DNA from: Rugalucina vietnamica
Taxonomy: Eukaryota > Mollusca > Bivalvia > Lucinida > Lucinidae
NCBI GenBank assembly: GCA_964017185.1
Contig: OZ024874.1
Span: 38,106,721 to 38,170,720 of the forward strand
Direction of reading: 5' to 3'
DNA: 64,000 nt
The notes beneath the pieces were generated by a model that worked only from the letters and a program-made list of their open reading frames with translations, was not told the origin of the DNA and made no database searches. Shown here piece after piece: positions 1 to 64,000 of this stretch; positions within the stretch are counted from its first letter, which is position 1, and every line of letters starts with the position of its first letter. Position numbers and translations under genes: made by a program.

Positions 1-415
1 CCTAAAATATCTTCCTTCCTCTTACTTCTGCCAACTATACAAGTTTATAAGATATTAAATGGCATTGATAAAGTGGACAAGAACAAACTTTTCTCACTGG
101 CAACTTACACTCGCACACGGGGTCACCGAAAAACTGTTTAAGGAAATATCAAGGTTGAATGTTAGGGCAAACAGCTTCAGCAACCGCGTTGTAAACATCT
201 GGAATCAGCTCCCCGAGGACGTTGTTAAAGCACCCCCCTGAACACTTTCAAGAGTCGATTGAACAAACATTGGAGCAGACACCCGCACAAATTCATTGCT
301 CCGTGCTATGGGTGGCCAAACTACCGGAGTCCCGGGACTTACATGGAACACACATCAAAATGTGCCTGAAGAAGTCAGATGACTTACATTGGTGTCTACG
401 TCAGTAAGAAAAATC
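1..415 (+). pseudogene. 3' end of a decayed non-LTR retrotransposon (CR1/Jockey-like) ORF2
   Basis: Reading three frames in turn gives the typical C-terminal tail of a CR1/Jockey-group reverse transcriptase ORF. About 41-140 reads VYKILNGIDKVDKNKLF and following; after a shift in the A-run near 130, 139-233 reads KLFKEISRLNVRANSFSNR then IWNQLPEDVVKAP; after a second shift in the C-run at 232-239 it reads LNTFKSRLNKHW and ends at a TGA near 369. Both breaks lie in homopolymers, so this is a dead copy (sequencing error is an alternative). The element enters from beyond the left edge. Family assignment rests on the conserved tail pattern (S/N-F-x-R-x-x-x-x-W-N-x-L-P), not on a search. Confidence 0.8.
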
Positions 416-2096
416 GGTAAGAAAAAGCTTAATTCCCTCCTCTTTCAAGAGAACCGGCAGCGTTGTTTGGCGTAGTTGATACTAGGAAAAGCGTCACAGA
501 CTCGTCATCGCGATTACACAAAGAACACATTTTTGTTACCGGTAACTGACTAAAGCGCGCCTCGTTACTTTAAAGAATATAAGTGCATAGACTGATTTTC
601 ACGTGAACGCAAGCATTGTACACGCTTTGTTAATTTTACTTAGCACTAGACCACAACTCATAAACACAGCCTACTTCGAAGTTCTCAAAATTCAGATATC
701 TCAGAGGAGATTTCAGTTTAGCTACAACAATTGTTTTCTTATAATATGAAATTTGACTCGAGTTTTCCATGTGCAGTAGGACGCCCTTGGGTCGGGATAA
801 CGCTCACTAAAAGTTAGGGTAATGTCAAGTGCATACGCACTCAATATGGACAGACAGAGCCGGTTATACTGGTGCGATCAGGTGAACGATTCCCATATAA
901 AGCAAAGCCGAGTCCCACAAGTATGCCTAGGGTGACTCGAGACTCTGGGCCGCTGTCACCCCGTGGATCGTACAGTGTAGTTTTGATCTCAAGGATACAA
1001 GATGGCTGTTTTGTGGGGAATAGTCAGTAAGAATGCTGTTTCAAGTTTTAACTGAATTTCAAGTTATTTAATGAGAAAATGAATTTTAAGTCAAAGAAGC
1101 TGCATTTTACTTATGATTTTACTTGTGGTTTGACTTAGCCTTGTGGATTGATTATGAAAGACTTGGTGAACCCATAGGGCTTCAATTTAGGAGGTGTAGG
1201 AAACCAAAGTTTGGACAAAATGATATTCAGCATATTTCAAACCATTTCGCGTCGTTCTATCAATAAATAGTTGGGCCAAACTGAGGCATTAGCAGATAAA
1301 CTGCGATTATTTAACTTAACTTACTGGAGATAGACGTCAAGCTAGGCGAAATGCCTACTTAGCATGGGCGGATCCAGAGGGGGGGGACAGGGGGTTTCAC
1401 AGTAGAACATTTATTTCTTGGTTGTGTAAGCCCATATTTTATTTAAACGTACATGGCTCAAGTATACATGTCACAGAGTGAAATCTTCAAATTTCTATAC
1501 GAGTCCCTTGTCCTTTATCCTATATCATTTGTCATTTCTTAAGCCGTTCAAAAATAGTACATTTCCCGCGCTCTTGTGTGGTACTCACTACTTACGATGC
1601 ATGCGCACGCTTCCTAATCAGCAAATTGCGGTGTCGGTCGTCCATTTGGTTTCTTTTTAACAGTCTCTCTCCTATGATCTACGGAGATGGGGTTTGACTG
1701 ACGGAAAATGATAAAATCACGAATGAGTCCCGTCTGCCATCTCGAACCATAACATGGACTCTTCTGAGATTCCCAAAGAAATGAGCCGTGTCTAGAGTCC
1801 CTGTGTCACATACATGGTTTTCTGGAGTTTATCAAACGTGTGTTTTCTATTGAGCCTTGAAAATGAGAACCCCTGACAAAAAGACGAAGCTGTTTAAACA
1901 TGTTTATTGAAACTTTATTCAAATTTACAAAATACACTGAAGAACAAATACAAATTCATAATGAAAGGATCTGAACGGATGCATATTGCTTATGATGTTC
2001 ATTTCCTAAATTTTAGCATTTTGCATGGTTAATTATGCATTATTTGAATTATATCTTTACTGCAAGTTTGAAACACCTTAACTCATTTCTTTTTTC
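416..2096. other. No gene recognised
   Basis: AT-rich sequence with no ORF over about 60 codons and no domain I recognise. A G-run lies at 1380-1391. Nothing else can be supported. Confidence 0.5.
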
Positions 2097-2139
2097 TTTG
2101 TTTTTTTTTTTTCTTTTTTCTTTTTTTTTTTTTTTTTCA
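2097..2139. repeat. T-rich low-complexity tract
   Basis: An almost pure T tract with a few C and G, directly in front of the LINE relic that starts near 2140. It may mark the truncation/insertion junction of that copy. Confidence 0.8.
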
Positions 2140-4600
2140 TGCTTTCATCTTTAAATTCAGGAAACAAACCCCCCTCGGTCCATGTCTTGGGTGATTTCAA
2201 CTTCAGAGATATTGTTTGGCCAGATAGACTCAACAAACAAGGTTTTTCATTGAGCATGTCTGAAGGTGCAAAGTTGGTAGAACTTATGAGTGACCACGAA
2301 TTGGAACAGGTAATGCACTTCCCCACAAGAGGACAAAACACATTGGATTTGATTATCACTTCACTTCCCGGACAATTTGTTGATATCCATTCCCCGGACA
2401 GGCTTAGTGATCATGACATTGTCTCTGGAACTTTGAAAATAGTTATTCCCCCCATCAAGAAACCTAAGAGAAAGGTGTATAAATATCAGAAAGGTGATTA
2501 TGAATCTATGAAAGGTGATGACCTTAAATTTGCAAAGGAGAAATATTTCAACGGTTACTCTGGCACACGGTTCAAGAAAACTTTAATTTGATCACATCTT
2601 TTATCCAGGAGTCAGTGGATAAACATATCCCATCAAAGACTAGTCGCTCAGTTTCCTCAGTCCCATGAAATAAGAAGAAAGATTCGTAGAAAAAATGCAA
2701 CTCACGCTAAAGCGAAGAAAACTGGGAGTGCAAAACTTAGAACAAAATTTGAAACTTTGAGAAGAGAAATCAAAGCAGATATCAGAAAACAGCATGAGTT
2801 GTATGTAAATAACTTGGTTGGTGATGTTAAGGTTAATCCAAGAGATTTTTATCGGTACATAAATAGTCAGAAAAAAGATGTTCAGGGTATTCCCCCTTTG
2901 AAAAAGCGAAATGGAAGTGCTCTTGCTGAATCAGATTTTGAAAAGGCTGGTGAATTCAATGGTCAGTTTACGGATATGTTCACCAAAACTGAACATAGCC
3001 AGGTCCCTCTTTTGAAAAGAAAAGCCCCATTTATGGAAGACATAGTGGTATCCAATGAAGGTGTAACAAAACTTCTGAAAGGTATGAACCCGTCGAAAGC
3101 TTTAGGTCCTGATGAGCTGATTGGCATCTGAGCTAGGTCCTGTTTTTGCACATCTTTTTCAACAGTCAATAGACATGGGTGAAATCCCCAAAGAATGGTC
3201 TTTAGCAAACATTTGTCCCCTGTTCAAAAGGGCTGACAGGTCTCTTGCTTGCAACTATCGTCAGTTTCCTTGACCTGCGTACCCTGCAAACTTCTGGAAC
3301 ATATAGTGTGTTCTAATATCATGTCTCATTTGGATCATCATAAGCTTTTGTCAGACAGGCAACATGCATTCAGGAAATCCCAAAGTTGTGAAACCCAGTT
3401 AGCTACAGTGATTGATGACTGGGCAAAAATCTTAGACAATCAAGGTCAGGTTGATACATTTATCTTGGATTTTGAAAAAGCTTTTGAATTCCTTAACAGC
3501 AAATTGTTCAGTTATGGAATTGGTGGGAAGACAATTAAATGGATTGATGCCTTCCTTTGCTATAGACAACAAAGAGTTGTGGTTAATGGCGTTAAATCAG
3601 ACTGGGCTCCGGTTGTATCTGGTGTATCACAGGGCACCGTTCTTGGCCCCTTGTTGTTTTCGTTGCATATTAATGATATCACCTCAGATATTGAATCGGA
3701 AATCAGACTCTTTGCTGATGATTGTGTTTGTTATCGTGAAATTACGAATGTGGAGGATACAGTGAAACTTCAGAAGGATATTGATCGATTAGGTAGTTGG
3801 GACAGGAAATGGGGTATGAGATTTCAACCTGTCAAGTGCAACATGATGCAGCTGACAAATAAACGTACTAGTAAAATTCAGGCTTCTTACAAGCTTGAGG
3901 GTACTGTGTTGGAAAATGTTGAGAGTATCAAATATCTTGGTATAACAATAACTAAGGATTTAAAATGGAATACTCACATCAGCAATGTGTGCACCAAAGC
4001 CAATAGGACCCTTGGTTTTTTTAGACGAAATCTGTTTTCTTGCCCCCAAGATGTGAGAGAAGCTGCCTATAAAGGCCTGGTGAGACCTATTCTTGAATAT
4101 GGTAGCTCAGTTTGGGACCCTCATTATGAAGGTCTGATAGATGATTTGGAGAAAGTGCAAACACTACACATATGAAAAGACATCCTTAAGAAACTAAAAT
4201 GGGCATCCCTGCAGAAAAGAAGGAAGGATAATAGAATTATATTGCTTTACAAAGGTCTAAAAGGGAGAGCAAAAATACCCACGGATGACCTTATCCCCAA
4301 AAATAGGCGTTGTAGGAATCAACACTCCTTGGCATTTCAGATACCTTCAGCAAGTACAAATGCCTATTTACACAGCTTCTTCCCCAGACCATTAGAGATT
4401 GGAATGAACTCCTTGATTCTCTGATCTCCTCTGCTGAATTGTCAGATGATTGTGTGTATAAATTTACTTCTCTTGTGAGAGCGCGGGACTAATCCCCTCC
4501 GGTCAAGCCCCATCCCCCTGGTGTGGTATTGTCAGTTTGACGTTTCACCAGTAAACTATTCTGATTCTGAGCATTCTGCCAAACCAATATTTCAGTGTTG
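2139..4600 (+). pseudogene. Decayed CR1-like non-LTR retrotransposon (endonuclease C-term, RT, 3' tail)
   Basis: Pieces in successive frames make one ORF2 relic. 2139-2591: C-terminal part of the apurinic-like endonuclease (GDFNFRDIVWPD, NTLDLIITS, LSDHDIV). 2757-3131: linker and RT start (NPSKALGPD). 3249-4175: RT core with SCETQLATVIDDW, SGVSQGTVLGPLLF, the catalytic LFADD box and KYLGITITKDLKW. About 4170-4490: remainder of the tail, ending VRARD-stop, with another shift inside SFFPR/IRDWNEL. At least four frame breaks and a missing endonuclease N-terminus show it is dead. The 3' end at about 4555-4580 carries short ATTCTG repeats, as CR1 tails often do. It cannot encode an active protein. 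Confidence 0.88.
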
Positions 4601-4619
4601 GCAGGGTTATATCTAAATA

Positions 4620-5035
4620 CATCAGGATGTTTGGTGGTGAAAGTGTTTCAGGGGTTGCAATATACATATATTCAGTTTTAGTCGTTATTTGTTCACATTT
4701 TCAAACACGAAATTCACTGTGAAAAACTAAAGTCTGCTCTGACACCCTCACTTCGCATTTTGTTCATAGAAATATTAAACATGTTAAATTTTGTCTCCAG
4801 ATGATGATCCATTTCCGGATAATTGATATGTTCTCGTTTGCAATTTTTCTTTTTTTCCCCACTGTGTATGTTTGGGGGGTTTGATTCCGTCATAAATTGT
4901 TTTCCTGTTTACTTTCGTATTTTACTGTCTAAAAACTTGCCTCTGATAATGGTTTTTCGCAGAAATTTTTTGTATGGGGGACGACAGAAAAATTATTTTA
5001 ATGTCAAAATCTTGATCTTAGTTTGTCCTAATAGG
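4620..5035. other. No gene recognised
   Basis: AT-rich spacer between a LINE relic and an inverted repeat; only short chance ORFs. Confidence 0.4.
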
Positions 5036-5037
5036 AC

Positions 5038-5378
5038 CTGCAAAAATTTTGAAAATCGGTGAACAAATGAAGTTTTTATGGCCAAAATGAATTTTGCATA
5101 GGGATTTTGCATTGGCAAGGGAGATAATCGTTGATCGTGAAAATGCATATTTTTCGAGAATTTTTACCTGATCATGAAGATTTTGTCTCAGGTATGTCAT
5201 TTCTTTCAATTTATAATAATTTTGAGCAATCATGATTAAATAGTTAGAATTTAAAATTTTTACGGGAAAATATTTACCTCCCTTCCATGAGATTTTTGTA
5301 CAGGAAATCCCTATTCAAAAATGTTTTTGACCGGAACTTTTTTATTTGTCGACCGATTTTCAAAATTTTTGCTGCACA
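5038..5378. repeat. Imperfect inverted-repeat (MITE-like) element
   Basis: The left end (5038-5135), GCAAAAATTTTGAAAATCGG then ...AGGGATTT...AAGGGAGATAA, is matched in reverse complement by 5270-5378 (CCGATTTTCAAAATTTTTGC, AATCCCTA, TACCTCCCTT). The arms are about 100 bp with many small differences. There is no coding capacity. It looks like an old foldback or MITE copy. Confidence 0.6.
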
Positions 5379-5949
5379 TTTTGCGACAAACTAGATGCTT
5401 TATTGTGCCAAGAAAATATTTCTTCTACATTTGAACAGTTGTAAAATATCTTCGAAAAACCATTATCACACACTACGAAACAGACTTTAGTTTTACCCTT
5501 TCTTAACTTTGACAGCAGCTCGGCTTGGCAGGGAATTTCATACCCCACCGGTTCCGGGTTTTATCCGTTGACATGTGGCGGGAACTTGATGAAAATCGAA
5601 AGTAGGAAATTAAGGAATGTTGGTTGATTTTGTGTTAAACGTCCCACCAGCCGCTAAGGTCATATGGAGACGGGACCTCGGTATTAATTTATCTGATTCC
5701 AGCTACCTAGGCTTGTACATGGAGCAAAACCTAATAAATTGCGAGAGGGATGGCAAACAAACTAAGGGGGTGTATCTTACCAAATCGCTTGTATTTTTTT
5801 TTTAATTCAGTTTTACCAGGGAACTGTTATACCTGGAATTCGTACTTAATTATAGCGGAAATTTATCTATCTTCTGATACTGAGTCGATCAATTTCTGAT
5901 CATCACCTCAGGTGTGGGGTGGGTGGCTAAATTTAGAATTTAGTCAAGG

Positions 5950-8470
5950 GAAAATAAAACATTTGGGGTGGACCATTAAAACTATTTACAAGATATAGAT
6001 GAGAGGCATACTAAAACGCATGCCTCTGGGCTAATGATTTAAATAGAAGCCTTAAATTCCTCAATGGTCTTAGATAGGACCACTGAGGAAGGGAGACTAT
6101 TCCAAACCGGAATAGTTCTGGGGAAAAAGGAATTTTTCAGGGCATCACTATAGGCAAATGGTCTTGTGTATTGTGATTCATGTGATGCCCGAGTATGCCT
6201 TAGATTGGGTGCCGGGGTCAGGTATTTGTCTTTATCAAGAGACACTGTACCGGAGTGTATCTTGTAGAAGAAGGTTAAGGAGGACCGCTCCCTGCGAGAC
6301 TCCAGGGATGGCCACTCAAGTTCGTCTAGCATTTCACCGACGCTACTGGTGTTCCTCCATCGCCTGCAGGTCCACCGGGCAGCAGTCCTCTGCACCTTCT
6401 CCACCATCTCAATCTGAGTTTCATGATAGGGATGCCAAATAGGAGCTGCATACTCAAGTTGAGGCCGAACCAATGTTTTGTATGCAACTTCCTTAGTATG
6501 CCTAGGTGCCAGTGCCAAATTGCGCCGAAGAAAACCCAGAGTCTTAGTTGCCTTGCATGTAATTTCAGAAATGTGTTGACCCCAATCAAGATCATCTGTG
6601 ATAGTTAAACCAAGGTATTTAGCGGACTGAACCTGTTCTAATGTTTGCTGATGCAGTGTGTAATTGAAATTTATATGCCTGCTTGGATGTAGCCGCGTCA
6701 CCCTCATTGAATGACATTTGCTAACATTGAATTTCATTTGCCAATCCGTTTCCCATTTGGCCAAGCTATTCAGGTCATCTTGTAAAATTTGACAATCCAA
6801 TGGTGACTTGACATTTCTGTATAAAACACAATCATCAGCAAATAGCCGAACAGATGACCTGATGTTGTCAGGAAGATCATTAATGAAAATAAGAAATAGG
6901 ACCTAAGACCGATCCTTGTGGGACACCAGAAAGAACCGGGACTGGATCTGAGGCACGGCCATCTAATACCACTTTTTGAGAGCGCTCAGAGAGCCACGAG
7001 TCGATCCACTTATGTGTAGATCCTCTAATCCCGTAGAAGTCGAGTTTGTATAATAACCTTTTATGTGGGACCTTGTCAAAGGCCTTAGCGAAATCCATGA
7101 CAATCACATCCGTCTGCCTGTGGCCACGACCCACTGCTCGGTCCAGATTACTAACCAAATCATGATAAAACTGAACTAACTGGGTTTCGCAAGACCTTTG
7201 ACTTCGGAACCCATGCTGACAGTCAGCAAGAATGTTTTCAAGAGCCAAGTGTTTGTTTATGTTGCTGACTATTATATGCTCTAGAGTTTTGCAACAGATA
7301 CAAGTAAGCGACACCGGTCGATAATTAGCTGCATCGTATTTCTCACCTTTCTTAAATACCGGGGCTACATTTGCCTGTCGCCAATCGTCTGGTACAGCAC
7401 CCTGAGCAAGCGACTCATTGAAGATATAGGTCAGTACAGGAGCAATTTCAGAACTACATTCCTTCAACACCCTAGCACTCAGGCCATCTGGCCCAGGCGC
7501 CTTATGTATATTCAAATTATTCAACAGTTTAATGACCCCATTGGGGTCAACTGTAATTTCACCCATAGCGGTGAAAGGACTTGTGCCTTTGGAGGGGATT
7601 TCATCATCTGATTCGCGAGTGAAGGCTGACTGAAACTGCCTATTACAAATATTAGCCTTATCCAAAGTGTCAGTCTTCAAGATACCATTTTCTCTAAGAG
7701 TATTGATCCCAGACGCGTCTTTCTTAAGGGACTTGACAAATGACCAAAACTTTTTTGCCTTTTCATTTTTTCGGGGACAATCGGGATCAGGATTATCATT
7801 TTCAAAGGAGAAGATATTGGTAATATGCTTCCAATATGCATCTCTAATGCTCTTTTGAACATGTGCTCTGAACCGTTTGTAATGGTTCTTAATGTCAGGG
7901 CTGCTTGACTTGCGAGCACGAAAGTAAAGTTTATCACGTTTCCTTATCAAGCGTTTGATCGAGCTATCGATCCATGGTAAGCTATATTTTGTCTTGGTCA
8001 TTTTTGATGGAATAAACCTTTCAATAGCCGAGAGAACCTCCGACTTAAAACTGACCCACATGTCATTGACTGACAACTGACTATGGTCAGTTGAAAGGAA
8101 CGAATCCCTATAGCGCGCTAGATGGTCATGGAGACCGTCCATATCCGCTCGTTTATATAGGAAAATCTTACGCGGGGCCTGCTGAATCCGTTTAGCCTTT
8201 ATGTCATATTCAATATAGACAATGTCATGATCTGCTTTGCCGATCGGGGGCATCCCTTTAACACGGTTAATTGGGGATGGCGAGTTAGTGAAGAGTAAAT
8301 CAAGGGTCTTGTCTTCTCGGGTGTGTATATTTACCATTTGGGAGAGGCAGTGATCCTGTATTATGTCCACAAGTTTAGTCTGAATTAGCACCTTTAGCAG
8401 CATGCTGGGTGCTCCATACACTTCAGTGCAAAAAGACCAACAGTCGAGAGCCATTATCACCTAATTGCTA
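5950..8470 (-). pseudogene. 5'-truncated CR1-like non-LTR retrotransposon ORF2 with one frame break
   Basis: This is the best-preserved LINE here. 8460 down to 6880 is one open frame of about 525 codons. It holds the endonuclease C-terminus (DKTLDLLFTN, ADHDIVYIEYD), a basic linker, and RT motifs in order: KAPGPDGLSARVL, NYRPVSLTC, CQHGFRSQRSCETQ, DFAKAFDKVPHKRLLYKL, SGVPQGSVLGP. The frame breaks just after SGVPQGSVLGP (near 6890); the next frame continues with LIFINDLPD, the catalytic LFADD box and QILQDDLNSLAKWE, then reads 6800-6039 to the tail (SFFPRTIPVWNSLPSSV). Comparison with the neighbouring copies suggests a net loss of about five bases at the break. The first in-frame codon at 8460 is GTG and the first ATG is at 8454, but the true N-terminus is missing, so neither is a real start. 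The 3' UTR runs to about 5950. Confidence 0.9.
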
Positions 8471-8529
8471 TCGCCTTTGATCCCTATCTCTTGCACCGCG
8501 GTAGCTTCTTAAGAATTCCAGAACCTCGC

Positions 8530-9800
8530 CTGAATTTTATTACCGGAAATTAGAGTGCCGTATGCGCAAGTGTCACCACAGGGTGACACCTGTCTTCATG
8601 TATGCGCACTCTGACAATGAAATTTAATTTCGATTAAGTGTCTGAACCATAATTAAGATGATATGCGTAGATACAACTTCGGTGTTCGGTGGAATAAAGA
8701 CGAAAAGCCTAGAACTGACATTTCTAATTTTCAAAAAAGTGGTGTTTTTCTTTTTAAAATTTTACATTGTTCCGACGCTTTGCGACAAATTTTCATTTAA
8801 TACTTACGAAGGACAAACTTTGCAATTTAATCTAATGAACCTCGCATTTATGCCGGGAAGTGCCGTATTGCTGTTTTATCGCATTTTAAAACATGGTTCT
8901 GTGGATTTTTGTGTCTTTATCTGTTGAATACAATATGTACCACATAGACCTATCGCTACATGAAAAAATAATATAAGACGAATCGTAACTCGTTTAGTAA
9001 GAATATGTATGCCCGAGTTCATTTATTTAAAGTATGAAATTAAACAGTCAAATTAGCTTGAAACCTTATAATTAACAATCTTTTTCAACAGTGGAGGTAC
9101 TCCGTGAAATTTTGACACACGGCTATGTCGAGTGTTTGGTAATGTTTCGACAAAACAGTCCTACCAAAATGAATTTGAAATAAAGCAGACTGCTAGTTTG
9201 CAGTTTTTTCTGTGATAATGATGACGTGTACACACAGCCACCGCATGTTTGTGACACGTGCAAACGAAAGCTTCAACGACATTATTAAGAAAAATAAAAT
9301 GAAAGCGCTTGAAAACAAATACATCCACATAAAATACATGTACAAAGTAATACAATTTGTAAAATTGAATGCAAAATTTATTTCTTATTTTTTTTTCTAT
9401 ACATGTTTTTATTCTCATCAGCAACGAAAAGGAACTAATCGAAATAAGGAATTATTTGACAGAGCGAATGACGTCAATTTAATTAAAGTTTTCGTTGTCA
9501 AAAAGATAGATGTTTTCGACGCCAGAGCGATAGTTTTTACATGTATCATGTCGCTCAGTCAGTCGCTATTGTATGTGTATGCAACGTGCATGTATATTTT
9601 TTTTTTAATTTTCATTTCATGAAATCCGGGTAGTAACTGGTTGTCAGCACATGCAATGTAAATGATAGACTAAAACGGGAACCAGACAAGTAAATTATCC
9701 GCAGATTTCGCTAATTGGTGCCAAATAATAATGACACTTGACTCATTAAATGGTGTGGCGGTGCAGGAGATGGAACCTTTGATGTAATTGAGTACGAACT
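8530..9800. other. No gene recognised
   Basis: AT-rich. Chance ORFs at 8658-8927 and 9212-9622 have low-complexity, Lys/Phe/Tyr-rich translations with no motif and no splice support. A CRE-like TGACGTCA lies near 9469. Confidence 0.4.
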
Positions 9801-9814
9801 CCAGGTTAACAGCT

Positions 9815-10030
9815 CCCTGGTTTTACGTCCCTCTCAAGATTATTTCAGTTCATATGAGACAGGCCAATCAGTAGGTGGGGCGAAAAAGGGAGAACCTTGA
9901 GAAATACCACCTGGCACACCCGCAGCAGACCTTGGCTTGTCTCACATGTGGCCAGAGCGGGGCTCGAACCCACACCAGACACAGTGGTGAGATGATCGAG
10001 TGCTTAACCGCTCGGCCACTGGGGCTGCCC
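9815..10030 (-). repeat. tRNA-derived SINE, copy 1
   Basis: On the minus strand the head is tRNA-like: box A TGGCCGAGCGG (10019-10009) and box B GGTTCGAGCCC (9970-9960), spaced as in a Ser/Leu-type tRNA. A tRNA-unrelated body follows, then a tail with CTGAAATAATCTTGAGAGGG and ACGTAAAAC. A second copy lies at 21900-22140. A functional tRNA is unlikely because the body continues past the tRNA 3' end and the sequence is dispersed. Confidence 0.8.
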
Positions 10031-10239
10031 AAATCGGTTGTAACTCAACTGCTTATAACCATGAAAGCTTAAGATACATGTATCTAGCCTATCTCTGTAT
10101 ACTGCCATACGCCCTCGCGGACATTCTAGGCAGGGTAGCACATCGTCTGTTAGTATCAGACAGGAAAATAAGAGTTATAGTACAGAGGTTTAAAAGCATA
10201 AAAGTGAAGATTAAAAACAGGTGATAGGTTAAAATAGAT

Positions 10240-11234
10240 AAGAATAGTTAAAATCATAAAAACAAGCATGAGGGGATCTATGGGCGAGAATGCTGCAGCT
10301 TGCAGACTGTGGCCTTAAAGGCCTCAAGATTCTGCAAGCTTGCAACAGACTCTGGGAGAGAATTCCACTGTACTATAGCTAGTGGGAAAAATGAATATTT
10401 ATAGTAATCCCTAGAGGTCATGGAGTGGCAGTACCGGGAAATTCTATTTGAGTACTGCACATAGTCCGGGAGGGGTACGGCAACTAGTCCATGAATAACC
10501 TTGAAGAATAAACAAAGACGAGCATCAGCTCGTCTTTGATCCAATGATCGCCATTCTAGGTCTTGAACAATCCTGGTTACACTAGCATGTCTATCAAAGT
10601 TTCCAACCGTCCAACGAGCAGCTCTTCGCTGGATATGTTCAATTTGGGATATGTATTTCTTATTATGGAGGTCCCACACAGCTGATGCATATTCGAGCTG
10701 TGGCCTAACTGGGGCATTGTATGCTCTTTCACGCACCTTTGACATTTTTGTTTTTATGTTTCGTCTGATAAAGCCAAGATTTCTATTTGCATTGCCGGTT
10801 ATACGGTCGACATGGGTTTTCCAGGAGAGATTACTAGAGATATCAACCCCGAGATATCTGGCACTTGTGACTGACTCCAAGACCTTTCCATGCAATACAT
10901 AGTTAGTCTTATTGACTGGTCCTTTAGAGCCAGTCACATGCACCACCTGACATTTGGAGGGGTTGAACTCTATATCCCACCTGGACTCCCATGCCGATAG
11001 GATGTCTAAGTCGTTTTGGAGTGCTGAGCTGTTGTCCTCACTTTCCATGGTGAGGTACAGGGCAGTATCGTCAGCAAATAGTCGCACCTGGGAGCGAACC
11101 TCATCAGGCAGATCATTTATATAGACGAGGAAGAGAATCGGCCCCAGCACCAAGCCCTGGGGAACACCAGATGTGACCGGCACTGATTCCGACTCCTCCC
11201 CGTCAATCACTACCTGCTGAAATACCATGTACAT
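10240..11234 (-). pseudogene. 5'-truncated CR1-like RT fragment, C-terminal part
   Basis: An open frame of 318 codons on the minus strand starts inside the RT: VPVTSGVPQGLVLGP, FLVYINDLPDEVRSQ, catalytic LFADDTALYL, CQVVHVTGSKG, KYLG-type motif ARYLGVDISSNLSW, and tail YKYSFFPLAIVQWNSLPESV. It ends about 10278 with a short 3' UTR. The RT N-terminus and the endonuclease are absent, so it is a dead truncated copy, although the remaining frame is uninterrupted. Its sequence differs clearly from the LINE at 5950-8470, so it belongs to a different subfamily. Confidence 0.88.
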
Positions 11235-11329
11235 GTAGTGTCAAATTATTGTTCAGACATTGGGCTAGTGATATATATGGTATTGTGAAATAAGGCCACT
11301 TCCAGCAGCCTCGATTGCTGTTGGCTAGC

Positions 11330-11402
11330 TCTTTGGCGACATGGTTAGAGTGGTGGCTTGTCATGCAAGAGATCCGGGTTTGATCCCAGCTCGGGACATG
11401 GT
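11330..11402 (+). repeat. tRNA-like SINE head fragment
   Basis: A TGGCGACATGGTTAG segment resembles box A, and GGTTTGATCCC (about 11376-11386) is a good box B. No acceptor stem pairs, so I read this as a SINE fragment, not a tRNA gene. Confidence 0.5.
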
Positions 11403-11828
11403 CTCTATCTCCTTAAATACTTCAATGGGCTAGTGTAAACTTATCTGACGTCTACTACGTAGAATGTTAATGAATACCTTATTAATTGGAGAAAAATCGT
11501 GAAAAAAATAAGGGAGGTACACTTACAAACTCGCTTATAACCCATCGGATAATGGCCCAAGAGAGCTAAGAATAGTAGCAAATGATATGCAATTTACTAA
11601 TGATATGTTGGCATAAATAAACATATCTGACTTGTAAAAAAAAATTGCACTCAGCAGAACACTTATCCTGATTTTAATCTTGGCTGGTCGGATTTATTGG
11701 TAATATTTCAATCCAATTTTATTGAAATGAAATTTTGGAGGATGTGTGTGTATGTGTTTTCAAACCATAAACATTTCAATGAAAGCATATCAGCTTCTTT
11801 GCGTTTTCTACATGCTGCGTGCGGAGTG

Positions 11829-13932
11829 CTAATGAATAGGGATGTCATTTGGTGTCAGATTTAAGGTTCGGACGTTCGGAAACAAACATTCGGATGGTTC
11901 GAACGTTCGCATTTTTTCGGATCAGGCCATAACATTACATGTACGTACATTTACATGTGTGTTAATCGAGTGCTCCCTTGAAAGAACATTCATAATCAAG
12001 AGTTACTGGGCTTGGTGTTGTTTCCGTGGATGTGACGCAGAAACAAAACGCCATGCAATTTAGGAAAATTCATTTACATTCGCAAAAGTAACAAACATCA
12101 CACTAAAACAGCATTACTCAAAAACTAACTCTATACTGCGAAAGTTAAATAATGCCATTATCAAAAATTCACGAACATTCACCGAGTTACCATTTTGTCA
12201 AACTGGTGCGTCAGCAAACAAATTCAATTTAGTTACATTATACATGTACATGTAGAAAATCGTAAAGTATTATGATTTTTTTATTCTTTGCATTAACGGG
12301 GCAGCTTAAGAATCCGCCTATTTGATTTGTCAAATTAAGATCATAGTAAGCATACTTGTTTGTTTAATCCCAAAATATATCTGTCAATCATCTGACAAGT
12401 TGTTTTGCTGGGCGACGGTCTTTATAATTGTGAATCAAATCGTTTTCTAAAGGAAACAAAAGAGGCCAATTATCATATTTAATCCCTTCTTTGTTTATCA
12501 TCGCTTCCCCTTCATCAGGCTGTCAACCAATTCCTATATTCCTATTAAACTCCTATATTTTGGGTCCAAATCCTATATTTTTAAGCACCTCCTATATTCC
12601 TATAATATCTCCTATATTTTTAAAATATTTCCTATATTTTCAGGAAAATTTGTTGTCGATGAATGATCATATATATAGCAAATAGTAGTGCTCTGAAACT
12701 GCCTATTTATTCTTCATTCTTTATTTTTTAAATAAAACCGTATTCATACTGTATATTATATAGTGCATAAATGGTCATTATGTTACCCTTTACTCCTTAG
12801 TCAGGGTTACTTTTAAGTCCAAAGCATGTCCCATTTTCATAACAATTCCTAGTTTCCATCAAAGTTGTCATGTTTTTTATATTGTATCTTTTTTTAATAT
12901 ATTTTCTTTCTTCCTATGCCTTAATTTTGTTGTAAATTAATGCAACTGTACAGTGTACAATTGATCCCAGGAAAGGCTGAGATCACGTGAGACAAAGGTA
13001 TGTACCCTAGAGCTTCTGGGGGCCTAGGCGGCCCCCAGACCCCTGCCTGATTTCACAGGATTATTACATACGGTACATGTATTAATAAACATTCTTTTCT
13101 ATATTATAGACTTAGGAATTTCCCCTAAGATTCAGAGTTGTAGATTTATTTTACCTTTGAGAAAGAATATGATAACTCACCCTCTCACTATGATTTTTTT
13201 CATATTTGTTACTTTTAGTGAAAAATAAAAGTAGGTCTAAGTTTAGAAGTAGAAAAAAGGTGACCTTAATCTTCGCTTTATTCTCTGTATATATATTTTT
13301 CAATGAAAAAGCCTTTGTTTGCATGCCAACAGAATGCCTTTGTATTCTGAGAGTCAGCTAATGGGCCTGTGTAGTATCACCATCCTGCATAATGCTTCAG
13401 CACACTTCATCATCACATGAATGGTCACCTGTCTGGGTTGTGATGATGTGGAACTGAATGGTTACTTTATCTAGATATTTTAGACATTAATTAATGTGGA
13501 AAAAGTGAGTGTGAAGGTAAGATTGTTAGTATAAGAGCATAGAATGAAGCGATTTTCACGAGAAAACTCCTATATTTTTCCTCAAAATGAGCTAAAACCT
13601 CCTATATTTCTTAGAAAAAAATCCTATATAAACTCCTATATTTTTTAGAAGACTTGGTTGACAGCCTGCTTCATGCCCTTGATGTCCTGTTAATCTGTTA
13701 CACCTTAGTGACCTTTGACACTACATGTTTAGAAATTCGTATTAAATACCTTGTTTCCTATTCTGCTACGTACATGTTGTGTAGTTTTGTAATATATTAA
13801 TAGAAATTTACCTAAATAATTGGACAAGTTGATTTTTTAGCGAACGTTCGGATGGTAAAATTTGGATCCGAACTTCGGTACGGGATCCGAAGTCCGAACG
13901 TTCGGACTCCGGTTGACATCCCTACTAATGAA
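11829..13932. mobile_element. hAT-like non-autonomous DNA transposon with 8-bp TSD
   Basis: The element spans 11837-13924 and is flanked by an exact 8-bp direct repeat CTAATGAA at 11829-11836 and 13925-13932. Its ends are inverted: TAGGGATGTCA at the left and TGACATCCCTA at the right. The TAGGGATG terminus and the 8-bp duplication are typical of the hAT superfamily. Both subterminal zones carry repeats of a CGAACGTTCGGA-like motif in both orientations (11866-11920 and 13840-13910), probably transposase binding sites. No transposase ORF is present. A second element (12516-13668) is nested in it, so the original hAT copy was about 930 bp. Confidence 0.85.
12510..13674. mobile_element. Nested DNA element, CAGGCTG termini and 6-bp TSD
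   Basis: Within the hAT-like element, 12516-13668 has 15-bp inverted ends CAGGCTGTCAACCAA / TTGGTTGACAGCCTG, flanked by a 6-bp direct repeat CTTCAT at 12510-12515 and 13669-13674. Both ends carry many copies of a CTCCTATATTTT-like subterminal motif (12532-12645 and 13567-13645). There is no ORF of note. It was inserted after the surrounding hAT copy. Confidence 0.8.
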
Positions 13933-13939
13933 ACAACGG

Positions 13940-15265
13940 ACAATTATCACGTTTCGGGTTGCTGCCCTGGTTCCGGCTTTTAGCTTATTTTCCTTATATG
14001 GAAGTAACGTCGCAGCCCTGCAGAAAAAAGTGTACTTGTCTAATGGCTACGAAAGACGACTAAAAAATAATTGTGTAAACACAAATTTTATGTAAATAAA
14101 AACTGAAAGTAGTGGAATGCAAGGGACAAGGATTTCAGGCAAAAGTGCGTATTTGTAAGATAAATACTTTCTTTCACGATTTTCCCAAAATCACAGGTCG
14201 GTTTTCTCAAAGTATAATACTTAAATGTATCATTTTTCCGCACATTTGCACTTACTTGACCTTTGACCTCGCAGTGACCTCCAAGGTGGGAGTAATTTCT
14301 CTCTAAAGTGCTTAGAGATTCAATGTTGACTATTGTCATAGTAAGTTTATATAAAAGAAATCTGCTACCTTTGGATTTTGCATGAAAATAATAACATTTC
14401 CTTGTCAAAAGTAAAAATAATAACATTTTTTCAGAAATAAGGTGCCTAACAAAAAGTGCGTTTTTGGGGCCATAAGCTGCTGATCTGTGATTGCTATCAT
14501 AATGAAATTTTCTCTACACATGCTAAGGCTGATAGAAAATTAGTATAAGATTTAGTCCCCTTGACTGGTAACAAAAAATTGCTGGCTCATATTATAAGTA
14601 TTCAAGGTGCCACCCATAGCCCCATATGGTAACCCATATGTACAAGTATACAACATATGCATTGTTCAGGATATGGGGGGATACTTGAAGTTTTGTGCGT
14701 TGGTTCCAGTTTAGGTCGCATCAACAAAATCACGAAGTGGTTTACGGGAATGTGAGACATTTAACATGATGTGAAGGTGTAGATTTCTCACCTTTTAGCA
14801 GAAGAAATGGTGTTTGCTGCTTTATTCTAAAACAAAATAATATAGATTGAAAGGAGACATGTCGTGATGCCGTTACTCCGCAACTATAAAGGTGCACAGA
14901 TGAGTAGGATCATGTAGAAATCAAAACTTTTAAAATACTGTATCTACAAAATTTACTCTTGATTGACAATAATTGCCATTTCTTTCAAACAGTGATATCT
15001 GATGTACGGCAACATGTAGAAAATGTGAACTATGAAGAACTGAATTTATTCTTTACGTCTCTTGATTTTCCTTCAGTAAAGCTACCACTTTGATTTAAAT
15101 GATTGATCTTATGCAAAACTGCAATGATTTCACAAGTCACGTATGAACCTGCGTGGCAAATTACCGTGACTTGTTATGAAATAGCACGAAATTTGCATGA
15201 TTTTCACAGACAATGCATGCAAGTTTTTCTCTAGCATTTAATTGAAGTCTGCAAGTGACACAGTT
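13940..15265. other. No gene recognised
   Basis: AT-rich sequence; ORFs of up to 112 codons (14088-14426) show no recognisable domain and no coding signature. Confidence 0.4.
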
Positions 15266-16914
15266 TTTAGCTCACCTGAGCCGAAGGCTCATAGGTGAGC
15301 CTATAGTATACCCATGCTCCGGCGTCCGTCCGTCCGTCGTCCGTCGTCCACAATTTCAAAGATCTTCTTCTCTGAAACCGCTGGGCTGATTGTTCTCATA
15401 TTACACATACACCATCTACAGGTAGGGGGAAAGAATAATTGTGTTTTTTGTTTTGATCGGATAAGGACTCTGGTTGCTATGGCAACTTATGCTTCCCATA
15501 GACTTATAATGGAAAAAAGTGAAAATTGCCAGTTTTTGCTGTCTTGTTGGAGATATTTGAATTTTGTTTTTGCAGAAATGTTTATTGAGTAGTCCTCTAC
15601 GTTTGGTGTGACTTTTGTCCTAATCCTTCATTTTGATTGGTTGCAGGGGGCCCCATATAGGGCAAAATTTCGAAAAACATTCAAAAATCTTCTTCTCAGA
15701 AACTGTCAAGGGGATGAAGCCTGTACTTTGTATACATGTTCCTGACAGTGGCCTCTACATAATTTGTGTTTTTTATTCCAGGCGGATAAGAACTCTGGTT
15801 GCTATGGCGACTTAAAGTTTCCATAGACTTATAATGGGAAAAGTGGAAATCGGCTATTTTTCCACTAAAATTGCAGGCATTTGAATTTTGTTTTTGCAGA
15901 ACTGTTTATTGAGTAGTGTTTGACGTTTCTTGCGACTTTTGTCCTAATCCTTTATTTTGATTGGTTGCTGGGGCCCCATAAAGGGCAAAATTTTGAAAAA
16001 AACATTCAAAAATCTTCTCCTCAGAAACTGTCAAGTGGATGAATCCTGTACTTTGTATACATGTTCCTGACAGTAGCCTCTACATAATTTGTGTTTTTTA
16101 TTCCAGTCGGATAAGAACTCTGGTTGCTATGGTAACTTTAAGTTTCCATAGACTTATAATGGGAAAAGTGGAAATTAGCTATTTTTTGAAAACTATTGCA
16201 GCCTGAGATCTGAAAAGTGGTAGATGCAAACAACTAATGGATTAGATGAAGGTATATGATTAATTTAGGTCAAGGTCATCTCGTCCATACACACTTTTCA
16301 AAGATTTTTTTTCTCTGAAACCACTAGGCCAATCAAAGCCAAATTTTATATGAAGCATCTATAGGAAGTGGGAACCAATGTATATATTAATAATCCAGGT
16401 CACATTACCAAGATGGCCACCATGCCCATATATGGTAAAAACCCTTAAAATATCTTCTTCTCCAGAACCGGTGCACCGATTTCAACGAAACCTTGCATGA
16501 AGTATGGATGACTCAAGTACTACAATGTATATGTAAATCATGACCCTGTGGTGACCTTGACCTATTTTATGGCAAGGTCAACATAGGTCGTCAATGCATT
16601 TGAATGGGGAAAACTTTTTAAATGTCATTTTAAGTGAAAGTCTTGCAGGAAATGGGCAGTAGGACAGAATTTTAATGATTCTGAAAAAAAATTGACCCCA
16701 GGGGCTCATCTGCTTTTAAAATGTTATTTGAAGGGGAAAATCAGTAGGAAATTGGCAAACAAACAGAATATTGATTATTCTGAAAAAAAGAAAATGGCCC
16801 AAGGGCTTCATCTGCCCCTGCACTGGGGTTAAATACCATAATATTCAAATATGTTTATTGGTATATGAAGCAGATCTCAGGTGAGCGTTTACAGGACCAT
16901 TGGTCCTCTGGTTA
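15266..16914 (+). repeat. GCTCACCTGAGC-family long element, copy 1
   Basis: It starts with the hairpin GCTCACCTGAGCCGAAGGCTC ...GGTGAGC, then TATAGTATACCCATGCTCC and a (GTCCGTCC)n microsatellite. Inside are imperfect repeats of about 300 bp built on CTTCTTCTCTGAAACC, ATAGACTTATAATGG and CAAGATGGCC blocks. It ends with CAGGTGAGCGTTTACAGG and CCATTGGTCCTCTGGTT. Three more copies lie at 25050, 60152 and 63414. It has no coding capacity. The hairpin end plus TCCG microsatellite plus tandem body is the layout of pearl-like/tandem-repeat-containing MITE families in bivalves. Confidence 0.8.
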
Positions 16915-16981
16915 AGAAAATCCTACCAACACTTTTGGCAGACTGAAACCTATGATGATATAATTGGAATAAAAATTAGTT

Positions 16982-17072
16982 TTTCGGACTAGCGCGCCTT
17001 CGGAATGGCGAGCCTTCGGACTAAAGGGCCTTCGGACTAGCAGACCTTCGGACTAAGGGCCTTCGGACTATA
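16982..17072. repeat. Short minisatellite on CCTTCGGACTA
   Basis: About six imperfect units of 12-18 bp sharing CCTTCGGACTA, with variable linkers (AGCGCG, AAAGGG, AGCAGA, AAGGG, TAAGG). GC-rich against an AT-rich background. Confidence 0.75.
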
Positions 17073-17074
17073 AG

Positions 17075-18460
17075 GCGGTCACCATTCTATAAATAGTCTT
17101 AACAAGAAAATTATAGCATGTTCTTAGTAACATGCTATATGGAGGGGTTTATAGAAATTTGGAAGTTTAAAATAATATGAGATTGTGATAGAAGTCTACA
17201 GTGACAAGAAGAATGATTCCTTTAGTAACGTATAGTGCATTTTGATCCCAAATAAAACATGTACTGTGTTAAACCGTGAATGGTTTCATCACCACGCCTG
17301 AAAAATTGTTGACTTGACCTTTAAAACTTAAAAGAAACAAACAAACATATGTAAAATTCCATCAGCAAAGTAAGTTCTATTCAAAATTTCAAACATGTTT
17401 TCTTGCTGTCTGAATGACCCAAAGTTGTATAGCTTGCTTGTGCATAACCTGATTAGATTTTCTGAGTCTCCAAATAAAGATTTAAAATACATGATGAAAG
17501 TTTGATTCTGCTAGAGCCAATCAGAACATTACTAAATATCACACAATTAAGCAATAATGGAAGGACAATGTGAATCCAGTATGGTTCGAATTCTATAAAC
17601 ATGTGTTGTAAATATAATTTAGATCTTAGGTTATGTGACATAAGCCAAAATCTGCTAGCACGTGACCCAAATGGTTTAATCTTAAAAGTGAGGTTAAACT
17701 GACACCCCATACTGAAATCTTCATCCATGAGGCTTGGTTAGGGGTAGTGTGATCCAGATTTTGCCTTAGCTCTTTGTTTTGTAAATAACACTGGCAAAAT
17801 ATATCGGATATTCACCTAGATATACTCTATTTTCCGTGACAAAAATGTGAAATAATATATGTCTGTAGACGTTACATTTCAAGTTGACGTTTTCTGTGCA
17901 CATACTCACAAAACTTAAAAAGTCACATAGATGAAACAGAAAAGAAATAAATAAAAAGTTTCCGAATTCCCCAAATTTTTCCTAAAATCTGATATACATG
18001 TATCTTTTGTGAATTTTTGCACTACAGCAATTCAGATGTTTTGTCACCACTTGAAATTACAAACGATTGCATTTTAAGAGTTCGATCAATATCAATACAT
18101 TTTTGTGTGGCGTCGTGTGATGTAGCATAAATCCGTACTGTAAGAAATCCGGTTCGGGTACGGTTTTCTTGCGTTCTAAATAAATCACGATATTGTTGTG
18201 TACATAAAATTCTTCACATGCTACTATGTGGTGACCCATGATTAGCTTTGTAGGTTTGATATTATCTATGACCGTTCCGGACAGTATCGGTTCGTTTCGG
18301 ACAGTTTCGGTCCAATCCGGTAATTCGTGATACCGCATGTCAATCATCTATAATGTACAGCGGACGTGAAAGAGGACACTGTATTGGAAACAACATAATT
18401 TGTCATATGGATCGTTTTCCGATAAAAACCGATAAATAGGTCAACGAGAGAGTCCGTCCA
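17075..18460. other. No gene recognised; one SINE-type tail
   Basis: At 17290-17345 the text CTGAAAAATTGTTGACTTG and an AAACAAAC-rich end resemble the 3' tail of the SINEs elsewhere in this window. The rest is AT-rich spacer without supported features. Confidence 0.4.
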
Positions 18461-18464
18461 AATC

Positions 18465-19227
18465 TTAAGTCCAATTCGCATGCGCAAAAAATACACGCGT
18501 GTAAATATACTCCGGTGTGTATTTATACTCCGGTGTGCAAATCAACCTGAGAGTAAATTTAAATTGCGTTCGCATGGGTTTTATCGCCAGGAGTATTTTT
18601 GTAGGTAAATTTATCATTTCTGGATTAAAACCTGTTCATTTAAGTTTTCTGTATTTGCAAAACAAGAAGAGGCTGCTTCAAGGTGTTTATGTAGACTTTC
18701 GCAGCAGAGGGGAATCATGTAATGGTCAGGCTTAACCTTAGCAGTTATACAGTTCCCTTTTTTCATCCTTTCACAAGGAATTCCTGTTAAAATGCCCCAA
18801 GAATCCTAACCAAGAATGATGAAGAAATAGTGTGGCTGTTTGCATACCATATGATCTAAAATGTTATGAATGGCAATAAACTCTTATTTAGCAACAATGT
18901 CCACAGTTTCAGCAATTGTCATATAATCAGTTAGGAACAAAAATTGAGAAAATTCGTTATCTAAAAGCAGAATATTGACTTGAAATAAAAATACTCATGG
19001 GTAAATTTTACTTTGCGTTCGCATGGGACATAACAGTAAATTTACACGTGTGTATTTGTAAAAATAAAATTTGCATCTGGTCAGACCCAGGAGTAAATTT
19101 ACCCATATGTAAATATACTCCGGTGTGTATTTGCGTTCGCATGCGCCATTTACTTACCCCGAGTAAAATTTGCACACCGGAGTATATTTACACGTGTGTA
19201 TTTTTGGCGCATGCGAATTGGACTTTA
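18465..19227. mobile_element. Non-autonomous element with 52-bp TIRs and TTA duplication
   Basis: 18468-19224 begins and ends with inverted repeats of about 52 bp (AGTCCAATTCGCATGCGC ... and its complement, continuing through ACACGYGTGTAAATA and CTCCGGTGTG with few differences). The flanks carry TTA at 18465-18467 and 19225-19227. A 3-bp TWA duplication is what PIF/Harbinger elements make. The CTCCGGTGTG/GTAAATTTAC/GTTCGCATG blocks recur inside several times in both orientations. No transposase is encoded. Confidence 0.8.
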
Positions 19228-19724
19228 TAATTTAAAAACATTTGAACCTAAGCAACCCTAGTTAATATCATTAAACAATACATCTCCAGTTTTATTTTAT
19301 CATAAGCATCGTATGTACTGATCTTGTTAGCGTGAAGAAAATATATTTATTTATCGAAGTGAAAGTGACAAAAAATGGCCGATAAAACAAACACTAGCTT
19401 AGTCTAGCCTCGAAGAGTGAGGCCCAAGAAAGGGAATTCAATGTCGTGTATAAACAGAAATGAAAATGCACCTTCATAAACCCCTAAGAAGCCTTATTAC
19501 GTCAAATGATTGACAGAATACTGAAAACATATGGAGAGGTCAATACTACGGCTAATGGCTACCCTCCAGAAAAGTGCTATAAGAAAATTGAAAATCGGTT
19601 TGCTAATAAAAAATTTATACCAAATGACTTATGCCCAAAATTCATTTTGGATAGGCATTTTTGCATGTACAGGGGAGGTTATCCAAACATGTCAAAATTG
19701 AAATTCTAGCAGCTCTGTATATGC

Positions 19725-19896
19725 GTGTTCGGGGTTCTCCAATGGTACCATTGGTTGGTGACATTTGTACCATTTGTACCAATTTAACTGCCAATGGTAC
19801 CATTGGTAAAGAAATTGGTGCAAATGGTAAAAATGGTAATACCAAAGGTACCAATGTTACAAATGTTACGGTACCATTGGGAGAACCCCCGAACAC
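19725..19896. repeat. 172-bp inverted-repeat element rich in GGTACCATTGG
   Basis: The ends GTGTTCGGGGTTCTCC and GGGAGAACCCCCGAACAC are inverted copies. The body is a degenerate set of AATGGTACCATTGG / ATTTGTACC units, so the whole segment can fold. Both strands happen to be open with Gly/Asn/Thr-rich translations; I consider these by-products of the short repeat. Confidence 0.75.
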
Positions 19897-20153
19897 AAGC
19901 TATGATTGATTTATTATATTGTTGAACTCTTGACAAACTAAGCATATTATTTATAGATGCAACTGCATCCAAAATGTCTCGAGTCATCTCGGCCTAACAA
20001 AAATGGTCGCCGTTTTGTAAAATTATCCGCTAATGATGTGAAATGGAAAATTACTCAAAGTCAGATTAGCATTCATTTTTAGAGAAATTAACCGAAATTC
20101 TAACAAAAACACCAAGTCATTCTAGACTTCAAGGTGTTCAGACATGTTTTTGC

Positions 20154-20154
<1 letters not shown>

Positions 20155-20203
<49 letters not shown>

Positions 20204-20745
20204 TAAGTAAGTAAAGACTTTATTTATAGAGGGTAACAACATTTAGCATTGACTAATCTTCCATGAGGCCCTCAAATAATATACAAGTTATATATACAAA
20301 TAACAATCAAGAATGCAGATATTAAAAAAAAAAAAAAATAATAATAATAATAAATGAAAGAATATGGAACAATGAAAAGATAAATGAACTTTGTCTCAAG
20401 AAGGTCTACATGTCCACTAAGTTTTGATACAGACGCAGACAAGTCTACACTAAAAGTAGAACTGCAATTTCGATATACCACTGGCTGACCTTCTTTTGAC
20501 ACAGCTCAAGTAATACAATATATATGCACAAGAATATAACAAATACAAAATAGACATTCGAAAATGAAAAGACAGGACTGAGAGATCATTTTCACTTTGA
20601 CATTCTATTGTGTCAGCCATTTTAAACATCCGCTATGAAAAGTTTCGGGTGTTTCTGCCCTTTTTACTTGAGCTGGTAAACCAGCCAGAATATCACACAC
20701 TTTGTTTGAAACAGTCTTTCTTTGGAAGAGGTGGAACATAACATT
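20155..20745 (-). pseudogene. 3' end of a LINE with (TTAC)n tail
   Basis: On the minus strand 20745-20590 reads a LINE-like C-terminus (KVCDILAGLPAQVKRAETP). A 3' UTR follows with GGGCCTCATGGAAGATTAG, GTTACCCTCTATAAATAAAG and a terminal (TTAC)n microsatellite, seen as (GTAA)n at 20155-20210 on the plus strand. This terminal microsatellite is typical of CR1-group elements. Only the last 0.6 kb is here. Confidence 0.65.
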
Positions 20746-21067
20746 AATATTATGTGGAAATGATTTATTGCTAAAAAGATTGTTGAATCAATTCAATACA
20801 TATGCTTCAAGTCGTATTTCAAACCAAAAACATCACAGAAAGGACACAAAATTATCAACTCCAAAGTCAAGCCAATCTCAGGCCAAGTGAGTGAAGAGAA
20901 CAAGGACAATGAAATTAATACTGATGGAATTAAATCTACACCATTTACAGTAGAAATAGATTCACAGGCATGACAGGATGAAATAACTTGTGTTGAACAG
21001 TAAAACACAAATAAGAATGATGATGATTCCAATGCACAAATTGACAACAACCAAAGCACTGGAGGAA

Positions 21068-21309
21068 TATGAGCCGCAACACAAGAAAACCAGTCTTCAG
21101 GGTTTCAGACCAGGTGAGACACAAATCGGCCTGTAAAGTCACAGAAGCAGGCTAGAAGCTTGAAATTTTGTCTACAAGTAGAAGAGATATTGTACTATCT
21201 GAGTAGCGAAAACAAAGGGGCTGATCAGCTGTGCAGTTACTGCACAGCTGATCTGCGCCTTTGTTTTCGCATAGGCAAATATCCAGTTTTCTCTCGTCGC
21301 AGCTCATAT
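21068..21309 (+). repeat. TATGAGCCGC palindromic MITE family, copy 1
   Basis: Ends TATGAGCCGCAACACAAGAA and a complementary end at CGTCGCAGCTCATATA. The central strong hairpin has arms CTGATCAGCTGTGCAGTTAC / GTAACTGCACAGCTGATC next to CAAAGG/CCTTTG. Shared internal text: GACACAAATCGGCCTGTA, CAGGCTAGAAGCTTGAAATT, TTGTACTATCTG. Confidence 0.8.
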
Positions 21310-21899
21310 AAGAAAGCAATAAAGAATTATTGAACTAAATACATGTAGCTATAAAACCAAACACATAGTTGCTTTAATTTTTGTGGCAGACTAAAGTAGG
21401 AAACACATACAAAAATTTGCTTTGACCTAACTTCAAGTTGACAGATTAATACTATTTTGAAGGTGTTGGTAGCTGACAAGCCACCTGTCCGTCAAATGAT
21501 GGGAGTGTGAATTATCTGCTCATTTATTTGTCAGCCCTAGAGATGATTAGATAGCTGCTGTATCAGAACGAATTGTAAACCATCTCACTACAAAGTGAGT
21601 CTACACCAGCTGTTCAGCTATACTTCTGATGGTCAACTTGAACATTACCTGTAAGTAACAGTTTAGAGTTTTTCAATTATTTGAGCAATGCAATAGTTTT
21701 ATAAATAAGAAATGCCATGCTTTTTAGTATGAACCAAAATGGAAGCCATCTGACAAATTGATTTACACTGTCAGGGTCATAATCTTCTGCAGGTGTTTCA
21801 GAAGAGGGGGATTTTGAAAAAGGCAATTTCCGAAAGCTGGTGTAAGGACAGTAGCACGGGGAAAACTGTTAAAATTTCATTTGAAGGGATAATTTGCAT

Positions 21900-22138
21900 T
21901 TTTTTTTTTTTTTTTTTTTTAAATTCAGTTTTACGTCCCTTTCAAGATTATTTCAGCTCATATAAGACGGGCCAATCAGAAGGTGGGTGAAAAAGTGAGA
22001 ACCCCGAGAAAAACCACCTGAGGCTGACACACCCGCAAGCAGAACTTGGCTTGTCTCACATGTGGCCAGTGCGGGGCTTGAACCCACACCAGACACAGCG
22101 GTGAGATGATCGAGTGATTAAGAGACAGCGAATTTGCA
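21900..22138 (-). repeat. tRNA-derived SINE, copy 2 (head truncated)
   Basis: Same family as 9815-10030. On the minus strand box B is GGTTCAAGCCC (about 22085-22075); the box A region is replaced near 22120-22135. The tail ACGTAAAACTGAATTT is followed by a poly(A), which is the T run at 21900-21920. The poly(A) supports LINE-driven retroposition. Confidence 0.75.
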
Positions 22139-22261
22139 TAGAGTAGGCATATCAACTCAGGTGAGCATTTACAAGACCATTTTTTTTTGGGGGGGGGGGG
22201 GGGGAGGGGGATAGCTACTTCATTTGCTCACATTTTCACTGTGACATAATGACTAATGACC

Positions 22262-22433
22262 TAGTCATAATTGACACAAACCAAGCTGTACAAGCACAGA
22301 AGGTGACTAGAAGCTTGAAGTTTAGGAAGAACTGCACTATCTGAGTAGCGAAAACAGAGACGCTGATCAGCTTTGCAGTTACTGTGAAGCTTATCTGCGC
22401 CTTTGTTTTCGCATATGCAAAACTCCGGTTTTT
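22262..22433 (+). repeat. TATGAGCCGC MITE family, copy 2 (left end lost)
   Basis: Retains GACACAAACC, GACTAGAAGCTTGAAGTTT, ACTATCTGAGTAGCG, the central hairpin (degenerate: CTGATCAGCTTTGCAGTTAC) and GTTTTCGCATATGCAAAAC. The left terminal repeat is missing. Confidence 0.7.
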
Positions 22434-23152
22434 ATCGTACCTGCTTATAGCAGGGTGCGATATAGGAGTTCAAATTTCCGTCCGTCCGCCCGTACATTCG
22501 TTCGTTCGTCCGTCCGTCCGTCAACATTTACGTTGGAGTTTAGTTTTCTCGACATCAGTGATAGCTGCGAGTCTGAAACCTTGCATAGTAATTGTCCTTG
22601 ACATACCATTTAAGCATGCACCTTGACCCAGTATCCTTGACCTATATTTCATGGTCCACTGACTTTGAAAATCTTTAGGTCGAAGTTTGGTTTTCTCGAC
22701 ATCAGTGATAGCTGCGAGTCTGAAACTTGCATAGTAATTGTCCTTGACATACCATTCAAGCACGCACGATGACCCGCTGACCTTGACCTATATTTCACGG
22801 TCCATTGACTTTGTAAATTTTTACATCAAAGTTTGGTTTTCTCTGCATCAGTGATAGCTGCGAGTGTGAAACCTTGCATAGTAACTGTCCTTGACATACC
22901 CTTCAAGCACGCACCTTGACCTGCTGACCTTGACCTATATTTCACGGTCCATTGACTTTGTTATATTCTTATGTCGAAGTTTGTTTTTTTCTGCATCAGT
23001 GATAGCTGCGAGTGTGAAAGCTTGCATAGTAAATGTCCTTCACATACCCTTTCAGAACACACCTTAACCTGGTACCCTGGACCTATATTTCACGTTTTTA
23101 GTTATTTTGCCCGATGCAGGTGCGATATCGACCTCCGCGGAGTTCTTGTCTC
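22434..23152 (+). repeat. Microsatellite-plus-tandem element, family P2
   Basis: Begins ATCGTACCTGCTTATAGCAG then GGGTGCGATATAGGAG and a CCGTCCGTCCG / TTCGTTCG microsatellite. Four tandem units of about 147 bp follow (starting near 22536, 22683, 22829, 22976) with TCAGTGATAGCTGCGAGT and CCTTGCATAGTAA. It ends with GCAGGTGCGATATCGACC and TCCGCGGAGTTCTTGT. Same design as the GCTCACCTGAGC family but unrelated in sequence. Units contain TGACCTTGACCT. Confidence 0.75.
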
Positions 23153-23221
23153 ATGACGCAGCTCAATTAATTGTCAACTATTAGTAGTTATTCAAACAAT
23201 ACATAGAGGATATTTGCTTTT

Positions 23222-23354
23222 TTGAGGTGAACACCAAATATATTTCATCGAGTGAGTTGAAAACATCAGAATTTTCACGAGTGCACAGCATGAGTGAAAA
23301 TTTTTATGTTTTCAACTCGCGAGATGAAATATATTTGGTATTCACTGAAAAAAA
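23222..23354. repeat. Palindrome, about 40-bp arms
   Basis: TGAACACCAAATATATTTCA ...GAGTTGAAAACAT at the left is matched in reverse complement by ATGTTTTCAACTC ... TGAAATATATTTGGTATTCA at the right. Confidence 0.8.
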
Positions 23355-23632
23355 GCAAATTTTCTTTTTATTTTATTCAATACACGGGCATTTTCCAATT
23401 CACAAGGCAGGCGGTGAAAATGCAAAAACCAAAAATTTTTGAAAACACAAATAATTTTGGTACCACATTGTTCCTTACATTCTAACTAAGAAAATGAATA
23501 CCCACACTTTATGTTTTCGTTCATAAATAACGGAGTTATAGGCGTTTGAATTTCTGAAGTGAGGCACATTTGATAACGTCAAGTAAATGGAAACGTCAGA
23601 AGTAATCCAAAATCTACAGTGAAGATCTATAG

Positions 23633-23800
23633 AGATTATCATATGACAATTTTCATATCGTACCTCGTATCAACCCGAGAATCCCGTATCAGCCCGAGAC
23701 TTTCGTATCAGCCCGAGGGCCGAAGGCCCGAGGGCTGATGCAAGAGTCGAGGGCTGGGTTGATACGTGGGTACGATATGAAAATTGTCATATCGTAATCT
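23633..23800. repeat. MITE-like palindrome, about 44-bp arms
   Basis: Left AGATTATCATATGACAATTT then TCATATCGTACC; right GGTACGATATGAAAATTGTC then ATATCGTAATCT. The centre has GTATCAGCCCGAG repeated and the inner hairpin GGGCCGAAGGCCC. Confidence 0.8.
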
Positions 23801-24080
23801 TTTTAATTATTTTAATATTTTAATTCATGACCATTTTTTCCCTTTCTTTGTTTTATTTATTTATTTTATTTTATTTTATTTATTTATTTTGACATACCGC
23901 CAAAGCATGCAGTAGAGCGCACATTATTTCCACATTAGCACAAATCGAAAATTCGTCTCGACATGACAAAATACTGTTGCCTGTGACATAAAACCACATC
24001 CAAACAAATCTAAAATGCCTGCGGTACACTACCTAATGAACTCAATACAATAGGAGCCGAGTGCTCCGAATATAATTTTA

Positions 24081-24192
24081 TTAGCCAATCATTTGGTGAT
24101 ACGGCTTTTTCTCCCTAGGGATGATATGGGTCACGTGGGTATGTGAGCCAATCATTTGGTGATATGGCTTTTTCTCCCAAGGGAGTGATATG
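24081..24192. repeat. Direct duplication of about 45 bp
   Basis: AGCCAATCATTTGGTGATA, CGGCTTTTTCTCCC and GATATGGG occur twice, about 67 bp apart, separated by a GTCACGTGGG segment. GATATCAGTCACTAGTGAC follows near 24319. Confidence 0.65.
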
Positions 24193-24499
24193 GGTTTTAT
24201 CAATTTTTGAACGGATACGGCTTTCGAGATACTGTGCAGCGATACGTGAACATAACTCTTGTCTTTATCGCATATGCAAAAAGAACATATTTTGTAGTAA
24301 ATATATGATAAAGGCTGATATCAGTCACTAGTGACTTTTGATATTAGTGAGATTTGATATCAGTGAAATTTCATATCAATGGAAATACCAATTTTATCAA
24401 GTTTTGATATGCATCGGTTTTCACTGTTAAGTATAAAATAATGGGTATGATTGAGGTTGTTGGCAGCCATGGTAGGGTCTGCTGTTTTCAGTCTCTTAG

Positions 24500-25045
24500 T
24501 TCACTTAACACTTTTTGTTGTTGTACTGACGTTTTGAGGCATCCTGATTTCCAATAACATTTATGAATTCTGCTTTCAGAAACATGTCATGAAGATACAA
24601 AGATGATGTTAACGGATGATGTTATCCTGCCTCACAGTTGGTAGGTGTTGAACACTATGATGTTCCTTAGTAGGACATGTTCCTGTTACCCTATCATGTT
24701 GTTTCAGATGAGAAATTGTTACGCTTACCTCTATTAAACGTAAAGCTATGCAATTTTCATTTAACCGACACTGGAACATCGCTAAAGCGTGAACTCATTA
24801 TTTGGCTTTTCATTGGTTCAAACACTATCTTGACTTTTTTTTTTGCAAAAATTTTTGGATTTTGTATTTAAAGGATTTATTCCAGTCAATGATGTGTAGA
24901 CAGCGTGCAGGGGATGCACAGAACTTTTGGTATGGTGACTTTGGATTTTGTCTTATGTGAAATGTTTGTGATCATGTGTTTGCGAAAGTTTGGCAGTTTG
25001 CAGCCTCTTAATTTTTTTTTAGAAAAACTCAAATTTATGGTGTAG
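24500..25045. other. No gene recognised
   Basis: AT-rich spacer with no supported feature. Confidence 0.4.
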
Positions 25046-25049
25046 CGTT

Positions 25050-26597
25050 TTTATCTAACCTGAGCCGAAGGCTCACAGGTGAGCTTATAGTATACCCATG
25101 CTCCGGCGTCCATCGTCGTCCGTCGTCTGTCGGTGTCCATCGTCCGTCGTTCACAATTTCAAAGATCTTCTCCTCTGAAACCACTAGGCCAATCAAAGCC
25201 AAACTTCATGTGGAGCATCCTTACGAAGGGGGAACGAAAGTTTGTATAAACGGTCCAGGTCACATGACCAAGATGGCCGCCATGGCTATAAATAGAAAAA
25301 AAACCTTTAAAAATCTTCTTCTCAAGAACCAGAAGGCCTATGATTTTGAAACTTGGCATGAAGCATCAGGCATTGGAGCTCTACAAAGTTTGTATAAATC
25401 ATGACCCTGGGATGACCTTGACCTTTTTTACTGCAAGATCAACTTAGGCTGCCCATGCATTTGAATGGGAAAAAAATGAAAAATATCAATAAATGGCAAA
25501 AAACTTACTAGGAATGAGCAAATGGACAGAATATTCATGTTTATGAAAATATTTTGGGCCCAGAGGGTTGTCTGCCCCTGCCCCGGGGCTATATACATGT
25601 GTATGACCATAATATTCAAACATCATCTTCTCTGAAACCGCTTGGCCAATCAAAGTCAAACTTTATGTGGAGCATTCTTAGGGAGAGTGAATGAAAGTTT
25701 ATATAAATGGTCAAGGTCACATGACCAAGATGGCCGCCATGGCTATAAATAGCAAAAACCTTTAAAAATCTTCTTCTCAAGAACCAGAAGGCCTATGATT
25801 TTGAAATTTGGCTTGAAGCCTCAGGCAATGGAGCTCTACAAAGTTTATATAAATCATGACCTTGGGATGACCTTGACCTTTTTTACAGCAAGGTCAACTT
25901 AGGCCGCCCATGCATTTGAATTGGAAAAAATAGGAAAATATCATTTAATGGCAAAAAACTTGCAAAGAATGAGCAAATAGACAGAAGATTTATGTTTATG
26001 AAAACATTTTGGGCCCAGAGGGTTGTCTACCCCTGCACTGGGGCTATATACATGTGTATGACCATAATATTCAAACATCTTCTTCTCTGAAACCGCTTGG
26101 CCAATCAAAGCCAAACTTTATGTGGAGCATTCTTAGGAAGAGTGAATGACAGTTTGTATAAATGGTCAAGGTCACATGACCAAGATGGCTGCCATGGCTA
26201 TAAATAGCAAAAACCTTTAAAAATCTTCTTCTCCATAACCAGAAGGCCTATGATTTTGAAACTTGGCATGAAGCCTCAGGCAATGGAGCTCTACAAAATT
26301 AATATAAATCATGACCCTGGGATGACCTTGACCTGTTTTACGGCAAGGTCAACTTAAGTTGTCCATGCATTTGAATGGGGAAAATTGTTACAATTTCATT
26401 TGAAGGGCAAAACTTGCAGTAAATTGACAAATGGACTGAATCTTTATGATTTAAAAAAGAAATTGACTCCAGAGGTTGCTCTGACCCTGCCCTGGGGTTA
26501 TATACATGTATATTACCATTCTAGTCAAACAAGTTTATTGGTATATATCTCAGGTCTCAGGTGAGCGTTTACAGGACCATTGGTCCTCTGGTTTTTT
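25050..26597 (+). repeat. GCTCACCTGAGC-family long element, copy 2
   Basis: Starts with the partly decayed hairpin CTAACCTGAGCCGAAGGCTC, TATAGTATACCCATGCTCC and GTCGTCCGTCGTC. It has three tandem units of about 460 bp (CAAGATGGCCGCCATGGCTA near 25269, 25727 and 26179; CTTCTTCTCAAGAACCAGAAG after each). It ends CAGGTGAGCGTTTACAGG, CCATTGGTCCTCTGGTT at about 26594. The unit copies are very alike, so the internal amplification is more recent than in copy 1. Confidence 0.8.
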
Positions 26598-26700
26598 AAT
26601 CTCATTAGTATACCATTGTCCACACTGGTCAATCTATACGTTGCATTGCCGGGGTCTACGCGGACTTGCCGGGGATTGATACGCTGATTTATGGAATAAA

Positions 26701-26937
26701 ATGGCGGCCAACAGTAAACAAACTGCGGAAGTGGTACGTATTATCCTGCTTTTCTTCAGTTATAGTTTATTCCAAAACATCTCGTATGCCAAAGGGACTA
26801 TAGAATTGTATCGGAAAGACGTGAGTGGCATGCACTTAGAGTCAGATTTATCTAAGAATTTAGGAATACATTCGAGTACCGATACGGTGGGTAGGACGAT
26901 TTTGAAGATTTCTTGTAAATTCACGACTTTCAAATGA
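26701..26937 (+). CDS. Hypothetical exon-like ORF with signal-peptide-like N-terminus
   Basis: A 78-codon frame begins MAANSKQTAEVV, then a hydrophobic stretch RIILLFFSYSLF and QNISYAKG, which reads like a signal peptide and cleavage region; a polar part follows (IELYRKDVSGMHLESDL). A possible donor GGTGGGTAGG sits at 26887-26896, after SSTDT, so the exon may end there. The copy on the opposite arm (minus strand, about 29961 to 29770) keeps the same reading until a 4-base deletion after SGMHL. I do not recognise the family. It could be a real first exon caught in the duplication or a chance frame inside a repeat. Confidence 0.35.
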   Translation: MAANSKQTAEVVRIILLFFSYSLFQNISYAKGTIELYRKDVSGMHLESDLSKNLGIHSSTDTVGRTILKISCKFTTFK

Positions 26938-27034
26938 AATAGTTTTCATCTGTTCTACTTTTCTTTCTGTTTATCCATGCACGAGTCATCATTTGGCCCC
27001 ATAGCATGGGAAACTAGCAACAGTTGGGAAGATT

Positions 27035-27265
27035 GGTATTTCTTGGGCACCGCTATACTGGAAGCGCTCCCGAAAGTACACATTATTGACTAGGACACAT
27101 AATTTACTGGAACATTTTTTCTTACACTTTTTCCTCTTATACACAGTCACTCTATGTTTTGCAGTTCGCTGAGGCGGTTCTAATGTGTACCCACAATCTA
27201 TGTGTCCGAGTCAATAATGTGTACTTTCGGGAGCGCTTCCAGTATAGCGGTGCCCAAGAAATACC
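27035..27265. mobile_element. 231-bp MITE with about 57-66-bp TIRs
   Basis: GGTATTTCTTGGGCACCGCT through GAAGCGCTCCCGAAAGTACA and CATTATTGACT at 27035-27092 is repeated inverted at 27209-27265 almost without change. It lies at the inner edge of the left arm of the larger inverted duplication and has no counterpart at the right arm. The centre contains GTACCCACAATCTATG, also found at 43673. Confidence 0.85.
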
Positions 27266-27765
27266 TTATAGAATGTATAATAGGCATGTAACGAGTTTCT
27301 CTGCCACATGTACGTAGATATTCTCTTTGTTAGTTTGTATGGGTTACATGCTTCAAATTCCTTAACGGGGGCTGCAACACGTTTCAAACTTCTGATTTTA
27401 TTAGAGCCTATATCACAAAGGTACTCTTGTTTCTATTCTGAATATGCACTAGTAAGACACCATCATCATCAAGTTACATGTAGTTTCGGCGATATTTGGC
27501 AACAATTAAAGGCAGTGCATGCTTAATTTACGTGAGAACGAGTGTGGGCAAGAAGTGTGACATGCATGTTTTTTAGGCAGTGTTGATGGTCAAAAAGTAG
27601 TTCTATTCGCTTTAGATAGTAGAGGAAAATGGTTGGCTGGCATGCTGTAAAAAGAAGGATTGATAATTCTGATGCTTTTTGGACGTATTTCAGTCTACCA
27701 GGTGCTTAAAAAAGGTACCTGGCAAACCGCGTAGCACATGGTTCCGCCAGCTCCGGTGTACAACG

Positions 27766-29580
27766 ATATTTTTTATGCCCCCAACTTTGAAAAAGTTGGA
27801 AGGGCATATTGCTTTCGGCTTGTCTGTCTGTGTGTCTGTCTGTGTGTGTGTTAACTTTTGAATGGTGAATGCTAGGGTTTTGAAATTTCATACGCACATT
27901 CCTCATGAAAAAATAGTTGACCTGTATTTTTTTTCATGTCCGAGTTACGCCCCTTTTCTGAGTTATGTCCCTTTGAAAACAAAATTTGAAAATCTTGTGT
28001 GCAAGATATCTCAAAAAGTATTTAAGCTAGAGCCTTCATATTTGGTACACTTGTTGGGGCTGAGGAGTAGATGACCTGATTAACTTTTCAGAACTTTCCG
28101 TCAATTTTTTACAAAAATACGGAATTTTGAAATTTTGATTGATTTTTCCACTTTTCGGTGAAATTTGAAACTTTTGAACGGTGAATGCTAGGGTTTTGAA
28201 ATTTCATATACACATTCCTCATGATAAAATAGTTGACCCGTATTTTTTTGTATGGCCAAGTTATGCCCCTTTTTTGAGTTATGTCCCTTTGAAAACAAAA
28301 TTTGAAAATCTTGTGTGCAAGATATCTCAAAAAGTATTGAAGCTAGAGCCTTCATATTTGGTACACTTGTTGGGGCTGAAGAGTAGATGACCTGATTAAC
28401 TTTTGAGAACTTTCCGTCAATTTTTTACAAAAATACGGAATTTTGAAATTTTGATTGATTTTTCCACTTTTCGGTGAAATTTGAAACTTTTGAACGGTGA
28501 ATGCTAGGGTTTTGAAATTTCATATACACATTCCTCATGATAAAATAGTTGACCTGTATTTTTTTGTATGGCCAAGTTATGTCCCTTTTTCGAGTTATGT
28601 CCCTTTGAAAACAAAATTTGAAAATCTTGTGTGCAAGATATCTCAAAAAGTATTGAAGCTAGAGCCTTCATATTTGGTACACTTGTTGGGGCTGAGAAGT
28701 AGATGACCTGATTAACTTTTGAGAACTTTCTGTCAAATTTTTAACAAAAATATGGAATTTTGAAATTTGAATTGATTTTTCCACTTTTCGGTGAAATTTG
28801 AAACTGTTGAACGGTGAATGCTAGGGTTTTGAAATTTCATATACACATTCCGCATGATAAAATAGTTGACCCGTATTTTTTTGTATGGCCAAGTTATGCC
28901 CCTTTTTTTGAGTTATGTCTCTTTGAAAACAAAATTTGAAAATCTTGTGTGCAAGATATCTCAAAAAGTATTGAAGCTAGAGCCTTCATATTTGGTACAC
29001 TTGTTGGGGCTGAGAAGTAGATGACCTGATTAACTTTTGAGAACTTTCTGTCAAATTTTTACAAAAATACAAAATTTTGAAATTTTGATTGATTTTTCCA
29101 CTTTTCGTTGAAATTTGAAACCTTTGAATGGTGAATTATAAGGTTTTGAAATTTCATATACAGATTCCTCATGAAAAAATAGTTGGCCTGTATTTTTTTC
29201 ATGTGTTATGCCCCTTGTTGGAATAATGTCCCTTTGAAAACAAATTTTGAAAATCTTGTATGCAAGATATCTCAAAACGTATTTGAGCTAGCTAGCTAGA
29301 GCCTTCATATTTGGTATGCTGGTTGGGGCTGAGAAGAAGATCACCTGATTAACATTTGAGGACTCTGTCAAATTTTGACAAAATTACTCCATTTTTAAAT
29401 TTTTACTTCATTTCTAACTCGCCTGCAAAAAAGCTTACATTCTGTTTCTGGATCGAGGTCAGAACAGACGCAACTGAACAGCTTCTTCAGGAAATTAAAT
29501 TTGACTGCATTCGAATGAAATAAATGAATCATATATACAAACTGCCAGTTTAGGGACAAACATACAGTTGGGGGCATAGT
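27766..29580 (+). repeat. Microsatellite-plus-tandem element, family P3 (316-bp units)
   Basis: The ends are inverted: TATGCCCCCAAC (27772) and GTTGGGGGCATA (29568). After the left end come a small hairpin ACTTTGAAAAAGTTGG and a (TCTG/TG)n microsatellite (27822-27850). Five units of about 316 bp follow, marked by GGTGAATGCTAGGGTTTTGA at 27864, 28180, 28496, 28813 and a diverged fifth near 29130. The first four are very alike. Short open frames in the units are by-products. Confidence 0.85.
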
Positions 29581-29730
29581 GTTTTACAAACACGCATTTC
29601 TAGTTCGAGATGTTTCTCTGAAAACAAACATCTCTTCCCAACTGTTGCTAGTTTCCGATGCTATGAGGCCAAATGATGACTCGTGCATGGATAAACAGAA
29701 AGAAAAGTAGAACAGATGAAAACTATATCA

Positions 29731-29961
29731 TTTGAAAGTCGTGAATTTACAAGAAATCTTCAAAATCGTCCTACCCACCTTATCGGTACTCGAATGTATT
29801 CCTAAATGCTTAGATAAATCACTAAGTGCATGCCACTCACGTCTTTCCGATACAATTCTATAGTCCCTTTGGCATACGAGATGTTTTGGAATAAACTATA
29901 ACTGAAGAAAAGCAGGATAATATGTACCACTTCCACAGTTTGTTTACTGTTGGCCGCCATT
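29731..29961 (-). pseudogene. Frameshifted second copy of the exon-like ORF
   Basis: The right arm of the inverted duplication reads MAANSKQTVEVVHIILLFF and onward on the minus strand, matching the ORF at 26701-26937, but loses four bases after SGMHL and changes frame. Coding function, if any, is broken here. Confidence 0.4.
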
Positions 29962-30285
29962 TTATTCCACAAATCAGCTTATCAATCCCCGGCAAGTCCG
30001 CGTAGACCCGGCAATGCAACATATAGATTGACCAGTGTGTTGTCTAGCACCAGTTCAAATGCAGCATATAGCATGCATGCCCATCCCTTAATTTTACGGT
30101 CAGTTTCAACAGATGATTTCAGGTTCATTGGGTTATACTGTACTCTGGTTTTGGACTCCATTCTTATACAAGGCCTAAGTAGCATGTGTGGATGTTCATC
30201 ATAACTACTATGTCAAACTGATTATCTCTATTACTGTCTGACATTTCCTGTCACATTTAAACTTAATTGGTACATTTGGTAATAT

Positions 30286-30517
30286 ATAAGTCGTGACACG
30301 AGAAAACCGGTCTTTGGGGTTTCTGACTAGGTCTGATACAAATGGGTCTGTGCAGCTACAGAAGATGCCTAGAAGCTTGAAATTTTGGATTTAAGAAGAA
30401 GAGAAGTTGTACTATTCATGTAGGGAAAACAAAGGCGCTGATCAGCTTTGCAGTGACTGCGAAGCTGATCTGTGCCTTTTGTTTTCGCATAGGCGAAAAT
30501 CCGGCTGTGGCTCATAA
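30286..30517 (+). repeat. TATGAGCCGC MITE family, copy 3
   Basis: GTCGTGACACGAGAAAACCG at the left, GGCTGTGGCTCATA at the right, central hairpin CTGATCAGCTTTGCAGTGAC / TGCGAAGCTGATCTG with flanking AAACAAAGGCG / CTTTTGTTTTCGC. Confidence 0.75.
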
Positions 30518-30519
30518 TA

Positions 30520-31480
30520 TTCCCAGCAGTAAAGTGGTAAAGTTACTGTCCTTGGATCTTGTGTTTGATCCTGGGTTTCTGCAGTATTTTCACTGTGGTT
30601 CCATCTTCATGAAACCTGTATTATTGCATTTCCTTTTGTTCATTTTATGAAGATCTTTTCTTTAGATTAAAGTGTTCTTTATTATCTTTTCAAGTATGGT
30701 TTATGCCCCTCTGTGACAATCATAATATTATTGACATTAAATGTGCTAGTTGTCATAAAATTGGTCATAAAAAACTACTTTACTTCATATGGAGACTATC
30801 TGCTTAATGGCTGATAGTTCTGTAAATGATTGAACTTTATTTAAATTTGTTTTAAGTATAGGTATGTGGGTAAGTAGTGTTGTGGCCACTCAAGCGTCTT
30901 CAGTTTTGATCAGTAATAACATGTATTTTGAACAGCATTCCATGTTTTGGATTTTGTAATTGATTTTTAATATGTGTATGCATTTTGAATCCAACAGCAT
31001 TAGAAACTCAGATGTATAATTTCACAATTTCTGATGTAAATTGGCTTAAATATTATGTAGACACAGCCATAATTCTGCTATGTTTTATTTATATATTTTT
31101 GCCTATACATGGTGGTTTATGAAAAATGATACCTTCAAAAACAATAGAGACAAGATAGCAATTGATTGGATTTTGTGATCAATTTATGGTGCACTAAAGA
31201 TTATAGGTAACGCTAAATCAATAGATTTGTTGAAAAAAATATTCTTGACTAGAATATAATTAAATGCTTTATTTAGAATAATATTTTGAAGCTATTATAG
31301 CTGTGATATGTTAAATTTCATTTCAGAATCTTTTTGCTGTATATATTTCCTACCTGTAGAGAGACAGATTATTTGTCAAGGTGAGTAGATCTTATAGTCA
31401 GTGTAACATGCGGAAATATCAGGCTGTTGAAGTTCTTTAAGCCATGAACATGCATTATCATTCCTTCCCTCTAAGTTAGA
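30520..31480. other. No gene recognised
   Basis: AT-rich sequence without ORFs over 65 codons or repeats I can define. Confidence 0.4.
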
Positions 31481-31486
31481 GGGGTG

Positions 31487-31720
31487 TAGGGGCTGCATGG
31501 TAGCCTAGTTGTAGAGTACAGGACTCAGAGTGAGAGGTCCTGGGTTTGATACCTACCTCCCCTGCGTATTGTCCTATAGCAAAACACAGTACTGGTTGTT
31601 GGCTCTGTCATTGTATGACTGAAATATTGTTGACTGGGGCAGTAAGCCATAACCACACCAAGGGAAACCAAATCTCTGGCTGGATGGGTGGTTGTGAGGG
31701 TAGGATATCATTTTAAATTT
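31487..31720 (+). repeat. tRNA-derived SINE, second family
   Basis: Box A-like TAGCCTAGTTG (31501-31511) and box B-like GGTTTGATACC (about 31543-31553) in the head; a body with CTATAGCAAAACACAGTACT; tail CTGAAATATTGTTGACTGG, like the tails at 17290 and 42515. Confidence 0.65.
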
Positions 31721-32139
31721 ATCCAGTGTATATTAATACAGCCTGTGTAATGAATTTTATTACTTCATAGGGCAAGTTTATACTATACTTAATACTGTTA
31801 CACATGAATACCCTTTACAAACAAAATTTCAAGTGATCTAAAATTTCATTTATAACATAAACCTTCAAGTGGATTTATGATACCTGTTCATAACTTTCTG
31901 TATTATATCCTGTCTTTGCTTTCAGGTAGAGAGTAAATGGCTGTGTGACAAATAGCTAGGATCTATTTAGAGAATAAAGGATGTGTAGGGTTTGTTAACA
32001 GTAAATTGTATTAGGTAAATGCTGAATTTTAAGAATAAATTGATATACATTTATATTTACATTTTTCTAAAACCTCCTTAGATGAACCATTAGATGTTCA
32101 TCTGTGTTCGTACTTCCATGAACAACATTGTGTCACGCG

Positions 32140-32225
32140 ACGTGACGTAATCCAAACTTGACGTCAAAAACATGAATCTCGCCAATCTAATTGGACGTTT
32201 TAAACGTCGACTCCGTTCCGCGGTT
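32140..32225. promoter_or_regulatory. Cluster of CRE- and CCAAT-like motifs
   Basis: GACGTGACGTAA, the CRE palindrome TGACGTCA (about 32159-32166), CCAAT and ATTGG within 85 bp, in a locally GC-rich stretch. This resembles a promoter, but no gene can be attached to it, so it is only a suggestion. Confidence 0.25.
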
Positions 32226-32331
32226 TGAACACACACTGTGTGTAGATTCTCTGTTTGCTGGTAAATGTGACCGCCTTGGTGATTTTTCAACAAGCGATAG
32301 AGAGAAATGAATGTAAATATCAATGTGTTTA

Positions 32332-32465
32332 ATTTTTCTGTTGTTCATGGAGCTATGAACCGCAGTGGGTCGCTAGCAAAGCTTACATGAACCCCTTCAG
32401 GGTTCATTCACTTTGCACGCGACCCACTGCGGTTCATAGCTCCATGAACACCAGAAAAATGAAAT
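32332..32465. repeat. Near-perfect palindrome, about 50-bp arms
   Basis: TTCATGGAGCTATGAACCGC then AGTGGGTCGC at 32344-32373 is repeated inverted at 32419-32448; the ends ATTTTTCTG / CAGAAAAAT also pair. The short loop contains a second small palindrome TGAACCCCTTCAGGGTTCA. Confidence 0.85.
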
Positions 32466-32481
32466 TCATTTCTTAAGTGAA

Positions 32482-32719
32482 ATGAGCCTGTGCGTGAAAA
32501 AACCAACAGTTTGGGTTCCGACCGGGTCTGACACAAACTGGCCTGTACAGTCACAGAAGATGATAAGAGTCTTGAAATTTTGTATTTTAAGTAGAAGAGG
32601 TATTGTACTATCTGTGTAGCGAAAACAAAGGCACTGATCAGCTTAGTGGTTACTGTGAAGCTGATCTGTGTCTTTGTTTTTGCCCAAACATTTTGTTGGT
32701 TTTCTTATGCAGTGACTCA
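32482..32719 (+). repeat. TATGAGCCGC MITE family, copy 4
   Basis: ATGAGCCTGTGCGTGAAAAA at the left; GTCTGACACAAACTGGCCTG, GTACAGTCACAGAAG, central CTGATCAGCTTAGTGGTTAC / TGTGAAGCTGATCTG; right end decayed (TGCAGTGACTCA). Confidence 0.75.
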
Positions 32720-33027
32720 AATGTTGTCTAGCCAGATTTTGCTTGCATATGCAATGATAACATTTGTATAACATATATACCATGGTATCAGTGATCACAG
32801 TTTTCTGCATCAAAAACAGTTTGTGGTTCATTTGTATCATTTTCATCTGAAAAAAACTGACTTACCCTCAGTGAAACTATCTTCAGGGTTTCTGGTACTA
32901 AGAAACAATGTTTTAGATTCACTTGGGGAAAGGCTGAAGTTGTAAGAAGATGGCATCCATCATTGCGTCATGTATTACAGCATTCGTGAGCTATTGTCTA
33001 CTTGTGTGAGCCTCTTCAGTATTAAAC

Positions 33028-33125
33028 AGCCGAGGACTCGTTAGCATAGTATATTGACTGTACGTAGAGGTCAAGGGTTTAAATCCTATGGTAGCTGGGT
33101 TGTGTCCATGAGCAAGACACATTAA
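33028..33125 (+). repeat. 5' half of a SINE split by the giant palindrome
   Basis: Head with GACTCGTTAGCATAG and box B-like GGTTTAAATCC, then GGTTGTGTCCATGAGCAAGACACATTAA. It stops at the TTAA that bounds element A. Its 3' half resumes at 42462, on the other side of 9.3 kb. Confidence 0.65.
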
Positions 33126-34632
33126 GAGCAATTCCGTGTAAAAACCAGCCAAATCCTTATGGGGGCTCGGCACGCATGGTCATGGATTTCCTTCATACTT
33201 TACGGATATATTAGGGACCACACAAAAACAGGTTTTTCAATGTTAGTTTTTTGAAAATATGCATGGTTGCCATGGTAACCACAATAGAAGATTTAGGGCT
33301 TCAAAACAGCATTTTTTGAGTGAAAATTGGCACTTTTTCAAACACAACCTAGACATCACATAACTTGCTTTCTAAAATTTGAATGCATACAATGGTACAG
33401 ATATACATACTCAAAATTACTGTAACTTAGCATCTTAGTATAATGAACTGTCTTCTACCTATGGTAGTTGTAAGGTGGGTGGGGTTTCCCATTTTTCAAT
33501 TTTATCAAAAAAGTCATTTTTCAGCATATTTTGAGAACATGAAGAAAAAAATTGAGGTAAATTTAAGAGGCCTCACATAGTTGTCATGAAAGATCATTGT
33601 CAGCATGGCCAGTTAATATAAAATCTTAGTGGGCACTTCATAAACAAAAATTTCAGAGACATCTAAATCTACCTACTAGGACGAGACCCCATAAAATTGT
33701 GTTTTTATAATATCGAGGTTAAAGAATGAGGCTATCCAAATATTTTTGACTTTACACTAAATGAGAATTTTGAACAGTTATATAATGATATATAGCATCT
33801 AAAAATACTTATAAAGCAATGATTAATTGCATTTAAAGTGTTTAATGACAATGTAGAAGTACCCCACCCACTTAAATTAACATGGAAACTGGTACATTTT
33901 CAACCTGAAACAGAAGTTAGTACAAGTTAAATGTGATAAAATGCTATAGTCAAGAGACATATTGTATACTTAGTGCAAAACCAATGAATTGTTCACCAGT
34001 AAAACAATGGTTACCATGGTAACACTTAGAACAAACATACATGGTCGCATCTTAAATAGCAATGGCAAATAGACTATATTGCTGGTAACTTCATACAATA
34101 TATCAAACATCATTTTTTTTTTATTATTTTTATTGTGTAAATCATTAGCAAAATGTTAAAATACTCATAAATATGCTTTACTGTCTAAGGTACTCAATGA
34201 CAGGATAACCTTACCCCACCCACTTAATTAACATTAAGAGCAATTCTCTGTAACCACTTAAATTTTTTCACAGGGCCGTGGAACACATAATCACCGATTT
34301 TTGCTGAAACTTTCTTATCTTGGTTATGTAAACACAAACTTTTTTAATCGACACTCATTTGGTCCAATTTCATACCCGTTGCCATGGAAACGGCAAATGA
34401 ATATTTTGGCAAAAAGTGTGTCCGAAAATCACTTAAACTGGGTATTTTCCAGCTGAAACAATTACTTTATACAAATTCAGATCCAACTTCTGGTCCCTAT
34501 TTATGAATATATAACACATTCTGGTTAGAAATACAAAAAACAAACATTGATTTGGAAAACCTTTGATTTTATCGTGGCCCTGCAAAGTGGGTGGGGTTTC
34601 AAAGATTTGAAAAATGTGATTTTGAAGCATTT

Positions 34633-35121
34633 CATGATGAGAACATCTCTTATATCTGAAAACAAGAATTCTTATCTTGCAGTTATGCACCTATTATGTA
34701 AATGAACTAATTAACACCTAGAGTCTTCAGCTACATTTACCTGTATTTTGTCCATTTTCTTTACCTCAACAATGTATTAAAAATGTTATTTTTTGGTCAA
34801 ATTTAACGTTTGAAAAACAAAATTCAATTAACTTTTCCCCCTCTTTAAAGCTATAGCCTTAAATTTTTTGTACAATTTAAAAACTTAAAATTTATATATT
34901 TTCCATTCTTTTGATTGTGGTATCAGATTACCTTTTAATGACCAAGCAGATATCAGACTCTGACCACTCCAACATTTTATTGCAATAATTACTACAGAAT
35001 GAATCAAAGCCACCTGTTATCAGCAGGAAGCCTCAAAACCGCACTTCCTTATCTAACCCGAGTTAGCACCTAGTTTCTAGGGTAACCGCACTTAATTTTA
35101 TAAGAGGATGTTCTCAGCATG
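34633..35121. mobile_element. 489-bp MITE-like insert in left arm of element B
   Basis: Ends CATGATGAGAACATCTCTTA and TAAGAGGATGTTCTCAGCATG (allowing few differences) are inverted. The matching site in the right arm (about 40805-40820) lacks the segment, reading straight from GAAGCATTTTCAGGGAC in complement. No clear target duplication. Confidence 0.7.
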
Positions 35122-35394
35122 TCAGGGACAATTTTCATTGTGGGTGCAGTCGGTTGCAGATATACGCGCATATTTACGATATCCAACAGTGTTTTGTTAA
35201 CTAAGTTCTGAATAGACATGTTTGGGAAGTAAGGTCTGAATACGCGTAACTATAGCAACAATGAGGGTACTGTCACAAAACGCAAATTTGTGAGTGTCTG
35301 TCAGTTTGATCTCATAGAATTCTAATAAGAGGACATAATTGGTTGTAAATTATTTGATATGTTGCAATTGAAACTACTCTTTAGAAAATTTTGC

Positions 35395-36785
35395 ATATAA
35401 TCTTCAGTGACCTTCTAAAGGTCAAGGTCAAGGTCATAGAATAGAGAAAAATGGCACAAAATTGGCCTTTTCCTATGTTCAAGTTGATTTATGCATAACT
35501 GAGACTCAAATTTCTTACTTACTTTATTGGATATTTATGCATACCACTACAAAGTATTTCATGTTGAGATATTTTTGTCCACCAGGTGATTTCAAGGTCA
35601 AGGTCAAATATCATTCAGACAGTACTCCTGCTGACCTGAAATAACCTTTTAAGGGTCAAGGTCATGGTCAAAAATGCAAGAAAATGGCTTAAATTGGCAT
35701 TTTCTTACCAGTATTTTGTTATTTTTCAAAGAGTTTGGTGCAAAATTGCCTAAATATTTGTTTTGAATGCTTGAGATATGTTGTATATGAAACAAAGGTT
35801 AAGAAAATATGGCATTGTATCTGCAGTGACCTTTGGAAAGTCAAGGTCAAGGTCACGTTAGAGAAAGATAACACAAAATTGGCTTTTTTTTGCTCATGTT
35901 ATAGTTGATTTGGCCATAATTTAGGCTCAAGTTTTTTTTCCTTATTGAATATTTATGCACATCGCCACGCCGTATTTTTTCACGCTGAGATATTTTTGTC
36001 CACCAGGTGACTTCAAGGTCAAGGTCACGAAAAGTTCAATTTTTCAGGGGTAAAATGAAGTTTTTGTTGAAGAAGTAAACAAATTAAAGTGTTAATTTTT
36101 ATCTTAAGTTTTTTCATTTAAATATGTGTTGCAAAGTCCAATATCATTCAGACAATCCACCTGCTGGCCTTAAATTACCTTTTAAGGGTCAAGGTAAAGG
36201 TCAAAAATGCAAGAAAATGGTTTAAACGGGCATTTTCTTATCAGTATTTTGTAATTTTTTTTCACAGAGTTTGGTACAAAATTGTAATAATATTTGTTAA
36301 AACGCTTGAGATATGTTGTGTATGGAACAGCAGTTAAGAAAATATGGCATTGAATCTGCAGTGACCTTCAATGGCATTGAATATGCAGTGGCCTTCTGAA
36401 ACTGAATTCTTCAAGGTAACAGAATCAAGAAAATGACATGAAAATGTCATTTTTTTGGCCAATATTCAAGTTTATTTTGCAATAATTGTTCCTTGACATT
36501 CTTGTTATCATGAATGATTATACATGTTTACACAAAGTCTTTCAATTTGTGATAATTTTGTCCACCAGGTGACTTCAAAGTAAAGGTCAAGGTCTCAAAA
36601 CTTTGAATTTTAGGGGGTAAATGGAGTTTTTGTGTTAATTGTAAACAAATTAAATTATTTATTTCAATCATAGTATGCTTTTTTTCATATATATATGTGT
36701 TGCAAAGTTCGATATCATTCCGACAATACACCTGTTGACCTAAAATAACCTTTTAATAATGGTAAAGGTCAAGGTCAAAAATGTA
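35395..36785. repeat. Left-arm tandem units with AAGGTCA arrays
   Basis: About three units marked by CACCAGGTGACTTCAAGG near 35581, 36001 and 36564, each followed by TCAAGGTCAAGGTCA. They are the inverse of the units in the right arm. Confidence 0.8.
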
Positions 36786-37044
36786 AGAAAATGGCTGAAA
36801 CTGGCATTTTTTACCAGTATTTTGTTATTTTCCTCCGATTTTGGTGCGAAACTGTTTAATGTTTGTTTTTTAAAGTTTGAAATATAATGTACAGCATATG
36901 AAACAGCTATAACCATGCATTTTTTAACTGGTTTATGTTTAGATATAGGTATCAATATAGAAAAGTATGGAGTGCCACAGGTCCAATCTCAGTATTATGA
37001 AAACATGAATTTATGAGATCTTGCTTTAGTGCTCACATTTAACT

Positions 37045-37150
37045 GTCTTTGAAAACTTTGTTTATGAAGTGCCCACTAATATTTTTTTTCAGATTTGCCT
37101 TAGATGGCAATGTTCTTTCATGGGGAGTGTATAAGGCCTCTCAAATTTGT
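37045..37150 (+). repeat. Diverged piece of element A in the spacer of B
   Basis: GTTTATGAAGTGCCCACTAA, GCAATGTTCTTTCATG and AAGGCCTCTCAAATTT match, with differences, the element A arm at 41945-42030 in the same orientation. Confidence 0.6.
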
Positions 37151-37154
37151 GTAC

Positions 37155-37395
37155 GATCAGGAAAAGGTGCAATCAGAAAGAAACCGAGGTGGGAAAAAAG
37201 TAAACCGAGAACCACATCGTAAGCCGAAGAAGCAGCTATTTCTCAACAGGTGGCCACTCAGTTACCCAAACTTAAATAAAAATATGTAAATCCACGTAAG
37301 GTTCAAAAAGCAGAAAATTCGACCCAAAACAAAAACACATAGAACCACAACAGAATCACCGCCTTGGAACGATCAGTAAAACAAAATTACTGGGG
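37155..37395 (+). repeat. Dispersed repeat R, copy 1
   Basis: Shares AGGAAAAGGTGCAATCAGAA, TCGTAAGCCGA, TGGCCACTCAGTTACC, ACTTAAATAAAAATATG and CGCCTTGGAA(C/T)GATCA with 54218-54475, in the same order and orientation. A small ORF here has no match in the second copy, so it is probably not coding. Confidence 0.75.
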
Positions 37396-37496
37396 GGACT
37401 TAAACCGGTTTTACTGGGCCCCAACCTCACAGTACCTCTGGAGAACCTCTATAGGTGAGGGGAATGAAATCCGGATCACATGCGCAAGACAAAATG

Positions 37497-38387
37497 CATG
37501 CATCTTTGACCTTGACCTTTACCATTAAAAGGTTATTTTAGGTCAACAGGTGTATTGTCTGAATGATATCGTACTTTGCAACACATACTTAAATGAAAAA
37601 GCATACTATGATTGAAATTAATAATTTAATTTGTTTACAATTAACACAAAAACTCCATTTTACCCCCTAAAATTCAACGTTTTGAGACCTTGACCTTTAC
37701 TTTGAAGTCACCTGGTAGACAAAATTATCACAGATTGAAAGACTTTGTGTAACATTTATAATCATTCATGATAACTCGAATGTAATGGAACAATTATTGC
37801 AGCATAAAATTGAATATTGGCCAAAAATGACATTTTCATGTCTTTTTCTTGATTCTGTTACCTTAAGAATTCAGTTTCAGAAGGTCACTGCAGATTCAAT
37901 GCCATTGAAGGTCACTGCAGATTCAATGCCATTTTTTTCTTAACTGCTGTTCTATATACAACATATTTCAAGCGTTTTAACAAATATTAAAGCAATTTTG
38001 CACCAAACTCCGTGAAAAAATAACAAAATACTGGTATGAAAATGCCCGTTTAAACCATTTTCTTGCATTTTTGACCTTGACCTTGACCCTTAAAAGGTAA
38101 TTTAAGGCCAGCAGGTGGATTGTCTGAATCATATTGGACTTTGCAACACATATTTAAATGAAAAAGCTTAATATGATAAAAATTAATACTTTAATTTGTT
38201 TACTTCTTCAACCAAAAACTTCATTTTACCCCCTGAAAAATTGAACTTTTTGTGACCTTGACCTTGACCTTGAAGTCACCTGGTGGACAAAAATATCTCG
38301 GCGTGAAAAAAGTCGTGATGATGTGCATAAATATTCAATAAGGAAAAAAACTTGAGCCTAAATTATGACCAAATCAACTTTAACTTG

Positions 38388-38418
<31 letters not shown>

Positions 38419-40530
38419 TGTTATCTTTCTCTAACGTGATATTGACCTTGACTTTCCGAAGGTCACTGCAGATTCAATGCCATATTTTCTTAACCTTTGT
38501 TTCAAATACAATATATCTCAAGCTTTCAAAACAAATATTTAGGCAATTTTGCACCAAACACTTTGAAAAATAACAAAATACTGGTCAGAAAATGCCTGTT
38601 TACACCATTTTCTTGCATTTTTGACCTTGACCTTGACCCTTAGAAGGTAATTTAAGGCCAGCAGGTGGATTGTCTGAATGATATTGGACTTTGCAACACA
38701 TATTTAAATGAAAAAGCTTAATACGATAAAAATTAACACTTTAATTTGTTTACTTCTTCAACCAAAAACTTCATTTTACCCCCTGAAAAATTGAACTTTT
38801 CATGACCTTGACCTTGACCTTGAAGTCACCTGGTGGACAAAAATATCTCAGCGTGAAAAAAGTCGTAATGATGTGCATAAATATTCAATAAGGAAAAAAA
38901 AAACTTGAGACTAAATTATGACCAAATCAACTTTAACTTGAGCAAAAAAAAAACAACATTTTTTTGTTTTCTTTCTCTACGTGACATTGACCTTGACTTT
39001 CCGAAGGTCACTGCAGATTCAATGCCATATTTTCTTAACTTTTGTTTCATACACAGCATATCTCAAGCTTTCTAAACAAATATTTAGGCAATTTTGCACC
39101 AAACTCTTTGAAAAATAACAAAATACTGGTAAGAAAATGCCCGTTTACAGTAAGAAAATGCCCGTTTACACCATTTTCTTTCATTTTTGACCTTGACCTT
39201 GACCCTTAGAAGGTAATTTAAGGCCAGCAGGTGGATTGTCTGAATAATATTGGACTTTGCAACACATATTTAAATGAAAAACCTACTTCGATAAAAATTA
39301 ACACTTTAATTTGTTTACTTCTTCAACCAAAAACTTCATTTTACCCCCTGAAAAATTGAACTTTTCGTGACCTTGACCTTGACCTTGAAGTCACCTGGTG
39401 GACAAAAATATCTCAGCGTGAAAAATTTCGTTGTAATGTGCATAAATATTCAATAAGGAAAAAAAACTTGAGCCTAAATTATGGCCAAATCAACTATAAC
39501 ATGAGCAAAAAAAAGCCAATTTTGAGTTATCTTTCTCTAACGTGACCTTGACTTTCCGAAGGTCACTGCAGATTCAATGCCATATTTTCTTAACCTTTGT
39601 TTCATATACAACATATCTCAAGCTTTCAAAACAAATATTTAGGCAATTTTGCACCAAACTCTTTGAAAAATAAAAAATACTGGTAAGAAAATGCCCGTTT
39701 AAACCATTTTCTTGCATTTTTGACCTTGACCTTGACCCTTAAAAGGTAATTTAAGGCCAGCAGGTGGATTGTCTGAATGATATTGAACTTAGCAACACAT
39801 ATTAAAATGAAAAAGCTTAATACGATAAAAATTAACACTTTAATTTGTTTGCTTCTTCAACAAAAAACTTCATTTTACCCCCTGAAAAATTGAACTTTTC
39901 ATTGAACTTTTCATAACCTTGACCTTGACCTTGAAGTCACCTGGTGGACAAAAATATCTCAGCGTGAAAAACATCGTGGTGATGTGCATAAATATTCAAT
40001 AAGGAAAAAAACTTGAGACTAAATTATGGCCAAATCAACTATAACATGAGCAAAACATTTTTGTTATCTTTCTCTAACGTGACCTTGACCTTGACTTTCT
40101 GAAGGTCACTGTAGATTCAATGCCATATTTTCTTAACCTTTGTTTCATATACAACATATCTCAAGCTATCAAAACAAATATTAAGGAAATTTTGCAACAC
40201 ACTCTTTGAAACATAACAAAATACTGGTAAGAAAATGCCAATTTAAGCCATTTTCTTGCATTTTTAACCTTGACCTTGACCCTTTAAAGATTATTTAAGG
40301 TCAGCAGGAGGATTGTCTGAATGATATTTGACCTTGACCTTGAAGTCACCTGGTGGACAAAAGTATCTCAACATGAAATACTTTGTTGTGATATGCATAA
40401 ATATTCAATAAAGTAAGAAATTTGAGCCTCAATTATGCATAAATCAACTTGAACATGGGAAAAGGCCAATTTTGTGCCATTTTTCCCTATTCTGTGACCT
40501 TGACCTTGACCTTTAGAAGGTCACTGAAGA
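37497..40530. repeat. Right-arm tandem array of about 555-bp units with TGACCT arrays
   Basis: The marker AAGTCACCTGGTGGACAAAA (one variant TAGACAAAA) occurs near 37707, 38272, 38823, 39389, 39934 and 40342; spacing is about 550-570 bp for most. Each unit carries TGACCTTGACCTTGACCT before the marker and a second TGACCTTGACC plus GAAGGTCACTG. I count about 30 TGACCTTGA in this array. A poly(A) tract interrupts at 38391-38418. Confidence 0.85.
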
Positions 40531-41257
40531 TTATATGCAAAATTTTCTAAAGAGTAGTTTCAATTGCAACATATCAAATAATTTACAATCAATTATGTCC
40601 TCTTATTAGAATTCTATGAGACCAAAATGGCAGACACTCACAAATTTGCGTTTTATGACAGTACCATCATTGTTGCTATGGTTACGCATATTCAGACCTA
40701 ACTTCCCAAACATGTCTTTTCAGAACTTGGTTAACAAAACACTGTTGGATATCGTAAATATGCGCGTATATCTGCAACCGACCGCACTCACTATGAAAAT
40801 AGTCCCTGAAAATGCTTCAAAATCACATTTTTCAAATTTTCGAAACCCCACCCACTTTGCAGGGCCACGATAAAATCAGAGGTTTTCCAAATCAATTTCT
40901 AACCAAAAAAATGTGTTATATATTCATAACCAGGGACCAGAAGCTGGATCTGAATTTGTATAAAGTAATTGTTTCAGCTGGAAAATACCCAGTTTAAGTG
41001 ATTTTCGGACACACTTTTTGCCAAAATATTCATTTGCCGTTTCCATGGCAACGGGTATGAAATTGGACCAAATGAGTGTTGATTAAAAAGTTTTGTGTTT
41101 AAATAACCAAGATAGGAAAGTTTCAGCAAAATCGGTGATTATGCGTTCCACGGCCCTGTGAAAAAATTTAAGTGTTTACAGAGAATTGCTCTTAATGTTA
41201 ATTAAGTGGGTGGGGTAAGGTTATCCTGTCATTGAGTACCTTAGACAGTAAAGCATA

Positions 41258-41433
41258 TTTATGCAGCCTTTTCACTAACTTTTGAAGTAACAGGCTGAAA
41301 ACTTCAAGTAGAAGGCAAAAATAGGGTCATTTAAAAGAAATACACTGTGAATATATGAAAAGTAGGAGGCTGAACATTCATAATAGAAGGCAATTTAGCC
41401 TCCTGCCGCCTGCTAATGAGAAGGCTGTTTATG
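41258..41433. mobile_element. 164-bp DNA element, CAGCCTT termini, 6-bp TSD, empty site known
   Basis: 41264-41427 begins CAGCCTTTTCACTAAC and ends GCTAATGAGAAGGCTG, inverted with two differences. It is flanked by TTTATG at 41258-41263 and 41428-41433. The left arm of element A (about 34160-34180) shows the uninterrupted site CATAAATATGC in complement, which proves that the segment was inserted. Confidence 0.88.
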
Positions 41434-42461
41434 AGTATTTAAACATTTTGCTAATGATGTACAACATAAAAATAATAAAAAAATGATGTTTGATATATTG
41501 TATGAAGTTACCAGCAACGATGTCTATTTGCCATTGCTATTTAAGATGCGACCATGTATGTTTGTTCTAAGTGTTACCATGGTAACCATTGTTTTACTGG
41601 TGAACAATTCATTGGTTTTGCACTAAATATACAATATGTCTCTTGACTATAGCATTTTATCACATTTTACTTATAATAATTTCTGTTTCAGGTTGAAAAT
41701 GTACCAGTTTCCATGTTAATTTAAGTGGGTGGGGTACTTCTACATTGTCATTAAACACTTTAAATACAATAAATCATTGCTTTATAAGTATTTTTAGATG
41801 CTATATATCATTATATAACTGTTTAAAATTCTCATTTAGTGTTAAGTCAAAAATATTTGGATAGCCTCATTCTTTAACCTCGATATTATAAAAACACAAT
41901 TTTATGGGGTCTCGTCCTAGTAGGTAGATTTAGATGTCTCTGAAATTTTTGTTTATGAAGTGCCCACTAAGATTTTATATTAACTGGCCATGCTGACAAT
42001 GATCTTTCATGACAACTATGTGAGGCCTCTTGAATTTACCTCAATTTTTTCTTCATGTTCTCAAAATATGCTGAAAAATGACTTTTTTGATAAAATTGAA
42101 AAATGGGAAACCCCACCCACCTTACGACTACCATAGCTAAAAGACTGTTCATTATACTAAGATGCTAAGTTACAGTAATTTTTAGTATATATATATGTAC
42201 CATTGTATGCATTCAAAATTAAGTTACCAAGTTAGGTGATGTCTAGGTTGTGTTTGAAAAAGTGCCAATTTTCACTCAAAAAATGCTGTTTTGAAGACCA
42301 AAACCTTCTAGTGTGGTTTCCATGGCAACCATGCATATTTTCAAAAAACGAAGGGAAGTTTCAATACATCGTTTTTGACCCTCTATCCGAAAATCAGGTT
42401 TTCGTTAAAATCTGTGACTATGCGTGGCCACACTTTGGTTGGTTTTTACACGGAATTGCTC

Positions 42462-42565
42462 TTAACACCCCATAGTTCTGGTTTAAACCCAAAATGTGGT
42501 TGCTTCCTGCTGAAAAATTGTTGACTGAGACATTAAATGAGACCATAAAAGAAACAAAACAAATC
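42462..42565 (+). repeat. 3' half of the SINE split by element A
   Basis: TTAACACCCCATAGTTCTGG, then CTGAAAAATTGTTGACTGAG, ACATTAAATGAG and an A-rich end GAAACAAAACAAA. The join to 33028-33125 across TTAA gives a continuous SINE-like body. Confidence 0.65.
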
Positions 42566-42599
42566 TTTTCTTTCAGACCATTGTAAAAGCTTGGATCAA

Positions 42600-43620
42600 C
42601 TTTATGATACACAGAACTAGAATGTGAGAGCTGCACTTATTGTTCTAAAATAGTGTCAAATATTGAATTCAATTTGTCAAGTGGATTAAAAGCAAACAGG
42701 ACCATCGGTGACGAGTATCCAGTAGATATTTCCAGTATAATGGTTTGATGAAGTAACCATGGCAACAGTAGATCCAGGGTGTTCTGGGTTCCAGGAGAAA
42801 ATACAAGAAGCCAAAGGTAGGTCTGACACTGATGTTTGTAAACAGATGATGTCAGTTATTCTAGCCACTCAGTTCCTGGGCAGTCTACTAGTTCTTAGTA
42901 CATTAACTGCCAGTTGGAGGAATTTATATTGCTGAACTTCTGTTTAAGATTACACCGTTTGACAATATGTGACTTTCTTTGAAATTTTGGATCTTGTGGA
43001 GGTATAACAGCATCACAAAACGTGAACTACACTGACTTCATGAAATCGCATGCAGCGTTAATTGAATTTTTGTCACACTGGGTCACTAGATGATCCTAGA
43101 TAATAAAAAAAACTACTTTCAAATGAGAAATGTTTAAACTTTCTTGCAAGCACTTTATATTTCTAATTCTGTAATGTTTGAGTGATCCTTAATGTATTAG
43201 GACAATATGACAGTAGGACCAAAAGAGCTTTTCATGGACAAGTGGTTAGCAAACCTGGTATTGAATATTATAAAGATTTTCATTAGTGGTAATCTCCCTT
43301 GGACTGTTGAGGCAGTAGTTTATAGACAAGTTTGAAATTATTGTTACACCCAAAATCCTGGGCTATTTACAAAGGAAACAATTTTTCTGCTCAGCTAATC
43401 AAAGAGTTTTTTTAACAAGTTGCAATTGTCATATTAGGATAGAACAAAACTTAAAAAGAAAATTTGAACACACAAAATGTACTAGACTGATCTATTTGTA
43501 TGAAAAATACAAAATAAAATTTGAAAACATGACCATGCAATGCACAGTCATTTTTTATCTGTGAGAAATGATGACTTTCCATTGAAAAAAAAGAAGATAT
43601 TTTCTTAACTTGTGGTAAAA
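42600..43620. other. No gene recognised
   Basis: Spacer with no supported feature; chance ORFs only. Confidence 0.35.
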
Positions 43621-43623
43621 ACA

Positions 43624-43690
43624 TTGATTGTGGGTACACCTTAGAACCGCCTTGATGAGGCATTTCTAATGAGTACCCACAATCTATGTT
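43624..43690. repeat. Short hairpin sharing sequence with the 27-kb MITE
   Basis: GATTGTGGGTACACCTTAGA and AACCGCCT pair imperfectly with GAGGCATTTCTAATG and AGTACCCACAATCT. TTAGAACCGCC and GTACCCACAATCTATG also occur at 27170-27204. Confidence 0.65.
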
Positions 43691-43782
43691 TTGGTTTGAA
43701 AATACGAAAAATGTTAAAACCCCTGTACACCCCAGTTTTACTACATAAAATTAGTGTTCCTGGGGATATACTGGTCGTGGAA

Positions 43783-43850
43783 CTAAGTAAGTAAGTAAGT
43801 AACTTCTTAACTTTACGAGGATGACCCATTTGCTTATTTCCAGTCTACCA
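43783..43850 (-). repeat. LINE 3' tail fragment with (TTAC)n
   Basis: GTAAGTAAGTAAGTAACTTC then TTAACTTTACGAGGATGACC; on the minus strand this reads as a 3' end finishing in TTACTTAC repeats, like the LINE end at 20155. Confidence 0.4.
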
Positions 43851-44208
43851 CAGGGCCGTCAAAAGGAAAAGGGGTAGTCGGTGATAAAGAGTTTGTCAAG
43901 GAGAGTTAATTAGCATATATCATTTCCAATGGAGTAAAATTCTGTCAAAATCATTATTCAGAGCTTAAATATCAGCATGACCTACATTTAATTGAAGTAT
44001 GTTTAGAAGTACATAACAGTAGTAGCTTTTAGTATGATACCTTTCATTGAGGAATAATTTGTCTTATAAATGCTTGTAAAGATCACACTATGATCCCTGC
44101 CCTTTAAGGCGGATCATGTGTCCTGTAGACATTTTTTGCTCCTCTAAAATTTTTTTGTCATGAATTAGTCAAGTTTTGTTTTCTCTGCTGTATTGGCAGC
44201 TGCAAGAT

Positions 44209-44413
44209 GTGAGCCAAACCAGATTTTCGCCTATGCGAAAACAAAGGCGCACATCAGCTGTGCAGTAACTGCACAGCTGATCAGCGCCTTTGTTTTGGCT
44301 ACACCCCCTCAGTCTATATCCAAAATTTCAAGATTCTAGCTTTCTCCTGTGTCTGCACAGATCAGTTTGTGTCACACCTGGTCAGAAACCCTGAAGACCA
44401 TGTCGCGGCCCAT
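44209..44413 (-). repeat. TATGAGCCGC MITE family, copy 5
   Basis: Opposite orientation: TTTTCGCCTATGCGAAAACA, hairpin CATCAGCTGTGCAGTAACTG / CACAGCTGATCAG, then CAGTTTGTGTCACACCTGG and GTCGCGGCCCAT. Confidence 0.75.
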
Positions 44414-45114
44414 GTAATTGCTTTCAAGCTTGTACATGGTGTAGTTCTTGCAGTGCCCTTGATCTAACTTTTATGCTATGCTCAAACACTTGTGAGATTA
44501 AAGCAATGATTTAAACTGGCACAATCAGACATAAACCCTGTCCTTGATACTCAAAGTGGAGGCTGCAGAGGTATTCATATAGATTTGGCTGCACAATAAA
44601 TTGCGCAATAAGTTAATTAAAGACTCCTGCAAAACTAATAATTATTTTCTTGGCAAATGATTATATGAGTATCTTTCCACAAAATTAACAGCAGTATAAT
44701 GTTTCTGTAAATTATCTATCAATTATGATGGGCTGGAAAAACTAAATATTTCTGAGTGGGAGTGTTTAACTCATTTAAGCCTGGTGTCCTTTTTATGGGA
44801 CATAGGCAAACAGATGCAGAACGGGGTGTCCCATCTGGGGCTATTCTGTTTGCACAGAGAAATTTCATCGAAAAATGAGATGAAAAATAAAAAAACACTC
44901 CTAACATCCCTAAAAATGAAAGTGGATTCACCCAATTGATAATGATGGGTGAATCAAATATGGGTGAATTGCGCATCCTTCATGCTGATGGTATAGTACA
45001 GTTTGTTCACACCTTTTAACACTCTTTCCCAAAGGTCAAGCCCAATGTCTTATGTTGTAATGCAGCACTTGGTCCCTCAACAATCAGAGCATTTATGTCA
45101 CAATACTTTTCAAA

Positions 45115-45329
45115 TATGAGCCGCGTCATGAGAAAATCGGATCTTTGCCTATGCAAAAACAAAGGCACAGATCAGCTTCGCCTTTGTTTTTGCCACACGG
45201 TTAATACCATCCCTCTTCTTCTTAAATACAAAGTTTCAAGCTTCTAGTTTTTTTCAGTGACTGTACAGGCCCGTTTGTGTCGGAGCTGGTTGGAAACCCA
45301 AAGACCTGTTTTCTCGTGTCACGGCTTAT
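45115..45329 (-). repeat. TATGAGCCGC MITE family, copy 6 (central hairpin deleted)
   Basis: TATGAGCCGCGTCATGAGAA at the left, TTCTCGTGTCACGGCTTAT at the right. The central palindrome is reduced: CACAGATCAGCTTCGCCTTTG, so one hairpin arm has been lost. Confidence 0.75.
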
Positions 45330-45540
45330 TATATCTTGCCTAACGTTCTGGCTGGAATCCATTGCTCTTTTGTTACACTTCGATGGGCCTATGTCATTCC
45401 TTTGATGCATAGGTATCACCATGTTCCTTCAGTGATAATACTGGGTTGACCATGACCTGTTTTACAGCAAGGTCAAGTGTATCCCGCTGCTGTATTCAGA
45501 AATGCTGCTTACCTAGCATGATTGACACACAAACAGTAGT

Positions 45541-48500
45541 GAGGACTGACTGACATCTTCATAACCAGGATTTGTTTGTACGGGTAGTGAGGACTGACTG
45601 ACATCTCCATAATCAGGATTTGTTTGTATGTACGGGTAGTGAGGACTGACTGACATCTCCATAATCAGGATTTGTTTGTTTGTACGGGTAGTGAGGACTG
45701 ACTGACATCTTCATAACCAGGATTTGTTTGTTTGTACGGGTAGTGAGGACTGACTGACATCTCCATAATCAGGATTTGTTTGTTTGTACGGGTAGTGAGG
45801 ACTGACTGACATCTCCATAACCAGGATTTGTTTGTTTGTACGGGTAGTGAGGACTGACTGACATCTCCATAATCAGGATTTGTTTGTTTGTACGGGTAGT
45901 GAGGACTGACTGACATATCCATAATCAGGATTTGTTTGTTTGTACGGGTAGTGAGGACTGACTGACATATCCATAATCAGGATTTGTTTGTTTGTACGGG
46001 TAGTGAGGACTGACTGACATCTTCATAACCAGGATTTGTTTGTTTGTACGGGTAGTGAGGACTGACTGACATCTCCATAATCAGGATTTGTTTGTTTGTA
46101 CGGGTAGTGAGGACTGACTGACATCTCCATAACGAGGATTTGTTTGTTTGTACGGGTAGTGAGGACTGACTGACATCTCCATAATCAGGATTTGTTTGTT
46201 TGTACGGGTAGTGAGGACTGACTGACATCTCCATAACCAGGATTTGTTTGTTTGTACGGGTAGTGAGGACTGACTGACATCTCCATAATCAGGATTTGTT
46301 TGTTTGTACAGGTAGTGAGGACTGACTGACATCTCCATAACCAGGATTTGTTTGTTTGTACGGGTAGTGAGGACTGACTGACATCTCCATAACCAGGATT
46401 TGTTTGTTTGTACGGGTAGTGAGGACTGACTGACATCTCCATAATCAGGATTTGTTTGTACGGGTAGTGAGGACTGACTGACATCTTCATAACCAGGATT
46501 TGTTTTTACGGGTAGTGAGGACTGACTGACATCTCCATAACCAGGATTTGTTTGTACAGGTAGTGAGGACTGACTGACATCTCCATAACCAGGATTTGTT
46601 TTTACGGGTAGTGAGGACTGACTGACATCTCCATAACCAGGATTTGTTTGTACAGGTAGTGAGGACTGACTGACAACTTCATAACCAGGATTTGTTTTTA
46701 CGGGTAGTGAGGACTGACTGACATCTCCATAACCAGGATTTGTTTGTACGGGTAGTGAGGACTGACTGACATCTCCATAACCAGGATTTGTTTGTACAGG
46801 TAGTGAGGACTGACTGACATCTCCACAGGGATATTGTTGGCTTGAAATTGTAAGGGGCCATTTCGCGAAAAATGCTCAACTGAAATCATTATCGCCTATA
46901 CCCTTACATTATAAAACTGGCCCATTATTTCAAAATTAAGGGGCCATTTTGAAAAGTTAAGGGCAATTTTGCCCATGGCCCCTTCCAAAATTATCCCTGT
47001 CTCCATAACCAGGATTTGTCTGTACAGGTAGTGAGGACTGACTGACATCTCCATAACCAGGATTTGTTTGTACGGGTAGTGAGGACTGACTGACATCTCC
47101 ATAACCAGGATTTGTTTGTTTGTACGGGTAGTGAGGACTGACTGGCATCTCCATAACCAGGATTTGTTTGTTTGTACGGGTAGTGAGGACTGACTGACAT
47201 CTCCATAACCAGGATTTGTTTGTTTGTACGGGTAGTGAGGACTGACTGACATCTCCATAATCAGGATTTGTTTGTTTGTACGGGTAGTGAGGACTGACTG
47301 ACATCTCCATAATCAGGATTTGTTTGTTTGTACAGGTAGTGAGGACTGACTGACATCTCCATAACCAGGATTTGTTTGTACGGGTAGTGAGGACTGACTG
47401 ACATCTCCATAACCAGGATTTGTTTGTACAGGTAGTGAGGACTGACTGACATCTCCATAACCAGGATTTGTTTGTACGGGTAGTGAGGACTGACTGACAT
47501 CTCCATAACCAGGATTTGTTTGTTTGTACGGGTAGTGAGGACTGACTGGCATCTCCATAACCAGGATTTGTTTGTTTGTACGGGTAGTGAGGACTGACTG
47601 ACATCTCCATAACCAGGATTTGTTTGTTTGTACGGGTAGTGAGGACTGACTGACATCTCCATAATCAGGATTTGTTTGTTTGTACGGGTAGTGAGGACTG
47701 ACTGACATCTCCATAATCAGGATTTGTTTGTTTGTACAGGTAGTGAGGACTGACTGACATCTCCATAACCAGGATTTGTTTGTACGGGTAGTGAGGACTG
47801 ACTGACATCTTCATAACCAGGATTTGTTTGTTTGTACGGGTAGTGAGGACTGACTGACATCTCCATAATCAGGATTTGTTTGTACGGGTAGTGAGGACTG
47901 ACTGACATCTTCATAACCAGGATTTGTTTTTATGGGTAGTGAGGACTGACTGACATCTCCATAACCAGGATTTGTTTGTACAGGTAGTGAGGACTGACTG
48001 ACATCTTCATAACCAGGATTTGTTTGTTTGTACGGGTAGTGAGGACTGACTGACATCTCCATAATCAGGATTTGTTTGTACGGGTAGTGAGGACTGACTG
48101 ACATCTTCATAACCAGGATTTGTTTTTATGGGTAGTGAGGACTGACTGACATCTCCATAACCAGGATTTGTTTGTACAGGTAGTGAGGACTGACTGACAT
48201 CTCCATAACCAGGATTTGTTTTTACGGGTAGTGAGGACTGACTGACATCTCCATAACCAGGATTTGTTTGTACAGGTAGTGAGGACTGACTGACATCTCC
48301 ATAACCAGGATTTGTTTTTACGGGTAGTGAGGACTGACTGACATCTCCATAACCAGGATTTGTTTGTAAGGGTAGTGAGGACTGACTGACATCTCCATAA
48401 CCAGGATTTGTTTGTACAGGTAGTGAGGACTGACTGACATCTCCTAGACTCCATAACCAGGATTTGTTTGTACAGGTAGTGAGGACTGACTGACATCTCC

Positions 48501-50240
48501 ATAACCAGGATTTGTTTGTACGGGTAGTGAGGACTGACTGACATCTCCATAACCAGGATTTGTTTGTTTGTACGGGTAGTGAGGACTGACTGGCATCTCC
48601 ATAACCAGGATTTGTTTGTTTGTACGGGTAGTGAGGACTGACTGACATCTTCATAACCAGGATTTGTTTGTTTGTACGGGTAGTGAGGACTGACTGACAT
48701 CTCCATAATCAGGATTTGTTTGTTTGTACGGGTAGTGAGGACTGACTGACATCTCCATAATCAGGATTTGTTTGTTTGTACGGGTAGTGAGGACTGCCTG
48801 ACATCTCCATAATCATGATTTGTTTGTACGTGTAGTGAGGACTGACTGACATCTCCATAACCAGGATTTGTTTGTTTGTACGGGTAGTGATGACTGACTG
48901 GCATCTCCATAACCAGGATTTGTTTGTTTGTACGGGTAGTGAGGACTGACTGACATCTTCATAACCAGGATTTGTTTGTTTGTACGGGTAGTGAGGACTG
49001 ACTGACATCTCCATAACCAGGATTTGTTTGTACGGGTAGTGAGGACTGACTGACATCTTCATAACCAGGATTTGTTTGTTTGTACGGGTAGTGAGGACTG
49101 ACTGACATCTCCATAATTAGGATTTGTTTGTTTGTACGGGTAGTGAGGACTGACTGACATCTCCATAATCAGGATTTGTTTGTACAGGTAGTGAGGACTG
49201 ACTGACATCTCCATAACCAGGATTTGTTTGTTTGTACGGGTAGTGAGGACTGACTGACATCTCCATAATTAGGATTTGTTTGTTTGTACGGGTAGTGAGG
49301 ACTGACTGACATCTCTATAATCAGGATTTGTTTGTACAGGTAGTGAGGACTGACTGACATCTCCATAACCAGGATTTGTTTGTTTGTACAGGTAGTGAGG
49401 ACTGACTGGCATCTCCATAATCAGGATTTGTTTGTACGGGTAGTGAGGACTGACTGACATCTCCATAATCAGGATTTGTTTGTACGGGTAGTGAGGACTG
49501 ACTCACATCTCCATAATCAGGATTTGTTTGTACGGGTACTGGGGACTGACTGGTATCTTCATAACCAGGATTTGTTTGTTTGTACGGGTAGTGAGGACTG
49601 ACTGATATCTCCATAATCAGGATTTGTTTGTAGGGGTAGTGAGGACTGACTGACATCTTCATAACCAGGATTTGTTTGTTTGTACGGGTAGAGAGGACTG
49701 ACTGACATCTCCATAATCAGGATTTGTTTGTACGGGTAGTGAGGACTGACTGACATCTCCATTATCAGGATTTGTTTGTACGGGTAGTGAGGACTGACTG
49801 ATATCTCCATAATCAGGATTTGTTTGTACGGGTAGTGAGGACTGACTGACATCTTCATAACCAGGATTTGTTTGTTTTTACGGGTAGTGAGGACTAACTG
49901 ACATCTTCATAACCAGGATTTGTTTTTTTGTACGGGTAGTGAGGACTGACTGACATCTTCATAATCAGGATTTGTTTGTTTGTACGGGTAGTGAGGACTG
50001 ACTGACATCTCCATAATCAGGATTTGTTTGTTTGTACGGGTAGTGAGGACTGACTGACATCTCCATAATCAGGATTTGTTTGTTTTTACGGGTAGTGAGG
50101 ACTGACTGACATCTCCATAATCAGGATTTGTTTGTTTGTACGGGTAGTGAGGACTGACTGACATCTCCATAATCAGGATTTGTTTTTACGGGTATTGTGG
50201 ACTGACTGACATCTTCATAATCAGGATTTGTTTTTTTTTA
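45541..50240. repeat. Minisatellite, about 90 units of 52 or 48 bp
   Basis: Unit core: GTGAGGACTGACTGACATCT, CCATAA(C/T)CAGGATTTG, then TTTG once or twice, TACGGGTA. Units are 52 bp (two TTTG after the first) or 48 bp (one). Frequent variants are CTTCATAA for CTCCATAA, ACAGGTA for ACGGGTA, TTTTTAC for TTTGTAC. A 174-bp insertion splits the array at 46826-46999, and a CTCCTAGA(CT) scar occurs at 48442. On the minus strand the units translate in three linked frames (for example YPYKQTNPGYGDVSQSSLPV); the longest frame is 217 codons. I read it as non-coding. Confidence 0.95.
46820..47005. mobile_element. 174-bp DNA element inside the minisatellite, CAGGGAT termini, 6-bp TSD
   Basis: 46826-46999 begins CAGGGATATTG and ends AATTATCCCTG, and is flanked by TCTCCA at 46820-46825 and 47000-47005. 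The surrounding unit reads ACATCTCCATAACC when the insert and one TCTCCA are removed, so the empty site is known from every other unit. The inside has AAGGGGCCATTT twice and AAGGGC. Confidence 0.88.
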
Positions 50241-50249
50241 CGGCTCAAA

Positions 50250-51345
50250 GATATAAGAACTGCAAAGATGGTCATGTTTTCTGTTGATCTAATCACACAT
50301 TTGGAAATGTTTTGTCCATATTTAGTCTTCATACCTTGGATCTCTGGAACTTCAAACTTGACTAGATTCATTCCTGCAAGGCAGGAGTTCTCTTACCTAA
50401 CCAAAGTGGAACAGTTATTTTAGAAAACATTTATAAATGTAGCAGCTGCTGATTTTAGTATTTTGATGATTCTAGCTTCCTGTTTATTATTTACAGTCAG
50501 TTCAAGATAATTCCACCCATAGAAGATTATGTTGAGCATTGTGTGTAGTATTGGCCGGAACATGGACATTGATGCCTGATCAGACTGAAAAATCTTTTTA
50601 TATGAAAATGATAGTTAGATCATTTTCTTGGTTTTGTAGCAGTGAGGCTTATTTGCTTCTTGCAGAACTACTATCATTCTTACATTTTCTGTGATAAGAT
50701 AGTAGAAACCAATCAAATGTAGCTCAACTTCCAAAGTACACATTCTTTGAAAATGGTTTATAAAAGCTGGTCCGCCTTCTAATGGTCAGTTAAATGCAGA
50801 TTTTTTATTTGGCCCCATTTACAGTAATTCACTTTGGCTCCATGTTACCAAATCTATAGGGTCACTGAAGAGGCTTAAGTAGCCGAAACCACAAGGTTCA
50901 ATGGCCTAAAATCACTTTTTATTCAACCCAAAAACAAGTCTCTCCAGAGTTTTATTAGCTATTTCAGTATCTCCAAAATTCTTGAGTTATCTCTTGAAGA
51001 CTTGAGCATCTTCCATCAAGGTTTCAGTGTTTCACAATATATTAACTGAGGATGTTCAGTGGATTTTTGTGATCACTGTTTTCAGAATTATTAACACACA
51101 CACTAGTTTTCTGTGTATTATGCAATAAATTGTTTTGGAAGCATCACAGCTGGGTTTTACAGGTTTCGCCCAGCTTGGAATATAGAGGAAAAACACATGA
51201 ACAGGTGTATTCTACTGTGAAAGAAAAAATGATCCTGTGAACATGTTCTTGAAACTGGATCTAGTCAGATAGACAGGATAGACTAGAGCAGAATAATGAC
51301 ATCAAAAACATGATTTGATACTGGTGTGCTATAATACTATGTACA
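50250..51345. other. No gene recognised
   Basis: AT-rich spacer; chance ORF at 50186-50371 partly read through the end of the minisatellite. Confidence 0.4.
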
Positions 51346-51349
51346 GTTA

Positions 51350-51625
51350 TGGTGTGTGTGTGTTGGGGGGGGGGGGGGGTAGCTTAATGGTAACACTTAG
51401 GACAACAGAGGAGAGGGTCTATGAATCCAACAGTAAACACTGGCACTGAATAGATTCCTTGATAAGACAATTTGGTCACACACCACATCCCGCCCATTGG
51501 GGTTGTGAGGAACAGATGGGCTCTAATTGTGGGTTGAAGTCACATTAGATGGAGGCTACGTCTTAACATGACCATAGCTGGTTATAGCTGTGGACTGGGT
51601 TGCAAAGCAACAAATAAAAAAAAAC
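51350..51625 (+). repeat. SINE-like element preceded by (TG)n and G-run
   Basis: (TG)n then 15 G at 51365-51379; then TAGCTTAATGG (box A-like) and GGTCTATGAATCC (box B-like, about 51416-51428), a body with TTGGGGTTGTGAGGAACAG, and an A-rich end AACAAATAAAAAAAAAC. Confidence 0.55.
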
Positions 51626-52369
51626 GTACATGCATAATGCCTCCAGATAGCCTATGAAATGTTACATTTATTCGCAAGACTGTTTCTCTCAGAAATATAA
51701 GTTTAGCTTTATCATGATGTAAGTTTTGTTTTTTTGTGTTTGGTGGTGCTGTCAGTCAAAGAATAGTTTCCTGTGTTTGTTTTGTGATTCTGCTGCACTT
51801 GTTGTATAAGAGAATGCTGCACTTTCTGATGGATGTGGTTGATCACTGGTGTATTGATGCTGAATACCTGTGAGGGATACTTCATTTCATTGCTGTTTTC
51901 CTTCTGTAATTTATAAGGATAATAATGATGGAATTGTTGATGGATGTATTTTGTAGATGAAGTCTGATGCCAAAATCTCATAGATACCTACTTAATTGTT
52001 GGTGCTTTTCTTATGATGAATTGGATATTGTTTCCAGAATCAGTTTTGCAAAATTAATTTGTATGAAGGACCAGCAACTCTATAGGGCTTATTGAATGTC
52101 CATAGGGTGGAGTGGCCACCTTTTGGGAAATAGCTGCACCATCGGTCTACCATTTGTTCTTTTCATATCCGACATTTGTTGCTTTAGTTCTTGTTCGTGG
52201 AGGTTTGTGCCACTTCTTGGTGGTTTTCTATTCTGAGCTCAATAAGATAATGCCAATAATATTTTCTTTTCTAGAACAGTAAAGGCTTTTAAAATAAATT
52301 AAGTTTGTACAGAAGCATGTTGTTGCTTAATGTCTAAGTAATTTTTCATTCATGTTGGGATTGAGACAC

Positions 52370-52493
52370 CACCTTCAGGCCCCTGGGTACTTAACCATTG
52401 GGGGCTTGAAGTATCTTGCATTTTGGCTGTGGTAGATTTCAAGTCCTAGACCACCAACCCTTGAGTCTGACACACTACCACTGAGCCACACAA
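52370..52493 (-). repeat. Possible tRNA-derived SINE head
   Basis: On the minus strand TGGCTCAGTGG (52488-52478) matches the box A consensus well, and GGTCTAGGACTTGA is a weak box B. It touches the next MITE copy directly. Confidence 0.4.
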
Positions 52494-52730
52494 TATGAGC
52501 CGCGACGAGAGAAAACCGGTCTTCGGGGTTTCCGACCAGGTCTGACACAAGCCGACCTGTACAGTCACAGAAGCAGACTAGAAGCTTGAAATTTTGGGTT
52601 TAAGAAGAAGAGAGATTGACTATCCGTTTAGGGAAAGCAAAGGTGCTGATCAGCTTGGCAGTTACTCTGAAGCTGATGTGTGTCTTTGTTTTCGCATAGG
52701 CAAAAATCCGGTTTTCTCACAATGTGGCTT
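52494..52730 (+). repeat. TATGAGCCGC MITE family, copy 7
   Basis: TATGAGCCGCGACGAGAGAA then AACCGGTCTTCGGGG at the left; CCGGTTTTCTCACAATGTGG at the right; central CTGATCAGCTTGGCAGTTAC / TGAAGCTGATG. This copy shows the terminal inverted repeat best. Confidence 0.8.
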
Positions 52731-53169
52731 TTTGTAGAATATATTCAAACCATGACAGTCTAAACAAATTGTAACCACAACTAGAGCCAGGAACATTCTG
52801 TTTGTTTTGAAACAATGTCAGTGCTTTGTGTCTCAAGTGATAGATCTTTGCCAAATATTGGTCTGCCAAACAAATTATGTTTCATCTTGAACACACTGGT
52901 TGCTGAAGACAACCAATGCTGCAGAGAATATCCAATGCAGATGAAATCTATATCAGCGACAATAAGGTGTAAATACCTGTTAGGGAACAATGGGCCATGG
53001 ATCATGTATGGTTTAGTAAGTTGCTCCCATTCAGGTATCTGCAGCCTACAACCTTATATCAGTTTTTTCTGCAATGGTTTTACTGAGTGGCATTGGTTGT
53101 CTCTTGATAACGTGCGTGTTGAACAGTTATGTTTGTTGCATCACTGACAACACAGGGAACACCATTTTA

Positions 53170-54095
53170 TTATACCCCTGCCAAAACGAAGTTTTAAGGG
53201 TGGTATACTGTTTTCACGTCCGTGCGTCTGTCTGTCTGCCATGCCTCCGTCCATCCGAAACGTTTTGTTTCTTTAATATCTTGGAGACCCATTGATGGAA
53301 TTTCATGAAACTTTGCAGGTGTCTGTATATCTACGGGGCAAATATGTACATGCAAAAATAAAGTGCTAGGGGCCAGTCCCTTTTGAGTTACTTCCCTTTA
53401 TAGTTCTTGATGGCTTTTGTATACAGTGAAGATAGTGCATTTAGTGCTCCTACCACAGTTTTTGTTGGAACTTTTTGATGTTATGTCTACATGATGTAGA
53501 CCCATTGAACATTTGCATGAAGAAATATGATTGCCAAAAAATAATTTTTGACAAAACGACAGCTATGAGAACTTGGGCAATTTTTCTTAGTTTTTTTTTA
53601 CAGGTAAGGGAATCCAGGGGCCGATCAACTCCTATACTTCAGTTTTTGATGGAACAACTTGGTATTATGCCTATGTGATATACACTCTTTGGACATTTGC
53701 ATGAAGAAATGTTTTTGCAAAAGAAATAATTTTTGACAAAATGACAGCTATGAGAACTTAGACAATTTATCTTAGTATTTTTGCAGATAAGGGCATTTAC
53801 GGGGCGTTCAACTCCTACCACAGTTTTTGATGGAACAATTTGATATTATACCTACAAGATGCAGACCCATTGGACATTTGCATGAAGAAATATTATTGTG
53901 AAAAAAATATTTTTTGACAAAATCATAGCTATGAGAACTTAGACAATTTTCTTAGTTTTTTTACAGGTAAGGGCATTCACAGGCCGATCAACTCCTACCA
54001 CAGTTTTTGATGGAACAATTTGATATCATGCCTACTTGATGTACACCCATTGGATATTTGCGGTAAATGGTTACACGGCGGGGGTATTTAATAAA
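53170..54095 (+). repeat. Microsatellite-plus-tandem element, family P4
   Basis: Inverted ends TATACCCCTGCC (53172) and GGCGGGGGTATTTAAT (about 54078-54093). After the left end a (GTCTGTCTG)n microsatellite at 53225-53240, then tandem units of about 183 bp marked by ACAGCTATGAGAACTT near 53559, 53745 and 53925, and CTCCTACCACAGTTTTTGAT. Confidence 0.8.
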
Positions 54096-54212
54096 CATTG
54101 CTTATTGTATTGACTCTTTTTTCATTTTCACTAGCGATGCCACATATATACACATTAGGCTGTATGTTACTAAAAAATTAATCTGTTAAAAACGGTACAA
54201 GTAGGCAATAAT

Positions 54213-54480
54213 CAGGAAAAGGTGCAATCAGAAATTCCCACCATTCCCAAATCCGAGGTGGGAAATACTAAATCGACAATTAGGTACTTATACGCAGAAA
54301 AAAATATCGTAAGCCGAGTGAGCAGCTATTTCCCAATAGATGGCCACTCAGTTACCGGAACTTAAATAAAAATATGATAATGTACATAAGGTTCAAACAG
54401 TACAAAAATTTGACTCCAAAACATAAAACAAATGGAACCACAACAGAAGTATCGCCTTGGAATGATCATTAATATAAAAT
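54213..54480 (+). repeat. Dispersed repeat R, copy 2
   Basis: Second copy of the repeat at 37155-37395, slightly longer because of an extra block around TAGGTACTTATACGCAG. It follows family P4 after about 120 bp. Confidence 0.75.
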
Positions 54481-54489
54481 TACATCGCA

Positions 54490-56750
54490 GAGGTATGGTA
54501 CATGTAGATATAGGAAAATGCAAACTGATTGCAAAGTATAGTTTGACTGATGTGTGGCATCCAGCCAGTTTTCTAATGGCTTAAGTTGTAAACATGCAGT
54601 CCTGTTGTTTTTTTTCCATAAGCAAGGAATGGCTTGGAGGAGATTGAAGAATTAATTGTGTCTGGCCATACTAGAAAGCATAATCTAATTAAACCACTTA
54701 GCCTTCCAATATAGCTAGCACTTGCCTTCCTAGTGGAGGTGTGATGATTTCTATCAGGTCATGTTGGCTGTGGCCAGACATTGGCATTCTATTAGTTTTA
54801 TAGAAATACACATCATTTTACATGTTAAATTGATACATGAAAATAAAAAAAAATCTTGTGTTTTGCAGAAAGTCATTGGTGAAAGGTAGAAGCTGATGAT
54901 GCCTGGCAAAGTGGATAGGTGACTAGTCATTTTCCCCAATGGTCACAAGTTAGAGCCAGTCTTTTGGACAAGACTTTATTAAACCAAGGTTGTCTCCATT
55001 TGACCTTAGATGTAAAACACAAATGGAAGCACTGCCACCAGTGTCAGACTCATCCGTTACATTTCCCCCTCCCTCCACCTTCACCCCTTAAAAATGAAAA
55101 CAATTCAAAATACTAAATTATTCATGTTCAATTGAAAACACATTTTCCAGATGTGCTTATGTATACTGGTAAATGCCTAAAGGTGTGGGCCCATCCAGAT
55201 GTGACTAAAGAATTGATGATTAGGATATCAAGCATTAACCAAACCAAACCAAAGCTATTTTAAAGCTCACTTCAATGTTGTTATTCTTTTAATTTTATCA
55301 GTGTGTCTGTCTGTGTGCTATCAGGCTGCTTTCCTGATCTCAAAATCTCTCTCTAAAGACAGGTAAAATGATGATTTATACAGGTAAATGATATTTTTGG
55401 AACCTCCTCATAACTTTGGGGAAGTTAATACTGCTATGATTTTTCATCAGTGACGTTTTCTGCATCTAACAGCATTTGGCAGAGGAATATATTTTCACCA
55501 CTCTGTGTGAAATTTGGCAAACAATGATTTGGGAAACAGTTATACACCTCAGTTGAATAGTAGTTTGTTACAAAGACTCTGTATCACTGTTCAATGGATC
55601 TGATTCTCAGGAAAGTATCTTCACACTCTTTGGTGTTTGAAACATGAGGAAACAAAAAGAGACAGTTGAAGCAGTCTGAATCATTTCCAAACTTGGATCA
55701 GTATTGTTCAGCATGTGTCATTTCGACATTGGATATCAGTTTTTGCCTCTGAGAGTGCATAGTGACATGATGAGCTATTATAGAGATGCTTTCCATCAGC
55801 ATTTTTTCTAGGAAAATGGAATGTTGAGGAAAATTGATTTGTATTGATTTACTGGTGCTGAGTCTTTTAATTCTGGCAGAAGATTTTGCCTAGCAAATTG
55901 GTTTCACATGAATTCTAATCGGAAGTTATTTATTGTACTTGGTTGGATTTTAGGAGTTATGCCTTTTCAAGCAGTGGCATTTCATTGGGATTTTTATCTT
56001 ATATAATAATATGTTAGGTTAAAAGTGAAAATGTCTGGAGAAGAATAGTTCATTTTGATTGTACTAGAGACAACTTTTTAGGTGGTGTTACATGATCAAA
56101 CTAAATACATACTCATGACAGCGTATGTATTAGTACAAATTGATCGAAATCCAGGAAATAGGAAATCTTCTGACATCTTGATTGATCTGACTTTGTGTCA
56201 TTAGACCCATTGTTTATCATATATATTTTGCCAGTGCTTGGAATACAGTCAAGAAATGATGTGTCTAATTTGATTATGGTGTCTTTGTGATTAATTTCAG
56301 TGAATGTGTATCTGCACTAGGTTATTATTGATTCCAAGTGTCTGCCATGCTTCTGATAGTTGGAAATTTGTTCTCTCTATGGTAAATGGTATGGATTTTG
56401 GACTGTAACTTGGTCATTAGTATAGGCATCCTTCATAATTCTCTATCTTTCCTCTGGCTCCCAGTAAACTGTCTTTTCTGGATGTTCTCAGATTTTTCAT
56501 AAACTCATCTGAATCATTCATTCTGTACAATGCTTGCCTCTGTTTGCTCAAATCTTGTAATGTGTATCATATTCAGAAAAGGAAATTCAACTTGATCAGA
56601 CATTGCTGGTCTACACTGTGGTTTGTAAAGTTTCAACTGTAAAGTAATTTTGCAATGATGTAAAAGTTATTATTTAGCCAGACACTCTGAAATGAAATAT
56701 AAAATGGTTCATTTTCTTTGTCAGCGTCAACAGGATGAAAAAGTCAATAA
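54490..56750. other. No gene recognised; may be intron or upstream sequence of the 57.3-kb gene
   Basis: No supported ORF or repeat. Because the next gene segment starts at 57346 and the exon structure is unknown, upstream exons could be hidden here. Confidence 0.35.
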
Positions 56751-56757
56751 TCTTTAT

Positions 56758-56944
56758 ATGAGCCGCCTTAGGAAAAAAGCAAAAGAATGACATGCTAAGG
56801 CTTTTAAACCAACAGATATCTATTTTTAAGCATTACTATTAAGAACTTGTTCCATTTTTAAGTGGCCGTACAGGCAAGACTCTGCATGTACAGTCTTTCC
56901 TGGACATACAAGTCATGTTACTGGTTTGTCTTAAGGCGGCTCAA
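56758..56944. repeat. 187-bp MITE-like element, 14-bp TIRs
   Basis: ATGAGCCGCCTTAGG at the left and CTTAAGGCGGCTCA at the right are inverted. The outer TGAGCCGC recalls the TATGAGCCGC family, but the inner text differs (TACAGGCAAGACTCTGCATG, GTACAGTCTTTCC). Confidence 0.7.
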
Positions 56945-57345
56945 TTTCAGAAAGCTGTAACACTGATGTATTAGGAGAAGGAAGCAAAGATCTTGGATTA
57001 CTTTCTAAGAGATGCATATTCTTCCCCATTTTCGGAGTAGACAGTGATAAATTAAGATTCCTAGCTGATACGTGGAATACATAGTCTGGTGTAATTTCGG
57101 AATATTTCATGGTGCTTTCGGAATAATAAGATCTTAATAGAAGATGTCTATTGGAATCTTTGGATTAAACAGCTAATTCTAAGGACCAGATTACGGCTAA
57201 GAGCAGTTTTAGGCTCGTTTTCCAAAGCATACAGGCTTTGATAAGTGTTGATCATGATTAGACTGGAGTAAAGTGGTTCAAGAGAAAAATGTTAAATTGG
57301 AGTTACTACATGTGGAATTAAGAAGATAAAACTACAGTTGTGACA

Positions 57346-59692
57346 ATGAGTGATTTACAGGATATGGATACGAGTGATTTAGAGGGAATGGATGAGGAGG
57401 AGTCAGATTCCCAGCCATCAGATAATGAACCTCAGCCACCTGTTACAGATGCCCAGCCATCAGATAATAAACCTCAGCCACCTGTTACAGATGCCCAGCC
57501 ATCAGATAATAAACCTCAGCCACCTGTTACAGATGCCCAGCCATCAGATAATAAACATTTTACTGGAGACATTGGGCTGGGAGGTGGTGCTTCTGCTCCC
57601 AATACTGTAAGAGTAAAGACTGACACACGGCATGTGAGAACCCAAATGGCTGCAGTTGATACACACAAAACAGTTGCCAAAACCTCAAACAGTAAGGACA
57701 AAATCAGTGTCAGTTCTGCGAGTGATAGGGATCAAAAGAAACGTGATGCCAAATCTAATGAGCATACAAAGTATAACTTAGATGGCAAATTAGACAAATC
57801 TGAATATAGAAGTGAAGTACAACCAAAAAGCACTGACAATAAGAACAGTTTGAAAAAACAAGCCCATCAGCAGATAGATATTGAAGCAGCAAAGAAAATG
57901 ACAATCCAAATGCATGGCACTAAACTAAAAGATACCCCTGATAAAAACTGTCCTGACCCAAAAAGAGCAAGATTAGACAATCGATCATTAGAATTAAATA
58001 CAAATAAGCATTCATCTGAAAAAGCAAATGTGATTCAGGAATTCGATACAAATGCAGCCAGTGTGAAACCTCTTCATTATGGAACAGAACAAGAAAGTGT
58101 TGTTTTTGCTGGGCAGCTAGAGGAACTGATGATTGATGATGAACAAACAGAATTGACAAGCTTAGAAATACCTGCTACTACACGAGGTTCTATATCTGTA
58201 AAGGAAACTGGTGATGATGTTACAGTGTTAGATCATGATGAAGAAAGAGATATTGTAAGAGCAAGGTCATACTCAGATAGTGTTGCTGCAGCATACTTTG
58301 ATGCTGCCATAGGTTCTATGTCAAAACCACATGATCAAGTTGCTGGTCCATACCAGCTGGCAGAACGAAAAGACATCATGTTTCATGTTGGTTACGAAGA
58401 ATTAAAAACAGAAACACTCTCAGATCTTGATTTGAAACAAGCAAACAGAGAGCAAGTGACAAACTTAGATGAAGTAGATGATAGTGAAGTTGATAAAGTC
58501 ATGGGTGCTTCAAAGACAGATCAGTTACCTTATGATGAAGTTGATGCAATGTTACCTGGTCCTGTAATAGATGGACCTGACAATTTTAATCCATGCAAGA
58601 GAGAATCTAAAGTCAAGTGGGATGATAACATATTTTTAGTGATAGCAGATAAGGAGGACAATATTTTGATTGATGACCCAGTCTTGTCTAAGAACTGGAA
58701 AGAAGATGAAGAAACATTTGAATGGCATATGAAACATGAACCTGTAATATCACAGACTTGGAAAGAGGAGATCATTCAGAGAAATTTAAGAGATTTGCCT
58801 GATGATGCTAGCCTTGAAGTGAATCCACCGAGTTTAAGAATGACTACAGATGAATTTTGTAGTGATATCATTACAGAAAGTAAAACAAGTGATATAAATG
58901 AAGGATTAATCAGTGACTTCAGCTTCAGTTTGACAGATAGAATACTAGCTGATGTTTTGGAAACATTGTCTTCAACTTTCAGTCAAATTTCGGGAAAAGA
59001 AAGAACATCTAATATTGAAGATGATATCACTTCAGGAGGCACAGAAAATTCTTTCAAAATAGATGAAAGTCAAATAGACAGTAGTTCAAAACTTCCAGAA
59101 GTTTACTCCTGTGATTCTTACTCTGATTTTTGTCGAGAACTTGAAGCATCCGATTCTGGGTATAAAGCCAGCGTAGGTGTAAGTTTTGAGGATAATGAAG
59201 ATAGCACTAGTTTTGATGATAAACCTGATGAATTTCCAAAGATAGAAATCCTTGAACCTGGTGATTTTGACAAAGTGTCACCAGATGAATTTGAAAAATT
59301 TATTCACCAAAGGCTTCAAAAGGATGATAATCTTAAGAGAGGACAGAGTGAAACACAAGCTGAAACAAATCCCAGTGAAATTGAATCAAAACAGATTGAG
59401 GTTGATGACAGTGAATTAAAAAGGATAGCTGAAGCTAATGTTGTAGATGTGTTAGAGCCTGAAAGTTTGTCTAGTTTAGAATATCACCAAGGTGTGGTGT
59501 TGAACACTGGGTTATCAGAGGATCAGGAATATCATGAAATAATGGCTGCCTTGGCCAATGAGGAGTATAGGATGGATGATCAGGGTTTCATAGCCGGTAC
59601 AGCCCAGGATTATGGACTTGTTCCAGGCTCAGACATAGAAGATGGGGCTGCTAGTTTGGAATATTGTGACTGGGCCATCTCAGAGGATGACT
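57346..59692 (+). CDS. Large acidic exon of an unidentified multi-exon gene
   Basis: The first ATG at 57346 (context ACAATGAG) follows an in-frame TAA at 57319. The frame stays open for 784 codons and closes with a TGA at 59698-59700, but the last bases are CTGTAAGTGA: a strong donor GTAAGT at 59693. The exon therefore most likely ends at 59692 in phase 1 and the stop is intronic. The protein is very rich in Asp, Glu and Ser, with no membrane segment or known fold that I can see. Residues 23-70 hold tandem 14-residue units QPSDNKPQPPVTDA. A basic stretch PKRARLD near residue 206 could be a nuclear localisation signal. Residues about 443-476 contain a duplicated motif, DPVLSKNWKED and EPVISQTWKEE. 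Probably an intrinsically disordered scaffold or adaptor; family unknown. Later exons lie beyond the window or were not recognised. Confidence 0.8.
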
Positions 59693-59698
59693 GTAAGT
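59693..59698 (+). other. Predicted 5' splice site
   Basis: GTAAGT, preceded by ACT and followed by GA, at the very end of the 784-codon frame. A perfect intron start within three codons of the ORF stop is unlikely by chance. Confidence 0.6.
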
Positions 59699-59937
59699 GA
59701 CCAGCATCCTGTTGCATGATTTTGGCTGCTTAGTAGATTAGTTAGATTGTTGTCACAAGAGATACATGCTTTTGCCTTTTTTTCATGCTCATTGCTTGCT
59801 TTATGATTTTTGTTTAGAAAATATTAAGTGTCATTTTCTTGCTGTGATTGAAATGTGTACGAAAATTTTTATTGCCTTCCATGGAAATTTTTAAAGGCTG
59901 CTGGCATGTAGTAATTTGAAACCATTGTTGTTGTTAT

Positions 59938-60148
59938 AAAATGAGCCATCGCATGAGAAAAGCAACAGTTTGCATAGGCGAAAACAAAGACGCAGATCAG
60001 CTTCGCGGTAACCGCGAAGCTGATCAGCGCCTTTGTTTTCGCTACACAGATAGTACAATCAGTCTTCTTAAATCCGAAATTTGGAGATTCCAGCCTGCTT
60101 TTAAGACTGTACAGGCTAGTTTGTGTCAGACCTGGTTGGAAACCCTTA
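59938..60148 (-). repeat. TATGAGCCGC MITE family, copy 8
   Basis: AAATGAGCCATCGCATGAGAA at the left, central hairpin with perfect arms CAGATCAGCTTCGCGGT / ACCGCGAAGCTGATCAG, and CTAGTTTGTGTCAGACCTGG at the right. Its outer end is cut where the next GCTCACCTGAGC element begins. It would lie in the intron after the acidic exon. Confidence 0.75.
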
Positions 60149-60151
60149 TTG

Positions 60152-61039
60152 TTAGCTCACCTGAGCCGAAGGCTCACAAGATGAGCTTATAGTACAGTAG
60201 TCCAGCCGGCGTCCGTCCGCCCGTCTCTCTGTGCGTGCATCCGTGCATGCTTCCACATTTTCAAACTCAAATATCTCTGAGACAACAAGGCCGATCGTGA
60301 TCAAATTTTATCACAAGCATCATTGAGGAGTGGGAAAGGTTGCATTAGGTTTTGGGCCAGGTCGGATTGGAACTCTGGTTTCCATGGCAACAGATAGCTC
60401 CCATAGACTTACAATGGGAAAAACATAAAAAAATCTTCTTCTCCGAAATCACAAGGCCCAGAGCTTTCATATTTTGTTTGTAGCAATGTATAGCGTTCCT
60501 CTTTATAAATCCTGCCAACCGTGCCTCTGGGGTCCATACAGGCCCCGCCCCGGGGGCGTCATGGGAAAAACTTTAAAAAAATCTTCTTCTCCGAAACCAC
60601 AAGGCCCCTGGGGTCCATACAGGCCACGCCCCAGGCATGTCATTATCTACCATAGACTTATAATGGAAATATATGAAAAAATCTTCTCTGCAACAGCATG
60701 ACACAAAGCTTGTATATTTGATATACAACATTGTCATGTGGAGCTCTACATAAATCCTGCCAATCTTGCCCCTGGGGTCAAATATGGCCCCACCCAGGGG
60801 GTAATTTTAGGACCATGACCTTGTTAGATGATTTTTTCACTTGATCCAAAATGGCAGAAAAGAGGATACACAATCCAGACAAGAGCTCTTCTGCTGATGT
60901 AAGAGTAGGGTTTCAAGGTCACATGACCGAGATGGCCACCATACCCATATATGGTGGTAAAAACCCCGATTACATTGTCCAGTGACTGTACTTTTTGACT
61001 CTCAGGTGAGCGATCGTTGCCCCTGGGCTTCTTGTTGGT
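60152..61039 (+). repeat. GCTCACCTGAGC-family element, copy 3 (short)
   Basis: Hairpin GCTCACCTGAGCCGAAGGCTC, CTTATAGTACAG, (GTCCGTCCGCCC) microsatellite, units with CTTCTTCTCCGAAACCACAAG and CCCTGGGGTCCATACAGGCC, and the end CAGGTGAGCGATCG, CCCCTGGGCTTCTTG. About half the length of copies 1 and 2, with different internal units. Confidence 0.75.
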
Positions 61040-61044
61040 TTTCC

Positions 61045-62290
61045 CACGCACAGCTCAAATATGAGTAGATGCAGCTACTCACCCACATTTGTAAAAGTTT
61101 GCCTGTAAGGAAGCTAAGGTACCTTGTGAGTATTTTGTAAGAAAAACGTAGCAAACATCACCCACATTCATTAATTGCCATTAGATCTGTAACCAGACCT
61201 CAACCGTCCTCAAATTTCTGTGGATGTTTTTGTTGTAGCAAGTGCCTGTGGTTCAGTCGGTAATGAGTATCTTTAATGTTCACAATCATTTTTTCTATCA
61301 ATCGGTGACCTCAAATACAACCTTGTATGGTCATAATTGAATGTAGGTAAATATCTGATCAACTTGATCAATAGTCCAAGGACTGAGATTTTATTGATCC
61401 TTTCCACAATGTTTACATTTTAGTCATTATTGAGACGACCCCTATTTAATCAGTAACGATTCGTTTCATGAATGAGAGGCTGTTACTGTGACAAGTATGT
61501 GACTCTGTTGTCACACTCCACTACTTGACACCAGGCTGTCAGCAGCCTCTGTAATTTAATGAGAAAACAGTTGCTATTAATCTCGGAATTGCTCAGGTGT
61601 GACATCGTGTGGCTTGTCACATCGCTCTTTTTGCTGAAAATATTGTGGTTGTTATGAGTACATGTAAATTCAGTGGAATAATTTAATTGGATTTAATATA
61701 TTGGAATGGAACTGCAAATTTTCGTTTTCTCTTATTTAAAACTAATATTTGCTCAGTAAGGAGGCAGACAATGTCAAATGTCTAAGTTCTTGAACTAAAT
61801 TTGATTTAAAAACGCAATTTTTGTCACAATTCGTACGCAACATTAATCAACCTTGAGGTATCTATAAGTTTATTACATCCAAATATCTTTATAGTAATAT
61901 GAAGTAAGTTTTACAAGGCTGTAATTTCAGAATTAATATCTAGCCTGAACATCATAGGGGAGGGTAAAGGCATGGTTAAAGTTGACACAACCAGAACTGG
62001 CCTCTAAATTTCTAAGTCTATGATTTAAAGACTACAGTAACACCTCACCTTACAATTTAAACACCTCACATCCTGATTCAAAGAAAACTTCTTAGCCACT
62101 ATGCAACATCACAGTTGTCAACTGTTTGATGGAGAATTAGTAATTAACACCCGGGATAATTTACAGAATAAAATGCCAAAATACATCTATGTTGATGGTT
62201 GCAGTTTATAACCAATTCCCAATCTAACTGGCAAGAATCAAAGAAAGAAGACACTTGAATGATGAGCTTTTGGTTCTTCCATTGACTTGA
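61045..62290. other. No gene recognised
   Basis: AT-rich spacer, perhaps intronic to the acidic-exon gene. TGTGGTTCAGTCGG at 61249 resembles a SINE box A but no box B follows. Confidence 0.4.
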
Positions 62291-62296
62291 ATCCTG

Positions 62297-62509
62297 GGGC
62301 CAGTCATTCAAAACTTTGATAGCTTAACACCATCGTTAAGACCTCAACTAGTTAGATAAATGTTGACTACATAAGCAAATACGCTTATTTTTTGTTGAAA
62401 AAAAATAAGTGTATTTGCTTATGTAGTCAGCATTTACCTAATGAGTTGAGGTCTTAGTGATGACTGTTAAGCTAACTTAGGCTAACAAAGTTTTGAATAA
62501 CTGGCCCCT
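62297..62509. repeat. 213-bp palindromic MITE-like element
   Basis: GGGGCCAGTCATTCAAAACT at the left and AGTTTTGAATAACTGGCCCC at the right are inverted. The inner arms AAGACCTCAACT ... GACTACATAAGCAAATAC / GTATTTGCTTATGTAGTC ... AGTTGAGGTCTT also pair, so almost the whole element folds on itself. Confidence 0.85.
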
Positions 62510-63035
62510 GGTCAACATATGCATGTTAAAATAAGATCTTTCATGTAGTGCAAACTAGATGGTAAGGAAGATACAGTCTGAGAAGAGCCTTAAAGCCCCT
62601 CTATCTATTACAGAAGACTGACAAGATTTTGAATGAAATGACAAAGCCAGTGACAAGATTAAACTGATTAAGATGGATTTAGATAGTCCTTTCTTCTTCA
62701 CCAGCCTGTATCAGCTACTATCTCTAGTTCTTATCAAGTAGTTAGGGTTGGTGGGCAATTTAGTTTCTCATTTACATATTGAAATGGGCAGCCAAACTGA
62801 ATATTGTGTGTTGGCTGAATTAATGCAAATTTAAGTTATAAAATTTTAATGTACATGTATTCATTTATACTCTAATACATTGACAGCATTTTTACAGTTT
62901 TATTGGATAAATGTGTTAAGTCGTTAACATAGATGAATTTGATTATCCTTTTATTCTTTTATTCTGGATTAAAATTGAACTTCATGAACAACAATAGGTT
63001 GGCGAGTCTTCAGCATTCTTTTTGTCATTCAAACT

Positions 63036-63145
63036 CTAAAGGTGCAGATCAGCTGTGGATCAGCACCTTTTACTAGATAGAATTGAAAATCTTCAGTTTC
63101 ACCCATATGTGATTAGAACCCTTGAAGACTAGTTTCTTTTGTAAA
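63036..63145 (-). repeat. Degenerate remnant of the TATGAGCCGC MITE family (copy 9)
   Basis: AAAGGTGCAGATCAGCTG / CAGCACCTTTT is a reduced central hairpin, followed by AGAACCCTTGAAGACTAGTT, like the right part of copies 5 and 6. Confidence 0.45.
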
Positions 63146-63413
63146 GAAGGACATAAAATGTCGGTTCCATTCACATGACTGCTTTTGAATTGTAAAATCT
63201 GCAGCTTTTCGCTAAACATAATTATGGAAAATAAAACAGTTTGTTGCGCATGGCCATACAAACTGATTTTAAAGAGTGTGAAAATGGATTTTATTTGCCT
63301 GATGTTTGTTCATGGGGCTTAATCTGAAGACAAAACAGAAGTTGGCTATATTGAATTAGTATGGATCCTACCACGTTGAAGTTTCACAAATTTAAAAGTA
63401 AGTATTTATTTTT

Positions 63414-64000
63414 TTAGCTCACCTGAGCCGAAGGCTCACAGGTGAGCTTATAGTATACCCATGCTCCGTCATCCGTCGCCGTTGGCGTTGTTCACACTTT
63501 TCAAACATCTTCTCCTCTCAAACCGCTTGGCCAATCAAAGCCAAACTTCATGTTGAGCATCCTTAGAAAGGGGGAACGAAAGTTTGTATAAATGGTCCAG
63601 GTCACATGACCAAGATGGCCGCCATGGCTATAAATAGCCAAAATCTTTAAAAATCTTCTTCTCCAGAACCAGAAGGCCTATGATTTTGAAACTTGGCATG
63701 AAGTATCAGGCAATAGAGCTCTACAAAATTTGTATAAATCATGACCCTGGGATGGCCTTGACTTATTTTACGGCAAGGTCAATATAGGTCGCCCATGCAT
63801 TTGAATGGGGAAAATTGTTGCAATATGATTTGAGGGGCAAAACTTGCAGTAAATTGGCAAATGGACTGAAGTTTTATGATTTAAAAAAAGAAATTGACTC
63901 CAGGGGTTGCTCTGACCCGGACCTGGGGTTATATACATGTAAAAAAATTTGTCCCCAGGGGGTTGTCTGTCCCTGCCCTGGGGCTATATACATGTATATG
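63414..64000 (+). repeat. GCTCACCTGAGC-family element, copy 4 (runs off the window)
   Basis: TTAGCTCACCTGAGCCGAAG, TATAGTATACCCATGCTCC, then the CAAGATGGCCGCCATGGCTA unit very like copy 2. The right end is outside the window. Confidence 0.8.

Follow-up and report, generated by a model that had tools for sequence, protein, structure and literature searches.

Galileo, a foldback-like transposon of the P superfamily, carries long terminal inverted repeats (TIRs) of up to ~1.25 kb and internal tandem repeats, and duplicated, inverted internal sequence extends its TIRs. Its copies are mostly non-autonomous, chimeric copies occur, and conversion among copies has been proposed, as far as the accessible part of that account goes (PMC3573991). 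In tandem-TIR MULEs, outer and inner pairs of related TIRs are amplified as a unit and versions with three TIRs occur; the authors call the origin of the extra TIR not clear in the accessible part of their report (PMC3310237). Kolobok elements, including Xenopus Kolobok and T2-MITE, have TTAA duplications and 5'-RR...YY-3' ends (PMC9587614 and PMC6004289, each in its accessible part). KolobokP has a composite-like layout, uses TTAA, is abundant in bivalves and possesses ends able to move alone (PMC9587614, same part).

The DNA analysed here, hereafter the window, is a stretch of 64,000 nucleotides from the bivalve Rugalucina vietnamica (C6:38106721-38170720 within a 1.09-Gb assembly). It contains a long element, A, with a second element, B, inside it. 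The resulting composite is flanked by TTAA, in contrast to the 7-bp target duplications of Galileo (PMC3573991, accessible part), and differs further from Galileo in that an extra end module, with a TTAA of its own, is present on either side, and in that a tract between the arms of one copy is mapped. Compared with tandem-TIR MULEs, the target site is different, TTAA stands at inner and outer ends alike, whereas the inner TIR of the MULEs is described without a target duplication (PMC3310237, accessible part), and the existence of one-sided forms and conversion tracts suggests a route to the extra ends. Kilobase arms, doubled ends and the failure to find a Kolobok transposase set it apart from Kolobok. 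KolobokP, whose long terminal repeats are direct and which has coding capacity (PMC9587614, accessible part), is excluded by those direct repeats, the arms here being inverted; no coding frame was found here. We consider it probable that a non-autonomous TTAA element took half of B into one of its arms, that conversion between the arms copied the half-B to the other arm, and that the unit was then amplified.

The window copy and its relatives in the genome

The earlier note on this DNA placed A at 33126-42461 and B at 34238-41191, with GAGCAATTC opening both and TTAA on either side of each. These limits hold: TTAAGAGCAATTC occurs without mismatch at four sites in the window, 33122-33134 (+), 34234-34246 (+), 41183-41195 (-) and 42453-42465 (-). 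The parts of the locus are as follows.

33122-33125, no strand: left TTAA target-site duplication of the composite (228/243 family ends have TTAA)
33126-34233, + strand: A arm of alpha type, with GAGCAATTC at its tip and then, inward, CGCATGGTCATGGATTT, GTTGCCATGGTAAC and GTGGGTGGGG
34234-34237, no strand: inner TTAA, at the junction of A arm and left B arm
34238-36917, + strand: left half of B, made up of the B end module (34238-34632) and B satellite
36918-37157, - strand: central remnant of native A sequence, 89% to positions 1590-1825 of copy EL, reversed relative to the alpha arm
37216-37390, no strand: piece of a dispersed repeat with another copy in the window at 54306-54483 (84%)
37499-41191, - strand: right half of B, made up of B satellite and the B end module (40810-41191)
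41192-41195, no strand: inner TTAA, at the junction of right B arm and A arm
41196-42461, - strand: A arm of beta type, with ~164 extra bp at 41264-41427
42462-42465, no strand: right TTAA target-site duplication of the composite

The long inverted arms described in the note were recovered as three inverted-repeat matches: 33243-34171 against 42352-41428 (95.6% over 929 bp), 34166-34632 against 41263-40810 (93.0%), and 35122-36885 against 40809-39058 (83.9%). However, the A arms are not alike from end to end, since they differ by ~35% in the outer ~115 bp and the right arm has the ~164 extra bp. GTGGGTGGGGT occurs eight times in the window against 0.39 expected, each time within the element, and is placed 353 bp from the start of the TTAA in both left arms. 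The B satellite is rich in TCAAGGTCA and has a period of ~550 bp in its tandem part. All stop-to-stop frames in the window copy are shorter than 90 aa.

The note had also suggested searching the host genome for the ends beside TTAA. Exact patterns, which undercount ends, located 154 B ends and 74 A ends, the latter forming 29 convergent pairs (6340-10418 bp) and leaving 16 unpaired. Among the 100 of the 154 B ends that were listed, on which the B-pair figures rest, there were at least 33 convergent pairs, 13 within an exact A pair and 20 outside; two of the 20 lie in A elements with an altered A end (C4:60306770 and C5:45180476). On C1-C9, an exact B end lies inward of 33 of 41 exact A ends, at a distance of 1089-1114 bp in 32 cases and of 1270 bp in one, the right arm of the window. 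With 29 convergent A pairs and an exact B end inward of most exact A ends on C1-C9, a one-off nesting can be rejected. An assembly artefact is likewise rejected, judging from the assembled sequence alone, because copies stand at many unrelated sites. The outer flanks of 20 copies showed no mutual similarity.

The copies fall into classes that are directly supported. Twelve composites were read (the window and L009-L019, the stretch of L019 ending just inside its A ends). In these, B is flanked over 20 bases by CCCCACCCACTTAATTAACA on its left side and by TGTTAATTAAGTGGGTGGGG on its right, apart from single-base differences in L010, in L011 and at one of the extra ends of L016. In nine further copies (L020-L028), drawn from the B pairs outside A pairs, B stands alone. 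Two A copies, L029 (C1:16155201) and OLD (L040 plus L046; C17:30799252), showed no match to B over the ~10 kb read, and the right end of neither was found in that distance; the OLD arm, which an insert interrupts, has 81-83% similarity to alpha. L030 and L031 are short beta-type end fragments. A 402-bp probe of native A sequence gave 15 genome matches, six of them full-length at 91-100%. A hemi-nested layout, with B on one side only, was found in all four copies fetched (EL, L043, L044 and L045), which represent four of the six places with native sequence of at least 91%, the other two being C11:29209880 and C7:65454905. EL (C15:3491334-3498672, 7339 bp) has TTAA at both ends and a beta end block with one substitution. 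It consists, in order, of the alpha arm, native A, a 150-bp satellite, B satellite, one B arm, TTAA and the beta arm, the last being 94% the inverse of its alpha arm.

If a perfect A palindrome centred on TTAA had received a whole B at its axis, and this nest had then been amplified, the axis where the two A arms met would have read CACTTAATTAACATTAATGTTAATTAAGTG. The inner flanks of B are indeed mirrored, with TTAA on both sides, in the 12 composites, and B is solitary in nine copies read. We nevertheless regard an insertion at the axis as very improbable, because the two B-less A copies and the alpha sides of the hemi copies are unmirrored at that TTAA and enter native sequence. The arms of L029 and OLD and the alpha side of EL do not stop at the inner TTAA but continue into native sequence that they share, and EL and L029 match across this point (86.9% over 1270 aligned positions). 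Letter for letter, the alpha-to-native junction is kept by EL and L044; L043 and L045 have a changed one. A further argument against it is the remnant of A at the centre of the composite, which occurs in none of the nine solitary B copies. The 650-bp central part of B in the window recurs in 11 of the 12 composites, L016 having a portion of it and L015 none; in solitary B copies just 48 bp of its edge matched, in four of the nine, in addition to a flank match of L026. The simple nest of two elements first described thus gives way to a different picture: A(B)A recurs as a single mobile unit, its inner B consists of two half-Bs flanking a remnant of A, and in related copies B is confined to one side.

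End modules, TTAA and superfamily placement

The earlier note saw ordered motifs shared by the diverged arms of A and B; the ends of the two show homology extending ~410 bp (score 100; best among 60 shuffles 50). Four blocks stand in the same order in alpha A, beta A and B ends: GAGCAATTC at position 1 in all three, CRCATRRTCAYNGATTT at 48, 38 and 47, GTTGCCATGGWAAC at 141, 133 and 140, and GTGGGTGGGG at 350, 342 and 349, respectively. As judged from these blocks, the end is a putative transposase-binding module, and each side of the composite carries two such ~350-bp end modules in tandem, an outer one from A and an inner one from B. The ~410 bp agree with outer and inner TIRs related over at least 100 bp, as in tandem-TIR elements.

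The association with TTAA is direct. A pattern without the TTAA requirement found 243 ends in the host assembly (118+125; reversed-pattern control, 2), and TTAA adjoins 228 of them (93.8%), which is a lower bound for true A and B ends as the looser pattern lets in two more letter pairs. The joined flanks of L017 matched a repeat copy within L012 (80.6% over 289 bp), a paralogous empty site with a single tetramer, TTTA, at the point where the L017 insertion stands between two TTAA. The joined-flank search also matched 47 bp of L021 in L014. With these ends and one empty site, the proposal of a giant-arm family without transposase, bounded by TTAA, is upheld.

Target duplications of Mutator-type elements are ~9 bp long, piggyBac termini start with a pyrimidine, and Sola3 elements combine a TTAA target with a Sola transposase. 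Neither the 7-8-bp target duplications of the P superfamily nor a Mutator-type target duplication with none around the inner TIR was found, TTAA standing at outer and inner ends. TTAA target duplication agrees with both piggyBac and Kolobok (228/243 ends). The termini of A and B ends are 5'-GA...TC-3', in keeping with the 5'-RR/YY-3' termini given as the Kolobok rule, in contrast to piggyBac, in the accessible part of PMC9587614; beginning with GA, they are unlike piggyBac by that contrast. Of the piggyBac- or Kolobok-type mobilisation that had been put forward, the ends fit the Kolobok side, and TTAA together with Kolobok-like ends suggests Kolobok membership. A Kolobok-type DDD/E transposase (THAP, H2CH motifs) was found neither in 21 copies nor in three long centres; mobilisation of this type stays a suggestion, and the element is not filed under Kolobok.

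No stop-to-stop frame exceeds 128 aa in the 21 copies, and no transposase or coding relative was found there. L029, an autonomous candidate, gave no Pfam match at 0.001 in six scanned frames (best 0.0014, an endonuclease domain). The long centres of L047, L048 and L049, also candidate autonomous copies, contained no transposase as judged by eye: the frames of L047 appear retrotransposon-like, L048 has none of 100 aa, and L049 has two low-complexity frames. A full-length relative with the same ends and a DDE transposase, to which the earlier note had looked, was thus absent from the 21 copies and three long centres. Three end strings searched for in the open-access literature returned a single match, a paper on MeCP2.

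Arm types, unit amplification and conversion

In the arm tree, the A arms form two clades of 11, alpha and beta, and all 11 copies have one arm of each type; L019, with its shortened stretch, contributes no A arms to this tree, to the divergence table or to the consensus comparison. The two A arms of a copy differ by 6.0-9.1% (mean 8.1%), and the closest like arm in another copy is 0.8-3.4% away. Because arm types within each copy are so much further apart than like arms across copies, the copies stem from the recent amplification, as a unit, of a single old palindrome. Formation of the arms anew at each transposition is rejected, since alpha and beta types are retained in 11/11 copies. L011/L012/L017 and L013/L015/window cluster in the alpha clade and again in the beta clade. 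Among B arms, the nested ones separate as a single clade from the solitary ones (23 versus 18 rows, 100/100); L012_L1403, L016_R6350 and L016_R7298, whose sequence is replaced or far off, were excluded from the B-arm trees and retained in the arm-divergence comparison and the alpha/beta arm tree.

Arm-to-arm conversion occurs in sex-chromosome palindromes, and tracts of conversion between arms are present in this family as well. With alpha and beta labels assigned by hand from the arm tree, the two consensus sequences differ over their first 100 bp by 30 mismatches among 87 aligned sites and by 13 gaps; the three 100-bp bins that follow have 13, 8 and 10 mismatches (8-13% to +400). From +400 to +2500 there are 0-5 mismatches per 100 bp, apart from a single bin of 8, and divergence does not change abruptly where A meets B, at about +1106. 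The beta arm of L014 is alpha-like at 33/33 diagnostic sites between +705 and +2257 (88 diagnostic sites being used), a conversion tract which spans the A/B boundary. Possible short tracts comprise four sites in L014 (243-252) and three sites common to the alpha arms of L011, L012 and L017 (281-324); all other departures are confined to one or a few diagnostic sites or belong to the B arms of L012 and L016, which are altered. In the tree built from positions 400-1070 of the arm, recent alpha arms and recent beta arms form sister groups (96), with EL, L032, L037 and L038 outside, and the two L014 arms pair (97). In region 120-400, alpha and beta separate, and the alpha arms of EL and L038 group with recent alpha arms (89), the deepest splits being weakly supported. 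These region-dependent groupings indicate that conversion recurred, with varying outer limits.

The tracts also bear on the idea of two independent B insertions, at the mirror-image TTAA of both A arms, with later loss of the inner halves. In its favour, the same TTAA stands at either junction, and TTAA is where B inserts. Even so, we think this extremely unlikely: the composite B arms of both sides form one clade apart from solitary and hemi arms (100/97), conversion tracts cross the junction, and the B arms of the two sides do not group with different solitary lineages.

A proposed origin of the doubled ends

The origin that we favour, half-insertion and copying between arms, would start from an A element with inverted-copy arms and native sequence past a TTAA at ~+1.1 kb. 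A free-standing TTAA element, B, would have entered that TTAA in one arm and retained only its outer half, giving the hemi-nested form. Copying from one inverted arm to the other, whether break-induced or by gene conversion, would then have put half-B and its TTAA on the second arm. The outcome would be a symmetric composite, in which arm homogenisation continued and which was amplified as a unit, presumably moved in trans by a TTAA-specific transposase, as its ends and target duplications suggest. We infer the hemi-to-composite order, the copying mechanism and the kind of transposase, and of the steps the order is the least certain.

In the B-arm tree, from which L034 is missing and in which xcomp_L038 sits on a long branch, solitary, hemi and composite arms follow in that order (A-borne versus solitary, 100/98; composite clade, 100/97). 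The age of L038, an old alpha arm with B that is ~5% diverged and about as old as the hemi copies, counts against the hemi-to-composite order, as do the junction bases of the hemi copies. The beta-side junction reads ACGTAATTAACA in three of the four hemi copies, ACATAATTAACA in the fourth and ACTTAATTAACA in composites; a single round of copying from beta to alpha would not give this pattern, except with derived bases in the hemi copies. The order is therefore not secure, and the hemi copies could be recombinants of the composite with an A lacking B. Further points against the favoured history are that the reversed A remnant was not seen next to the half-B in the four hemi copies, that L043 and L045 have a changed alpha-to-native junction, that deep splits in region 120-400 have weak support, and that neither the 21 copies nor the three long centres yielded a transposase or coding relative.

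Carried further, this alternative would have a full B inserted first and the arms homogenised later, the native side of the hemi copies being restored by recombination with a B-less A. The alpha-side B of L038, with a divergence like that of EL, agrees with it, arm homogenisation is documented by the L014 tract, and comparable chimeras are described for Galileo in the accessible part of PMC3573991. We still consider it unlikely, given that hemi B arms are intermediate between solitary and composite B arms, that two half-Bs surround an A remnant at the centre of the composite, and that a single layout is common to the four hemi copies.

Half-insertion followed by mirror-copying, which we continue to prefer for this family, invites a tentative generalisation that we hold to be possible rather than probable: palindromic transposons may gain ends in this way, with no second insertion, and doubled ends may be advantageous for transposition, hence the recent burst. 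Since B-less, one-sided and two-sided copies and a junction-crossing tract occur together in one genome, the question is testable. If mirror-copying is true, a working doubled-end transposon was built without a second insertion, and arm-to-arm conversion can shape new transposon architectures.

Satellites and the recurrent motif

The window holds 51 occurrences of the motif TCAAGGTCA, where 0.79 would be expected. The feature was noted at 35422-40509, and 40 of the occurrences fall in the B satellite, the satellite in the halves of the inner element B, whose tandem part has a period of about 550 bp. The motif resembles the extended half-site of the ERR/NR5A nuclear receptors. A second satellite, with a period of about 150 bp and distinct from that of B, lies in the middle (3074-4860) of EL, the hemi-nested copy on C15 that carries B on one side only.

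Repeated B ends elsewhere in the genome

The composite copy L016 (C4:60305360-60314058), in which A has B on both sides, bears three tandem B ends on one side, spaced about 949 bp apart. Two of them differ by 0.3%, the mark of an arm segment acquired recently. At C4:24927562-24943848 of the host assembly, B ends recur about every 8133 bp, apparently through a tandem duplication that took in the flanks.

Coding-like stretches and the insertion site

Within or adjoining L029, an A copy that lacks B, broken frames at 3242-4904 look by eye like reverse transcriptase, and gave no Pfam match at 0.001. In L031 (59-245), a short beta-type A end lies near what by eye resembles a host exon and its splice donor. 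The window itself holds the following further features:

2592-4175, 6039-8460 and 10278-11240: open stretches, reverse-transcriptase-like by eye
45536-50243: tandem array of 4.7 kb in 52/100-bp units, whose minus strand contains long open frames
57322-59700: acidic open frame of 792 aa, with 42-bp repeats close to its start

The three open stretches resemble non-LTR retrotransposon reverse transcriptases, and the 792-aa frame is perhaps a host exon. The flanks of the window copy (33020-33121 and 42466-42520) seem by eye to form a tRNA-derived, SINE-like repeat. Such a repeat around the copy would supply empty sites for comparison.
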